Origin: an uncultured Desulfosporosinus sp.
GTDB taxonomy: Bacteria; Bacillota; Desulfitobacteriia; Desulfitobacteriales; Desulfitobacteriaceae
Assembly: GCA_927405585.1 (NCBI GenBank)
Contig: CAKMJS010000088.1
Span: 1 to 54,590, forward strand
Length of the DNA stretch: 54,590 bases
Reading direction: 5' to 3'
Made by a program: the position numbers and the translations under genes. A model generated the notes under the pieces. It did not search any database and was not told the origin of the DNA. It was given only the letters and a program-made list of their open reading frames with translations. Shown here in pieces: positions 1 to 54,590 of this stretch (positions within the stretch are counted from its first letter, which is position 1; each line of letters opens with the position of its first letter).

Positions 1-19
1 TGGGAAAGAAGGTGAAGAC

Positions 20-217
20 ATGAAAGAAAAAATTCACCAGAAATACGAACAAACCACTGTGACATGTGCTAGCGGAGAAATCATTCCAACTGGAAGCACA
101 AGAAAAGACATCAAAGTGGAAATCTGTTCGAAATGCCATCCCTTCTATACCTGTTTACAGCGGTTTGTAGATGTCGGCGGTCGGGTTTATCGTTTTAAAA
201 TTAGATATGGTATGTAA
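20..217 (+). pseudogene. degenerate mirror copy of rpmE (bL31), probably artefactual
   Basis: This reading frame encodes 65 residues nearly identical to the bL31 protein on the other arm of the palindrome, and it carries the mirrored ribosome binding site. It differs at a handful of residues: Pro7 to Gln, zinc ligand Cys18 to Ser, Gly45-Val46 to Cys-Leu, and others near the C terminus. Loss of a zinc ligand and the one-sided G-to-T change pattern argue against a functional paralogue of the C-minus L31 type. I read it as a sequencing or assembly shadow of the real gene; a true recent inverted duplication followed by decay is the alternative. Confidence 0.6.
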
Positions 218-238
218 TCAACGACCGCAGGCCGTTGT

Positions 239-436
239 TTACATACCATATCTCTTTTTAAACCGATCAACCCGTCCGCCGACATCGACAAACCGCTGTA
301 CCCCGGTATAGAAGGGATGGCATTTCGAACAGATTTCCACTTTGATGTCTTTTCTTGTGCTTCCAGTTGGAATGATTTCTCCGCAAGCACATGTCACCGT
401 GGTTTGTTCGTATTTCGGGTGAATTTTTTCTTTCAT
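239..436 (-). CDS. rpmE: 50S ribosomal protein L31 (bL31, zinc-binding C+ type)
   Basis: Small ribosomal protein of the large subunit, 65 residues, which is the usual length. The zinc-binding cysteines of the C+ form are all present: Cys16 and Cys18 in the TCACGE segment, Cys36 and Cys39 in EICSKC. The ATG has a good ribosome binding site (AGAAGGTGA, about 5 nt upstream). It lies downstream of glpX on the same strand, as in Bacillus where rho separates the two; no rho is present here. The gene is embedded in the right arm of the window-edge palindrome. Confidence 0.95.
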
Positions 437-608
437 GTCTTCACCTTCTTTCCCATTTGAATAAAGGCACTTTATGTCGCGCCTGCTAATGACACAATTT
501 CAGTCAACTACACTAGTTTAGCACAAATAACATTAACAGGTCAAGATACTATTTTCAATACTTTTTTTTAGGGTTTCTAACGCTTAGTCTATTTCGCTTG
601 ATAACGGG

Positions 609-1580
609 TCAGCAGCCCTTCATCGCGTAGTCAGGCTTCTTATCAAAGCGGTGACGTGCTTCAATAAAGCGAACTGTCCCAGTCTTTCCTCTCATGACAA
701 CGGTGTGCGTCAAAGCCCCTTTAGAGGTAAAGGTTACTGCGCGCAACAAGGGTCCTTCTGTAATCCCAGTCGCTGCAAAAAAGACGTCGTCCGTACTTAC
801 CAAGTCATTCATCATTAATAACTTTTGGACATCCTCAATCCCTAGAGCTTTTGCCCTGGCGATATCTTCTTCGTTTTCTGGCCAAAGGCGGCCTTGCATT
901 TCTCCTCCCATGCATCGAAGGGCTGCCGCGGCTAGGACACCTTCAGGCGCTCCGCCAACTCCCATCATCATATCGACACCGGACTCTTCAACCGCGCAGG
1001 CCACAGCTGGGGAAACGTCCCCATCCGATATAAGTCGAACCCGTGCTCCGCAAGCACGAACATCTTGGATTAGTTTTTGATGACGAGGACGATCCAAAAT
1101 GACAACGGTTATGTCTTTGACTTTTTTCTTTAACGCTTCAGCCACATTTGAGATGTTTTCAAGCACAGTGGCATCCAGACTTATCTTCCCAACAGCAGCA
1201 GGACCTACTGCAATCTTATCCATATACATATCCGGCGCATGAAGTAAGCAGCCCCTTTTGGCAATTGCCACAACTGCGATCGAGCCTGGCAATCCTTTGG
1301 CACAAGCGGTAGTTCCCTCTAGGGGATCAACTGCTACATCTAATTCAGGACTTTCTCCATTTCCGACACGTTCCCCAATATAGAGCATCGGGGCCTCATC
1401 CATTTCCCCTTCTCCGATTACCACTGTACCGTCCATGTGAATTGTATTAAAGACGGCTCGCATTGCTTCCACAGCCGCATTATCAGCAGCTATCTTATCC
1501 CCTAGTCCTACCCAACGTGCAGAAGCAAGCGCTGCAGCCTCTGTCACTCTGGCAAATTCCATCGTCAGTTCTCTTTCCAT
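609..1580 (-). CDS. glpX: fructose-1,6-bisphosphatase class II (GlpX)
   Basis: Hydrolyses fructose-1,6-bisphosphate to fructose-6-phosphate in gluconeogenesis; cytosolic and metal dependent. 323 residues, the normal length. The family metal-binding segments are visible: VIGEGEMDEAP around residues 54-64 and DPLEGT at 85-90, with a downstream GGAPEG segment. The first ATG is favoured by a TAGGAGGAATGATAA ribosome binding site; a second in-frame ATG six codons later has none. It follows tal and fba on the same strand, so a central-carbon cluster (aldolase, transaldolase, bisphosphatase) is read together or in succession. Confidence 0.95.
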   Translation of the reverse strand: MERELTMEFARVTEAAALASARWVGLGDKIAADNAAVEAMRAVFNTIHMDGTVVIGEGEMDEAPMLYIGERVGNGESPELDVAVDPLEGTTACAKGLPGSIAVVAIAKRGCLLHAPDMYMDKIAVGPAAVGKISLDATVLENISNVAEALKKKVKDITVVILDRPRHQKLIQDVRACGARVRLISDGDVSPAVACAVEESGVDMMMGVGGAPEGVLAAAALRCMGGEMQGRLWPENEEDIARAKALGIEDVQKLLMMNDLVSTDDVFFAATGITEGPLLRAVTFTSKGALTHTVVMRGKTGTVRFIEARHRFDKKPDYAMKGC

Positions 1581-1825
1581 TTATCATTCCTCCTAAAGTA
1601 TTATTCAATGTATTTTTCTCAATCAGTCACACAGTTTAAATTTATTATTATGTCACATTTATCTTAATAACTTTATTGTGACATACCCTGAATGCTTTTT
1701 CAACCGTAGTATGTGTCGTTCGGGGCTGACAAGTGGAAAAAAGTTGACATCCACTTATCTGTCTATTCAGATAGGCGAATGTCGATTTGATGATTATCCT
1801 ACAACATATGTAACAACCAGTAGCA
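1581..1825. other. intergenic region glpX-tal with a small hairpin
   Basis: About 245 bases without a gene. It holds an inverted repeat around 1757-1780 (CTTATCTG / CAGATAGG core) that could terminate or process the tal transcript before glpX, but there is no clear T-tract. I see nothing else in it. Confidence 0.4.
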
Positions 1826-2476
1826 CTACTTCGACTCGCTAAGTTTTTTCCAATCCGCTAAAAATTTTTCTAGTCCAGCATCTGTCAAAGGGTGACGAAA
1901 TAACTGCCTCAAAACACCAAAGGGAACGGTTGCATAATCTGCGCCAATTTTCGCTGCTTCAGTGACATGCACTGGGTTTCGAATGCTTGCTGCAATTATT
2001 TTTGTTTCAAGGCCATGGACTTGGAAAATCTCACACATATCTTGGAGTAAGTTTAGTCCATTTTCGCCAATGTCATCTAGCCGCCCCAGAAATGGGCTAA
2101 CATAGGTGGCTCCCGCTCGGGCTGCAAGTAGCGCTTGGTTCGCAGTAAATACAAGCGTAACATTCGTCTTAATTTTTTTGGCACTTAAAGCCTTTACTGT
2201 TTTGAGACCCGCTTCAGTCATCGGAATCTTGATCACAATATTCTCATGAATTGCTGCTAAAACATTGGCTTCCTCTAGCATTCCCTCATGATCAAGCGCA
2301 ATAACTTCTGCACTTATGGGACCATCCACGATCTCTGTTACTGTGTTAAGGAGTTGGTGAAAATCTTTACCTTCCTTCGCCACTAAACTAGGATTCGTCG
2401 TTAGACCCGCGATCACACCCATGTCCCAAGCTTGTTTTATTTCATCGATATTTGCCGAGTCTAAGAAAAACTCCAT
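1826..2476 (-). CDS. tal: fructose-6-phosphate aldolase/transaldolase, TalC type
   Basis: Small (216 aa) member of the transaldolase family that makes or breaks C-C bonds through a Schiff base in the pentose phosphate pathway. It starts with the family signature [13 protein letters not shown], followed by [13 protein letters not shown] around residues 24-36. The Schiff-base lysine is Lys83 in the segment IVIKIPMT. The length matches the short transaldolase/FSA subfamily; sequence alone does not separate transaldolase from true fructose-6-phosphate aldolase, although the clostridial and Bacillus orthologues in this position act as transaldolases. It lies directly downstream of fba. Confidence 0.9.
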
Positions 2477-2507
2477 GACGTTGCCTTCTTTCTTTATCTA
2501 ATTCAAG

Positions 2508-2532
2508 ACTCCCACTTCTTAGAAGTGGGAGT
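2508..2532. repeat. dispersed hairpin repeat, copy 1 (ACTCCCACTTCT family)
   Basis: Perfect inverted repeat with arms ACTCCCACTTCT and AGAAGTGGGAGT and a one-base centre, lying between fba and tal. The same palindrome core (CCCACTT..AGAAGTGGG) recurs at 20115-20132 and 26560-26581. It has no T-tract, so it is not a standard terminator. It resembles the terminal hairpins of IS200/IS605-type elements; that link is inference. Confidence 0.7.
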
Positions 2533-2539
2533 TCCTTTA

Positions 2540-3394
2540 CTAAGCCTTCCCGTTGCTTCCGAAGACCCTTATTTTCTCGCGAATTATCGCGGTTGCAGCT
2601 TCCCGAGCTGGACCTAACATTTTACGGGGATCAATTTCTTTGGTATTTCCTTCAAGTACTTTTCGAGCTGCCCATACAAACGCTTCACGGATATTCGTGT
2701 CAATGTTAACTTTGCACACACCTAGTGAAATCGCTTCGCGTAGCGCGTCATCAGGCACTCCTGAAGACCCGTGTAATACGATCGGAGTCGCGATCCGTTC
2801 TCGAATTTTCCTTAATCGTTCGAAATCCAGTTTAGGTATTCCAATATATTGACCATGAGCTGTCCCGATAGCAATCGCTAAGGCGTCCACCTCTGTCGCT
2901 TGAATAAAGTGCTCTGCTTCAGCCGGATCGGTAAACAAAGCCTCCCGGTCGCTGACAGTAATATCATCTTCGGTGCCGCCAATTTTACCCAATTCAGCCT
3001 CTACTGAAAGGCCGAGAGGTCGAACCGCTTCAATGACTTTCTTCGTCAAGGCAATATTATCTTCCAATGAGTGTTTTGATCCGTCAATCATCACGGAAGA
3101 AAATCCGTTACGCGCACATTGCATAACTTGAGCAAAGCTTGTTCCATGGTCCAGATGCAAAGCAATTGGCACTCTTGCATTTTCGGCCGCTAATTTTGTC
3201 AAACCTGCAATATACTCAATTCCTGCATATTTAATAGCACCTTGGCTGGCTTGGATAATAACTGGAGCATTCTCTGCCTCTGCAGCCGCCACGATTGCCT
3301 GAACAATCTCCATATTATTGCAGTTAAAAGCCCCTACCGCATACTTACCTTTTTGTGCTTTTTCTAATAATTCTACCATTGAAACTAACGCCAT
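2540..3394 (-). CDS. fba: class II fructose-bisphosphate aldolase
   Basis: Zinc-dependent aldolase of glycolysis and gluconeogenesis, 284 residues. Catalytic Asp82 and zinc ligand His83 lie in ALHLDHGTSF; the other expected zinc ligands are His180 (GTAHGQYIG) and His208 (VLHGSSG). DTNIREAF near the C terminus matches the substrate-phosphate region of the family. A strong GAGGAGG ribosome binding site precedes the ATG. The 5' end overlaps the 3' end of the upstream zinc-ribbon gene by 10 bases, so the two are translationally linked. Order spo0F-(zinc ribbon)-fba-tal-glpX follows the conserved Bacillus arrangement. Confidence 0.96.
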   Translation of the reverse strand: MALVSMVELLEKAQKGKYAVGAFNCNNMEIVQAIVAAAEAENAPVIIQASQGAIKYAGIEYIAGLTKLAAENARVPIALHLDHGTSFAQVMQCARNGFSSVMIDGSKHSLEDNIALTKKVIEAVRPLGLSVEAELGKIGGTEDDITVSDREALFTDPAEAEHFIQATEVDALAIAIGTAHGQYIGIPKLDFERLRKIRERIATPIVLHGSSGVPDDALREAISLGVCKVNIDTNIREAFVWAARKVLEGNTKEIDPRKMLGPAREAATAIIREKIRVFGSNGKA

Positions 3395-4074
3395 TTTTTT
3401 TCCTCCTCTTTAGTCTTTGAAAGATGCTGCCCCCGCAGTGGATTGTTAATATTCCACGTTTTATTTTCTTCTAGATACATCGAATTTATTCCTTCAATTT
3501 GCCGAACGTTATCCGAACTGTCCGCATAGATAACTCCCACTGCTTCGCAGCATTCACAATAAAGTTCAATGCGATCCGGTAACAACTCGAAGGATAGCTG
3601 ACGGTTACCGCAAGCACACCCTAAATTTCCGTGCTGGGCCAAACGATGCAGATATTCTAAAATTCTTAACATTACTTCAGGATTTTCGAAATCTTCCTCA
3701 TAACCTAACTCTAATGCCAATTCTCCAATTGATTTCTCACGTTCATGACAGGCCTGAGTGACTTTCTGCTTAGGCCCAATATATCCGACAGAAGCTTCCA
3801 CAGCAGGGCAAGTAAGCGGCATTGCAGCCTTCCCCCCCCATATGGCATGTCGGTTCAATCTTAAATAATGGGTCTCCCCACAGTAAGCACATGCATAGGT
3901 GACGTTGAACTGCTGAAGGTTACTACTGGTCACTGACATAAGCTGAAGACCACAACCACAAAGCAGGTTCTTACGACCTCGCCGAGAAAATGCAAAGAGA
4001 GAGAGGGCATTGAATTCTAGCTCCCCGCAATGGGAACATTGCATAGCGATCGTGGTATTTGTTGTTAGAATCAT
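3385..4074 (-). CDS. uncharacterised multi-zinc-ribbon protein between spo0F and fba
   Basis: I do not recognise a family. About 229 residues with at least five Cys-pair knuckles: CSHC near the N terminus, CGC, CAYC, then CACG and CECC in the C-terminal half, the pattern of tandem zinc ribbons. The middle is helical and acidic (around GELALELGYEEDFENPEVM). No signal peptide or membrane segment. The ATG at 4074 is preferred over an upstream GTG at 4083 because of the AGAGGTGGG site five bases before it. It overlaps fba by 10 bases and lies just downstream of spo0F, so it probably belongs to the same transcription unit. Function unknown; nucleic-acid or protein binding is possible. Confidence 0.7.
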   Translation of the reverse strand: MILTTNTTIAMQCSHCGELEFNALSLFAFSRRGRKNLLCGCGLQLMSVTSSNLQQFNVTYACAYCGETHYLRLNRHAIWGGKAAMPLTCPAVEASVGYIGPKQKVTQACHEREKSIGELALELGYEEDFENPEVMLRILEYLHRLAQHGNLGCACGNRQLSFELLPDRIELYCECCEAVGVIYADSSDNVRQIEGINSMYLEENKTWNINNPLRGQHLSKTKEEEKKWR

Positions 4075-4182
4075 AATTCCCACCTCTTCCTACAGCATAT
4101 ACTTCGTCATGCAGGAAGATTTTCCTGCCTTTAGACAAACAAAAAAGTATACATTTGTAGGCAGCAGGACCATGGCTCAATA

Positions 4183-4545
4183 CTATAACCCCTTAAATAT
4201 CTCTCTCACCCGTTCTCTCAGTTCAAATAAATCAAAAGGTTTCCCGATATAATAGAGAATGTCAAGGTCCTTTGCTTGCTCTAGGATCTGCGTATCTCCG
4301 TAAGCCGTCATCATAATCACGCCCACTTGACGATCTAAGGCACGAATTTGCCCTAATGTTTCTATACCATTCATTCCGGGCATTTTCATGTCCATTAATA
4401 TGAGATCTGGCTCAAAGGTAATAAGCATCTGCAGGGCTTCTGCTCCGTTCGCAGCCATTTCCACTTGATGTTGATCCTCCTGGAAGGTTTCAAAGAGCAA
4501 ACGCCTCACACCAAATTGGTCATCTACAACAAGAATTTTACCCAT
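4183..4545 (-). CDS. spo0F: Spo0F-like stand-alone response regulator
   Basis: Single receiver domain, 120 residues, no output domain. Acidic pocket Asp8/Asp9, phospho-acceptor Asp52 (LILMDMKMPG), Thr80 (MMTAYGD) and Lys102 (GKPFD) are all present. In Bacillus, Spo0F carries phosphate from sporulation kinases to Spo0B; many Peptococcaceae lack Spo0B, so here it may be a simple phosphate sink or side branch. The position beside fba and upstream of tal and glpX matches the conserved spo0F locus, which supports the name over a CheY-like label. Confidence 0.88.
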   Translation of the reverse strand: MGKILVVDDQFGVRRLLFETFQEDQHQVEMAANGAEALQMLITFEPDLILMDMKMPGMNGIETLGQIRALDRQVGVIMMTAYGDTQILEQAKDLDILYYIGKPFDLFELRERVREIFKGL

Positions 4546-4566
4546 TCCTACATCCCTTCCCTAATT

Positions 4567-5772
4567 TTATCTCATAAGGGAATATTCTGTATATAATGGT
4601 AAAACTCCTTCTTCCATAACCCGTTCTGAGGAGATTAGCCCATTTCGACAATATCTCCTAAGGATTCGAGGGTTTGCCACAGTTCGACGCAAAGGGATCC
4701 TAACCTCATCTCCCAGCGCACAGTCCAGCATCCCAACATCAAGCACAGTTAGCTGCATACCTATTTTTCCGGCAACGCGAACTGTCTTTCCATTCAGTTC
4801 CACCCGCTCTTGACCTAGAGAAATACCAAATAAAGCCGCAAAATTCTTAATAATTATTTTGAGGAAATCAACCCAGCCTTGGGGGGTAAAATGAGGAACT
4901 ACGCCAAACCCATCCGCATACCCCACGGGGATCACAGCAAGCTGAGTCTCAGCCTTCGTGCGGTAGATACTCTGATACCCTACATAAGTCCCTTTGGGTA
5001 CTTTACGCAGATGAACAATCCGACTTTTAGCCACCCAGGGGTCGTTTAGCTTTAGTTTCCCACTAAAGCCTTGCCCCGGATAATGTCCGATCAGCAAGGT
5101 CCCGATACGTACAAAGTCATGATGCCACTCGGGGTAATCCAGAAAAGCTGCGCTGTTGCAGACATGTTTCCAAGTTGGATGAATCCCCAATTCTTCCAGA
5201 CGGGCCGTGAAGGACGCAAAATGTTTATATTGCCCCAAGGTATAGTCCTTATCCTTACTGGCTGCACGAGCGAAATGGGTAAAGACCCCTGCAACTTGAA
5301 GATGAGGGGCTTTTGCCAGGGCTAGAGTAAGCGCTTCTAATTCAGAATAGAGAAATCCTGTTCTCCCCATGCCAGTCTCTACCTTGAGATGCACCTGGAT
5401 TAGCGGAGGGTGTTCTACCTCCAAATTAGTACACGTCTCATTCAACTCCACAATCGAGGATAGTTCAGAGAGCGTTAACTGCAACTGAGCCGCAATCGCC
5501 TTGGGCCATTCTCCCTGAGTGGATGGCCCAAGCACTAGAATTAACCCCTCTATTCCATGCTCACGCAAGATTAACCCTTCCTCAACTTTTGTAACCGCAA
5601 AAGCTCCACATCCGGCTCGAGCCAAGGCGCGTGCAACCTCTACTGCGCCTAAGCCATAAGCATCTGCTTTCACCACTGCCATACATCTTGTTTCAGAACG
5701 AAGTTGCTTAACAATTTCTAGATAATTTTCCACAACCGCATCAAGGTCAACTTCAATCCAAGTTCCAGCCAT
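4567..5772 (-). CDS. alr: alanine racemase (PLP)
   Basis: Interconverts L- and D-alanine for peptidoglycan synthesis. 401 residues. The PLP-binding lysine is Lys35 in VVKADAYGLG; the C-terminal beta domain with VGYADGFGV and GKIGMQLTVLDV is complete, including the MxxVD-like segment as QLTVLDVG. The extreme C terminus extends about 30 residues past the usual end. It follows femX by four bases, so the two cell-wall genes form one unit inserted between pyrG and spo0F, a position where Bacillus has a different gene. Confidence 0.93.
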   Translation of the reverse strand: MAGTWIEVDLDAVVENYLEIVKQLRSETRCMAVVKADAYGLGAVEVARALARAGCGAFAVTKVEEGLILREHGIEGLILVLGPSTQGEWPKAIAAQLQLTLSELSSIVELNETCTNLEVEHPPLIQVHLKVETGMGRTGFLYSELEALTLALAKAPHLQVAGVFTHFARAASKDKDYTLGQYKHFASFTARLEELGIHPTWKHVCNSAAFLDYPEWHHDFVRIGTLLIGHYPGQGFSGKLKLNDPWVAKSRIVHLRKVPKGTYVGYQSIYRTKAETQLAVIPVGYADGFGVVPHFTPQGWVDFLKIIIKNFAALFGISLGQERVELNGKTVRVAGKIGMQLTVLDVGMLDCALGDEVRIPLRRTVANPRILRRYCRNGLISSERVMEEGVLPLYTEYSLMR

Positions 5773-5776
5773 TGCG

Positions 5777-6859
5777 TTATCCCCTCCGCGCTCGCCGTAG
5801 CTTACCGATGATACCTTTTACAACATCCGAATAGATTGGTTCCAGGTGGTTCCAAATAAAATAAATTGCTGGACGATACACTAAATCCCATTCTCCGATG
5901 AATTCCGTGTACTCTCCGTTAAACCCCTTCTTAAAGCGATAAAGCCCGTAAAGTGGGTTGTCTTCCGTCAAATGCCCCGGTACTCCTCGGAAATCATAGA
6001 GCGTGCAGCCGAGTGACTTGGCCCAACGAATCATTTCCCACTGAATTAAGTAGTTAGGCATCACATTTCGATGAGCGTTTGACGAAGCTCCATAGATATA
6101 CCAGGCTTTAGCTCCCATATTAAAGGCCAAAGTACCGGATATAATTTTACCTTCATACTCCGCGATAAATAATTCTCCCAAGCCAGCCGGGACTAAGGAA
6201 TCATAGAGGTCTTCAAAATAAGAATAGGCTCGTACCAAAAAGTGGTCGCGTTCGGTCGTCTCTTTTAAGACTTCATAGAATTCCGGTAAGTCCTCACGCG
6301 TTCCAATCCGAATAGTAACCCCTTTTTTGGTAGCGAGACGAATGTTATAACGTGTTTTTTGTTGCATGTTGGCCAGTAAGGTTTCCTCATCTGGAGAAAT
6401 ATCTAACCGAAAAACATACTTCGGCTGAACCCCTTCAAAGCCCTTGCCACTCTCAGCAGAACTAAAGCCTTTGGAGCGTAAATATTGTTCCAGTTCTTTT
6501 GCTGAAGACGGTACATCAGGGTCGACCTTAAGAAAAATTGCTCCGCGGGTTTTCGCTAACTTACGAATTTCCTCTAGCACCAAGTCTGACAGGACGACAT
6601 TCTTCCAATCCACAATCGGTCCTCGAGAAACGTAAAAAATGGGAATACCCACTACCGGGATTTTGCGTTCAAGAACAGAGGCTACAGCTACAATCTCATT
6701 GTTTTCCTCAATAACCAACCGCCAGGGTATCCATCCTGTCCGGCTCTTTATCTCTCCCCACTCCCAAGACTGGAGCACATGTCCTTTTGTATCCTTGGCC
6801 AAAAAAGCATTAAAGCGAATATGTTCACTTTCATCGATCCACCTTGCAACATAGGCCAC
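5777..6859 (-). CDS. FemAB-type peptidyltransferase (peptidoglycan bridge formation)
   Basis: 360-residue member of the FemX/FemAB family, which adds amino acids from aminoacyl-tRNA to the lipid II stem peptide. Typical segments include LQSWEWGEIKSRTGW in the first GNAT-like half, QKTRYNIRLATKKG in the second, and the C-terminal YDFRGVPG...LYRFKKGFNG that is nearly invariant in the family. No membrane segments. It is paired with alr immediately downstream (four-base gap), consistent with a cell-wall role. The substrate amino acid cannot be told from the sequence. Confidence 0.9.
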   Translation of the reverse strand: MAYVARWIDESEHIRFNAFLAKDTKGHVLQSWEWGEIKSRTGWIPWRLVIEENNEIVAVASVLERKIPVVGIPIFYVSRGPIVDWKNVVLSDLVLEEIRKLAKTRGAIFLKVDPDVPSSAKELEQYLRSKGFSSAESGKGFEGVQPKYVFRLDISPDEETLLANMQQKTRYNIRLATKKGVTIRIGTREDLPEFYEVLKETTERDHFLVRAYSYFEDLYDSLVPAGLGELFIAEYEGKIISGTLAFNMGAKAWYIYGASSNAHRNVMPNYLIQWEMIRWAKSLGCTLYDFRGVPGHLTEDNPLYGLYRFKKGFNGEYTEFIGEWDLVYRPAIYFIWNHLEPIYSDVVKGIIGKLRRARRG

Positions 6860-7119
6860 TATTTCAGTCCCCTTCCTCTTTCCATTCTTTCCAAGGTATA
6901 GTTCAATTAATCAGCAACATTACAGGCCTTGTGTGACACAGCGCTCGGTACTTACGACGGTCCCTTCTCGCCATCCTTGGCTACAGGGACACTTGTCCAT
7001 CCTTGGACAGCGCTCTAATTCAGTGTCGGGACATGCCGTGTAAGCTCCTAAAGTAAGAGCGGGGTTCATCCTTCGGCGATAGTATTCTTTTAAAGAACAC
7101 GCCTACGGCGATAATCTCT

Positions 7120-7149
7120 ACTGGAGACTATCGTACTGGAGACTATCGT
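7120..7149. repeat. perfect tandem repeat 2 x 15 bp (ACTGGAGACTATCGT)
   Basis: Two identical, directly adjacent 15-mers. A related motif, CCGGAGACTATCGC, occurs at 26524-26537 inside the dispersed repeat there, which links the two regions. Confidence 0.85.
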
Positions 7150-7440
7150 GACAAATTCGCCATCACGGCGCCTTGCCATCCTTGGCGGCGCTACTAATCT
7201 CGAACGTCCTGTTCGAGTCTTGGCTCAGTTGTCGGCTTCGCACACGAAAGCCTCCGGTGGAGGGTTTCGCCGAAAGCGCACAACCCTTAACGGATACTAT
7301 CGCGCTGAAGGTCCTGTGCTCAGCCCCGTATCTGGGGTCGCTTACACGGAAGTTTGCTAGTCTGCTTACGTAAAGACGTCGCGCTCGTGTCACACTGCGT
7401 CCCGGGCTTGGAATACGGAACATTTTATCCTGCTTTGCGT

Positions 7441-7500
7441 AACAAGGGGACAGGTTCAGGTTAGGTATCCATTTCTTAAATAAGTGCCTGTCTCCTTATT
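7441..7500. repeat. REP-like inverted pair (AAGGGGACAGG / CCTGTCTCCTT)
   Basis: Two opposed copies of a sequence containing GGGGACAGG, separated by about 32 bases. The GGGGACAGGCACTTA-type motif is widely seen beside REP-associated tyrosine transposases (IS200-like) in diverse bacteria; no such transposase gene is in this window, so this would be a stand-alone, non-autonomous copy (inference). Confidence 0.6.
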
Positions 7501-7520
7501 TGTTTCCTTGGTTGTTTTAC

Positions 7521-7574
7521 ACAGGAAGAGTTCGTGCTAGACCCTTATGATAGTCTTAGCAGAACTCTTCCTGT
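7521..7574. repeat. long hairpin with 13-bp perfect arms
   Basis: Arms ACAGGAAGAGTTC and GAACTCTTCCTGT enclose an inner pairing GCTAGAC/GTCTTAGC. It lies about 50-100 bases past the pyrG stop codon. It has a short T-stretch on the distal pyrG-strand side only (GTGTAAAAC), so a terminator is uncertain; a MITE-like insertion is the alternative. Confidence 0.7.
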
Positions 7575-7585
7575 TGAGGTTAGAA

Positions 7586-7614
7586 GCGCGAGGTTCATAT
7601 ATTGAACTTCGCGC
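7586..7614 (-). terminator. hairpin just after pyrG, possible terminator
   Basis: Inverted repeat GCGCGAGGTTCA...TGAACTTCGCGC starting 11 bases beyond the pyrG stop. It is GC-rich at the base and could stop pyrG transcription, but no T-run follows the stem on the - strand. Confidence 0.4.
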
Positions 7615-7624
7615 CTCGCGAAAT

Positions 7625-9542
<1,918 letters not shown>

Positions 9543-9950
9543 CTACCATTTTTCTCCGCGTCGTCCCTCATCCGTCTCATCAAATACTTCGTCTGTTTCT
9601 AAGGGGTCTTCATCTAAGCTATCTTCATCTAGTTCTTCTGGATCTGACTTATCTTCCTCATCCGAGGATACCTTGTTCATCAAGGAGATGGGTGTCAGTC
9701 GCTTAGGAATTTTCGTGGGTTCCCATGCCTTCAAACCCCATTCACCCCGACCGAGAAATGAAAATCGAGTATCTAGGTTGATCTGAGTAAGCGCAGCAGC
9801 AATTCGAATGGCTTCCTGAGAAATACCTAAGCGATTAAGCACTTCTTCAATCAAGTTATGATAATGCATGGGGTTACCATGAGCTTTCAGCACCTCATAA
9901 GCCATATCTGCTTCTGTCGGCTTGTCTTTTCCAGTCAAAGAGTGGGTCAC
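9543..9950 (-). CDS. rpoE: RNA polymerase delta subunit
   Basis: Firmicute-specific RNA polymerase subunit that speeds recycling of the enzyme. An N-terminal HARE-HTH domain (TEADMAYEVLKAHG ... INLDTRFSFLGRGEWGLKAW) is followed by a highly acidic, low-complexity tail rich in Asp and Glu (about the last 45 residues), the hallmark of the protein. I start it at the GTG at 9950, which gives an N terminus matching Bacillus delta in length; a TTG at 9983 would add 11 residues. It precedes pyrG as in Bacillus. Confidence 0.9.
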   Translation of the reverse strand: MTHSLTGKDKPTEADMAYEVLKAHGNPMHYHNLIEEVLNRLGISQEAIRIAAALTQINLDTRFSFLGRGEWGLKAWEPTKIPKRLTPISLMNKVSSDEEDKSDPEELDEDSLDEDPLETDEVFDETDEGRRGEKW

Positions 9951-10055
9951 AACTCCACCGCCCTTCGTCGTTTTGAATATCAATATATTCGGCCCACCCC
10001 TAAATATTTCCTGCTTTTAGTTTCTGTTAACATAAGAAAAAATTATTTAAGCTTT

Positions 10056-11738
10056 TTACATTTTTTCTGGAGCTGATACACCTAGTATTCCCAACACATT
10101 GCTGATAATTTGTTTCACGGCCCTCACTAAGCTCAAGCGAGCCTTACGTAGACCCACATCATCAACGAGCACGCGTTGGCTGTTGTAGAAAGTATGGAAG
10201 AGACCCGCAAGATCGAGTACATAACGTGCTAAACGATGGGGTTCCATGAGACGTGCTGCGATGATAACCTCACTCGGCAAGTCTGCCATCTTCTTAAGCA
10301 AATCTCGTTCTTCAGAACTGTCTAGGCGTTTCAAGTCTTCCTCAGTCGCATTACTCCCAATATCTCCAAGTTCCTCCGCTTGCCTCAAAATACTACACAG
10401 TCGAGCATGAGCATATTGCACATAGTAAACAGGGTTATCGGAGGACTGTGCTTTCGCTAGATCAAGATCAAAGTCCACAGTAGAATCAGGATCCCGCAAA
10501 TTAAAGAAGAAGCGCGCTGCATCTTTGCCAACTTCGTCCATTAGCTCGCGTAATGTGATGTACTGCCCAGAACGTTTGGACATTTTTACCACTTCTCCGT
10601 TTTGAATGAGTCGAACGAGTTGCATTAAAATAACTTGAAGATTATCTCCGTCATACCCGAAAGCAGACATAGCCCCTTTCAACCGAGCCACATGTCCATG
10701 ATGATCCGCACCCCAAATATTGATCACTCGGGTGAATCCACGTTCAAACTTATTGCGATGGTAGGCAATATCTGCTGCAAAATAGGTTGGCGTTCCATTG
10801 CTTCTGATTACCACTTCATCTTTTTCGTCTCCAAATAAGGTCGATTTAAGCCAAAGTGCCCCTTCCTTTTCGTAGATATACCCTTTTTTCTCAAGTTCTT
10901 CTAGGGTCGATTTAACGGCGCCCGAATCATGCAGAGATTGCTCGTTAAACCAAACATCATATTCCACTCCAAAATCATGCAGGGTCTCCCTGATGTTCTG
11001 CATTTTTTCTTCTAATGCATACCGAACCAGAAACTCACGTCGAAGTTCCGGTTCTATCGCAAGGTACTTGTCCCCTACTTTGGCAACGAGCCCCTTTACT
11101 GTTTCAATCAAGTCCTCGCCATGATAGCCTCCTTCTGGAAAAGGAGAATCCTGACCTAGTTGTTGTAAATACCTAGATTCGAGTGACAAGGCAAAATTAT
11201 GAATCTGATTTCCGGTATCATTAATATAGAATTCTCGGGAGACTTCATACCCTGCCATTGAGAGTAACGAAGCGAGGGTGTCACCCAGCGCCGCACCACG
11301 AGCATTGCCCATATGTAGTAGCCCAGTAGGGTTTGCACTCACGAACTCAACCTGAATCTTTTGACCCTTTCCAATATCTACTTGGCCATAGTCATCGCCG
11401 GCTTTAATTACCTCGTTTATGACATCTGTAAGCCATAGCGGATTTAAGCGAAAGTTAATGAAACCTGCTCCTGCGATTTCGGAGGAATCTATCCATGTTC
11501 CTGTAGTATCTAGGTGTTTTATGAGTGTCGCGGCAATATCACGAGGGGAGCGTTTTGCTTGTTTCGCTAAAACCATCGCTAAATTTGTTGCCAAATCTCC
11601 ATGTTGTCTTTCTCGCGGTTCTTCCAAAACATAACTCGGCAATTCTGAAAAACTTAACTCTCCTAGCGCTTTCGCAGTTTGCGCGGCTTCTTCCAACTGA
11701 AGCTTAACTCGATTTTTTATACTCTCGTAGAGACTCAT
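10056..11738 (-). CDS. argS: arginyl-tRNA synthetase
   Basis: Class I synthetase charging tRNA-Arg, 560 residues. N-terminal additional domain, then the HIGH-like HMGN at residues 142-145 inside SANPTGLLHMGNARGAA, and a KMSK motif in VVKMSKRSG; the C-terminal DALR anticodon-binding domain is complete. Its start overlaps the end of the upstream DUF1934 gene by four bases (ATGA type), so the two are translationally coupled, as in Bacillus (ywiB-argS). Confidence 0.97.
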   Translation of the reverse strand: MSLYESIKNRVKLQLEEAAQTAKALGELSFSELPSYVLEEPRERQHGDLATNLAMVLAKQAKRSPRDIAATLIKHLDTTGTWIDSSEIAGAGFINFRLNPLWLTDVINEVIKAGDDYGQVDIGKGQKIQVEFVSANPTGLLHMGNARGAALGDTLASLLSMAGYEVSREFYINDTGNQIHNFALSLESRYLQQLGQDSPFPEGGYHGEDLIETVKGLVAKVGDKYLAIEPELRREFLVRYALEEKMQNIRETLHDFGVEYDVWFNEQSLHDSGAVKSTLEELEKKGYIYEKEGALWLKSTLFGDEKDEVVIRSNGTPTYFAADIAYHRNKFERGFTRVINIWGADHHGHVARLKGAMSAFGYDGDNLQVILMQLVRLIQNGEVVKMSKRSGQYITLRELMDEVGKDAARFFFNLRDPDSTVDFDLDLAKAQSSDNPVYYVQYAHARLCSILRQAEELGDIGSNATEEDLKRLDSSEERDLLKKMADLPSEVIIAARLMEPHRLARYVLDLAGLFHTFYNSQRVLVDDVGLRKARLSLVRAVKQIISNVLGILGVSAPEKM

Positions 11739-12169
11739 TGGGGGAAATCCTCCTTTATGTTTAACAACAGAACATTATAACTGACCAATATATCCTCGAT
11801 AAAAAGATCATATTCTAGATTAATACGTCCCCCGTGGACTGTCAAGTCACATTCTACAATATAGGGTTTAACGCTAATCCACATTTGACCAAAACAAGTG
11901 GTGTAAATACTTCGATTAAGCATACCTTTTTTAAATTCTTGCTTATTATCGATTGCTCCCTTGCGATTTATACTAACCAACCCATCCTTAACACTTAGAA
12001 ATGTTGTGACCCCATCATTCTCTGAATTTCCACCATCGCAATCCTTATAGATCAGATAGAAAACACCGTTTCGTTGATAAAACGTTCCCACGGTCATCAC
12101 TTGCTGCTGATCTTCATGTTCTGGATACTTCTGTTTTCCATTGATTTGAATGGTCACTTTTCTTTGCAT
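11735..12169 (-). CDS. DUF1934 family beta-barrel protein (YwiB-like)
   Basis: 144 residues of unknown function. The family is a small calycin-like beta barrel; here the alternating short strands (VTIQINGKQKYP, VFYLIYKDCD, INLEYDLFIEDI) and the C-terminal VSYNVLLLNIKE match it. No signal peptide. The four-base overlap with argS and the same pairing in Bacillus support the assignment. The gene has its own AGGAG site. Confidence 0.85.
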   Translation of the reverse strand: MQRKVTIQINGKQKYPEHEDQQQVMTVGTFYQRNGVFYLIYKDCDGGNSENDGVTTFLSVKDGLVSINRKGAIDNKQEFKKGMLNRSIYTTCFGQMWISVKPYIVECDLTVHGGRINLEYDLFIEDILVSYNVLLLNIKEDFPQ

Positions 12170-12222
12170 GTCTCTGCTCCTTTCTAGCGTAAGTATGGGG
12201 ACGATTCCAGCTCTGCATACAA

Positions 12223-13326
12223 TTACTCTATTTTCTTAAAGTAATCCAACAAAATAGCTAAGCCCGCCTCAAGCTCGCAGGAATTTCCTCCGAAGCCTAA
12301 ACGAAAATGGCCTTCTTGCCCGAAAAAGATTCCCGGTGCTACAAGGACACCCCGTCGATGTAACTCCCAGCCCACCTGCTCAGATGGGATTTTAGAAGAA
12401 TAACCCACCCAGGCGACTACACCTGCTTCTGCCTTTTGCCATGTAAGATTTGGATTTGTCCTTAAGGCATTTTCAAGAATAGTCATATTTCGAAGACGCA
12501 AGCGCCGATTGCGATCCCATATTTTGTTCCGATGCCGGAGTGCTGTGAGGGCTAAATGCTGCCCTATTGAGGGGGAGCACAGCGAAGTATAGTCACGTTT
12601 GGCCGCACAACGAGCAATAATCTCAGGAGGCCCTACCATCCACCCCACTCGAAGCCCTGCTAACCCATAGGATTTAGACATGCTGCCAATGCTAACTGCT
12701 TCGGACGAGTAGTCACGTATGGAGGGCAAAAGAGTCTCCCCGAGTTCTCTATAGACTTCATCGGAAAGGAGATAAATACCGCGTTCTAAACACAAGTCCG
12801 CAATCTGCCTCATTTCATAGGGAGAAAATATAAACCCAGTCGGATTATGAGGTGTGTTAAGCATGACAAGGGTTGGTTTTTGGTCTAACAGAGCTTTAAA
12901 TTCTTGGAGGTCAAAACCCCTATCTTCGTGATACTGCCAAAGTAAGGCAGTTGCTCCTATGTCAATGCCCACTTGAGACAGTTGTTGATAATAAGGGGTT
13001 TGAACGATGAACCGATCGCCAGACTCAAGTAAAGTACTTAAAAGAAGATAATTAGCCTCGATAGCACCGATGGTCACGAAGACGTGACCCGGATCGGTAG
13101 GAGCAGAATAAAGTCTTGTTATTTCCCGTCGCAACTCAGGTATTCCTTCGGGTTCAGTATAGCCTAGCCGCGTCGCAAAAAGACTAAATTGCAAATCTGG
13201 ATCATTAGCCAGGCTAAGGAGCTCGCGCAAAGACCACGCTTGAATCGCACTGGCCGCAAGATGATAACGTACATTAAACTCTGTTTGCGAAAAAAATCGC
13301 TCTAAGGTAAATGGCGTAACTTTCAT
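12223..13326 (-). CDS. PLP-dependent aminotransferase, class I/II
   Basis: Fold-type I aminotransferase, 367 residues. The PLP lysine is in SMSKSYGLAGLRVGW; other family marks are NTPHNPTGF, DEVYREL and the C-terminal LGFGGN arginine region (HFRLGFG). Substrate cannot be fixed; MalY/PatB-type or aspartate/aromatic aminotransferases are the nearest classes. It stands alone between the argS unit and sleB-ypeB. Confidence 0.88.
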   Translation of the reverse strand: MKVTPFTLERFFSQTEFNVRYHLAASAIQAWSLRELLSLANDPDLQFSLFATRLGYTEPEGIPELRREITRLYSAPTDPGHVFVTIGAIEANYLLLSTLLESGDRFIVQTPYYQQLSQVGIDIGATALLWQYHEDRGFDLQEFKALLDQKPTLVMLNTPHNPTGFIFSPYEMRQIADLCLERGIYLLSDEVYRELGETLLPSIRDYSSEAVSIGSMSKSYGLAGLRVGWMVGPPEIIARCAAKRDYTSLCSPSIGQHLALTALRHRNKIWDRNRRLRLRNMTILENALRTNPNLTWQKAEAGVVAWVGYSSKIPSEQVGWELHRRGVLVAPGIFFGQEGHFRLGFGGNSCELEAGLAILLDYFKKIE

Positions 13327-13440
13327 CCGACAAACCTCGCTTTCAAGAACTATTCAATTGAATACATTAAGTTGCCTATTCTCTTTAAGTTAGAAAAAAT
13401 CCTTTATTATACAAGTAAGAAAACTATTAGTTTTGATTAG

Positions 13441-13474
13441 AAGAGCGAGAGGAAAATGCTTCCTCTCGCCCTTT
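13441..13474 (-). terminator. terminator of the sleB-ypeB unit
   Basis: Hairpin GGGCGAGAGGAA / TTCCTCTCGCTC immediately after the ypeB stop, followed on the - strand by a weak T-stretch. Confidence 0.6.
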
Positions 13475-13476
13475 TG

Positions 13477-14841
13477 TTACTGGAGAAACTCGCCGCGTGG
13501 AGTTTTAATAATCCGTTGGATTTTCTCTTCGGCACCAGTTATTGCATTTAGATAGATGAGATATTCCTCTCCCTGGTACAGACCTCGAAATTCATAACTA
13601 TACACCTCTTGATTTCCGGGTTTTGCGATAACTGTCAAGCGGCTTTCTGAAACCTTAAAATTTGAACGTAATTTCCGAACTGCCTGATCCAGCGATAGTT
13701 TAGCTGGGAAGGTTCGCGAATGGTGGAACGCGTAATAAGGTACTGCATCAAATCCTACAAGCTGACCGTTATCCAGAGCAATCATCATTCTTACTTTATC
13801 GGGATAAATTCTCACACCTTCTTTTTCAGCCACAAAATCATATTGAATATAGGCCCCGAAGTCCTCACTTGAAGTTAACACCAGTTGCCAGCCTAATGCT
13901 TGCATGACCATCTTAGCCTTCGTGGCGGCTTCTGCCTGACTCAGGGTCCGAGGTTCAATAGAACGCTGATCCCGGTAAAAGGTAACAACCCCACCCTGAT
14001 GGCTAACTTCTAAATATGCTTCTTTATATTTCCAAGTATACCCACCTAGTGGGCCCTGAGAATCTCCCGAGAATTCTGGAGTAACGTTGGTATAACCCAC
14101 CTTGCTCAGAAACCCTCGTGCAGTGACTTGGGCTTGATCCTTAGTTACGTTACCACTTGGAAGTCCGAGTGGTTTGGGCACAACACGGGTGGAGTATTCT
14201 CCAGTATACGAAAAAGGAGGAAGCTTTTGAAGACCCGCATCCAACTGGTCAAGACCAGATCTTACAGATTTTGATGGGCCTTCAGACCCATCTGCAGCTG
14301 CTTCTGCAATTTGAGTACTGATAAAGCCTAATCGTCCCCATATGGTTGGGGTGGGATCTGTCCATACTAATTCTTCGGTGTCCATTCTGACTAATAGGTC
14401 TTGAACTTTCTGATTTACAGGCATTAAGCGTTCATGCATGTCTCTTAAGGTCTTTTCCTCTTCGGCTGTAAGCTTACCGCCACCGGCAATTCGCTGTGTC
14501 AACATCCTAGAAAAATCACCAGTTTGGGTTAAAAACTGACCAATATAACTAAGTCCCGTTTGCTCAGCTGGGATTTGGGAAAAATCCTTCAGAGCTGCTT
14601 CACTTGTACTTGAGACTTGGCTTAAGTACAGAACTTTTTGGGCGGGATTACTGGCTACATCTCCTTTAGCCAAATCTGTCTCCAACTTATCCAAATGACT
14701 AGCAAAATCATTTAAGGCCCTACGGTTATTATTTTCCGCCTTAAGACGATAATCTCCTGCCAAGCGGTATTCATTAAATCCCCAGCCCAAGGAGATTAAT
14801 AAAGCGACCGTTAAAGCGCCAATCCAAAACTTTCTATCCAT
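13477..14841 (-). CDS. ypeB: germination protein YpeB
   Basis: Spore-coat/cortex partner required to localise and stabilise the cortex-lytic enzyme SleB. One N-terminal membrane segment (FWIGALTVALLISLGWGF) is followed by a long helical region and C-terminal PepSY-type repeats. The start at 14841 is chosen because AGGGGGACAAGC precedes it and it clears the end of sleB by 10 bases; the longer frame to 14970 would run into sleB. About 454 residues, the usual size. Expected to be under forespore sigma-G control. Confidence 0.93.
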   Translation of the reverse strand: MDRKFWIGALTVALLISLGWGFNEYRLAGDYRLKAENNNRRALNDFASHLDKLETDLAKGDVASNPAQKVLYLSQVSSTSEAALKDFSQIPAEQTGLSYIGQFLTQTGDFSRMLTQRIAGGGKLTAEEEKTLRDMHERLMPVNQKVQDLLVRMDTEELVWTDPTPTIWGRLGFISTQIAEAAADGSEGPSKSVRSGLDQLDAGLQKLPPFSYTGEYSTRVVPKPLGLPSGNVTKDQAQVTARGFLSKVGYTNVTPEFSGDSQGPLGGYTWKYKEAYLEVSHQGGVVTFYRDQRSIEPRTLSQAEAATKAKMVMQALGWQLVLTSSEDFGAYIQYDFVAEKEGVRIYPDKVRMMIALDNGQLVGFDAVPYYAFHHSRTFPAKLSLDQAVRKLRSNFKVSESRLTVIAKPGNQEVYSYEFRGLYQGEEYLIYLNAITGAEEKIQRIIKTPRGEFLQ

Positions 14842-14851
14842 GCTTGTCCCC

Positions 14852-15544
14852 CTACTTTGCAAATATATGATTTCCGATTTGTTTGATCTGTGGTCGTGAC
14901 CAAATGTATTTATTTTTGGTCTTAGCAGGAGCGAAAAAGAAGACGGCCCCCCCTGAAGGGTCTGAGCCATTCATCGCTTCTTGAGCAGCTCTCATTGCAG
15001 AAGCAGAAGGCGGTAAATTAATTTGACCGTCATCTACGCTGGAAAAGGCCCTAGGCTGATAGATTATATCCGCTATCGTATTTGGGAAGGCCGGATCTGG
15101 AATCCGATTAAGAATAACGGCTGCAACTGCCACTTGCCCTAAATAGGGCTCTCCTCGTGCCTCTCCATTGACGCATCGGGCTAAGAGGTTAGTGTCGACG
15201 TTCTTATTGCCAACTGCCTTTCCTGTAGAATTTGTACTTTGACCGGTTAAGAGCTTTAGTTCCTTGACGGTTTGCGTTCCCGCCAATCCATCCACCCTAA
15301 GCCCGCGTTCCTTTTGAAAGCGCCGAATTGCGGTCTCTGTTTTCGCACCGAATTTTCCATCCACTGTTCCGACGACATAACCTAACTGTACCAGTTTTTT
15401 TTGCAATTCGATGACCTCGGGCCCTTTACTCCCTCTGCTAAGTAGACGATCCCCTAAGGCCCCATAGGCAATCCCGGACAAGACAATACTGAGAATCAAT
15501 CCGATGGCCACCAGAACTCCCCAGGATCTAACGCGTACTTTCAT
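14852..15544 (-). CDS. sleB: spore cortex-lytic enzyme SleB
   Basis: Lytic transglycosylase acting on cortex peptidoglycan during germination. 230 residues: signal peptide (roughly residues 1-28), peptidoglycan-binding domain (about 35-95, SKGPEVIELQKKL ... GTQTVKELK), then the hydrolase domain with catalytic Glu128 in VNGEARGEP and VAVAAVILNR. Paired with ypeB downstream. The N-terminal mature region ALGD.LL..GS.G..V.ELQ is shared with the NlpC/P60 protein at 23588-24268, pointing to a common wall-targeting module. Confidence 0.95.
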   Translation of the reverse strand: MKVRVRSWGVLVAIGLILSIVLSGIAYGALGDRLLSRGSKGPEVIELQKKLVQLGYVVGTVDGKFGAKTETAIRRFQKERGLRVDGLAGTQTVKELKLLTGQSTNSTGKAVGNKNVDTNLLARCVNGEARGEPYLGQVAVAAVILNRIPDPAFPNTIADIIYQPRAFSSVDDGQINLPPSASAMRAAQEAMNGSDPSGGAVFFFAPAKTKNKYIWSRPQIKQIGNHIFAK

Positions 15545-15956
15545 ACCCTCACCTCACTTTGTTTGATAGTCTTTAGTTTGGCAAAAGTTAAGGATAATTA
15601 TCCAACATTATCCTTAACAAAATAAATTAATGCCTCTGAGTTCTTTATTCGCCCCTTTAATATAGAACCTCCCTACCCCAACAGGAGAAACTATTTTAGG
15701 ATCTCTAAAATAAAGTTTATAATTTGTTAATAAATTGTTTATAGATAATTAGAACAATTAGTATACACTCTATGTAAAGAACTCTCCTGAAAATGATGAG
15801 TTTTTCAGAAGTCTCTTAGATCAAGACCTGAACTCTGAAAATACTTAGATATATTAGAAATCGTATGCACTGACTGGATACTGATAGGATGATACCGCCT
15901 AAGGCATTAAATAAAAAAAGCTCCGTCTTAATATTAAATTAATAGGAGGGATCCGT

Positions 15957-16073
15957 ATGGTGGAACTAGATTTTTTGATAACGGCCATCTTTTTCTCATT
16001 TTTAGGATATGGATTATGCTATATAACCCTTTCAGGTGTTCTCAAATCTAAAACTCAAAAAATCAAAATCTGA
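15957..16073 (+). CDS. small hydrophobic membrane peptide, 38 aa
   Basis: Single predicted membrane helix (LITAIFFSFLGYGLCYITL) with a short basic C-terminal tail ending in KTQKIKI. An excellent ribosome binding site (TAGGAGGGATCCGT) precedes the ATG and a strong intrinsic terminator follows 62 bases after the stop, so it looks like a real monocistronic gene. Size and topology recall KdpF-type subunits, but no kdp genes are nearby, so I give no function. Confidence 0.6.
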   Translation: MVELDFLITAIFFSFLGYGLCYITLSGVLKSKTQKIKI

Positions 16074-16134
16074 ATTCAAAATCCACGCAAAGATTAAAGT
16101 GATTTCTTCATTAGCGGTATGAAGTCTGACCAAC

Positions 16135-16175
16135 AAAGAAAACCGAGGCAATGCCTCGGTTTTCTTTGTTTTTTT
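16135..16175 (+). terminator. strong intrinsic terminator after the 38-aa gene
   Basis: 16-bp perfect arms AAAGAAAACCGAGGCA / TGCCTCGGTTTTCTTT followed by GTTTTTTTC. Confidence 0.9.
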
Positions 16176-16238
16176 CTGTAGCAGGAGACATTGACACAAT
16201 CTCTCCAGCGGAGGTGTCCAATCTATGGAAGTCGTCCT

Positions 16239-16802
16239 CTAAACTCGTGGTCCTCTAAATGGATGCATGGCCCTAGGTTTACCTAGAATTACTGACCACA
16301 TAACCCCTTGGACGAGTTCTCTTTCCGTCAGAGAAAGACGAACACCCCTTAAACTCGAAGAAACAGTAGCAACCTCTCCAGTACTCTTATATGCCTCTAG
16401 CCCCAGTATTCCAACGTAGTCACTGGTTCCTTCGGTCCCTTGAGTTCCTTCGCTCCCTAGAGTTCCTTCGATTCCCTGGATCCCTTCAATTCCCTGAATC
16501 CCTTCGGTTCCTTGAGTTCCTTCGATGCCTTGAATTCCTTCAGTTTCAGCATAGTAATCTTGGCTAGGTTTCGTCGTTTGTGAGGGACCCGCTTGGTAAG
16601 AACCGTTTTCCAAGGCTTGCCTTAGCTGTTCTCGCCATGTTCCGGGAGACGTTCCCTGTAGCGACTCTCTTATTGAACGGACATCTGGTAATTTAAGTGG
16701 GCCAGAGACATTTCTCGGTGTTTGTTGCTTGCCCTTCTTCATAAGAGTGACGCCCAACTGGTAAATTACCCAAATGATAATTACAACCGTGAAGACTGAC
16801 AT
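16239..16802 (-). CDS. membrane-anchored protein with collagen-like Gly-X-Y tract
   Basis: 187 residues. An N-terminal membrane helix (about 3-20, VFTVVIIIWVIYQLGV) precedes a polar linker; residues 89-125 form twelve consecutive Gly-X-Y triplets (GIQ GIE GTQ GTE type) without proline, then a C-terminal globular part ending in GKPRAMHPFRGPRV. It starts eight bases after floA ends, so it belongs to the nfeD-floA operon. Function unknown; a scaffold or partner in flotillin-rich membrane domains is a guess. The DNA of the tract is itself a tandem repeat, so length variation between strains is likely. Confidence 0.7.
   Translation of the reverse strand: MSVFTVVIIIWVIYQLGVTLMKKGKQQTPRNVSGPLKLPDVRSIRESLQGTSPGTWREQLRQALENGSYQAGPSQTTKPSQDYYAETEGIQGIEGTQGTEGIQGIEGIQGIEGTLGSEGTQGTEGTSDYVGILGLEAYKSTGEVATVSSSLRGVRLSLTERELVQGVMWSVILGKPRAMHPFRGPRV
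16428..16538 (-). repeat. tandem repeat encoding Gly-X-Y triplets
   Basis: About 111 bases of imperfect 9- and 18-base units (themes of GGNATNCAGGGNATNGAA) inside the membrane protein gene, coding twelve collagen-like triplets. Confidence 0.75.
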
Positions 16803-16810
16803 GATCCCAC

Positions 16811-17809
16811 CTACTTCTTCGTTTGGCTATCATTGCCAGATTCCGTTTTACCCGTTTGGGCAATGCTACCTCTCATCTGAGTGTCTGCCAAAATATTTTG
16901 CATGTTGTAATAATCCATAACACCCAGTTTACCTTCACGCAAGGCCTGTGCCATCGCTCTTGGGACTTCCGCTTCTGCTTCAACCACCTTAGCGCGCATC
17001 TCTTCAACAGATGCTCTCATTTCTTGTTCTTTGGCAACGGCCATCGCGCGACGCTCTTCTGCTTTAGCTTGAGCAATACGTTTGTCCGCTTCTGCTTGGT
17101 CCATTTGTAGCTGTGCTCCAATATTTTTACCGACATCGACATCCGCCATATCAATGGATAGAATCTCGAACGCTGTCCCCGCATCCAAACCTTTTGCTAA
17201 AACCGTTTGAGAAATCAACTCTGGCTTTTCCAAGACGGCTTTGTGGGATACTGACGATCCAATACTTGTGACAATACCTTCCCCAACGCGGGCAATAATT
17301 GTTTCCTCACCGGCTCCCCCGACAAGTCGATCAATGTTTGCTCGAACTGTGACTTTGGCTTTAACCCTAAGCTCAATTCCGTTTTGCGCTACGGCAGAAA
17401 CAACCGGAGTTTCAATGACTTTCGGGTTAACCGACATTTGAACAGCTTGAAGGACATCTCGACCTGCTAGATCAATAGCTGCAGCCCGTTCAAACTGAAG
17501 AGGAATAGCTGCCCGTTCCGCAGCAATTAAGGCATTAACGACTCTGTCGACATTTCCGCCGGCCAGATAGTGAGCTTCAAGCTGGTCTGTCGTAATTGGT
17601 AAACCTGCTTTATGTCCCTTAATCAAAGGATTCACGATTTTTGACGGAACCACTCGGCGTAAACGCATACCAATCAAATTGAAAATTCCAACGTTTACAC
17701 CTGCGGCTAAGGCCGAAATCCAGAGGCCTATAGGAATAAAGGAAAGAATCACACTTAGCAGTACAAATCCTAAAAATAGTATGATTAACAGCGGAATTAA
17801 AGATTCCAT
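16811..17809 (-). CDS. floA: flotillin-like protein FloA
   Basis: Scaffold of functional membrane microdomains, 332 residues. An N-terminal double hydrophobic stretch (residues 3-50), then the SPFH/PHB domain, then a long Glu/Ala/Arg coiled coil ([21 protein letters not shown] region) as in Bacillus FloA (YqfA). Downstream of the NfeD-family gene, the usual pairing. Confidence 0.95.
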
Positions 17810-17841
17810 TTAACGCTCGGTCGTAACCGAGCTTCACCTCC

Positions 17842-18330
17842 TTATAATGTTTTTGCTTCCCTGACAACGATCCTGGTCCCTTCAACCGCGATTACTTTAA
17901 TCGCAGTTCCATGTCCAATATACCCCCCTTCAGTCACAACATCTAAATACTCACCATCAAAATTACCCGTACCTGCCGGGCGCAACTGGGTGAGGGATAT
18001 CCCAGTTCGACCTACATATGATTCAGCTTGAACTTTAGGTCCAACATATCCTCCGTCTAAGGTTTGGCGTGTACTTAAAGAGAACCTCTTCCACAATCGC
18101 CGGGTCCGTGGTGAACGGAAACTCAAGTATACGATAATCCCCAAAATAATCAGCGCACCTATGGTATAAAGTATCCCTTCAAGCACCGAATCAGTCACTA
18201 AAAAGATCCCCCAAATTAGAGAAGCCATTCCCAGAATACCACTGACTCCAAAACCAGGGACAACAAACACTTCCAACGCTAATAAAAAAACTCCGAGCAC
18301 AATCAGCAAAATAATGATACTCTCTGACAC
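17842..18330 (-). CDS. NfeD-family membrane protein
   Basis: 162 residues: three to four membrane helices (about residues 4-70) then a C-terminal OB-fold domain with VGRTGISLTQLRPAGTGNFDGEYLDVVTEGG, the NfeD signature. Short NfeD proteins are partners of flotillins. The start is GTG with AGGAGGAGAGGACT upstream. It begins the operon with floA and the collagen-like gene. Confidence 0.92.
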   Translation of the reverse strand: MSESIIILLIVLGVFLLALEVFVVPGFGVSGILGMASLIWGIFLVTDSVLEGILYTIGALIILGIIVYLSFRSPRTRRLWKRFSLSTRQTLDGGYVGPKVQAESYVGRTGISLTQLRPAGTGNFDGEYLDVVTEGGYIGHGTAIKVIAVEGTRIVVREAKTL

Positions 18331-18354
18331 AGTCCTCTCCTCCTTTCATCTGTT

Positions 18355-18924
18355 TCAATCGTCTAAATTAATTAACCACCGCTTCGCAATTTGTTTATAT
18401 AAATTGGCTCTTGCCAATAAATTAAGAATTACCAAGGTAGTCGCAACCTTTTCCCTGTCTTCTGCTACCATCTCTTCTCCAGCAAGCGTGTCCTCAACTT
18501 CCTTCTCTAACTCATGAAGGGATTTCTCCCAGTCCATCTGAGACCGATCGAAGATTTCACTGTAATAACCATAAAGTTTGGTCGGATTAATCCGGTCATC
18601 GGAGGTGTCTAAAAGGTTTTCATTAACATATCCTAACAATTGAGAAATCTCTTCAAGCGATAGGATATCGCGCAAATCATTAATAAGAAGAATATTGGCA
18701 AATTGTTCACGATTATATTTTTTCTTCTGTGGGTGGGGAATATACTTACGTCTGACCCAGTTCTGAACGTGGGTGGGATTAATGTCGTTCTGACTAACTC
18801 GCTTCGCAACTTCGACTACCTGGGCAAGCATCATCGAGTCTAATTCTAGATAAGGGAGTGCTTTCTGCTTGGGCTCTAGATCATTAAGCACATCACGAAT
18901 CGCCTGCATATACTTTGAATCCAT
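18355..18924 (-). CDS. DUF1836 family protein
   Basis: 189 residues with an N-terminal MerR-like helix-turn-helix feel (NPTHVQNWVRRKYIPHPQKKKYNREQ) typical of DUF1836, suggesting DNA binding. The last stop lies 24 bases before the nfeD start, so it may be co-transcribed and could regulate the operon. No membrane segments. Confidence 0.8.
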   Translation of the reverse strand: MDSKYMQAIRDVLNDLEPKQKALPYLELDSMMLAQVVEVAKRVSQNDINPTHVQNWVRRKYIPHPQKKKYNREQFANILLINDLRDILSLEEISQLLGYVNENLLDTSDDRINPTKLYGYYSEIFDRSQMDWEKSLHELEKEVEDTLAGEEMVAEDREKVATTLVILNLLARANLYKQIAKRWLINLDD

Positions 18925-19175
18925 ACTTACACCTACCTATTTTAAAGTTCCCTTGGATTCCACCCGTGTTAGGCGATCTCTTTGATATCATTATATGTTC
19001 ATTGTGATCATATGTCAATACCAATTTTTCATTATCCTGTGTATACTAATAACAATAATCTTTTTGTCTTCTCAACCCTTCACTTTATCTAATCCTTATA
19101 TTCTCTATGCAGGTACTATACCCATCCTTGTAGAAAAGTAACTAAATACCAACAAACAGACTAGGAGATGGTAGT

Positions 19176-20051
19176 GTGTTTTATGAAGGAAAAATTTATC
19201 GACCACCCAGTGAAGCAAAAAGCATTATCTTACAAATCACGGTGGGCTGCCAGCACAACGCCTGCACCTTCTGCACCATGTATAAGGATAAATCCTTTCG
19301 GATAAAATCGCGTGCAGAAATCAACGATATCATCAACACCGCCCATGCGCAGGACTCCGACGCAGAAAGGATTTTTTTGGCGGATGGAGATGCAATCGCC
19401 GTCGATTCTGTATTGCTAATCGAGATCCTTGATCAACTTTACGAAAAATTCCCCCAGCTTAAACGAGTAGGGATCTATGGAGGACCTAAGGACATTCTCG
19501 CCAAGAGTCCCAAAGAATTAGCGGAACTAAAGGCACATGGACTTACTATGGTTTATTTAGGCGTCGAAAGTGGTAATGAGGAGATTTTAACCTCCGTTTG
19601 TAAAGGCGTCTCTCCTGAGCAGATGATAGCTGCCGGACAAAAACTTAAAGAGAGTGGTTTAGCACTCTCCTGTACTGTCATACTAGGCCTTGGTGGTAAC
19701 ATTCTTTCACAGGAACATGCTCTTGATACTGCACGAGTCATCAGTGCCATCGATCCTCATTATTTAGGGGCCTTAACCTTAATGGTTGAGCAGAGTACAC
19801 CCTTGGCTAAAGCTATCAAACGAGGATCATTTCAACTTCTTACCCCCCTTGAATCCTTAACTGAACTTCGAACTCTAATTCAGCATCTTAATGTCACCCA
19901 CTGTGTTTTTCGCAGTAATCACGCCTCGAATTACTTGCCTCTCCGGGCAACACTCCCTGATGAACAAGCAGACTTGTTGGTCACCCTCGATAACGTCATT
20001 GGAAGTCAATCACTTGAACGCCTTCGACCCGAATATTGGCGCGGACTTTAG
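19176..20051 (+). CDS. radical SAM protein, uncharacterised
   Basis: 291 residues. The iron-sulfur cysteines are Cys25, Cys30 and Cys33 in GCQHNACTFCTMY, the Cx4Cx2C spacing of one COG1032-like subgroup; GIYGGPKDIL and YLGVESGNEEIL are the usual SAM-binding segments. GTG start with TAGGAG eight bases upstream. No substrate can be inferred. It is the only + strand gene in its neighbourhood and ends near a dispersed hairpin repeat. Confidence 0.85.
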   Translation: MFYEGKIYRPPSEAKSIILQITVGCQHNACTFCTMYKDKSFRIKSRAEINDIINTAHAQDSDAERIFLADGDAIAVDSVLLIEILDQLYEKFPQLKRVGIYGGPKDILAKSPKELAELKAHGLTMVYLGVESGNEEILTSVCKGVSPEQMIAAGQKLKESGLALSCTVILGLGGNILSQEHALDTARVISAIDPHYLGALTLMVEQSTPLAKAIKRGSFQLLTPLESLTELRTLIQHLNVTHCVFRSNHASNYLPLRATLPDEQADLLVTLDNVIGSQSLERLRPEYWRGL

Positions 20052-20052
20052 T

Positions 20053-20132
20053 GAATTCGTTCAACTACATCCACCAAAAGCTTTCGTCATCGAAGCAAAG
20101 TACGGGGTACCACTCCCACTTGTAGAAGTGGG
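20053..20132. repeat. dispersed repeat, copy 2 (short form)
   Basis: Starts GAATTCGTTCAACTA right after the radical SAM stop and ends GGGGTACCA + CTCCCACTTGTAGAAGTGGG. Both ends match the longer copy at 26424-26585, while the interior differs, which defines a modular repeat of about 80-160 bp with conserved termini. Confidence 0.7.
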
Positions 20133-20134
20133 TC

Positions 20135-21262
20135 TCACGCATGGATCAATTGAAGCATTTCTTCCACGGCTCGTTCTGTGGAGTGACCGGGTAAAGCCTC
20201 TGCCGCTTTTCTCCTCATTTTCTCAATATCTTCTGGATGCTTTAAGAAGCGGCTTAGAAGCTCTTCCAATTCCTCTTCGTCCCCTGCAACACATCCTGCA
20301 CCTATTCGTTGTATATAATGGGCGTTTTCTTCTTCTTGACCTGGAATTGGCTTGTAAATAAGGAGTGGTAAATGCTTCGTCAATGCCTCAGAAACGGTTA
20401 ATCCGCCCGCCTTTGTGATAATTAAATCAGAAATCGACATTAATTCCTCGACATTATCAACGAACTCGAACCGTAGCACAGGGTTTCGACCCTGAGCAAT
20501 GACCTCCTCCAAGGAGATGTACAATTTTTTATTCTTTCCACAGACAATAATTGTCTGGACTGGAACCAGAGAATCTGCAAGTTTTTTGCAGATTCTTTTT
20601 GCACTTTTCAAAACTCCATACGATCCTCCCATAACCAAAAAAGTGGGAACATCTGACTTTAACCCTAACTTGGTGATCATATGTATTCGATCCATTTTCC
20701 CTAGAAATTTTAGGCTTACTGGGATCCCAGTCACGTGCACGCGTTGCGCTTTGATTCCCCAGGACAGTAAACTTTCTTTCACCTCTGTACAGGACACAAT
20801 GTAAGCATCAACCCCGTGATGGATCCAGTGACTGTGCACCGTATAATCTGTGATTATGGTGATCACAGGTACCTCAAGCAGTTGTTCGAGCCTGAGTTGC
20901 GCTAGAATCGAAGAAACTGTGGGGTAAGTACACACTATGAAATCTGGCTTATATACATTAATATATTTGAGAAACTCACCTCTCCCCAGTCGACTCAGGA
21001 AATGCTCACTCTGAGGTCGGAGGTGTACCTTAGCTGTTTTATAATAAAATCTCCCCCAAACTTTGGGGATATATTTAATAATCTCACTATAGACATATTT
21101 AATAACGGTATTAATCCGTCGATTCAAAAAATCCCCAAAATCCAAATGGATTATTTCTGCTGAAGGATGCTTGATTAATATCCCTTCAATCACAGCTTCA
21201 GCTGCCCTCAAATGTCCGTTTCCAAAGGCTGCGGAGAATAGGAGAACCCTTAACTGTTTCAA
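20135..21262 (-). CDS. MGDG-synthase/UgtP-type glycolipid glycosyltransferase
   Basis: 375 residues, family GT28 with an N-terminal MGDG synthase domain (LRVLLFSAAFGNGHLRAAEAV) and a C-terminal donor-binding domain (FVDNVEELMSISDLIITKAGG ... VSEALTKHLPLL). Such enzymes transfer a hexose to diacylglycerol or to an undecaprenyl-linked acceptor at the membrane. No transmembrane helix. The hairpin repeat lies just beyond its stop codon. Confidence 0.88.
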   Translation of the reverse strand: MKQLRVLLFSAAFGNGHLRAAEAVIEGILIKHPSAEIIHLDFGDFLNRRINTVIKYVYSEIIKYIPKVWGRFYYKTAKVHLRPQSEHFLSRLGRGEFLKYINVYKPDFIVCTYPTVSSILAQLRLEQLLEVPVITIITDYTVHSHWIHHGVDAYIVSCTEVKESLLSWGIKAQRVHVTGIPVSLKFLGKMDRIHMITKLGLKSDVPTFLVMGGSYGVLKSAKRICKKLADSLVPVQTIIVCGKNKKLYISLEEVIAQGRNPVLRFEFVDNVEELMSISDLIITKAGGLTVSEALTKHLPLLIYKPIPGQEEENAHYIQRIGAGCVAGDEEELEELLSRFLKHPEDIEKMRRKAAEALPGHSTERAVEEMLQLIHA

Positions 21263-21389
21263 AAACTGCTACCTCCTCTCTCACCAATGACTTCTACCCG
21301 CTAACCTTAGTCTGTTCTTTTTCACTTTTCTAAAACGTTACTACTATTATAGGTATATCCTCCTGAAAAGAAAAGTAAAGAAGAAGAAT

Positions 21390-22658
21390 CTAATGCAATT
21401 TTGCCTCAATCACTTGGGTTCCGACAAGTTGAGTTGTCTGATGCACCTCATACTTTTCCAAGCCGAACATAAACAACGCGAAGATAAACGTCGAAATTCC
21501 GATTAACATCCACCCTGTATCAATGCTCATATACGCTAGGGCATAACCCATGCCCACTGGACCTAGGGTTTCCCCTAGACCGAATATCATCGGAACGACG
21601 GAACTCATTCTTCCCCTATGGGAAACGGGCGTATGATTAACAATAAAAGGCGTCACACTAATAGCCAAAATAATTTCACCGAGCGTGAAGGTAAAAGCCC
21701 AGAGGAAAACAAACGCTAAAGAATGGGTGACTCCCAGCATCCCAAATCCGAGTGCAAGAAAAAGTCCTCCATAGACCATCCGGCGCATGCTTTTAACTCC
21801 TTCAGTGATTTTGGTAACAATAGGAGTAAAGAGCATGACTGTCAATCCGTTAAATCCTGCTATGAAACCATAGTATTTCGCGCCTTCTTGAGCAAAATTT
21901 TGCATTGTTTGCATCGGAAGCATAAACGACCACTGAGAATACGCAAAGTTATACCCCAACATTATGATTCCGAAATAAATTAGAATAGGTCGTTTTAACA
22001 AAACAGCAAAGATTGAGCCTTCTTCTCGTCTTTCCAACCTCCGACTCGCATCGGTGATGTCCACATGTGTTCTCAAGATGGTCTCTGGAATATAAAACGC
22101 GATAAGGCCTAAGGCAAGAAGTGCCGTCAGCGCATCGCCGAAAAAAACAAGGGGCAGGTGGTTTTTATATAACATTCCTCCAACAGCCGGCCCTACCGCA
22201 AAACCAATATTCCAACCCAAATAGGAAAGCGCGTACGCTCCATTTCTGGTTTCCGGTGTCGTCAGATCCGCAATCAAGGCATCGTGAGCCGGTTTCGCTG
22301 TAACCATAGAAGCACTCGCCAGCATCAAAACATAAATCATCGCCATCGAGGGCTCCATGCAGCCAGCCAGAATATAAAAAGCAGCTGCTAACCCATCGAA
22401 AAACATAATCACCTTCTTTCTTCCAATTGTGTCCGCTAGTTTCCCACCCAACATGACAGCTGGCAAATATAGAAGACCTGCAAGACTTATATAGAAGCCT
22501 GTCATTTGTTTGGATAAGCCAACGTTCTGAGAGAGAATTATCGTTAGTAGTGGCATAACAAAACAACCCAGCGCATTAATAATCCGAGCTACAAAAATTA
22601 CATATATTTCTTTAGGCATCCCTTTATAGGGACTAAATAATGTGTTCAAACCTGTCAT
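21390..22658 (-). CDS. MFS drug-efflux-type transporter
   Basis: 12-helix major facilitator. The loop 2-3 motif GGKLADTIGRKK and the motif-C-like GWNIGFAVGPAVGGMLYKN (helix 5, proton antiporters) are clear, so it is an exporter. The ATG at 22658 has AGAGGAG upstream and is preferred over a TTG at 22685, which falls inside the preceding hairpin. The 270-base leader carries a promoter, a 29-codon peptide and two terminator-like hairpins, the arrangement of attenuation-controlled antibiotic pumps. Confidence 0.88.
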   Translation of the reverse strand: MTGLNTLFSPYKGMPKEIYVIFVARIINALGCFVMPLLTIILSQNVGLSKQMTGFYISLAGLLYLPAVMLGGKLADTIGRKKVIMFFDGLAAAFYILAGCMEPSMAMIYVLMLASASMVTAKPAHDALIADLTTPETRNGAYALSYLGWNIGFAVGPAVGGMLYKNHLPLVFFGDALTALLALGLIAFYIPETILRTHVDITDASRRLERREEGSIFAVLLKRPILIYFGIIMLGYNFAYSQWSFMLPMQTMQNFAQEGAKYYGFIAGFNGLTVMLFTPIVTKITEGVKSMRRMVYGGLFLALGFGMLGVTHSLAFVFLWAFTFTLGEIILAISVTPFIVNHTPVSHRGRMSSVVPMIFGLGETLGPVGMGYALAYMSIDTGWMLIGISTFIFALFMFGLEKYEVHQTTQLVGTQVIEAKLH

Positions 22659-22684
22659 TCTATTCAAACTCCTCTTCAATAACA

Positions 22685-22734
22685 AAAGCCACGGTCCACA
22701 AGTCGTCTCAAGGACAACGAGGGTTCCATGGCTT
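22685..22734 (-). terminator. terminator-like hairpin directly upstream of the MFS start
   Basis: Arms AAAGCCATGG and CCGTGGCTTT (one mismatch) followed by TGTTATTG; it ends about 7 bases before the MFS ribosome binding site. Could stop transcription or hide the site unless a leader ribosome stalls. Confidence 0.55.
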
Positions 22735-22761
22735 TAATCAATGTTAGGGGGAAATCCCCTT

Positions 22762-22797
22762 AAAAAAAGTCACGGAATCTTACGACCCCGTGACTTT
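22762..22797 (-). terminator. intrinsic terminator after the leader peptide
   Basis: On the - strand AAAGTCACGG ... CCGTGACTTT followed by TTTT. It starts 11 bases past the stop of the 29-codon frame. A small third hairpin AAGGGGATTTCCCC follows at once. Confidence 0.75.
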
Positions 22798-22807
22798 GCT
22801 AATTCAG

Positions 22808-22897
22808 TTAAAAAACTTTAGCTCGCTCCTTGGAGGCCGCAATCTGTAAATCAAAATAGCAAACGAACGCGGTTAACGCGGTTACAAAAATCTTCAT
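22808..22897 (-). CDS. 29-aa leader peptide of the MFS gene
   Basis: Short hydrophobic peptide MKIFVTALTAFVCYF... with a basic end, preceded by AAAGGGGG and 31 bases downstream of the -10 box of a good promoter. Stop codon lies 11 bases before an intrinsic terminator. Context, not homology, supports it: ribosome-stalling leaders upstream of antibiotic-resistance and pump genes have this layout. Confidence 0.55.
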   Translation of the reverse strand: MKIFVTALTAFVCYFDLQIAASKERAKVF

Positions 22898-22935
22898 TTA
22901 CACGAACCCCCTTTCGAGCTAGTTAATACTTTCAC

Positions 22936-22965
22936 AGTATAAATCTCTCTAGGCTTGTTTGTCAA
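22936..22965 (-). promoter_or_regulatory. sigma-A promoter of the MFS leader
   Basis: TTGACA (22965-22960) and TATACT (22941-22936) with an 18-base spacer on the - strand. Confidence 0.75.
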
Positions 22966-23076
22966 TAGTTTCCTCTGCTGGATACTGGAGACATAGGTAA
23001 TGCTCACGTGTTTCAAATCTGGTTTTTTCAACCTAAAGGAGATATTATATAATAGTTATAAAGGGGTGAACTAATA

Positions 23077-23562
23077 ATGTCTCTTAAAACGAACGCTGCT
23101 CGAATTCTTGACCAGAGCAAAATACTTTATGAATTAAAAGAATACACCGTCGATGAATCCGATCTATCTGCGATTAGCGTCGCCCAGAAGGTTGGCCTCC
23201 CTATCGAGCAAGTCTATAAAACCTTGGTTGCCCGAGGAGATAAAACCGGCGTGATTGTCGCTTGTATTCGGGGAGATCACGAACTCCATCTTAAAGGATT
23301 AGCCTCTCTAAGTGGAAATAAAAAAGTAGAGATTGTCTCCCTTAAGGAAGTACAACCTCTGACAGGCTATATTCGGGGTGGTGTTTCCCCCCTTGGAATG
23401 AAGAAGCACTATCCTGTCTTCATTGACTCCGACATTCATCATCACGAGAAGGTTTCTGTAAGTGCAGGATTACGCGGGCTACAGCTCTTTCTAAGCCCCC
23501 ATGATTTGATTTCAGTAACGAAAGCCCAATTAGGTGTAATTTCTAAACCCAATGGAGTTTGA
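23077..23562 (+). CDS. ybaK: Cys-tRNA(Pro)/Cys-tRNA deacylase, YbaK family
   Basis: 161 residues. Trans-editing factor that hydrolyses mischarged Cys-tRNA(Pro). The YbaK/EbsC domain fills the protein, with YKTLVARGD and [10 protein letters not shown] typical of the group. AAAGGGGTG precedes the ATG. Monocistronic. Confidence 0.92.
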
Positions 23563-23587
23563 ACAAATGGTATTAACTTTGGGCTAT

Positions 23588-24268
23588 TTATAACACTCGA
23601 CGCGCCCCAACATAAACGGATTTCCAGTATGGTCCGATCACATAGACAGTAACCCCTTTAGATGATGAAGCATTGATAAATTGCCCATCACCAAGGTAGA
23701 TTCCGACATGACTTACGATGCCATTGCCTTCAAACGAGAAAAATACTAAATCTCCGCGTTGAAGATCTGCAAAAGCAACTTTGGTCCCTACCGTATACTG
23801 ATCGCGTGAAATCCGAGGTAATGAGATTCCATTCTGGGCAAATACATAAGAAGTATACCCAGAACAATCAAATCCAGTTTGTGGCGTACTCCCACCCCAT
23901 TGATACTTAACGCCAAGATATTGTTTTGCGGTCGCGATAATTGAATCTACTTTATTCTGGGTTTGAAGCTGCTTAAGTAAGTATGCTTGATTGAGTGCCT
24001 TTACAGTATTAGGTCCAACAATTCCATCGACTGCCAAACGGTAGGCTCTCTGAAAATTGATCACGCTTTGTTTGGTCATCGGTCCAAAGATACCATCCGC
24101 TTTTCCTACGTTAAACCCCACATAATTAATTTTTGTCTGTAGCTCAACGACATCTTGTCCTCTAGATCCCAGCTTTAGAGTACTGTCGCCCAGCGCAGCC
24201 TGAGCAAGATTTGGCAATGAAAACATAAAGATAATTACAAAGAACACAAAGATAATTCTTTTTTTCAA
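23588..24268 (-). CDS. secreted NlpC/P60 peptidoglycan endopeptidase with PG-binding domain
   Basis: 226 residues: signal peptide (1-24, cut near AQA-AL), peptidoglycan-binding domain (about 30-93) and an NlpC/P60 domain with catalytic Cys135 (FDCSGY) and His187 (SHVGIYLG); the third polar position is Asn199 (FINASS) where many members have His. Cleaves gamma-D-Glu-diaminopimelate bonds. Its mature N terminus closely resembles that of SleB in this window. Confidence 0.93.
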   Translation of the reverse strand: MKKRIIFVFFVIIFMFSLPNLAQAALGDSTLKLGSRGQDVVELQTKINYVGFNVGKADGIFGPMTKQSVINFQRAYRLAVDGIVGPNTVKALNQAYLLKQLQTQNKVDSIIATAKQYLGVKYQWGGSTPQTGFDCSGYTSYVFAQNGISLPRISRDQYTVGTKVAFADLQRGDLVFFSFEGNGIVSHVGIYLGDGQFINASSSKGVTVYVIGPYWKSVYVGARRVL

Positions 24269-24560
24269 ACATTCTCCCTTCCTTTCAATAAATTAATTTA
24301 TGATTCCCAAACTTATTTTCCACTCTGCGAAAAATAAGTTATACTAGATTATCGTCGAGATAGAAAAAACAGTCCATGTAAAAAATGTTACAGTTTTTCC
24401 AAGATTCTCACATTTTGCACTTGGTCATTTTGGCTTGCCACACGCTAGCTCTATGTACTATAATAATCATTAAACTACGTCGCTTGTTATCTAAGAATAG
24501 AAAAGAAATTGCGAACATCCTATTCATGTTATAGAGCGCCGGATAAGGGGAGGAATCATT
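24269..24560. other. divergent intergenic region (NlpC/P60 - ilvD)
   Basis: 292 bases between diverging genes. I see no T-box (no GGTGG-ACCGCG element) or known riboswitch upstream of ilvD, and nothing else definite. Confidence 0.4.
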
Positions 24561-26213
24561 TTGCGCAGTGATATCGTTAAGAAGGGATCAACAAAAGCAG
24601 CACATCGTGCTCTCTTTTATGCAATGGGCTTTACCCCTGAAGATCTGGAGAAGCCACTCATTGGAATTGTTAATGCTTTTAATGAAATAATCCCTGGTCA
24701 CGGGCACCTAAAGGATTTAGCCCAAGCAGCGAAGCTAGGGGTATCGGCTGCGGGAGGTACACCGATCGAGGTCCCTGCCATCGGAGTTTGCGATGGTATT
24801 GCCATGGGGCATAAAGGCATGAATTTTTCTCTGCCTAGTCGTGAGCTCATCGCTGATTCGATTGAAGCAATCACGCAAGCGCACGCCTTAGACGGATTGG
24901 TCTTAATTCCGAATTGTGATAAAATAGTTCCTGGCATGCTCATGGCTGCAGCACGCATTAACATTCCTTGTATCGTTATCAGTGGTGGACCCATGTTAGC
25001 CGGTCGCTATCAAGGCAAAAGCATTAGTGTTAGCCAAATGTTTGAAGCCGCTGGTCAATACGAATCCGGGAAAATTAGTGCAGAAGAACTCGCTACGATG
25101 GAGCAATCTGCCTGCCCTGGCTATGGCTCCTGTGCTGGTCTATTTACTGCCAATACGATGAACTGCTTAACTGAGGTTCTCGGCATGGCACTTCCTGGTA
25201 ATGGGACAATTCCCGCTGCGAACTCTGGGGCACGAAAAATGCTAGCGAAACGCTCTGGATCAACGATTGTTGATCTCGTGAAAAAAGATATTAAACCTCG
25301 GGACATCATGACCCAAAAGACCTTTGAAAATGCCATTACCCTTGATATGGGCATTGGAGGGTCCTCAAATACGGTTTTACATCTCACGGCGATTGCCTAT
25401 GAGGCTGGTATCGAGATTCCACTCACTCTCTTTGATTCGATCAGTGCCAAGACACCTTATATCACTAAGCTCAGCCCCGGAGGCACTCACCACCTTCAAG
25501 ACCTTAATGAAGCAGGCGGCATTAACGCCGTTATGTATGAACTGAATAAAGCTGGCGTTCTGCAGACTGATGCTTTGACAGTTACTGGACCGCTCAGCGA
25601 TCGCCTGGAAAACGCTCAGACGACTTGCCCTGATGTCATTCACTCAGTCGAAAACCCCTACCGTAAAACAGGAGGCATCGCAGTGCTTTCAGGGAACCTA
25701 GCACCAGATAATGCCATCGTTAAAGAAAGTGCTGTTGCAGACGATATGCTTGTGTTTGAAGGTCCAGCTCATGTTTTTAACTCCGAAGAAGAGGTGCTCA
25801 AAGCCCTATTAGACAAACAAGTGCATGACGGAGAAGTCCTCGTAATCCGCTATGAAGGACCTAAGGGTGGCCCCGGTATGAAAGAGATGCTCAATCCAAC
25901 TGCCATTATTACCGGTATGGGATTGCGAGTGGCTTTACTTACCGACGGTCGTTTCAGCGGAGCAACTCGCGGTGCGTGTATTGGCCATATCTGTCCGGAA
26001 GCCATGGAAGGAGGACCTATTGGCCTCGTGGAAAATGGCGACCTTATATCCATTGATATCCCCAAGCGTTCCCTTCAACTCCAAGTCTCTGAAGCGGAAC
26101 TGGAAAAGCGTCGCCAAGCGTGGGTTCGACCTGAACCAAAGGTCACTTCTGGTTATCTAGCTAGGTATGCTAAGTTAGTTTCTTCCGCCAACAAGGGCGC
26201 GGTTTTAATTTAA
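24561..26213 (+). CDS. ilvD: dihydroxy-acid dehydratase
   Basis: Iron-sulfur enzyme of branched-chain amino acid synthesis, 550 residues. Cluster cysteines are in [10 protein letters not shown] and [30 protein letters not shown] near the C terminus is the other signature. TTG start with GGGGAGG seven bases before it. It stands alone here, away from other ilv/leu genes, and is followed by a strong terminator. Confidence 0.97.
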
Positions 26214-26222
26214 AATTTTATA

Positions 26223-26257
26223 AAGGCAGAGGTCGGAATTCCGGCCTCTGCCTTTTT
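26223..26257 (+). terminator. ilvD terminator
   Basis: AAGGCAGAGGTCGG / CCGGCCTCTGCC hairpin followed by TTTTT. Confidence 0.9.
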
Positions 26258-26423
26258 GTGCATACTTGTGCAAAGTTAGGGGGCGGTACCCAAGTTTGTA
26301 TGCAAGTTTTGGGACCGTAAATGAATACAATAATATAAGAAGACCCACCAACAAAGTATAACTTTAGCGGTGGATCTTCTTTTGTTAGTGGATGCTAATC
26401 GATGAAGCGATGATTATATGAGT

Positions 26424-26585
26424 GAACTCGTTCAACTAAAGTTGAACATCGAGTCTTCGGTGGGGGACTCTACCCTTCGCCGCTAAGTATTTCTATGGGA
26501 GGGCGGCTCGGCGATACTCTCCACCGGAGACTATCGCGAAGCGGAGCCGGGGGTACCTGCTCCCACTTGTAGAAGTGGGAGTCAC
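26424..26585. repeat. dispersed repeat, copy 3 (long form)
   Basis: Begins GAACTCGTTCAACTAAAGTTGAAC (itself an inverted repeat), contains a central structured block with GGCGATACTCTCCACCGG and GAGACTATCGC, and ends GGGGTACC then CTCCCACTTGTAGAAGTGGGAG. Termini match the short copy at 20053-20132; the first module alone recurs inverted at 31702-31723, and the GAGACTATCG motif recurs at 7124-7149. The rest of the 435-base ilvD-glnS spacer has no gene. Confidence 0.7.
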
Positions 26586-26648
26586 ACGATTGGGTGAATG
26601 TGGCTGGACAGATGGACGGATTGGACGGAGCGTCTGACAGGTTCTTAT

Positions 26649-28301
26649 CTATTTTGATTCAAAGGAGCTCTTCAAAGAAACAATTCTGTTGAAGACAAGC
26701 TGACCGAGGGGTGTATTCGACGAATCGACATTAAAGTAGCCATGTCGGAAAAATTGGAATTTATCCTGCGGCTTTGAGTCTTTTATGTTTGGTTCTACGA
26801 AGCCATGGAGGATCTCTAGAGAATTAGGATTGATGTGCTCTAGAAAGGACGCCTCATCCGTCATATCTTCATCTAAAATCAACGCTTCATAGAGTCTGAA
26901 CTCAGCTGGGACGGCTTGCGAGGCTTCCACCCAGTGAATCGTCCCTTTGACTTTTCTCCCCGTGAAGCCTGATCCGCTCTTAGTTTCTGGATCATACGTG
27001 CATTGCAGCTCGATGACTTTTCCAGCCTTGTCCTTGACAATATTATTACATTTAATGAAATAAGCGTTTTTCAATCGAACTTCATTTCCTGGGAAAAGCC
27101 TATGATACTTGGCTGGAGGATTCTCGGTAAAATCGTCTTGCTCAATATAAACCTCACGCGAAAAAGGAATTTGACGAGTACCCATTTCTGGATTTTCTGA
27201 GTTATTTTCAGCGTCTAACATCTCCACCTGATCTTCTGGATAATTTGTGATAACAACCTTTAGTGGCTCTAGCACCGCCATTGTTCTCGGTGCTTTAAGT
27301 TTCAGGTCTTCTCGAATAAAATATTCGAGCATCTTCGTGTCGACGACACTATCTGCTTTAGCCACCCCTATTTCCCTAGCAAAGTTGCGAATGGCATCTG
27401 CAGTATACCCTCTGCGACGAAGTCCGGAGATGGTTGGCATCCTCGGATCATTCCAACCATCGACGAGCAGGTTATCCACTAATTGCTTAAGTTTACGCTT
27501 ACTCATAACAGTATTCGTGATATTTAACCGAGCGAACTCGTATTGATGAGGGATATTCTCCATCTCGCATTCTCGAATGACCCACTCGTACAAGGGGCGT
27601 TGATCCTCAAATTCTAAGGTACAAATCGAATGGGTGACCCCTTCGATTGCATCTTCTAAAGGGTGGGCAAAACCATACATTGGGTAGATACACCATTTGT
27701 CTCCAGTATTGTGATGAGTGAGATGCGCAATCCTGTAAAGGACCGGGTCCCGCATATTAATATTTGGTGAAGACATGTCAATTTTAGCTCGTAATACCTT
27801 TTGTCCGTCTTTGAATTCTCCTTGACGCATACGCTCAAACAATGCCAGGTTTTCTTCAACTGACCGATCGCGGTAAGGGCTACTTTGTCCAACCTCAATT
27901 AACGATCCGCGCATTTGACGAATTTCTTCGACTGTCGAATCACAAGCGTAGGCTTTACCCTTTTTAATCAGTAAGACTGCCCGATTATACATTTCCTCAA
28001 AATAATCTGAGGCAAAGAACAAATCGTCCCATTCATATCCTAGCCACAAAACATCTTCCTTAATGGATTCCACATATTCCGTATCCTCTTTGGCTGGATT
28101 AGTGTCATCAAAGCGCAAATGAGTCTTACCCTTGAATTCATCTGCTAATTCAAAATTTAGAACGATCGACTTGGCATGTCCAATATGTAAATAGCCGTTG
28201 GGCTCCGGTGGAAATCTCGTGATAATATGATCGACCTTGCCTGATTTAAGATCCTCGTCAATAATACTCTTAAGAAAATTCGAGGAAGATTTGTTTTCCA
28301 T
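26649..28301 (-). CDS. glnS: glutaminyl-tRNA synthetase
   Basis: Class Ic synthetase, 550 residues. HIGH motif at 39-42 ([12 protein letters not shown]), KMSKS-type motif as VMSKRKL, and the C-terminal two-barrel anticodon domain are complete. Direct charging of tRNA-Gln is uncommon in Firmicutes, which mostly use GatCAB; several clostridial lineages have acquired glnS by transfer. Confidence 0.95.
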
Positions 28302-28431
28302 CCGTTATCAACCTTTCTGACTATAAATAATTCTGCTTTTGCCAATTTTACCCTTGCTCTAAATAATACTGCATTCATGGCGAGAGTTCAACTTTACCCT
28401 CTTAAATAAACTTATCTAATTGAATTTAAAG

Positions 28432-28465
28432 TTTAACTATATGATTTACAAATCATATAGTTAAA
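28432..28465. repeat. palindrome with 15-bp perfect arms
   Basis: TTTAACTATATGATT-taca-AATCATATAGTTAAA. Very AT-rich stem; could be a terminator relic or a protein-binding site. Confidence 0.7.
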
Positions 28466-28727
28466 GCGACTGAACTGCTTAGTCTAAACACATAAAAGAA
28501 TTCAAATGCTAAGTTATTAACCTTCCATATCTCAAAGAACAGGAAAATATTCGCCGTAAATAATGCCCAGTAAGTCTTCCATGGTCTTAATATCATAAGA
28601 TAGGGTAGGTAGTTCGACATAATTGGGATAAGATACAAGTTTATTTACCCACTTAATGATTGATGCCCCCGCGTACTAATAAGATAGAAAGTTTCAAGGG
28701 AAAGCTCTAGCGCCTAGGAGGAAGATT

Positions 28728-28853
28728 ATGGGTATATCTGGGAAAATTTCCGATCTAAAACTATTAATACGCTTATTCGGTAATGTAACTATAAAAGAGC
28801 TTCTTCAATTTAAAGAAATTATAAAGATTATACCCAATAATAAAGTTGCTTAA
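28728..28853 (+). CDS. possible small protein, 41 aa
   Basis: Lys/Ile/Leu-rich, amphipathic (KISDLKLLIRLFGNV ... ELLQFKEIIKII). The ATG follows an ideal CTAGGAGGAAGATT site, the main support. It faces the end of the RiPP transporter genes. Not recognised; no leader-peptide features such as a GG cleavage site. Confidence 0.4.
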   Translation: MGISGKISDLKLLIRLFGNVTIKELLQFKEIIKIIPNNKVA

Positions 28854-28961
28854 AGCTCATCATTATCTAATGGTTAAAATGATTCTCTTTACTTTATTGT
28901 CCAAACCTAGGAAACCGATGGTAAATATAAGCACCTAAGACTTCATAACGTCGATTTAGAC

Positions 28962-31679
28962 CTAAGCTAGCTGTCTCTTGGCTAGGTCAAAAAAAATCCC
29001 TTTATTATTTATAAGCTCTTGGTAAGTCCCACTCTCTACAATCTTTCCCTGATCCATGACGATAATTCTATTACAATTTATAATAGTGCTCAGACGATGG
29101 GCAATTACGACTCGTGTAGCCTGGAGCTGATCAAGACTTTTGCTGACTATGGCTTGGGTACGGTTGTCTAAAGCGCTAGTAGCTTCATCGAAGAAAATAA
29201 TTTTTGGTTTCTTAATAATAGCTCGGGCAATCATCAAGCGTTGCTTTTGCCCTCCGGAAATTGTCCCTGCTCCCTCGCTAATCACAGTATGCATACCCAT
29301 AGGCATTTCCTTAATGTCCTCCTCAATGCCGGCCATCCTGGCCGCTTCCCAAGCGTCATCTTGAGTTAGGTAAGGGTTCCCTCCTACAATATTACCGAAG
29401 ATGTCTCCGGACATGAGCTGTCCATTTTGCAGAACTACACCCAGTTGCTTGCGTACAACCCGAATATCTACTTTTGACAAGTCTTGCCCATTGTAATATA
29501 TATTCCCTGTCTCCGGTTGTTCAAAGCCTAACAAGACTCTAAATAAAGTTGACTTACCACAACCTGAAGTCCCAACCAAGGCTACATAATCCCCCTCATC
29601 TATTTGGAAAGAGACATCTTGCAGAACTAAGGGTCCCTCTTCTTTATAACGAAAAGATAAATGACTGACTTCAATAGAACCTGTAAGGGGCTTCGGATTT
29701 ATCTTGGTATCATCATACTCAGGTAATGTTTCCAGGATGGGCTTAGCCCTTTGATATAAGGGAATAACAATGTTGGCACTAATTAAGGACTCCGACAAAG
29801 AAACCATCGAAAACATAAAGGTAATAAAGGCCGAATTAAAGGCGATAAACTGTCCTGGTGATAAAGAAGCTGTTGCTGAAGTCAGAGCATGAAAAATTAC
29901 CATGCTTGAAACGATCGGGAAAAAGGAATTAAAAGTAGCTAGCCAGTTACCGATGGTCTCTCTTTTATAAGCTAACTTCCGTTGTTCCCCAAACTCTTTG
30001 GCCCATTGGTGAAAGGCTCTACTTTCTGCACCAGCTACCCGAAATTTAGTTATTCCTCCAATGAGCTGCAACATCATACCGGATATCTTATTGGAGATGT
30101 CTAGCACTTTACGCTGATAGTGTACCTGTCGGTAACCTAAAAAACCCATAACCAAGATAGCTATCGCGACTAACACAGCAGCTACACTGGCTAGCCCAGT
30201 ATCATAGTAAAAAAGTAAAGCAAAGGTAAAGACCGAAAAAATGCTGGATAGAATTGTATTGAGAGTTACCCCTGAGAGGATCATCCGTATCCTGCTTATA
30301 CCCATAGCCCGCATGGCCAATTCTCCTGCCGAAAACTGCTTAAAAAAAGGCACAGGCAGGCTTAGTAAGCGATCCCATACCGAAGCCTGTATAGAGTACT
30401 CCATTTTTCCTTCCATCCGCAATGTGGCTAGAGAGCGGACAAATTGGAAGATCATCGTAGCCAGAACACTTGCCCCTAGAAAAAAGGCGATTTGCAGTAA
30501 CTGACCTCTTTCTCCTTCAGGGATAATACTATTAAAGATGACCCCTGTTGCCAAGGGAATAGCTGTACCCAGGATGCCTCCCAGGACACCCATCAAGGCG
30601 ATTATGATTAAATCTCGTTTCCAGCAACTTTGATAGCCAAAGAATACAAGATCCCGAAGCGTAATTATCTTTTGATCGAACGGACGGTAAAAAACAAAAG
30701 CAAAATGTTGGACCTTTGCAGCAGTATCTTTGTCCACACCCTTTATTATCCCCAAAGTGAAGTCATGCAATATGTATTTAGAAGGGGAAGCGGGGATTAA
30801 AGCAATTGGTCGATTATCCTCCTTCATGTAACCTAGGATGGGGCCACCATCTTGTTTATACCATTCTCCGTTTAAAGCCACCTCTCTTGTTCGCATGCGA
30901 GAGGCTCGGGCGATATCATCTAAATGAGTATTACTTTGACTCCCAGGATAGCTTAAGGGGGGTGAAACAATCTCGATATTCATACCCTGCCCTACTAAAC
31001 GGCAGGCATCCAGTAGAAAATCTCCGCTTGCTTCCTCCAGCCTTCCTGTTTTCTCTTTTTGGTTAATTGAAGCAAGTCTTAAGATGGAGTTTGCCATCAG
31101 CCTTTTATTATATCTTGTCTTTTCTTGTAGGCGTTTTTCCTCGGCCAGATTTTGTTTTTGCCATAGGTCTGCTGCAGACCGAAGAACCTGGCTATGGTAA
31201 TCTGACATAACCAAAGGATCGCTTAAGTATTCATACTCAGGCAACAACTCTTCTACGGTAGAAGAAATTTCTCCACCTGAACTATCGTCACTTTTAATGA
31301 TTTCTGCTAAGGCCTTAAGCCAGTGCTCCACCAGTGTTGTAACTTCTTCAGCTGAATCTTCCTCTAATAGCTTACTAAGCTGGTTTACCTCAAGACGTAC
31401 GAGGCTGGAACCTAATAATCCAGAGGCCAGAAAAGTCATTTTATCAGGGAAACCTTCAGGGACAATACCAAATAGTAAATCCCCCCGCTTGGCTTCAAAC
31501 AAGAAGTTTTTGACCCCTGTCCTGTTATCCTTGGTTAAAGTCGTTAAGAAAACAGAAATCTTCCCTTGGTCTACAATCCATACATAGCTGGCATCATCTA
31601 AAATCTGGGATTTGTTGCCATCAATACTGGCCTGAGTGCCTTCTTGCTTAAAAAAATCCGAAACCTTCATTGAATTCAC
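28962..31679 (-). CDS. NHLM-type RiPP export ABC transporter (ATP-binding/permease)
   Basis: 905 residues. An N-terminal non-membrane region of about 330 residues (typical of the second ABC subunit of NHLM/NHLP systems) is followed by a six-helix permease domain and an ATPase with Walker A VGTSGCGKST, signature ISGGQKQRLMIARA, Walker B IIFFDEATSALD and H-loop VIAHRLST. No C39 peptidase. It ends the three-gene export unit: HlyD-like, peptidase ABC, ATP-binding ABC. The two ABC proteins probably act as a pair. Confidence 0.9.
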   Translation of the reverse strand: MNSMKVSDFFKQEGTQASIDGNKSQILDDASYVWIVDQGKISVFLTTLTKDNRTGVKNFLFEAKRGDLLFGIVPEGFPDKMTFLASGLLGSSLVRLEVNQLSKLLEEDSAEEVTTLVEHWLKALAEIIKSDDSSGGEISSTVEELLPEYEYLSDPLVMSDYHSQVLRSAADLWQKQNLAEEKRLQEKTRYNKRLMANSILRLASINQKEKTGRLEEASGDFLLDACRLVGQGMNIEIVSPPLSYPGSQSNTHLDDIARASRMRTREVALNGEWYKQDGGPILGYMKEDNRPIALIPASPSKYILHDFTLGIIKGVDKDTAAKVQHFAFVFYRPFDQKIITLRDLVFFGYQSCWKRDLIIIALMGVLGGILGTAIPLATGVIFNSIIPEGERGQLLQIAFFLGASVLATMIFQFVRSLATLRMEGKMEYSIQASVWDRLLSLPVPFFKQFSAGELAMRAMGISRIRMILSGVTLNTILSSIFSVFTFALLFYYDTGLASVAAVLVAIAILVMGFLGYRQVHYQRKVLDISNKISGMMLQLIGGITKFRVAGAESRAFHQWAKEFGEQRKLAYKRETIGNWLATFNSFFPIVSSMVIFHALTSATASLSPGQFIAFNSAFITFMFSMVSLSESLISANIVIPLYQRAKPILETLPEYDDTKINPKPLTGSIEVSHLSFRYKEEGPLVLQDVSFQIDEGDYVALVGTSGCGKSTLFRVLLGFEQPETGNIYYNGQDLSKVDIRVVRKQLGVVLQNGQLMSGDIFGNIVGGNPYLTQDDAWEAARMAGIEEDIKEMPMGMHTVISEGAGTISGGQKQRLMIARAIIKKPKIIFFDEATSALDNRTQAIVSKSLDQLQATRVVIAHRLSTIINCNRIIVMDQGKIVESGTYQELINNKGIFFDLAKRQLA

Positions 31680-31701
31680 CCAACCCTTACTCTACTCCAT
31701 A

Positions 31702-31723
31702 TTCAACTTCAGTTGAACGAGTT
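31702..31723. repeat. module of the dispersed repeat (TTCAACTTCAGTTGAACGAGTT)
   Basis: Inverted repeat filling the 46-base gap between the two ABC transporter genes; the same sequence with one change occurs on the other strand at 26425-26446. Confidence 0.65.
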
Positions 31724-31725
31724 TA

Positions 31726-33882
31726 CTAACCTGTTTTAATCAACTTGGCATAAATTCCAGCACTATCATTCAATTCTTCATGGGTACCTCTTTCCACAAT
31801 TTTTCCCTTATCTAGGACGATGATCTCATCACAGTCCCGAATGGTACTCAGGCGATGGGCAACTATAATACATGTGCAACCACGGCGCCTGATATTTTCA
31901 TCAACACTCTTTTCCGTAACTGGGTCCAGGGCACTGGTGGCTTCATCCATGATAATAATCGTTGGATTTTGGGCTAAAGCCCGGGCTATCTCAAGCCTTT
32001 GCCTTTGCCCACCGCTAAAGTTTTTCCCACCTTCCTCGACCGGATGGTCATACCCCCCAGATCTGGCAGTAATATCATCATGGATACAGGAAGCTTTGGT
32101 AGCACGGATCATCTCGAATTCCGAAATGGTCTCATCCCACAAGGTAATGTTATCTCGCACTGTTCCATCGAACATATTGATTTCCTGATCTACCATTGCC
32201 AAGGAATTGTTAATGACTTCTTTGGGGAATGATGTCCGAGGTTTACCATCAAAAAGTATTTCACCGGACCCAGGGCGGTAAATTCCAGCGATTATTTTGG
32301 CTATTGTGGATTTCCCGCTCCCCGAACCACCAACCAGAGCTACTCGAGATCCTGGCCTGAGCACTAAACTAAAATCTTCGATTAACTGAGGCTCTAACGA
32401 GCTGTAACCAAAGGTAACTTTACTGAGTTGAATATAACCCTCTAACTTTTGCCCAGTATAGGGAGTCGTTTCTCCCAGTTCACCCTCAGTTTCTTGATCT
32501 ATTGGATATTTGAGGACATCGTCTAAGCGATTCATTTCCCCTTCCACTTCCTGGAGCTCAGCCCCGAGCCCTACCATTCCTGTCACTGGGCTCATAAAAC
32601 TGGCCATGAGGCTTTGAAAAGCTACCAGCATCCCGATGGTCATTTGCCCTTCCAGAATTAGAAAGCCTCCCAGAGCTAGTACAATCGTATTATTGATTCC
32701 TGTCAGGAAGCTAGGAAAGACTGATAAGAATTGAGAAGAAACACCTAACTTCTGCTCAGAATTTAGCGCTTTCGCCTGGTATCCTGACCACTTGGCAAAG
32801 AAATCCGATTCTGAGCCTGTGGCTTTCAGGGTCTCTATGATTTGTAAGCCGGACATGCCTGTACCAGCAAGCTTACCCCGGTCTTGCAATAGTTTTCGAT
32901 TCTGGTCTACTCTTTGAGCAGAAACGAATTTTAAATATAAAACATTGATCAGTGCAATAACTAACCCAACTATAGCTAAGGTCACGTTGTATTGTAGCAT
33001 TAATATAAAATAGAAAATAATCATGACAAAATTTAAGGCTGTGGTGGCCAGTTGTCCCGACAATAATTTTGCAACCCTGTCGTTGCTCTGCATCCTGGAA
33101 GTTATGTCCCCGGCAAAACGCTGAGAGAAAAACTCCGTCGGTAACCTTAAAATGTGCCACAAAAATTGCCCTGATGTCGTTATGGCAATTTTAGTTTCAA
33201 GTCTTAGCAGATAGTACTGTCGCAGCCAGGTTAAAACTCCTCTTAGGACTGCTGTAATGCCCATGCCTAACATGAGGGGAATGACCCAGGAATCTCTCCC
33301 CCCAAGCAAAATGTCGTCCACAAAGATTCTTGCAAATACAGGGATAGCTAATCCAGGGATTACCAAAGCCAGCCCTACAAGGATGATATAGATTAAAGCA
33401 GTTTCTGAGCCCTTAAGACGTTTTTTCAGCGCGGAGATAAGACTAGGCTTTTTCTCTTCTTTTTGAAACTGGGGCGTTGGGGCAAACGTTATAGCTATCC
33501 CTGTAAAGGACTGACTGAATTCCTCCTCTGTCACGACCCGACTGCCAGAACTAGGATCGTTTAAAAAGACTTTCCCTTTATGGAAACCTTCCAACACTAA
33601 GAAATGACTAAAATTCCAGTGAACAATCAAGGGCATTGGCATTACTTTTAATGACTCAGGTTCCTTCCGAAACCCTTTGGCCTCTAGGTCATACTTTCTA
33701 GCTGCTTTCAGTATATTGCTGGCTTTACTGCCATCTCGTGATACCCCGCAGGCTATTCTTAATTCCTCAAGAGGTATGTATTTGCCAAAGTAGGCTAGAA
33801 TCATAGCCAAGGATGCTGCCCCGCACTCGACTGCTTGCATCTGGAGTACAGTAGGAACCTTAGCCCTTGTGATCTTTTCCAC
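31726..33882 (-). CDS. NHLM-type peptidase/ATP-binding RiPP exporter
   Basis: 718-residue bifunctional ABC exporter. N-terminal C39 peptidase with Cys20 (QMQAVECGAAS), His93 (HFLVLEG) and Asp109 (NDPSSG), all present, which would cut the leader after its double Gly. A six-helix permease follows, then an ATPase with GGSGSGKST, FSGGQRQRLEIARA and IIIMDEATSALD. It lies 18 bases after the HlyD-like gene. The Nif11-leader precursor at 37815-38054 is the expected cargo. Confidence 0.94.
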   Translation of the reverse strand: MEKITRAKVPTVLQMQAVECGAASLAMILAYFGKYIPLEELRIACGVSRDGSKASNILKAARKYDLEAKGFRKEPESLKVMPMPLIVHWNFSHFLVLEGFHKGKVFLNDPSSGSRVVTEEEFSQSFTGIAITFAPTPQFQKEEKKPSLISALKKRLKGSETALIYIILVGLALVIPGLAIPVFARIFVDDILLGGRDSWVIPLMLGMGITAVLRGVLTWLRQYYLLRLETKIAITTSGQFLWHILRLPTEFFSQRFAGDITSRMQSNDRVAKLLSGQLATTALNFVMIIFYFILMLQYNVTLAIVGLVIALINVLYLKFVSAQRVDQNRKLLQDRGKLAGTGMSGLQIIETLKATGSESDFFAKWSGYQAKALNSEQKLGVSSQFLSVFPSFLTGINNTIVLALGGFLILEGQMTIGMLVAFQSLMASFMSPVTGMVGLGAELQEVEGEMNRLDDVLKYPIDQETEGELGETTPYTGQKLEGYIQLSKVTFGYSSLEPQLIEDFSLVLRPGSRVALVGGSGSGKSTIAKIIAGIYRPGSGEILFDGKPRTSFPKEVINNSLAMVDQEINMFDGTVRDNITLWDETISEFEMIRATKASCIHDDITARSGGYDHPVEEGGKNFSGGQRQRLEIARALAQNPTIIIMDEATSALDPVTEKSVDENIRRRGCTCIIVAHRLSTIRDCDEIIVLDKGKIVERGTHEELNDSAGIYAKLIKTG

Positions 33883-33900
33883 CTTATCAACTCCCCCTCT

Positions 33901-34872
33901 TTAATGAACTACACTACTAAAAAAAGGGATTACCTTGCTAATTGGCTTTTCTCTGTTGGTAATCACTGCACTTTTAATTATTGTTCCACTATGTATTGAT
34001 ATAGGAGGTCCCTCAGGAGATGACCATCTATAACCACTTTTAGTGCTGCTGTCAGGAATCAAGTCAATCAGAACCATTAGAGGAGCACCTTGCCCCGCTA
34101 GCAGCGCAACTAGATTTTCATTTCCCAGAGTTTGCATCATACTTTGGGTCGTAGCAGGATAGTCAGAAATAGCAGTAACTCTTCCTAACATAAAGCCATA
34201 CTCTTCTTTATTCATAATAGTAGGGGATATCTGAGCTTCCATCCCGACAAAGATGTCTCCCCCTAGCTCAGCGGGGACATAGATAACAGCTTCCATCTTG
34301 ACCGTTCCACCATATTGATCCAAAGTAACAAGGGTTTCTCCCGGCTGAATAATGCTTCCTTTTTTTATATTCAATTCTAAAATACGCCCACTAATTTCTG
34401 AAATAATTTGGGAATCATAATCTAATTCTTCTCGAAGTTGTATCACTTGTTTTTCCACTGCTTTATAATCTGGCGAATCGACTCGCTTGTTACTTTCCAT
34501 CTTGGAAAGAATGCTTTGTAGACTGTTAATCTCCGCAACAAGTTTAGGCTGTTCAATCCTTGCTACAACATCACCCTTTTTAACCATATCTCCATGCTTA
34601 AACCTAACATCAATTACCTGTCCAGAGGTATGATGCTGTAACGAAAAAACCCCTCCGTTATTCAAAAGAATTCCATGACCTTCTATTTTGGTAGGAATAC
34701 TGCCTAAAAACCCCCAAGCAATTGCACTAATCAGAAGACAGGCAATAGCTAGCAAAGCAAGCCAAGCCTTAGGTGAGGTTACATTTATTAGTTCATCGAG
34801 TTGCTCCGGCGATGAGAGCCTCTCTAGGGATACTTCCCGGAATATATTTTTACTCATGATAGGCTCCTCCAT
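33901..34872 (-). CDS. HlyD-like NHLM secretion protein
   Basis: 323 residues: one N-terminal membrane helix (about 33-55, WLALLAIACLLISAIAWGFL), then a lipoyl/biotin-type hairpin domain split by a coiled coil (GQVIDVRFKHGDMVKKGDVVARIEQP is the first half). Membrane-fusion adaptor for the two ABC proteins downstream. Confidence 0.9.
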   Translation of the reverse strand: MEEPIMSKNIFREVSLERLSSPEQLDELINVTSPKAWLALLAIACLLISAIAWGFLGSIPTKIEGHGILLNNGGVFSLQHHTSGQVIDVRFKHGDMVKKGDVVARIEQPKLVAEINSLQSILSKMESNKRVDSPDYKAVEKQVIQLREELDYDSQIISEISGRILELNIKKGSIIQPGETLVTLDQYGGTVKMEAVIYVPAELGGDIFVGMEAQISPTIMNKEEYGFMLGRVTAISDYPATTQSMMQTLGNENLVALLAGQGAPLMVLIDLIPDSSTKSGYRWSSPEGPPISIHSGTIIKSAVITNREKPISKVIPFFSSVVH

Positions 34873-34972
34873 TTTGCAGAAGTTATAAGAAAATGTTTAT
34901 CCAGGATCTTAGTGCCGCTTATTCTCCCACAAGAAGGGGGAGGGATAGAGTTCGTTTAGCTATCGGATGAAG

Positions 34973-36091
34973 CTACTTATTGAGATATTCAAATTTTCCA
35001 GCCTGTAATTTTTTAAGCACCACGAAATTACCTACGTCATCTCCCTTTTTGTCAAATTCATGGAGACCTACTACGCCTGTCCATGTGCCTAAATTCATTA
35101 ATTCCTTAGCAACTGACGAACGGATATTCAAATCAGATTTTTCAATTGCAGCAGCCAGCAGCTTTACTGCGTCATAGCCTAAAGCCGCATTGGCACTAGG
35201 TATTTCCTGGTACACTTCCTGGAAATCCGTCACAAACTTCTTTACTTCTGGACGATCCAGATAAGGATTAAACACTGATCCTATGATTGTCCCCTCTGCC
35301 GAATTGCCAGCTATTTCTGAGAGCATAGGAGAATCCAGAGCATCTCCAGCAACGAAAGGCACTTTAATACCTGCTTTTCCAGCATCTAAAATAAACTGCC
35401 CTCCTTCAGGCATTATTTTAGCTATGAAAATCCCATCCAAACCATAGGCTTTCCATCTGTTATGTAAGATTCTTAAATCCCCCGGGCTGGTATAGTAGTC
35501 AAATCGATCAACAATCGTTATTCCCTGTGACCTGGCATGGTCTTCAAAGGAATTTGCCAGCCCGGTACCGGAAGAATCATCAGAATAATAAATGACCATC
35601 CGCCGATATCCCTGTTTGGCAAGATATAATGCCAGTTGTCGTGTTATCTCATCATCAGAAGGTATATTGCGAAAAACATGCTTAAATCCATTCTTGGTGA
35701 GGTCCGGTGCTGTGGAAGCCGGAGATAACATTACAAGACCCGCCTGATCATAAATAGTGGAGGCTGGTATCGTTATAAAAGAATTACTATGACCGATTAC
35801 AGCCTGAATTGTTTTATTCTCTGCGAAAGACTCGGCAATCGCCATCCCCTTTACAAGCTCACCTCCATCATCCTCTTTAAGTAGTCTAAGTTCTCTACCT
35901 CTAATTCCGCCGTTGCGATTAATCTCTTGGACAGCAAGATCAATCCCTTCATTAAATAAGTTGTTATCTGTCTTAAACGGCCATGCCACACCTATGACTA
36001 TTTCCTGTTGTTCTTCTAATCGCGTACAGCCTATTAATAAAAGAAAGCTTACACTACAAAGAACAATGATTCGGCCCATTTTCATTAACAT
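34973..36091 (-). CDS. LivK-like lipoprotein solute-binding protein
   Basis: 372 residues. Lipobox LLLIGC with Cys22 marks a lipoprotein; the rest is a type I periplasmic-binding fold of the branched-chain amino acid (ANF receptor) class, beginning IVIGVAWPFKTDNNLFNEGIDLAVQEIN. No LivHMGF permease is near. It lies between the exporter genes and the divergent radical SAM gene, so it may sense or bind a ligand for the RiPP locus, or act as immunity; that is inference. Confidence 0.85.
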   Translation of the reverse strand: MLMKMGRIIVLCSVSFLLLIGCTRLEEQQEIVIGVAWPFKTDNNLFNEGIDLAVQEINRNGGIRGRELRLLKEDDGGELVKGMAIAESFAENKTIQAVIGHSNSFITIPASTIYDQAGLVMLSPASTAPDLTKNGFKHVFRNIPSDDEITRQLALYLAKQGYRRMVIYYSDDSSGTGLANSFEDHARSQGITIVDRFDYYTSPGDLRILHNRWKAYGLDGIFIAKIMPEGGQFILDAGKAGIKVPFVAGDALDSPMLSEIAGNSAEGTIIGSVFNPYLDRPEVKKFVTDFQEVYQEIPSANAALGYDAVKLLAAAIEKSDLNIRSSVAKELMNLGTWTGVVGLHEFDKKGDDVGNFVVLKKLQAGKFEYLNK

Positions 36092-36163
36092 AGCCCCACT
36101 ACCTTTTCTCTTATAAATAAACCTATTGATTATTGCTTTAGTGTTAATACGACAAATCGCATT

Positions 36164-36193
36164 AAGTATTACACCACTTTTGTAATGATACTT
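36164..36193. promoter_or_regulatory. inverted repeat in the divergent RiPP promoter region
   Basis: AAGTATTACA ... TGTAATGATACTT: arms pair AAGTAT/ATACTT and TTACA/TGTAA. It sits in the 150-base gap between the lipoprotein gene (-) and the radical SAM gene (+), a likely operator. Confidence 0.45.
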
Positions 36194-36241
36194 ATACTTA
36201 AACGTATTAAATATTATATTTAGTCAAAGGGAGAGGAACTT

Positions 36242-37642
36242 ATGGATAAAAAGGATATTATGCCGTTTCAGCTTTTTCATCATCACGGCAACCATTATGT
36301 GATTAATATTGATCGTATGCAAGCAAGCCCAATTAACAAAATAACCGCAGAAACCCTTAATATGATTATCAAGGAACCTGAAAGTTTATTGCCTATCGAC
36401 CTAGAAGAAACCCTTAATTTGCTCGGATTAATCTCTAGAGACAGCGGAAAGAAGGAAACTATCATAACGAAAGAACCCGTTCCAATTGTTTATATGTACC
36501 TTTTCTTAACCCAATCTTGTAACCTTAGATGTATCTACTGTTATGGAAATGGTGGAGAATACGGAACCGGCGGCAGTATGGAAGAGGAAACGGCCTTTCA
36601 GGCTGTAGATTGGTTCATAGAAAAGGCCGAGAAAATGAAAAAAGTACATTTGGGGTTTTTTGGAGGAGAGCCTTTATTAAATTTTCCACTGATGAAAGCA
36701 GTTGTGGAGTACGCCCAAAAAAGAACCAAAGAAATGGGCAAAGAAGTTGCATTCTTTCTTACTAGCAATGCCACCCTTTTAGATGATGAAATAATTGCCT
36801 TTTTTAAAGAAAATCAGATATCCGTACAGATCAGTTTTGATGGACCTAAGGAGGTACAGGATGCACAGCGACCCTATGCCAGCGGCCAAGGAACCTATAG
36901 CGCCACTGTCCCCAAAATAAAAAAATTGCTGACAGCCGTTCCTAGAACTTCTGGCCATGCCGTTCTGGTCGGCAATACCGATCCCCTGCTAATAAAAGAT
37001 GCCCTGCAAGAAATCGGGTTTACCAAGGTATCTATTTCGCCGGCTTCCATATCCTTGTTTAACGAAGATTCGGCTAAAGAAACATCGACACGAGATACTC
37101 AAACGGTCCTCCAGGCGCTGGAACAAGAGGCAGAAACGTGGTTACACCTTATCCAAAGCAAAGACAGCGCAGGCTTAAAGAGCCTAAAGGCCAGTAGTGG
37201 ATTATATGGATTATATCGAGGGATGGTATCCTTGCTCCATAATAGCAAAAGACCACATTTTTGTGGTGCTGGTCGGGGACTAATAGGGGTTTCGGTTTCG
37301 GGAGATGTCTATTTGTGTCACCGTTTCGTAGGAATGGAAGAGTATAGATTAGGAAGTATCTTCGAGCATGACCTGAAGCGGGAAGAATATCTAAAGAATC
37401 CCATAACCTGCAATCAACTATGTGCCAATTGCTTTGCTAGAAATTACTGTGCCGGTGGATGTAAACATGATAACCTGAGTTCCTGTGGCTTCATAACAAC
37501 ACCCTCTGAGGACATGTGCCGCTTGAGATGTCGTGAACTTGAGCTGGCAGCAACCATCATTTGTAATCTAACGCCTGAGGACAAGGCTTTTCTGGTTGAA
37601 GAACAGATCATTGCTCCCAAACCATGTCCCCTTGATTTTTAA
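36242..37642 (+). CDS. radical SAM/SPASM peptide maturase of the Nif11 RiPP
   Basis: 466 residues. N-terminal RRE-like region (1-85), radical SAM cluster cysteines Cys93, Cys97, Cys100 (CNLRCIYC), FFGGEPLLN at 139-147, and a C-terminal SPASM domain: Cys341, Cys359, Cys390, Cys394, Cys397, Cys403, Cys407, Cys415, Cys426, Cys430, enough for two auxiliary clusters. Enzymes of this build form thioether (ranthipeptide/sactipeptide) or C-C links in Cys-containing cores. AAGGGAGAGG precedes the ATG. It converges on the precursor gene. Confidence 0.93.
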   Translation: MDKKDIMPFQLFHHHGNHYVINIDRMQASPINKITAETLNMIIKEPESLLPIDLEETLNLLGLISRDSGKKETIITKEPVPIVYMYLFLTQSCNLRCIYCYGNGGEYGTGGSMEEETAFQAVDWFIEKAEKMKKVHLGFFGGEPLLNFPLMKAVVEYAQKRTKEMGKEVAFFLTSNATLLDDEIIAFFKENQISVQISFDGPKEVQDAQRPYASGQGTYSATVPKIKKLLTAVPRTSGHAVLVGNTDPLLIKDALQEIGFTKVSISPASISLFNEDSAKETSTRDTQTVLQALEQEAETWLHLIQSKDSAGLKSLKASSGLYGLYRGMVSLLHNSKRPHFCGAGRGLIGVSVSGDVYLCHRFVGMEEYRLGSIFEHDLKREEYLKNPITCNQLCANCFARNYCAGGCKHDNLSSCGFITTPSEDMCRLRCRELELAATIICNLTPEDKAFLVEEQIIAPKPCPLDF

Positions 37643-37758
37643 GAAAGCCCGCTTATATTAATTTTAAATCCGACCGTTCTTTGAACGACTGGATTTATTT
37701 GGGCAGTTTTCAGTTTATGTGTATCGGGGTCCCCTCGACACACCCATTGATAACGACG

Positions 37759-37803
37759 AAGGGACTGAACCGAAAAACAATAGTTTCAGCACAGTCCCTT
37801 TCA
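37759..37803. terminator. hairpin between maturase and precursor genes
   Basis: AAGGGACTG ... CAGTCCCTT with a 24-base loop, between the two convergent stop codons; a likely two-way terminator though T-runs are short. Confidence 0.5.
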
Positions 37804-37814
37804 GGAACGATAGT

Positions 37815-38054
37815 CTAGAATAGTTCACCCAAACCGCAGCTATCCACTAGACAGCCGCCCCCAGCAACACCGTCTAATTCGCTGTCACTAAGTTCTCCAC
37901 CTACCTGTTTAATTTCTTCAGCTGAAAAACTAAAACCAGCTTGCTCTACGAACGCCCTGCGCTCCTCCGCATCTTTACATTGCACTACCTTTGTGTTAAA
38001 TTCCTGATCCGTTTTCAATCTTTCCAGAAATGCCTTTGCTGATTCAATACTCAT
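37815..38054 (-). CDS. Nif11-leader RiPP precursor peptide
   Basis: 79 residues. The leader is the Nif11-like domain (FLERLKTDQEFNTKV ... AGFSFSAEEIKQ) ending in ELSDSELDGVAGGG; cleavage after Gly66 or Gly67 leaves a 12-13 residue core, GCLVDSCGLGELF. The core has two Cys (68 and 73), Asp71 and Glu77. A strong AGAGGAGGTAATC site precedes the ATG. Maturation by the adjacent radical SAM enzyme and export by the NHLM system are inferred from context. Confidence 0.9.
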   Translation of the reverse strand: MSIESAKAFLERLKTDQEFNTKVVQCKDAEERRAFVEQAGFSFSAEEIKQVGGELSDSELDGVAGGGCLVDSCGLGELF

Positions 38055-38078
38055 TTTGATTACCTCCTCTTTTTTATT

Positions 38079-38103
38079 AAGTGCACTTTATGTACACTTG
38101 TTA
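38079..38103. promoter_or_regulatory. palindromic element upstream of the precursor gene
   Basis: AAGTGCACTT (self-complementary) next to TGTACACTTG, just upstream of the ribosome binding site of the precursor; possible operator. Confidence 0.35.
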
Positions 38104-38185
38104 CGCTTTTCAAGGGTTAATACGTTATTTCACTGAATGTATTACATATAAAAGAAATCTTTTTATTCTTCTAAAAATTTGGTTA

Positions 38186-38548
38186 TTAATGATTGCAAAA
38201 ACGACATTTTCCATCGAAGTTTATGGCTCTGGAACCGCAATAAGGACAAATATCTTTTTGCTCCGCTTGTTGTCCTGCAGCAGTAATATGTTCTAAAGCC
38301 TCTTCATCTAGTTCATAATCCTTACTTGACAGTACATCTAAATTTGATCTTTTAATACTTGCTAAAAGCTGTTTTCTTAAGTTCTCTCTTATTTTCATGT
38401 TGACGCTTAAATCAGCAGCTATCATAGTCTTTGCCAGCATAAGAAGCTGTTCAATCTCTATATCCTCAATAGGTCCAATATCTTTTTCCCCTGCTAATAT
38501 CCGTTCTAAGTACGCAATGTAACTATCCGCCTTTATCTTTTCAGCCAT
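38186..38548 (-). CDS. zinc-ribbon protein coupled to the ECF sigma factor
   Basis: 120 residues. Helical N-terminal two thirds, then a segment YELDEEALEHITAAGQQ that resembles the end of RiPP leaders, then a C-terminal zinc ribbon CPYCGSR ... CRFCNH. Its ATG overlaps the sigma-factor stop by eight bases, so the pair is translationally coupled. An anti-sigma or redox/metal sensor is the usual partner in such a place; I do not recognise the family. Confidence 0.7.
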   Translation of the reverse strand: MAEKIKADSYIAYLERILAGEKDIGPIEDIEIEQLLMLAKTMIAADLSVNMKIRENLRKQLLASIKRSNLDVLSSKDYELDEEALEHITAAGQQAEQKDICPYCGSRAINFDGKCRFCNH

Positions 38549-39110
38549 AAATACTCATCCCCTGGCTTTCTAAGATTACGCGTAACCTCCGCATCGCTCG
38601 GAATAATATAACGGCTGTATTGCTTTCACTAATACCGGCCAGTCTAGCAATATCCCGATTGGAGGATCCGCTCCAGAATTTTAAAGCAATAATCTCTCGC
38701 TCGCGTTGGGTTAAAGAGGTTAAGGCCTTTAGCAAGTGTTGCTGAGTTTCATTAAAGGCAACGATATCACTAGGATCTGGCTCAGAATCGATGAGATCGA
38801 CTGTAAACTCCAAGGAAGTATGATGAGTCCTTGTCACACTTCGATAATAATCAACTATGGTATGACGAGCAATGCTAAAAAGCCAAACAGAAAATCCCCC
38901 CTTTCCTGACTGGTAGTAACTAAGTCTGGAGAGCAGCTTTTCAAAGATCTGACTAGTTAAATCATCACAAACATGTGAGTCAGCTACACGATAATGCACA
39001 TAGTTATAAACCCGAGGAAAGTAATAATTGTACAACTCGGTAAATGCACTTCCATCATCATTGGCCCGGGTAATTAATGATGTTTCCTGTGCTTGAGTTA
39101 ACATTGCCAT
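38541..39110 (-). CDS. ECF-type RNA polymerase sigma factor
   Basis: 189 residues with sigma-70 region 2 (FTELYNYYFPRVYNYVHYRV ... VWLFSIARHTIVDYYR) and region 4 (LTQREREIIALKFWSGSSNRDIARLAGIS), separated by a short linker as in ECF sigmas. GGAGGG lies upstream. It shares a 170-base control region with the divergent tetR gene, which carries three operator-like sites; probably drives the RiPP genes. Confidence 0.92.
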   Translation of the reverse strand: MAMLTQAQETSLITRANDDGSAFTELYNYYFPRVYNYVHYRVADSHVCDDLTSQIFEKLLSRLSYYQSGKGGFSVWLFSIARHTIVDYYRSVTRTHHTSLEFTVDLIDSEPDPSDIVAFNETQQHLLKALTSLTQREREIIALKFWSGSSNRDIARLAGISESNTAVILFRAMRRLRVILESQGMSIYG

Positions 39111-39193
39111 CCCTTTTTAATCCCTCCAAAAAACACCTCTTAAACTTTGTGATACATCCCATTAAGTAGTATACTGTAAAATGGCAAATAAAT

Positions 39194-39231
39194 TGACTAA
39201 AGTCATTGACTTTAGTCACTGACTTTAGTCA
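39194..39231. promoter_or_regulatory. triple palindromic operator, 13-bp period
   Basis: Three copies of TGACTWWAGTCA at 39194-39205, 39207-39218 and 39220-39231, each start exactly 13 bases after the last. They lie between the sigma and tetR genes and overlap likely -35 positions, fitting autoregulation by the TetR protein. Confidence 0.8.
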
Positions 39232-39281
39232 ATTATACAGTTATTTATATTATTCTGTCAATATAAGGAGTGAATTCACCC

Positions 39282-39890
39282 ATGGAAGCAAAAAAAGAAA
39301 ATTCAAGGGTTATTAAAGCGGCCCAAACAAAAAAAAGAATCTATGATAGTGCTCTAATATTGTTCAAAAGACATGGATTTGGGACTAGCGTGGATTCAAT
39401 AGTAGAAATGGCCGGCGTCTCCAAAGGATCATTTTATAGTCACTATAATTCAAAGTTTTCCTTGATTATCGACTATGTTAATAACTTAGATCTGGGCTAC
39501 GCAGACTTTTTTACTTCTCTGCCCTCGGATATACCGCCATCTTCGATGCTAATTCTTGTAACGGAAAAAATTATGGATGTAATTATCAATGACGTCGGAA
39601 TTGATTTGATAAAACTCAGCTATGAAGCTCAGATAACAAAAACTGTTAATACTGATATTCAACTTAGCTATGACCGGAAACTCTATCAAATCTATAACCA
39701 AATTATCCAGTTGGGGGTTCAACAAGGGGAGTTTAAGTCAACTCTTGATATAGAATCAGTTTCAAAGCACTGTATTATGAGCATTCGAGGGATAACTTAT
39801 GAATGGTGTATACGTTTCCCCGATTTCGATCCTAAAGATGAAATTATTAAACACCTCAATTTACTACTATCAGGCATCAAAAAGGGTTAG
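39282..39890 (+). CDS. TetR-family transcriptional regulator
   Basis: About 202 residues. N-terminal HTH (RIYDSALILFKRHGFGTSVDSIVEMAGVSKGSFYSHYNSK) is a classic TetR domain; the C-terminal ligand domain is unassigned. ATG at 39282 preceded by AAGGAG is preferred to a GTG four codons earlier, which overlaps that site. Divergent from the ECF sigma unit; expected to bind the triple operator. Confidence 0.93.
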   Translation: MEAKKENSRVIKAAQTKKRIYDSALILFKRHGFGTSVDSIVEMAGVSKGSFYSHYNSKFSLIIDYVNNLDLGYADFFTSLPSDIPPSSMLILVTEKIMDVIINDVGIDLIKLSYEAQITKTVNTDIQLSYDRKLYQIYNQIIQLGVQQGEFKSTLDIESVSKHCIMSIRGITYEWCIRFPDFDPKDEIIKHLNLLLSGIKKG

Positions 39891-39927
39891 TTTCTATACG
39901 ATACTCTAAAAATATTCCATACAAAAA

Positions 39928-39967
39928 TAAGCCTGTAACTTAGTTTTCAACCTAAGTTACAGGCTTA
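39928..39967. terminator. two-way terminator (16-bp perfect arms)
   Basis: TAAGCCTGTAACTTAG / CTAAGTTACAGGCTTA between convergent tetR and the cstA partner gene. The same stem theme (TGTAACT..GG / CCTAAGTTACA) is used in the terminator at 42908. Confidence 0.85.
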
Positions 39968-39988
39968 ATAATTTCTAATAGTCTACGC

Positions 39989-40399
39989 TTATCGCGAGCG
40001 GCTTTCAACTTTCTTTCTAATGGTATCCACCAAACTCTGGTCAAATACTTGTTGTCCAGAAGAAAGCAGCTCTCCATCGCAAATAACAGCAGGTGTCCGG
40101 AAGAGAAAAATTGTATTGAGGGCTTGGAAAAACGGAATCCTGTTATTAAACGTTTCTTTGATTAATTTGGGGATTAAATAGAGAGGGTTCCTGGGATCGA
40201 CCAGGATCACTTCAACTCGATCAGAAAATTCTTCTCTTAACTTTCTGTATAAATCCCTAGCGCTTTCGGTTTCCAATTGATTATAACTAAATGGATCCTC
40301 TTTACCAAGTTCCCTGATAAATTGTCCGTCCAACGGAACGCAACAGGCCGCTACCATTTCGTCCTGTTCACGGATTATGATTACATTATGCTTTGGCAT
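39989..40399 (-). CDS. uncharacterised protein coupled to cstA
   Basis: 136 residues, soluble. Begins MPKHNVIIIREQDEMVAACCVP with a Cys-Cys pair, and contains VEVILVDPRNPLYLIPKLIKE. The segment TPAVICDGELLSSG is reminiscent of thioredoxin-like arsenical/disulfide proteins. It starts inside the last codons of cstA (14-base overlap), so the two are co-translated. Family not recognised with certainty. Confidence 0.7.
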   Translation of the reverse strand: MPKHNVIIIREQDEMVAACCVPLDGQFIRELGKEDPFSYNQLETESARDLYRKLREEFSDRVEVILVDPRNPLYLIPKLIKETFNNRIPFFQALNTIFLFRTPAVICDGELLSSGQQVFDQSLVDTIRKKVESRSR

Positions 40400-42029
40400 T
40401 GGTCTGGGAAGGATTACTCGATTTTTTCAGGGCTTGGAATGCGAAAACCGCTAAGACAATAGCTAAAACAAAGAGAATAACTGCCATTATGGCGAGAGAA
40501 GCATGCCCTGCTTTAAAATTATTGATACTAAATAGCGCTAAAGCGGTAAGGGTAAACGAGAAGATAAAGTACATGGGAATTTGGGTAAATAGGCTACTCT
40601 TACCGATTTTAGTCAGCCAGACAGATACTGCTAGGAGCGCCAAAGCAGCAAGTAATTGGTTCGCTGCGCCGAAAATCGGCCAAATAGTCATTCCTTGACC
40701 ACTATAAGCTAGATATGCACCCGGGATTATGGTAATAATCGTAGCAACATACCTATTTAAGGAAGATATCGTTTCACCTTTAGCATCTTTATTGCTGGCA
40801 GCAGATTCAAAGAGTTCTTGGAGAATATACCGTCCTAAGCGGGTGGCAGTATCTAATGAAGTGAGAGCGAACGCAGAAACTACTAATGATGCAAAAACCT
40901 TGCCGACTGCCAGAGGAATTCCGAATGTGGCCAAGAAGGTGGCTGTACCACTGGCAAAGACAGGAACTGCTCCGCCACCGGTAGTCATAATTTGCTTATA
41001 AACATCTGGGGCCAACATTATGGCAGTTATTAAGGCTACTACTGCCAGCGTAGATTCAATTAACATACCGCCGTACCCAATTATCCGAGCATCGGTCTCT
41101 TTATCCAATTGTTTAGAAGTAGTGCCGGAAGCAACTAAAGAGTGGAATCCCGACAAAGCTCCGCAAGCGATTGTGACAAATAATACGGGGAATAAATAAT
41201 TCGTGCCTACTTTAAAGCCTGCATAAGCGGTCATTTGGATTGTCGGGTGGTACAGGAAAAGACCAATTACAGATCCAGCAATGAGTGCATAGAGTAAGAA
41301 AGAGTTCAAATAGTCACGTGGTTGGAGCAAAACCCAAACGGGAATAACCGAAGCGACGAAGACATAAATCATTTGCAATGTAATCCATGTACTAAAGGAA
41401 AGTTTAAGCGGAAATAGTATCCCCAGCCAAATACAGACGAAGAGCAGAGCGACGCCGATTATAGTTGTAATAAGCATCGGTAAGTTTTTGCGGTAAACAC
41501 CAAAACCAAAACCTAGGGCTACGACCATGAAGAGAATTGAAGCGGTTCCTGCTTGTGGGGTGGCCACAAATGTTTTGGCGATGATAATTGCAAAAACAGC
41601 AATGACTAAAATAAGGGTTAACCAAGCAAAGATATTAAACAACAGCTTACCGGTCTTACCCATAGTATCGTTAATGACAACGCCTATGGATTTACCTTTA
41701 TGCCTAACTGACGCAACAAGCGAACCGAAGTCGTGTACGGCACCAAAAAAGATACCCCCGAAAACAATCCAGAGATACGCTGGAATCCAACCGAAGGTGG
41801 CCGCTGTAATCGGACCGACAATTGGAGCTGCTCCGGCGATCGAAGCGAAATGATGCCCTAATAATATAGGCGCTTTAGCTGGAACATAGTCTACACCATC
41901 TTCCATAGTATGGGCAGGAGTAGGTCTTGTATTATCTAAACCAAATTTGTTCGCTAACCATTTACCATAGGTTAGATAAGCGACTATAAAGGCGATAAGA
42001 GCAACCACAATCAATACTAATGAGTTCAC
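40386..42029 (-). CDS. cstA: carbon starvation protein A (CstA family transporter)
   Basis: 547 residues with about 15 membrane helices. N-terminal CstA domain signatures: YLTYGKWLANKFGLD, LLGHHFASIAGAAPIVGP, HDFGSLVASVRHKGKSIG. Family members take up pyruvate or peptides. A short soluble gene overlaps its 3' end, and an uncharacterised gene lies 16 bases upstream. Confidence 0.95.
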   Translation of the reverse strand: MNSLVLIVVALIAFIVAYLTYGKWLANKFGLDNTRPTPAHTMEDGVDYVPAKAPILLGHHFASIAGAAPIVGPITAATFGWIPAYLWIVFGGIFFGAVHDFGSLVASVRHKGKSIGVVINDTMGKTGKLLFNIFAWLTLILVIAVFAIIIAKTFVATPQAGTASILFMVVALGFGFGVYRKNLPMLITTIIGVALLFVCIWLGILFPLKLSFSTWITLQMIYVFVASVIPVWVLLQPRDYLNSFLLYALIAGSVIGLFLYHPTIQMTAYAGFKVGTNYLFPVLFVTIACGALSGFHSLVASGTTSKQLDKETDARIIGYGGMLIESTLAVVALITAIMLAPDVYKQIMTTGGGAVPVFASGTATFLATFGIPLAVGKVFASLVVSAFALTSLDTATRLGRYILQELFESAASNKDAKGETISSLNRYVATIITIIPGAYLAYSGQGMTIWPIFGAANQLLAALALLAVSVWLTKIGKSSLFTQIPMYFIFSFTLTALALFSINNFKAGHASLAIMAVILFVLAIVLAVFAFQALKKSSNPSQTNAKA

Positions 42030-42045
42030 AAAGATAACCTCCTCA

Positions 42046-42603
42046 CTATTTCTTAAAAGTAATGATTTTTCTGAGTTTATTAAATCCCCTGTCTAATTGT
42101 GTTTGCTTGAAGACCGGTAAATAAAATTTTTTCACCTCCTTGCCTCTTCTATTTGCAACGACTTTATTAGAAGAGGGAATTACAAGAATTAGTCGGATCT
42201 CAGCCCATCCTTCCAGAGTCAACTTGTAGTTCTTCCGGTAACGAAAAGAACTAATTTGCGCTTCGAGCTGAGAATCCGGTTCTTGGTCAACAATCAGGAC
42301 ACCTGTGATTATACTTTCCATATGCTCAGAATGTGGTTTCACCAAATGTGTAATTGCATCTTGCAGATACTTTGTAAATTCATGGAAGGTCTGTTCATTG
42401 AGATCATTGAATGATTTAATGAAAACATACTCATAATTCTCGGCCCCCCAAAGCTTGATATTTTTAGAGACAAAATATTTTTCATTTTTTACTTCTAAGG
42501 TGGCGAAAAGATCAATCACTTGACCCTGTAGGTTAATATGTTTTTGAATACTGAAATATTCGGATAATCTATTTTCAATAATGTCTAAATATGAATTTAT
42601 CAT
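42046..42603 (-). CDS. uncharacterised soluble protein upstream of cstA
   Basis: 185 residues, no signal peptide or membrane helix. Mixed alpha/beta with a basic C-terminal third (ANRRGKEVKKFYLPVFKQTQL). I do not recognise it. The 16-base gap to cstA implies one operon, so a role in its regulation or activity is plausible. Confidence 0.65.
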   Translation of the reverse strand: MINSYLDIIENRLSEYFSIQKHINLQGQVIDLFATLEVKNEKYFVSKNIKLWGAENYEYVFIKSFNDLNEQTFHEFTKYLQDAITHLVKPHSEHMESIITGVLIVDQEPDSQLEAQISSFRYRKNYKLTLEGWAEIRLILVIPSSNKVVANRRGKEVKKFYLPVFKQTQLDRGFNKLRKIITFKK

Positions 42604-42967
42604 TTGATCGCTTCTCCCTTAATCAATTAAATCACAAATTTACCAAGGTTTTTATATATTAGTTTTTATGTAAAAATATTCATATTATGTTCGTATTTTG
42701 ATTTTATGCCTAATACCATGAGAAGTCAATTACTAAATTTTCAGATTTTATTATAACTTCCAGTACTCAATTTTGCTTCACTTATATGGCTGCGTAGCAT
42801 TATGGTTCTGCAAAATTAATCAAAAAGTAGCTCTACCGTTTAGGTTTGTTTGTACGTGTCTGTTTTAATTAACTGCACCATAATTCCTTTGACATTTGAC
42901 GACAAAAAAGCATGTAACTCGGTTTCTATAAACCTAAGTTACATGCTTAAATTTCAGGCGGATAAAC
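42604..42967. other. 364-bp spacer htrA - cstA unit
   Basis: AT-rich; contains the htrA terminator hairpin at 42908-42948 and presumably the promoter of the 185-aa gene. Nothing else seen. Confidence 0.5.
42908..42948 (-). terminator. htrA terminator
   Basis: AAGCATGTAACT ... AGTTACATGCTT hairpin followed on the - strand by TTTTTTG. Confidence 0.8.
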
Positions 42968-44116
42968 TTATTCAGACTTTATTTCCGTAAGCGTCACTGA
43001 GACGTCCATAGTCTTATTCTCGCGGAACACCGTGACGGTAACCGTGTCACCTGGCTTATACTTAAACAATTCACGGGTCAAACCCAAGGAGTTCTTAATG
43101 GCGGTACCATTAATCTTCGTCAGGACATCCCCGGTACGAATTCCTGCCTTATCGGCTGGTCCACCAAGCGTCACTTTGGCAACGTATGACCCAGCTGGCC
43201 ACCCTTTTTGACTTGCATATTCCGTGGTATAACGAGGATCGATTTGTACATTAAGACCTGGATGACTGGCATATCCTTTTTCTATCAGTTGTTTAATCGT
43301 CGGCAATGCGTCAGAAATCGGGATCGCAAAACCCATTCCCTCAAATCCTGGTTCCTTATTCTTTGCGGAGTTAATCCCAATAACCAGTCCTTGGTAATTG
43401 ACAAGAGGTCCGCCACTATTTCCTGGGTTAATGGCCGCATCGGTTTGGATGAGGTTAAAACTTGCCTCCCCCTCAATCTCTAAGATCCGATTCATTGCCG
43501 AAATAACGCCTGTCGTCACGGATCGCGCAAATTCTTGGCCTCCGGGGTTTCCGATCGCAACCACCGGTTCACCGACTTGTAGTATAGAAGAATCTCCCTG
43601 TTGCGTGGCAGTTAGATTTTTGGTATCTGATATTTGTACTACCGCTAAGTCCGTACGCCTATCGCCACCTACAAGTTTGGCATTAATATTTCGACCATCT
43701 GCCAGGCTGACAACAATTTTTTCCGCACCTGCGATCACATGGTTGTTCGTGACAATGTAGCCATTTTTTGAGTCAATGATAAAACCTGACCCACTTCCCA
43801 CTTCTGTTAGACCACTCCCACCGAATACAGACCCTGTGGTTCGAAAATTTGCAATTCCAACCACAGCGGGGCCAGTGGCTTTGGCAATCTGAGCTACAGG
43901 AAAATTAGCAAGCCCTTCCGTATTAACTGCGGGAGTTGATGGCCCACCATTTAAAACTACTTGATTCGTGGGTGGCTGTTGTTGACCATATATCGATGGA
44001 ACCAGTGCCACCGCGATGACCCCTCCCAATAAGGCACTAATTAAAGCAACAGCAACCGTCGAAAAAAAACCGGATCGTCTACCTGAATAATGATCTTTAT
44101 CGTTATAATAGCTCAT
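42968..44116 (-). CDS. htrA: HtrA/DegP-like membrane serine protease
   Basis: 382 residues: N-terminal membrane anchor (about 19-40), trypsin-like domain with His126 (TNNHVIAG), Asp156 (RRTDLAVV) and Ser234 (PGNSGGPL), then one PDZ domain. Extracytoplasmic quality-control protease. It lies 23 bases downstream of walJ, the YycJ-HtrA pairing of Gram-positive walK loci; walRK are not in this stretch. Confidence 0.95.
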   Translation of the reverse strand: MSYYNDKDHYSGRRSGFFSTVAVALISALLGGVIAVALVPSIYGQQQPPTNQVVLNGGPSTPAVNTEGLANFPVAQIAKATGPAVVGIANFRTTGSVFGGSGLTEVGSGSGFIIDSKNGYIVTNNHVIAGAEKIVVSLADGRNINAKLVGGDRRTDLAVVQISDTKNLTATQQGDSSILQVGEPVVAIGNPGGQEFARSVTTGVISAMNRILEIEGEASFNLIQTDAAINPGNSGGPLVNYQGLVIGINSAKNKEPGFEGMGFAIPISDALPTIKQLIEKGYASHPGLNVQIDPRYTTEYASQKGWPAGSYVAKVTLGGPADKAGIRTGDVLTKINGTAIKNSLGLTRELFKYKPGDTVTVTVFRENKTMDVSVTLTEIKSE

Positions 44117-44139
44117 GAATGACTAACCCCCTCTGACTA

Positions 44140-44949
44140 TTATTCCTTCAACACGATCAATTCATGCGGCGAGTGACGCGGTGCAACCTGTACCTGCACC
44201 TCCATGCACTCTTTCAATCTATTTGAATCTCTCAGAATACGCATAACAGTAGACAACGCGATTTCCGGAGTATTATTTTCTTCACTAAGATGCGCCAATA
44301 AAATCCGCTGAGTGTTTTCTGCCATCCACTCTAATAGTCCTTCCGCTACCTGCATATTATCTAGATGCCCGTATTGTCCCCTAATCCGCTTCTTCAGATA
44401 CGCTGGATACGAGCCAAACTTTAGCATTTGGTCATCATAGTTCGCCTCAACGACAAAAGCATCACACCCTTTTAAATGACGGTGCATTTCTTCTGTAATT
44501 GTTCCACTATCAGTGGCAATGCCGATCGCCAAATTCCCCTTACCTTCACATTTGGGTTGTGAAATCTTTAGCCCAAAGCTTTCTCGACTGTCATGGGACG
44601 TTGGATAGAGCAAGACATCAAGCCCTGCACAGGAAAATGACTCTTGCACTTCCATCCGATGATGTTCTGCTAGTTTTCCTAGGAAAGGACTCATGGCGTC
44701 CCAAAGCCTAGTTGTGGCATAGATCGGTATATTTAGTTTGCGGGCGAGCACACCCACTCCCCGGATATGGTCCACATGTTCATGCGTCACAACAATTCCT
44801 TCAATTTCTGAGCCCGATATATTTAAGCAAGAGAGGTTATGTAATATGCTCTTCCCACTGATCCCACAATCCACGAGTAAATGTCGGTTACCCTCTCCGA
44901 CAAGAATTGCGTTTCCGGAACTTCCGCTCGCTAAGGTCGTAAAATGCAT
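44140..44949 (-). CDS. walJ: WalJ/YycJ metallo-beta-lactamase-fold exonuclease
   Basis: 269 residues. Metal ligands in THEHVDHIRG (His56, His58, Asp60, His61); FTTLASGSSGNAILV at the N terminus is the YycJ signature. Bacterial members are DNA exonucleases linked to repair. Upstream of htrA as in Bacillus. Confidence 0.93.
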   Translation of the reverse strand: MHFTTLASGSSGNAILVGEGNRHLLVDCGISGKSILHNLSCLNISGSEIEGIVVTHEHVDHIRGVGVLARKLNIPIYATTRLWDAMSPFLGKLAEHHRMEVQESFSCAGLDVLLYPTSHDSRESFGLKISQPKCEGKGNLAIGIATDSGTITEEMHRHLKGCDAFVVEANYDDQMLKFGSYPAYLKKRIRGQYGHLDNMQVAEGLLEWMAENTQRILLAHLSEENNTPEIALSTVMRILRDSNRLKECMEVQVQVAPRHSPHELIVLKE

Positions 44950-45063
44950 TGATTATCCTCCGTTCCGGTAAATGAATTATAGCAAGAAACTACCAGGAGG
45001 AAGTGAAGCTTTTGTGAACATCTTGTTAACAAATTTCAAATCCTCCTAGGTTGAGTTGTAAAG

Positions 45064-45732
45064 TTATTCTTTTAAAATAGGATTTGACAAACCGTCCGGT
45101 GCCTTACCCTCACTCTTTAATTGGCTTTGTGCTTGACTAATGATTGACTTAATCTGTTCTTTTTCTGTAGCAGTCTTGGCAATTTCCTGAGCCTTTTGCC
45201 ACTGAGCTATAGCCGCTGGCAGATCTTGCTTAACATTAGCCAAAAACACCCCATAATTAACCAAACCGTTATAAAAATCAGGTTTAAGTGCTAACGCTTC
45301 TTTAAAACTCTTGTCCGCGAGTTCATTATCTCCACTTTTAAAGGCTGCAGTGGCCAAATCCACCATAACGTTAGGATCTTTATCTGTCTTTAATACATTC
45401 TGGTAAGCCATAACAGCTTGTTTATAATGTCCCTCTACCTCAGTTGGCGCAGCCGTTTCGGCTGCCAGCCCTGTGTCATAATACTCATTTCCCAGAGCTT
45501 TTTGGAGTGGAATATTCTCAGGTTCCAGCTTAGCTTTCTCAACGATCCCATTTAGGCGCAGCTTTTGGGCTTCGTAATTTGCTTTTGCATTGCCTGTTTG
45601 GTTAACTCCACTCGTACCGTAAGGTGCCTCATCCCCAGTAAAGAAAAACACAAGAAGTCCTGATCCCACCATAGCAACACTAACTAGAATAGCGAGAATT
45701 CCCGCAAAGATACGTTGTGTTTTTTTCTTCAA
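45064..45732 (-). CDS. membrane-anchored TPR protein
   Basis: 222 residues: short basic N terminus, membrane helix (about 9-32, IFAGILAILVSVAMVGSGLLVFFF), then at least three tetratricopeptide-like repeats (KALGNEYYDTGLAA, VDLATAAFKSGDNELADKSFKEALALKP, NYGVFLANVKQDLPAAIAQWQKAQ). Faces outward; scaffold or assembly role inferred only. Confidence 0.85.
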   Translation of the reverse strand: MKKKTQRIFAGILAILVSVAMVGSGLLVFFFTGDEAPYGTSGVNQTGNAKANYEAQKLRLNGIVEKAKLEPENIPLQKALGNEYYDTGLAAETAAPTEVEGHYKQAVMAYQNVLKTDKDPNVMVDLATAAFKSGDNELADKSFKEALALKPDFYNGLVNYGVFLANVKQDLPAAIAQWQKAQEIAKTATEKEQIKSIISQAQSQLKSEGKAPDGLSNPILKE

Positions 45733-45826
45733 AATGATTCTCCCCCTAGGCTATTTCATTTCCAAATATTATTGTAACATGTCTAATCAAAACCATCCAA
45801 CCTTTTGTCTCAAAACTATTAACTTA

Positions 45827-47317
45827 TTAACAGCGAACTTCTTGAGTAGGAGAAGAGATTCTATTCTGCTGGATTTCATTAATTTTAAGATAAAGCGCCA
45901 CCTCTAAGCGTTTCTTTTGAAGCTCGCACCCCAGAGTATAAACATCTGTCAGTGTCTGGGTGAATGAGACATTCGCAGCATGACACCCCCCACTACAAGA
46001 AAAGCGTGCCCAACACTCTCGGCAAGACGATTTGGCATAGACATTTGCCGCGCGAAAGGCCTGAACCAACTCGCCCTTGAGTTGATGAGGATTTTCGTCA
46101 TAGAGTGAACCCATTTTATAGTCAGCTTGACCAACAAACTGATGACACGGATAAAGATCACCCTCGGGAGAAATCGCTACATACTCGTGACCAGCGCCAC
46201 ATCCCGATAGCCGTTTGATCAAACAAGGCCCCTGATCTAATGCGACATTGAAATGAAAAAAGTTAAAATCACGATCTTGGGCTCGCCGTAGTATGAGCTC
46301 CTCCCCAAGGCGATCATACGCTTCGAGAATTTTATCTAGATCCCCTGCTTGAAATGCATAAGCATCCTTCGGGCCTGCCACGACTGGTTCCACAGAAATC
46401 TGCTTGATACCTAAATCTGCCATATGCAAAACATCCTGATCAAAATCACAATTGAAATGGGTATACGTCCCACGAACGTAGTAATAATTCCCTACCGCAA
46501 AGGGTGAGCTTTCCGGCCGTTTAGCAGCAAACTGCTTGATAAGAGGGGTAACCTTGGCGTAACTTCCTCGACCGTCAGCGTAAGGCCTCATACGATCATG
46601 AACCTCTGGGCGACCATCTAAGCTTAAGACCACACTGATCTCCTCTTGCTCGAGATAAGCTTGGATTTTCTCATTTAGTAATACGCCGTTGGTGGTCAGA
46701 GTAAATTTAATGGTCTTATTTTTCTCTGCTGCAGCTTTCTTACCGTAGTCTACTAAATCTTTAATCACCTTAAAGTTAAGTAGCGGTTCTCCACCGAAGA
46801 AATCAACTTCACAATGATTTCGGTGACCTGATGACTCTATGACAAAGTCGATCCCCCTTTTACCCGTCTCAAAATCCATCAGGGTCCTGCTACCTCCAAA
46901 GGCCCCTGTCCCTGCAAAACAGTATTCGCACCGCAAATTACAATCATGGGCCACATGTAGGCAAATCGCTTTGACGATGGGGCGTTCAGGGTAATTCGGA
47001 GTTACTAACTCCGCCTCAACGGAGAAAAGCGTTCCTTCCCGACGCAGTTCATCAAGCTCGGTAAGAATCTCAGAAAGTTCTTCTTCCACAAGGGTTTGTT
47101 TCCCAGCTTGTCTAAGGACCTGGTTAATCCCCTCCAGCGAAATCTCCTTCTCTGATTCTTGTAAACTCTCGCATGCCTTTATAACCTCATAAGTTCCCTC
47201 ATCCAGCAGATGCAATGATCCAGAATTGACATCATGCGCAATCAATAAATCTCCTTGACGATAACTATGAACGTTCTTGCTGATATGATATCCATGAATA
47301 TTAAAAATATCTAACAT
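45827..47317 (-). CDS. SCIFF peptide radical SAM maturase (CteB-like)
   Basis: 496 residues. Cluster cysteines in HDCNLRCEYCFAG, DFFGGEPLLNF, and a SPASM domain ending CRECWARFSCSGGCHAAN. This family makes Cys-to-Thr thioether crosslinks in the SCIFF peptide of Clostridia. The SCIFF gene lies 100 bases upstream on the same strand with a hairpin between. Confidence 0.96.
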   Translation of the reverse strand: MLDIFNIHGYHISKNVHSYRQGDLLIAHDVNSGSLHLLDEGTYEVIKACESLQESEKEISLEGINQVLRQAGKQTLVEEELSEILTELDELRREGTLFSVEAELVTPNYPERPIVKAICLHVAHDCNLRCEYCFAGTGAFGGSRTLMDFETGKRGIDFVIESSGHRNHCEVDFFGGEPLLNFKVIKDLVDYGKKAAAEKNKTIKFTLTTNGVLLNEKIQAYLEQEEISVVLSLDGRPEVHDRMRPYADGRGSYAKVTPLIKQFAAKRPESSPFAVGNYYYVRGTYTHFNCDFDQDVLHMADLGIKQISVEPVVAGPKDAYAFQAGDLDKILEAYDRLGEELILRRAQDRDFNFFHFNVALDQGPCLIKRLSGCGAGHEYVAISPEGDLYPCHQFVGQADYKMGSLYDENPHQLKGELVQAFRAANVYAKSSCRECWARFSCSGGCHAANVSFTQTLTDVYTLGCELQKKRLEVALYLKINEIQQNRISSPTQEVRC

Positions 47318-47354
47318 ACATTGTCCTCTCTTTCTTACCTATCCATTAAATAGA

Positions 47355-47387
47355 ACAGAACCCAACCCGTATGTGGGTGGGTTCTGC
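47355..47387 (-). terminator. partial terminator between SCIFF and its maturase
   Basis: GCAGAACCCACCC / GGGTTGGGTTCTG followed by TTCTATTT; likely lets most transcripts end after the abundant SCIFF peptide. Confidence 0.65.
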
Positions 47388-47416
47388 AATCTTATGTTCA
47401 AATATAGCCAAAGCGT

Positions 47417-47557
47417 TTATTTAACACACACTTGGTTCCCAACCGTGCACGACGTCTTACAAGCAGATTGGCAAGAAGTCTGACACTTGCCACACCCTCC
47501 GGTCTTCACTGTTGCACTTAGGTTTGCTTTCACTATGGTCTGAATGTGTTTAGCCAT
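47417..47557 (-). CDS. SCIFF peptide (six cysteines in forty-five residues)
   Basis: 46 residues: MAKHIQTIVKANLSATV leader, then a core with exactly six Cys (22, 25, 29, 33, 37, 44) in GGCGKCQTSC ... CKTSC. Too short for ordinary gene callers. GAGGAGGGTGTTTGA precedes the ATG and a TGTTATAAT extended -10 lies about 47 bases upstream. A near-universal clostridial RiPP of unknown role. Confidence 0.95.
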   Translation of the reverse strand: MAKHIQTIVKANLSATVKTGGCGKCQTSCQSACKTSCTVGNQVCVK

Positions 47558-47603
47558 TCAAACACCCTCCTCTCGATACTCACGTCATTTAATTCATTTT
47601 TAA

Positions 47604-47609
47604 ATTATA
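47604..47609 (-). promoter_or_regulatory. extended -10 box for the SCIFF gene
   Basis: TGTTATAAT on the - strand, 47 bases before the SCIFF start; no good -35 box, consistent with an extended -10 promoter. Confidence 0.45.
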
Positions 47610-47640
47610 ACACATAGACAAGGAAAAAGGCACGAGGTTT

Positions 47641-48603
47641 TTAACTAACATTTTGGGATTTATGTCCAAAGATACTATGTGAGGTCATGCCGAGTATCAC
47701 AAGACCCATCCCAACTAAAGACCAAAGGGTCGGATATGCCCCATGGAGAATCACCAATTCTCCAATGAGAACAAAAATAACTCCCCCTGCTTGCGTCGCT
47801 TCGACGGCAGCGAGTTTATGGACATCTCCCTTTGTCATATCAGTTGCTGAGAAGAAGAGTATCGTGGCAATGACCCCGGAAGAAATGGCCACGATAAGAG
47901 TTTGAATTATCTGGTTGCTGCTGGGAAGTCCGACTTCTGCTACCCCAAGTGCCGATAATATCAACCAAAAGGGAAGGCTTGCCAGTGTCATTCCAAGGAC
48001 TCGTTGATAAACGTCGAACTGGCGCCCACAGGCGACCATCATTTTTCGATTACCTAAAGGGTAAGCAAAGGCAGCGAGTAGGACGGGTACACTTCCCAAC
48101 AATACTTCTTTAACAGTAAGTGCCTGGGCCTGCTGCAGCTGAATTAGCATGATACCAACTATAATGATTAGAGAAAGGGCCAGGCCTTGTACAGGGATTG
48201 TAGATCGGACTTTTCGGGGTCCTGATTCCGTTTGAATCACTATATAAAAAAACGGAGCAAGCAGCGATCCTGCCACAATTGTAATCTGCCACATACTGGC
48301 GACTAACCAAGCGGGTCCATATGCAGCTGCAAAACATAGAGGTGCATAGAAGAGTCCGAATCCCACGGTACTCCAACCGAGCCAAATCACGGCTCTTTTA
48401 CGCATATCCAGTAATAGAGGCCTAAGATTCCCTCTCACCATAACAATAATAAGTAGCATCGGTGCCATAAAAATAAATCTTAGAGACGCACTCCATATCC
48501 AACTACCTCCTGATAAGTCCATAGCCCGATTCATAACAAATGTCACAGCAAAAAACAACGATGCTAATACCCCCAGCGCAATGGCCTTCAAACTCTTTAC
48601 CAC
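47641..48603 (-). CDS. DMT-superfamily multidrug exporter (EmrE-like, 10 TM)
   Basis: 320 residues with ten membrane helices in two similar halves, the layout of drug/metabolite transporters of the multidrug-resistance efflux family. Start is GTG at 48603 or possibly the TTG four codons later, which is better spaced from AGGGTGG. It is the last chromosomal gene before the tRNA fragment. Confidence 0.8.
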   Translation of the reverse strand: MVKSLKAIALGVLASLFFAVTFVMNRAMDLSGGSWIWSASLRFIFMAPMLLIIVMVRGNLRPLLLDMRKRAVIWLGWSTVGFGLFYAPLCFAAAYGPAWLVASMWQITIVAGSLLAPFFYIVIQTESGPRKVRSTIPVQGLALSLIIIVGIMLIQLQQAQALTVKEVLLGSVPVLLAAFAYPLGNRKMMVACGRQFDVYQRVLGMTLASLPFWLILSALGVAEVGLPSSNQIIQTLIVAISSGVIATILFFSATDMTKGDVHKLAAVEATQAGGVIFVLIGELVILHGAYPTLWSLVGMGLVILGMTSHSIFGHKSQNVS

Positions 48604-48725
48604 CCTATCGAGAAATTTTTAATTTGTTATAGAATAACACGAATTACGGCATTAAGGCAGCTAAGCCTAAATAAAAAAAGACTCAGAATTCCTTCTAGGA
48701 AACCCTGAACCCTTGTGATTTCATA

Positions 48726-48774
48726 TGGAGCGGACGACGAGATTCGAACTCGCGATCCTCGGCTTGGGAAGCCG
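48726..48774 (-). pseudogene. 3' fragment of tRNA-Gly(CCC), likely attachment site
   Basis: On the - strand it begins at the anticodon stem (CGGC-TTCCCAA-GCCG, anticodon CCC), followed by a T-arm with TTCGAAT and an acceptor strand CGTCCGCT-CCA. The 5' half (acceptor GCGGACG and D-arm) is absent; the bases that should precede it do not pair or match. A 3' tRNA remnant of this kind is the normal trace left by integrases that target tRNA genes. By that logic the element lies on its 5' side, to the right in this window. Confidence 0.75.
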
Positions 48775-49036
48775 TTTAAAATCTTCGAATGGTTCAAACC
48801 CGCATCACCACTGCATTTGAGGTATATTGTTTTCTAACAGAGTAACGGCTTACTCCTTATTTTGCATTATATACAAGAATTTACGTAAAGTCCATCGATT
48901 ACATATTATCCTAATTTACATTGCCTTATAGAATTTGCCTATCAACGGAGAAAAGAGGCTTAGAGGTAATATCATAAACAACCCTATTAACACCCTGCAC
49001 CTAGTTAAACACTGATGGAATAAGGGTTTTCGATAG

Positions 49037-49075
49037 TGGTGGTTTAGATGTTTTACTAATTGGTGGTTTAGATGT
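49037..49075. repeat. direct repeat, 2 x TGGTGGTTTAGATGT, 24-bp period
   Basis: Exact 15-mer copies at 49037-49051 and 49061-49075. Multiple short terminal repeats containing TTTAGATGT are seen at IS21-type ends, so this could be an IS remnant (inference). Confidence 0.6.
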
Positions 49076-49303
49076 CTCAACTTGCACTTCTTATTATAAT
49101 GTATAGAAATACGGATTCCAACAAAATACCAAGAATACTGTTCAAAGTACACAATATTTAAACTTTAAGCTTGTTGTTGTTCACTTCAATTCTTCTTATA
49201 GTATGAGCTATTGAGTCTTTCTTTTAACAGTTCCCTCCAAGTGCCATGAAAAGTGTGTTTTACATTATTGGGTATAGTCAAGTTTTCAGCTGTCATGGAA
49301 AAG

Positions 49304-49891
49304 TTAGTTAGTTTTACTCTCAATAAAATACGTAGCTTCCATATCCGCAGTACTTAAAGCAAATGATAAAGGAAACTGTTCAAAGGAATTACCAATACTC
49401 CTTTTATCTTCAGTACCAGAAAAACCCATATGATACCTGATAGCAAATGCTTCCTCACGTGTAAGTTTCATAAAGCCTGTAATTATATATACAGATTTTT
49501 CACCATGACCATAAGGAAGCTTATCGTCATATTCATAGATTGGCACAGCTCTCCAAACTCCATTATCATCCTTGACGTTTCTTGAACCTTTTTTATAGCA
49601 GTTTATTTTACAAATATCATGCAAAAGGGCTACAATCGCTATTGTTTCGTCATTATATGCCATATTATATAATTTATTAACTCTCTCTCTTGACAAATAG
49701 TCCTTTAAACAATGATAAACATTTATACTATGCTCTACCAATCCACCTTCGTAAGAGCCATGAAATCTTGTACTTGATGGTGCAACAAAAAAATCACTTG
49801 ACGTAGATGTTAAATATTCAAGTAATGAATCACATCCAGTCCGTTTAATATTAGATTTGTATATATTTAAAAATTCTTTTCTTTTATCCAC
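49304..49891 (-). CDS. stand-alone HD-domain phosphohydrolase (third gene of the RT operon)
   Basis: 195 residues. HD metal residues: His54 (GGLVEHSINV), His91-Asp92 (ALLHDICKI), His129 (PYGHGEKS), His154 (IRYHMGF) and Asp183 (STADMEA). Similar small HD hydrolases are frequent in Gram-positive mobile elements; they can act on nucleotides or nucleic acids. Ten bases separate it from the RT gene, so it is in the same operon. Codon use is AT-rich like its neighbours. Confidence 0.85.
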   Translation of the reverse strand: MDKRKEFLNIYKSNIKRTGCDSLLEYLTSTSSDFFVAPSSTRFHGSYEGGLVEHSINVYHCLKDYLSRERVNKLYNMAYNDETIAIVALLHDICKINCYKKGSRNVKDDNGVWRAVPIYEYDDKLPYGHGEKSVYIITGFMKLTREEAFAIRYHMGFSGTEDKRSIGNSFEQFPLSFALSTADMEATYFIESKTN

Positions 49892-49901
49892 TTTTTTCCC
49901 T

Positions 49902-52900
49902 CTACTTTTCTATAGCACTTTTAACAATATCTATATAATCACCAGGTATATTTCCATCCTCACTGTAATAAAGATTGCATCTAATATGTGTTTCAAATCT
50001 ATTACTTGGATTTCTACGTAAATACTTCTGTAATTCATATAACTCTTCAAAAAGATAATTATGTTTTCTTGCCATCCATTTGCATAAAAAAGAACAGGGA
50101 CTACTACACTTATGTGTTTTATCATCAATAATTTCAATGGCTATCTTATCTTCGTTTATTTTGCTCTTTAAATGTTCACAATTATTTGATTTGATAGCAG
50201 TCAGTTGCTTAGTATTAAGATATATATCTACACAAACCGTTTCATGAAACAGTTCCTTTTTTAAATAACTTTTAACCTTATCTTCCTCTGGCATATACAA
50301 TTCATACTTTGTATGAACTTCACATTTATCAATAGCCAGATGTGAAATCCAATGGAATTTGGACATGTCTGGCATGTTCTTAATATTCTGACGTAAAATA
50401 TTTAAGCTCACCCTGTCCTTTGTCATATCTAACAAATCGGCTAGTCTTAGTAATATCATCAAATATTTATCACTTATTATATCGTTTTTCGCATTTGATT
50501 TAAGTCCATAAACATCCTTACAATTATATCCATGAGCTTCTGATATTTTAGAAACAAACGCTTTTACAGCTTTGTCGATAAAATAAAGATCATTTGTATC
50601 ATTAATGAATCGCGAGCTTGCTTTTGCATGATTGTCTCGAATATAAACCTCAAAGTAATTATTAACTTTTTCGTAATAGTCTTTTATAAAATTCTTAATT
50701 AATGACTTCGGTGCGGTTTCAGTACATTTAATTTTATCTAAAAAATCAATTTTCCATTGACTATAAATCAAGTCAGACTCCATCTCAGGTTCAGCAAATC
50801 TATTTAATTTTGGATACAAAACCATAGATACATCATGTAAATAACAGGATAAAAACAATATGAAATAATCCATTTCCTTTAAATCATAGTAATCTATAGA
50901 TTTTGTTATATCTAAAGTTCTATTGATTAATTCTATTGAATGTTCTTCATTATGCATAGTATAAAAATGGAGGAATTTTGAACCATTTTTCCATATTCCA
51001 TTTACATATTTATGCGTAAGTATTAGCTCATCAATATTCTTGGGACTTTTAACATATCTTTTAAATATAGGTAAAACTTCTAATATGGAAAAGTCAATTT
51101 TTTCAGAACAAATTCCTTTTTTAAAATCATTAAGAACTTCTTCAGAAAATAATACAAATTGTTTTATATCAAAATATTTATTTCTTACAAAAGCTAATAG
51201 TCTTAATTGGTAATATTTTAAAGAGCGAGAATCCATTCGAAGAAAATTATAACTATCATTTATATTTACGCACATAATTCTTGAGATTACACCGTTTATT
51301 ATTATTCTTTTAAATTCAGAAGATGAATAATAGATAAATTCGATATAATCAGTTTCAATTCCTAAATAATCTTTGATTAACAAAAGTTCACCTTTATTAA
51401 GAATTGTAATAATATTGGATAATTCTTTTATTTCATTTTGAGAATTGACCTTAGTATAAGGTTCAATTTTCTTAGAAATTATTAAATCCAATGTTTCATA
51501 TTTATCAGTCTTATATTCTAGCTTTATTATATTACCAGTTAATACTTTTTCAAAATAATAATTTGATGGCAATTTTCCAGTTGAAAGCTTTTTCTCAAGT
51601 TTGGAAATACTAGAAAGTATTTCTTTTTGTTTTTTTGGATTTTTGCTTAATTGTCTTATAATCATATGAGCTTCTGCTAGGAAAATATCTTCATCAAGCA
51701 TTTTAAATAGTTTTTCTATTTGGGTTTTATCGTCATTTTTTAAATCTAAAGAATACTTATTATAAAAATCAATTACATCACTTTCTGATATTTTATTATT
51801 ATCACGAAGCTCCATAATTTTAAGTCTATATTTAAAAAACTTCTGATATCTTTTCAAGAGTTTAAGATAGTTATTTCGCTCCTCAAGTCTAATTGCGGTG
51901 GAATTGCTTTCATCTTCTTGCATTGTATCCTTTAGTAATTGTATTTCTTTTTCTGTTGCGAGTTGAAAAACAGCAATTTTTTCTTTCAAAGTAGAATCCT
52001 CAAACTCATCTGAAGAAGTAGCAATATCAAATGGAACTGTTGATGCTTGTTTGGCGAGAAATTCAAGATATACTTGCCCATACTTTTTGTCAATTTCACT
52101 TATTGAACTTTTCCCTGTAGGATGAATTTTGATTTCGTAATTAACAAGTCTTTCGAAAGATGGGATATCTAAGAAATCGAATTCCTCTTGTATATATTTA
52201 GTAGCTAGAACGGCGTTTAGCTTCTTTAGTTTCTCTGGAAATTCCTCAACCGATAAATCATTTGCATATATAACGGAATCATCAACATAGTAATAGGACT
52301 CTCCTTTAAAACTTGCATCAAATTCTTTTGAAATATCTATCATGCATAAGTTTGCAAAAAAATATGCTTGGGGTAGCCCTTGGGGAATACCTACAGAATA
52401 GAATAATTTCTTCTCTTTGATAATCTCAATCGAGTCTATGGATTTTAGAGAAAGACCATAATACAACTCAGCATATTCTGAAATATCATGCATTTTAAAG
52501 TATAACATTTTCTTTATTAGCATTTTGAGGCATTCCATTTCATCTCCTATATATATTGTTGATAATTTCTCAAGGATAATTTTATTTACAATGTTTGGAT
52601 TTATTGACGGGAAAAAATTTACCAAATCTAATACAATTTCGTATTTATATTTTTTAGTCGAACTGTATTCTTTATATGCTGATATAAAGGCTTCCGAATA
52701 CTCTTTATACTTTGTTTTCCAATCTACAAATAAACTACTAACATTTGTGCTAGGAATATTTCCATAAAAATTAGATGGTAGCAACTTACTAATATCGGAT
52801 AATTTTCTGGTTTTTCCATCAGAATCATCAAACATTATCTGATTAAGCATACATACTAAGCATATTTGTGTAATCAGATTAGCTGTATGCATTGGACGAA

Positions 52901-53189
52901 ATATAGCTTGTTCTGTATCATAATCATATTTTTTAGGTTTAAGATAAACACTGATTTCAAACAAAGTTTCTTCTTTAAGAAAAATTTCTTTGAGTTTTTT
53001 CTCACAGGATATCATTACATGATTTATAAGCTTAAAATTGAACTTATCTCTAAGTTCATTTAGTAGCTTTATGTCCTCTTGTGATAATAAATCTTTTTCA
53101 AATATATACGACTCAACGCAATAAATAGATGAATAAATATTCGACCTATTTATAACTCTTTTATATAATCGTGTATCTTTAATATTCAT
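49902..53189 (-). CDS. reverse transcriptase fused to a C-terminal HD phosphohydrolase domain
   Basis: 1095 residues. The N-terminal half is a reverse transcriptase: motif A LDLVNFFPSI with Asp188, motif B GIPQGLPQAYFFANL at 267-281, motif C YVDD at 301-304, so all three catalytic Asp are present. A long coiled, Lys/Glu-rich linker follows (about 400-700). The C-terminal part holds an HD domain: His746/His750 (HNEEHS), His785-Asp786 (YLHDVSM), His854 (DNHAKAS) and Asp918 (LRLADLLD); a Cys-rich patch CSSPCSFLC lies at 1028-1036. No group II intron maturase or endonuclease domain, no integrase. Middle gene of a three-gene operon on an integrated island. I know no characterised system with this build; it is nearest in spirit to the Abi/UG/DRT defence RTs. 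Confidence 0.9.
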   Translation of the reverse strand: MNIKDTRLYKRVINRSNIYSSIYCVESYIFEKDLLSQEDIKLLNELRDKFNFKLINHVMISCEKKLKEIFLKEETLFEISVYLKPKKYDYDTEQAIFRPMHTANLITQICLVCMLNQIMFDDSDGKTRKLSDISKLLPSNFYGNIPSTNVSSLFVDWKTKYKEYSEAFISAYKEYSSTKKYKYEIVLDLVNFFPSINPNIVNKIILEKLSTIYIGDEMECLKMLIKKMLYFKMHDISEYAELYYGLSLKSIDSIEIIKEKKLFYSVGIPQGLPQAYFFANLCMIDISKEFDASFKGESYYYVDDSVIYANDLSVEEFPEKLKKLNAVLATKYIQEEFDFLDIPSFERLVNYEIKIHPTGKSSISEIDKKYGQVYLEFLAKQASTVPFDIATSSDEFEDSTLKEKIAVFQLATEKEIQLLKDTMQEDESNSTAIRLEERNNYLKLLKRYQKFFKYRLKIMELRDNNKISESDVIDFYNKYSLDLKNDDKTQIEKLFKMLDEDIFLAEAHMIIRQLSKNPKKQKEILSSISKLEKKLSTGKLPSNYYFEKVLTGNIIKLEYKTDKYETLDLIISKKIEPYTKVNSQNEIKELSNIITILNKGELLLIKDYLGIETDYIEFIYYSSSEFKRIIINGVISRIMCVNINDSYNFLRMDSRSLKYYQLRLLAFVRNKYFDIKQFVLFSEEVLNDFKKGICSEKIDFSILEVLPIFKRYVKSPKNIDELILTHKYVNGIWKNGSKFLHFYTMHNEEHSIELINRTLDITKSIDYYDLKEMDYFILFLSCYLHDVSMVLYPKLNRFAEPEMESDLIYSQWKIDFLDKIKCTETAPKSLIKNFIKDYYEKVNNYFEVYIRDNHAKASSRFINDTNDLYFIDKAVKAFVSKISEAHGYNCKDVYGLKSNAKNDIISDKYLMILLRLADLLDMTKDRVSLNILRQNIKNMPDMSKFHWISHLAIDKCEVHTKYELYMPEEDKVKSYLKKELFHETVCVDIYLNTKQLTAIKSNNCEHLKSKINEDKIAIEIIDDKTHKCSSPCSFLCKWMARKHNYLFEELYELQKYLRRNPSNRFETHIRCNLYYSEDGNIPGDYIDIVKSAIEK

Positions 53190-53212
53190 TAGATAATCTC
53201 CACTCTCTACTC

Positions 53213-53713
53213 TTATTTTTTAGATAATGATAATATAAATGTAGCAAATTTATTATTAATATCTTCTACTACTTTATGTTTTGTAGAATCTTTACAATTT
53301 ACATTAAAAACATATTCCTGAACTGGCTCGCTCAGAGTACGACAAATAAAAACTATATTATTTTTTTTAATTTCATGATAACAAAAATCTTCATTATTGA
53401 TGATAATTAATTTTCCTATACCAGGTATGCGATACTCAAAAATATTATCAAATAATAAACAAATATTAGGTATCTCTTCACTGCTTTTAACACTTTTAAG
53501 TATAAGCTTAATGGATTCATTACAGATTAAATATTTCTCTCGAAATATTTCTACTTTACTAAAAAAATCATCTAGAGAATCCGTTAAATATGTTTGATTA
53601 TATTTAAAATTTACATTTGATGAAAGGTAAATAGAAAATAGTTCCAAAATATCTTGAGTATTTGTGTCAATGGTTACATCAATAGATTTTTGTAGGATGT
53701 CTTTGATAAACAT
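53213..53713 (-). CDS. unknown first gene of the RT operon
   Basis: 166 residues from the ATG at 53713, which has AGAGGGGGATTAGATCA before it (an upstream start at 53743 would overlap the -10 box). No family recognised, no membrane segment; mixed alpha/beta, acidic N-terminal half, with LIIINNEDFCYHEIKKNNIVFICRT-type strands in the middle. It ends 23 bases before the RT gene. Confidence 0.7.
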   Translation of the reverse strand: MFIKDILQKSIDVTIDTNTQDILELFSIYLSSNVNFKYNQTYLTDSLDDFFSKVEIFREKYLICNESIKLILKSVKSSEEIPNICLLFDNIFEYRIPGIGKLIIINNEDFCYHEIKKNNIVFICRTLSEPVQEYVFNVNCKDSTKHKVVEDINNKFATFILSLSKK

Positions 53714-53745
53714 TGATCTAATCCCCCTCTTACATCTAGACATAA

Positions 53746-53751
53746 ATTATA
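53746..53751 (-). promoter_or_regulatory. -10 box of the RT operon
   Basis: Perfect TATAAT on the - strand, 33 bases before the first start codon; the -35 region has no strong match. Confidence 0.45.
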
Positions 53752-53954
53752 TCCAACTAAAACAAAGGTTCTGTAAATCCTTTTCAAAACCCATATTTAT
53801 CTCTATCTTTCAACATGTTTCCTTAATATTCCTCCTTAAACATTAATTGTTGGAAATATATATATTAAAAATCAGTAAATATCTTGTGGGGCAGACAAAA
53901 AATGAAGAGTTAGTTAATATTTATGACATTAAATTGTGTTAAAATACTTCAACC

Positions 53955-53987
53955 AACCAAGGACAGGTGTCTTACTTTTTCTTGGTT
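53955..53987. ncRNA. nested hairpin upstream of the RT operon
   Basis: AACCAAG / CTTGGTT enclose GACA-GG-TGTC. Structure only; whether it is transcribed is unknown. Confidence 0.3.
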
Positions 53988-54125
53988 ATACTTGAATTCA
54001 GCCTCAACATCATTTCGGAGTTAATACGGTAATTACTAATTGTTAATCACTAAGCCTAATTCTTGTGTTTAACTGTCTTTAGTTTTCAGAGGAATTTATC
54101 TCCACTTATTGTTTTTTTATAGATT

Positions 54126-54196
54126 GGTGAACAAAGAAAAGATTCACCATTACAACTAAATGAAAGATTTTCATTGTAGGTGGGTGATCCAGTCAC
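54126..54196. ncRNA. three consecutive hairpins, candidate structured RNA
   Basis: GGTGAA/TTCACC (54126-54148), TACAA..ATGAAA/TTTCAT.TGTA (54151-54178) and GTGA/TCAC (54184-54196) in direct succession within non-coding DNA. Several defence RTs need a nearby non-coding RNA template, which makes this worth testing; strand not determined. Confidence 0.3.
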
Positions 54197-54296
54197 AGTT
54201 GTCAAAATAACTTGCCGATAAATGAAGATGTACTATGCACATTATAGTTTGTTAAAATAATGTCTACTGTTGTAAACACCCCCACCTATAAGCACA

Positions 54297-54328
54297 AAAA
54301 AGAAGGGTTATTATCCCTTCTTCTTAAG
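54297..54328 (-). terminator. terminator of the truncated gene
   Basis: AAGAAGGGATAATAACCCTTCTTTTTT on the - strand: short GAAGGG/CCCTTC stem and a T6 run. Confidence 0.8.
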
Positions 54329-54339
54329 CTTCGTATTCA

Positions 54340-54478
54340 TTAATCATCTTCGTATTTTGCAATTTGATTAATCTCTGTACCCTGAGGGTCATTGAGGGAA
54401 TCAATTAACTCTTTAAGCACAATTAAATCCATTTCTCTTTGCCCACTATCCCCCTGTGTTACGATAGTTGACGTAAGG
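54340..54478 (-). pseudogene. 3' end of a gene cut by the IS, or 30-aa peptide
   Basis: Frame open for 45 codons ending LKELIDSLNDPQGTEINQIAKYEDD, 11 bases before a real terminator. An internal ATG at 54432 has only a poor ribosome binding site. The upstream part meets the IS end, so I read it as the tail of a disrupted gene of unknown family. Confidence 0.45.
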
Positions 54479-54524
54479 ACTTAGGAAAAGTATCCTTGAA
54501 AAGGAACACAGGAGGGAGAACGAC

Positions 54525-54590
54525 ATGAGATATCCTAAAGAGTTAAAGAGTTCTATCATTGCGAAGATGTTACCGCCCAATAACCAGTCT
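54525..54590 (+). CDS. transposase OrfA-like, 5' end only
   Basis: The 22 visible codons (MRYPKELKSSIIAKMLPPNN...) match the start of IS3-type OrfA helix-turn-helix proteins. AGGAGGG lies eight bases upstream. Truncated by the window end, a common place for draft contigs to stop at a repeated IS. Confidence 0.7.
   Translation, partial: MRYPKELKSSIIAKMLPPNNQS

What the first reader, a model, noticed from the sequence alone, without database searches (positions are those of the whole stretch)
49902..53189. Reverse transcriptase fused to an HD phosphohydrolase: candidate new RT-based defence protein
Seen: intact RT catalytic set (Asp188, GIPQG at 267-271, YVDD at 301-304), a coiled linker, and a separate HD site (His750, His785-Asp786, His854, Asp918) in one 1095-residue chain, with no maturase, endonuclease or integrase domain. 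Known: Abi/UG/DRT reverse transcriptases are antiphage systems and often carry or neighbour other enzymatic domains. Inference: the RT makes DNA or nucleotides that the HD domain senses or degrades, or the HD domain depletes dNTPs on phage infection. I do not recall a described group with a C-terminal HD domain in this arrangement.
Basis: partly seen in the sequence, partly recalled or inferred. Interest (0 to 1): 0.88.

Follow-up and report, generated by a model that had tools for sequence, protein, structure and literature searches.

The report
UG24 reverse transcriptase fused to HD hydrolase
This gene is a rare but already catalogued kind of bacterial reverse transcriptase (group UG24) that carries its own metal-dependent hydrolase domain and is probably an antiphage enzyme; databases list the group, but I found no laboratory study of it.

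Summary
The novelty claim is not: the chain matches PADLOC's RT_UG24 model end to end (1093.5 bits), and papers define Class 3 UG/Abi RTs by a fused nitrilase or phosphohydrolase. I found five relatives: three in Bacteroidota-side genomes, two on IMG/VR contigs. The six are 31-55% identical and keep every catalytic residue. A small gene lies just upstream in 6 of 6; it matches PADLOC RTas1299 in 3 and no PADLOC RT-partner model in 3. Three also have a DnaG-like gene. One copy lies between type I modification/specificity genes and Zorya-like genes. No single place beside the operon is free for a template RNA in all six. Best reading: a Class 3-like abortive-infection system whose DNA synthesis controls the HD-CE hydrolase. 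Identity is near certain, defence likely, mechanism inferred from DRT1 and untested.

The parts
49902..53189 (-). RT-HD protein, 1095 aa, UG24 family defence-associated reverse transcriptase
   Evidence: Open frame; PADLOC RT_UG24 1093.5 bits, residues 6-1094
52206..52673 (-). Reverse transcriptase domain as matched by Pfam RVT_1 (residues 173-328): D188, GIPQG 267-271, YVDD 301-304
   Evidence: D188 and Y301-V302-D303-D304 invariant in 6 of 6 UG24 members, P269 in 4 of 6
50313..50966 (-). HD-CE domain (residues 742-959) with H746, H750, H785, D786, H854, H886, D918, R926
   Evidence: Pfam PF24391 81.2 bits; these residues invariant in the 26 HD-CE sequences aligned (5 of them UG24) and in 6 of 6 UG24 members
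50082..50180 (-). C-terminal cysteine cluster (C1004, C1032, C1036; C1028 nearby), probable zinc site
   Evidence: C1004, C1032, C1036 invariant 6 of 6, C1028 not; metal binding is inference
53213..53743 (-). Small partner protein, 176 aa, 23 nt upstream of the RT-HD start
   Evidence: PADLOC RTas1299, 34.6 bits; a small gene in the same place in 6 of 6 loci
49304..49891 (-). 195-aa HD phosphohydrolase, GTG start 10 nt after the RT-HD stop with a plausible ribosome site (AGAGGG); probably the same operon here, not seen next to the other five copies
   Evidence: Pfam HD 24.9 bits, phrog_28876 171.9 bits; 38 of 50,697 phage records match; sequence read; absence elsewhere judged by eye from ORF lists
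48726..48814 (-). tRNA-Leu(taa)-like gene at the edge of the acquired segment
   Evidence: ARAGORN; Rfam tRNA 25.8 bits, under the 29-bit gathering score; no tRNA found in 19 of 19 congener loci compared
48648..54590 (.). Low-G+C, probably acquired segment, truncated by the contig end
   Evidence: 24-32% G+C in the 10 windows from 49000 on, against 33-47% (15 of 17 windows at 39% or more) from 40000 to 48999; similarity to congeners stops between 48572 and 48647 in 19 of 19 loci

Best explanation
It is a member of UG24, a rare group of defence-associated reverse transcriptases, next to a conserved small gene. Shown: family identity, intact RT and HD-CE active sites under strong conservation, the small gene in the same place in six loci, and one copy inside a defence island. 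Inferred: like the Class 3 enzymes DRT1 and DRT5, the RT domain makes DNA without a nucleic-acid template, primed on the protein itself; the state of this DNA, altered during phage infection, switches the HD-CE domain between resting and active forms; active HD-CE hydrolyses phosphoester or pyrophosphate bonds of an essential nucleotide or signal and stops growth of the infected cell. The small protein is inferred to be the regulator or sensor.
For: UG24 model end to end: 1093.5 bits window, 1076, 1231, 1216, 1271 bits in four relatives, 436 and 548 bits for the two halves in L005. Six members at 31-55% identity keep 181 invariant columns including D188, YVDD, H746, H750, H785, D786, H854, H886, D918. 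HD-CE family residues intact. Defence island in 1 locus: L005 lies 21 nt after a type I specificity gene (243 bits; methyltransferase 593 bits) and before ZorA/ZorB/ZorC-like genes (94/244/22 bits). No room for a template RNA at one common place: L013 has overlapping genes within the operon and 2 nt downstream, L005 21 nt upstream, the window 10 nt downstream. DRT1 and DRT5 of Class 3 make protein-primed, template-free DNA and DRT1's DNA controls its fused nitrilase (PMC13275509, passages). The model of residues 700-1095 (pLDDT 81.2) aligns with exopolyphosphatase C-terminal regions and cyclic-nucleotide PDE catalytic domains (Z 14.5 and 13.1).
Against: No experiment. The RT part scores only weakly against Drt1a (31.3 and 38.3 bits, in two members), UG17 (about 40) and UG6 (21-29), so a close tie to DRT1 is not shown. 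DRT1's priming serine is said not to be conserved in other Class 3 enzymes (PMC13275509). A template RNA elsewhere in the genome, at different places in different members, or overlapping genes is not excluded. Foldseek gave no PDB match at E<=0.001, and helical models can reach Z about 13-14 without kinship (note). The full-length structure prediction failed (pLDDT 41.6), so RT-HD contact is unmodelled. Only 1 of 6 loci showed recognised defence genes among the neighbours that I scanned, and I scanned only some neighbours.
Confidence: 0.45

Rival explanations
1. The RT copies a template RNA (Class 2 style) encoded near the operon, and the cDNA is the effector or the trigger for HD-CE.
For: Class 2 DRTs do this (PMC13174585, PMC12489045, passages). 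Window and L004 share a 33-nt, 85% identical stretch about 100-155 nt upstream of the small gene, reached by 0 of 200 shuffles.
Against: No common free site beside the operon in all six loci. The core of the shared stretch (17 nt, up to 3 mismatches) is not found in L005, L012, L013 or L061, and L004 has a second copy before an unrelated gene beside what looks like a Bacteroidetes promoter (promoter motif recalled). No Rfam match at E<=0.1 in 48000-54590 other than the tRNA.
Confidence: 0.15
2. HD-CE depletes dNTPs during infection (SAMHD1 or dGTPase style) and the RT merely senses or uses the pool.
For: HD domains include dNTP hydrolases (general knowledge); one chain joins a dNTP user and an HD site.
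Against: HD-CE keeps H746, H750, H785-D786, H854, H886, D918, a longer histidine set like that of two-metal HD phosphodiesterases rather than the H-HD-D of dNTPases (both recalled). No direct test.
Confidence: 0.15
3. HD-CE is a restraint: it removes or trims the RT's DNA product or a signal, acting as antitoxin or off-switch, and the DNA is the toxic agent.
For: In DRT4 and DRT9 the DNA itself drives defence (PMC13213688, part 1 of 2 of the text seen).
Against: 16 of 21 non-UG24 HD-CE frames that I could read carry an HSP90-type motif, and HD-CE thus seems to work with other partners as well, which suits a free effector module; this is only suggestive.
Confidence: 0.15
4. The DnaG-like primase makes the primer or template for the RT in all UG24 systems.
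For: Primase gene directly upstream of the small gene in 3 of 6 loci (L013, L012, L061; 359, 214, 322 bits to RTasDnaG-like).
Against: No such gene directly beside the window, L004 or L005 systems in the ORF lists. The window's contig ends 847 nt upstream of the small gene, and L005 has a primase-like gene (by eye, 266-1120) some 5.8 kb upstream, so a distant one is not excluded.
Confidence: 0.08
5. It serves mobility (group II intron or DGR), not defence.
For: It lies on probably acquired DNA; two relatives are on IMG/VR contigs.
Against: No intron RNA at E<=0.1 in 48000-54590, no maturase domain, no near-identical repeat pair in 48600-54590, UG24 identity.
Confidence: 0.02

Closest known systems
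UG24 (PADLOC-DB PDLC03762, RT_UG24; DRT)
   Same: Whole chain, RT plus HD part, 1093.5 bits over 6-1094
   Different: Nothing tested in the protein differs; the window locus has an extra 195-aa HD gene downstream and no DnaG-like gene in the visible flank
Class 3 UG/Abi RTs (DRT1 with nitrilase; DRT5)
   Same: RT fused to a hydrolase in one chain, as Class 3 is defined in PMC13275509
   Different: Phosphohydrolase instead of nitrilase; RT similarity to Drt1a only 31-38 bits, in two members
HD-CE proteins with HSP90-like ATPase
   Same: Same HD-CE domain with the same invariant residues
   Different: Partner is an ATPase-like region (N-box motif in 16 of 21 non-UG24 frames read; Pfam HATPase over cut-off in 1 of 2 scanned), not an RT
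PADLOC RTas1299 and RTasDnaG-like
   Same: Small gene of window, L004, L005 (34.6, 27.4, 17.8 bits); primase of L013, L012, L061
   Different: Small genes of L011, L012 and L061 do not match RTas1299

Membership tests
UG24 (PADLOC RT_UG24) | Full-length match to the family model | tested here: met
   1093.5 bits, residues 6-1094, model 2-1035 of 1036; next best RT_UG6 28.9 bits
UG24 (PADLOC RT_UG24) | HD region is part of the model | tested here: met
   Residues 730-975 alone 332.7 bits, model 687-914
Class 3 UG/Abi RT | RT domain plus nitrilase or phosphohydrolase in one protein (definition in PMC13275509) | tested here: met
   RVT_1 and HD-CE in one chain; that HD-CE hydrolyses phosphoesters is inferred
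Class 3 UG/Abi RT | RT falls in the Class 3 clade of the RT tree | tested here: inconclusive
   No tree against other groups was made; RT part hits UG17 about 40 bits, Drt1a 31-38, UG6 21-29. Mestre 2022 not held
[quoted passage not shown]
   Needs purified protein
Defence-associated RT (DRT) | Protects a host against phage | not testable with these tools
   Only indirect: 1 of 6 loci (L005) lies in a defence island
HD-CE (PF24391) | Score over the curated cut-off and family residues intact | tested here: met
   81.2 bits against 27; H746, H750, H785, D786, M789, H854, H886, D918, R926 shared by 26 of 26 aligned
Group II intron RT | Maturase domain and intron RNA | tested here: not met
   No maturase family at E<=1, no intron RNA in 48000-54590 at E<=0.1
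DGR | Template/variable repeat pair | tested here: inconclusive
   Longest direct repeat 31 nt at 71% in 48600-54590; only this stretch was searched and the contig ends at 54590
Retron or Class 2 DRT | Adjacent template RNA | tested here: inconclusive
   No Rfam match, no common free site in six loci; unexplained 33-nt match
dNTP hydrolase HD (SAMHD1/dGTPase) | dNTPase site and fold | tested here: inconclusive
   Only the general fold comparison was made, which cannot exclude it; no activity test

The most novel reading that the evidence does not exclude
UG24 is an immune machine in which an RT's own DNA adduct is the allosteric switch of an HD-CE phosphodiesterase-type effector, with a dedicated small regulator and, in one branch, a DnaG-like primase that feeds the RT; HD-CE would then be a common 'death hydrolase' plugged either into RTs or into HSP90-like ATPase sensors.
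Probability: 0.25. Interest if true: 0.75.

Novelty: new member of a known kind. Interest (0 to 1): 0.4.

Why it matters
I found no described mechanism for the phosphohydrolase branch of Class 3 reverse transcriptases (searches; passages). This locus gives a compact two-gene test case with a list of invariant residues and a conserved neighbour. If DNA synthesis controls a hydrolase here too, DRT1's logic is general and not tied to nitrilases.

Tried and rejected
New-group claim: rejected. Template RNA: looked for with Rfam, gene spacing and comparison of flanks; the one shared stretch looks promoter-linked in L004 and stays unexplained. In one search some 120-nt pieces of the window and L004 flanks fold more stably than their shuffles (z down to -4.9, best of many pieces; by eye terminator-like hairpins), which I did not pursue. 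Downstream 195-aa HD gene as a core part: rejected, since it is not next to the other five copies (by eye) and has relatives in 38 of 50,697 phage records and 2 of 72,556 plasmids. tRNA-Leu as a classic attachment site: not supported; the segment lies on its 5' side and congener loci show no tRNA there. Finding relatives by the plain protein failed in genome contigs, plasmids, phages and viral contigs, as did first guesses at motifs in viral contigs. Whole-protein structure (3 sequences) failed, pLDDT 41.6. No named dNTPase is among the rows listed; this excludes nothing. Small-protein homology between the two branches is weak: profile {L011, L012, L061} finds L004 E 2.1e-5 and window 2.3e-4 but L005 0.067 (best of 600 decoys 0.08); the reverse finds L012 1.1e-3 but L011 0.04 and L061 0.11 (best decoy 0.014); hhalign E 9.7e-5, probability 58, over 35 columns. 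PMC8195603 (passages) mentions HD as a possible effector but nothing on HD-CE in what I saw; the name HD-CE was not found in a relevant paper (judged by titles).
Full report
What is there. The interval 49902-53189 holds one uninterrupted frame of 1095 codons on the minus strand; the plus strand is closed. Pfam sees RVT_1 at 173-328 (30.0 bits, cut-off 29.6) and HD-CE (PF24391) at 742-959 (81.2 bits, cut-off 27).

What it is called. PADLOC's RT_UG24 model covers the whole chain, 1093.5 bits, model positions 2-1035 of 1036; the next family, RT_UG6, has 28.9 bits. The HD fragment alone scores 332.7 bits against the same model, so the HD fusion is a property of the described group and not an addition here. 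Papers quote Mestre et al. 2022 (not held) as defining Class 3 UG/Abi RTs by a nitrilase or phosphohydrolase domain: PMC13275509 (passages), PMC12489045 (passage), PMC13174585 (passages); PMC12596737 says that some UG/Abi RTs, DRT1 among them, have hydrolase or phosphohydrolase domains (passage). That UG24 is one of these Class 3 groups is my inference from its architecture; no passage I saw says so. Of 9 held papers with the word UG24, one is about RT groups, judged by titles: PMC8934634, where it stands once in a table (passages). I found no functional study of UG24; subscription papers and most preprints are not held.

How rare it is. The UG24 model matched 1 of 60 relatives, 1 of 398 genomes of the phylum and 1 of 82 of the class, each time only the window's own genome. 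In the phylum of G464 (the Prolixibacteraceae genome): 3 of 395 at E<=1e-10, of which G464 is full length and two are partial, an HD-CE protein and an RT that PADLOC calls Drt2 at 447 bits; 2 of 393 in the order of G464 at E<=1e-30; 1 of 31 and 1 of 15 around G968, both G968 itself. These sets overlap. tblastn found none in 72,556 plasmids even at E 10, nor in 50,697 phage records at 1e-5. The second genome-contig scan gave 2 relatives out of 157 pattern matches: L004 (Prolixibacteraceae JC049) and L005 (Marinilabiliaceae MAG); one search gave L011; IMG/VR gave L012 and L061 (both again). The patterns were chosen after X-masking 18 windows of the protein against the UG24 model, where NFFPSINP, SYYYVDDS, LPQAYFFA, FLSCYLHD, ILLRLADL and FHWISHLA cost most.

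What is conserved. Six members (window, L004, L005, L011, L012, L061) are 31-55% identical and share 181 invariant columns (L005's two frames set end to end). Invariant in 6 of 6: D188, Q270, Y301-V302-D303-D304, H746, H750, H785, D786, H854, H886, D918, R926, C1004, C1032, C1036. P269 of GIPQG is alanine in L012 and L061. The relatives match RT_UG24 with 1076, 1231, 1216 and 1271 bits and L005 with 436 and 548 for its halves. Pfam HD-CE is over its cut-off in 5 of 5 members scanned (window, L004, L005, L011, L012); RVT_1 is over it in the window, L004 and L011 and just under in L012 (28.9 against 29.6); L061 was not given to Pfam. In L005 the RT and HD parts are two frames overlapping by 11 nt, either a true split or a frameshift in a MAG.

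The operon. A small gene lies directly upstream in 6 of 6: window 53213-53743, L004 6968-7486, L005 6883-7470, L011 815-1492, L012 5288-5980, L061 6228-6968. The first three match PADLOC RTas1299 (34.6, 27.4, 17.8 bits); the others do not. The two branches are joined by place and by weak profile matches around a short motif, N-x-x-F-x-Y and a tyrosine or phenylalanine soon after (numbers in Tried and rejected). L011/L013, L012 and L061 have a DnaG-like gene (PADLOC RTasDnaG-like 359, 214, 322 bits) before the small gene; the window, L004 and L005 do not have one directly there. So UG24 comes as small gene plus RT-HD, with or without a primase-like gene. In the window a further HD gene (49304-49891) follows after 10 nt; it is of a type found in phages and I saw it beside no other copy.

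Surroundings. In L005 the system sits 21 nt behind a type I specificity gene and ahead of ZorA, ZorB and a weak ZorC match: a defence island. The other loci show no recognised defence system in the neighbours I scanned, which were only some of those present. The window copy lies on DNA of 24-32% G+C (10 windows from 49000 on) beside DNA of 33-47% (17 windows, 15 of them at 39% or more). EmrE-like neighbours were found in 22 of 29 genomes of the genus; 20 loci were returned, one of them the window. Similarity ends at 48572-48647 in 19 of 19 others, and in those compared further the sequence that follows differs too, so the place looks variable. The contig ends 847 nt upstream of the small gene, in what reads by eye as the start of an insertion-sequence transposase.

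The HD-CE domain. PF24391 was found in 16 of 296 genomes of G464's phylum and 7 of 249 of the window's phylum, each count including one UG24 protein. Of 25 loci, 23 gave a readable frame, many cut by the end of the locus; 16 of these, and 16 of the 21 that are not UG24, carry an HSP90-type N-box motif (the motif is recalled). Pfam confirms an HSP90-like ATPase over cut-off in L016 and only 13.7 bits, under cut-off, in L009; an earlier scan of L009 at E<=0.01 listed none. The same one search lists PDEase_I in both and Ppx-GppA_III in L016 far under cut-off. Across the 26 HD-CE domains aligned, H746, H750, H785, D786, M789, H854, H886, D918 and R926 (window numbers) never change. A model of residues 700-1095 has mean pLDDT 81.2 and pTM 0.84. 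VIA-align ranks exopolyphosphatase C-terminal regions (8jgx Z 14.5, 191 residues, 4.0 A; GppA 6pbz Z 12.5) and cyclic-nucleotide phosphodiesterases (5g5v Z 13.1, 207 residues, 5.2 A; 2o8h Z 12.5) highest; Foldseek alone has no match at E<=0.001. The fold agrees with the HD/PDE superfamily; it does not name a substrate.

How it may work. Step 1, the RT makes DNA: inferred from the intact site. Step 2, without a template RNA: inferred, since in L013 the primase overlaps the small gene, the small gene overlaps RT-HD and the next gene starts 2 nt after it, in L005 only 21 nt lie upstream and in the window 10 nt downstream, so no one neighbouring place is free in all; and since Class 3 DRT1 and DRT5 work without template (PMC13275509). 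Invariant hydroxyl residues that could prime include S383, Y564 and Y659; which one, if any, is unknown. Step 3, the DNA state governs HD-CE: by analogy with DRT1's nitrilase. Step 4, HD-CE hydrolyses a nucleotide or signal: inferred from its residues and fold. I hold identity at about 0.97, defence at about 0.8 and the four steps together at 0.45.

Verdict. A correct, sharp observation of something already catalogued. Interest lies in the untested phosphohydrolase branch of Class 3 and in the conserved gene neighbourhood assembled here.

Noticed in passing
window 47417-47557 (-) and 45827-47317 (-): A 46-aa six-cysteine peptide lies just upstream of a radical SAM/SPASM protein: by recall a SCIFF peptide with its maturase.
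   Followed up: partly
window 53839-53870 (-) and L004 about 6802-6834 (+): A 33-nt, 85% identical stretch upstream of the small gene in two hosts (0 of 200 shuffles reach it); L004 has a similar copy at 3006 before an unrelated gene. Unexplained.
   Followed up: partly
L005 7440-9224 and 9214-10767: RT and HD halves are two frames overlapping by 11 nt: natural split or frameshift.
   Followed up: partly
window 54525-54590 (+): The contig ends inside what reads by eye as the start of an insertion-sequence transposase (MRYPKELKSSIIAKML...), which may have broken the assembly.
   Followed up: no
L061 2043-3272, 10855-12051, 12688-13923, 14201-15607 (all -): By eye, three tyrosine-recombinase-like genes and a group II intron-type RT surround this UG24 copy.
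   Followed up: no
L012 471-2549 (-): By eye, a 692-aa Mu-like transposase gene beside an AAA protein, upstream of the UG24 operon.
   Followed up: no
L013 5656-6951: A 431-aa gene without a PADLOC or Pfam match starts 2 nt after RT-HD; possible extra component in that host.
   Followed up: partly
window 48726-48814 (-): tRNA-Leu(taa) with a sub-threshold Rfam score inside the probably acquired segment; may be an element-borne or decayed tRNA.
   Followed up: partly
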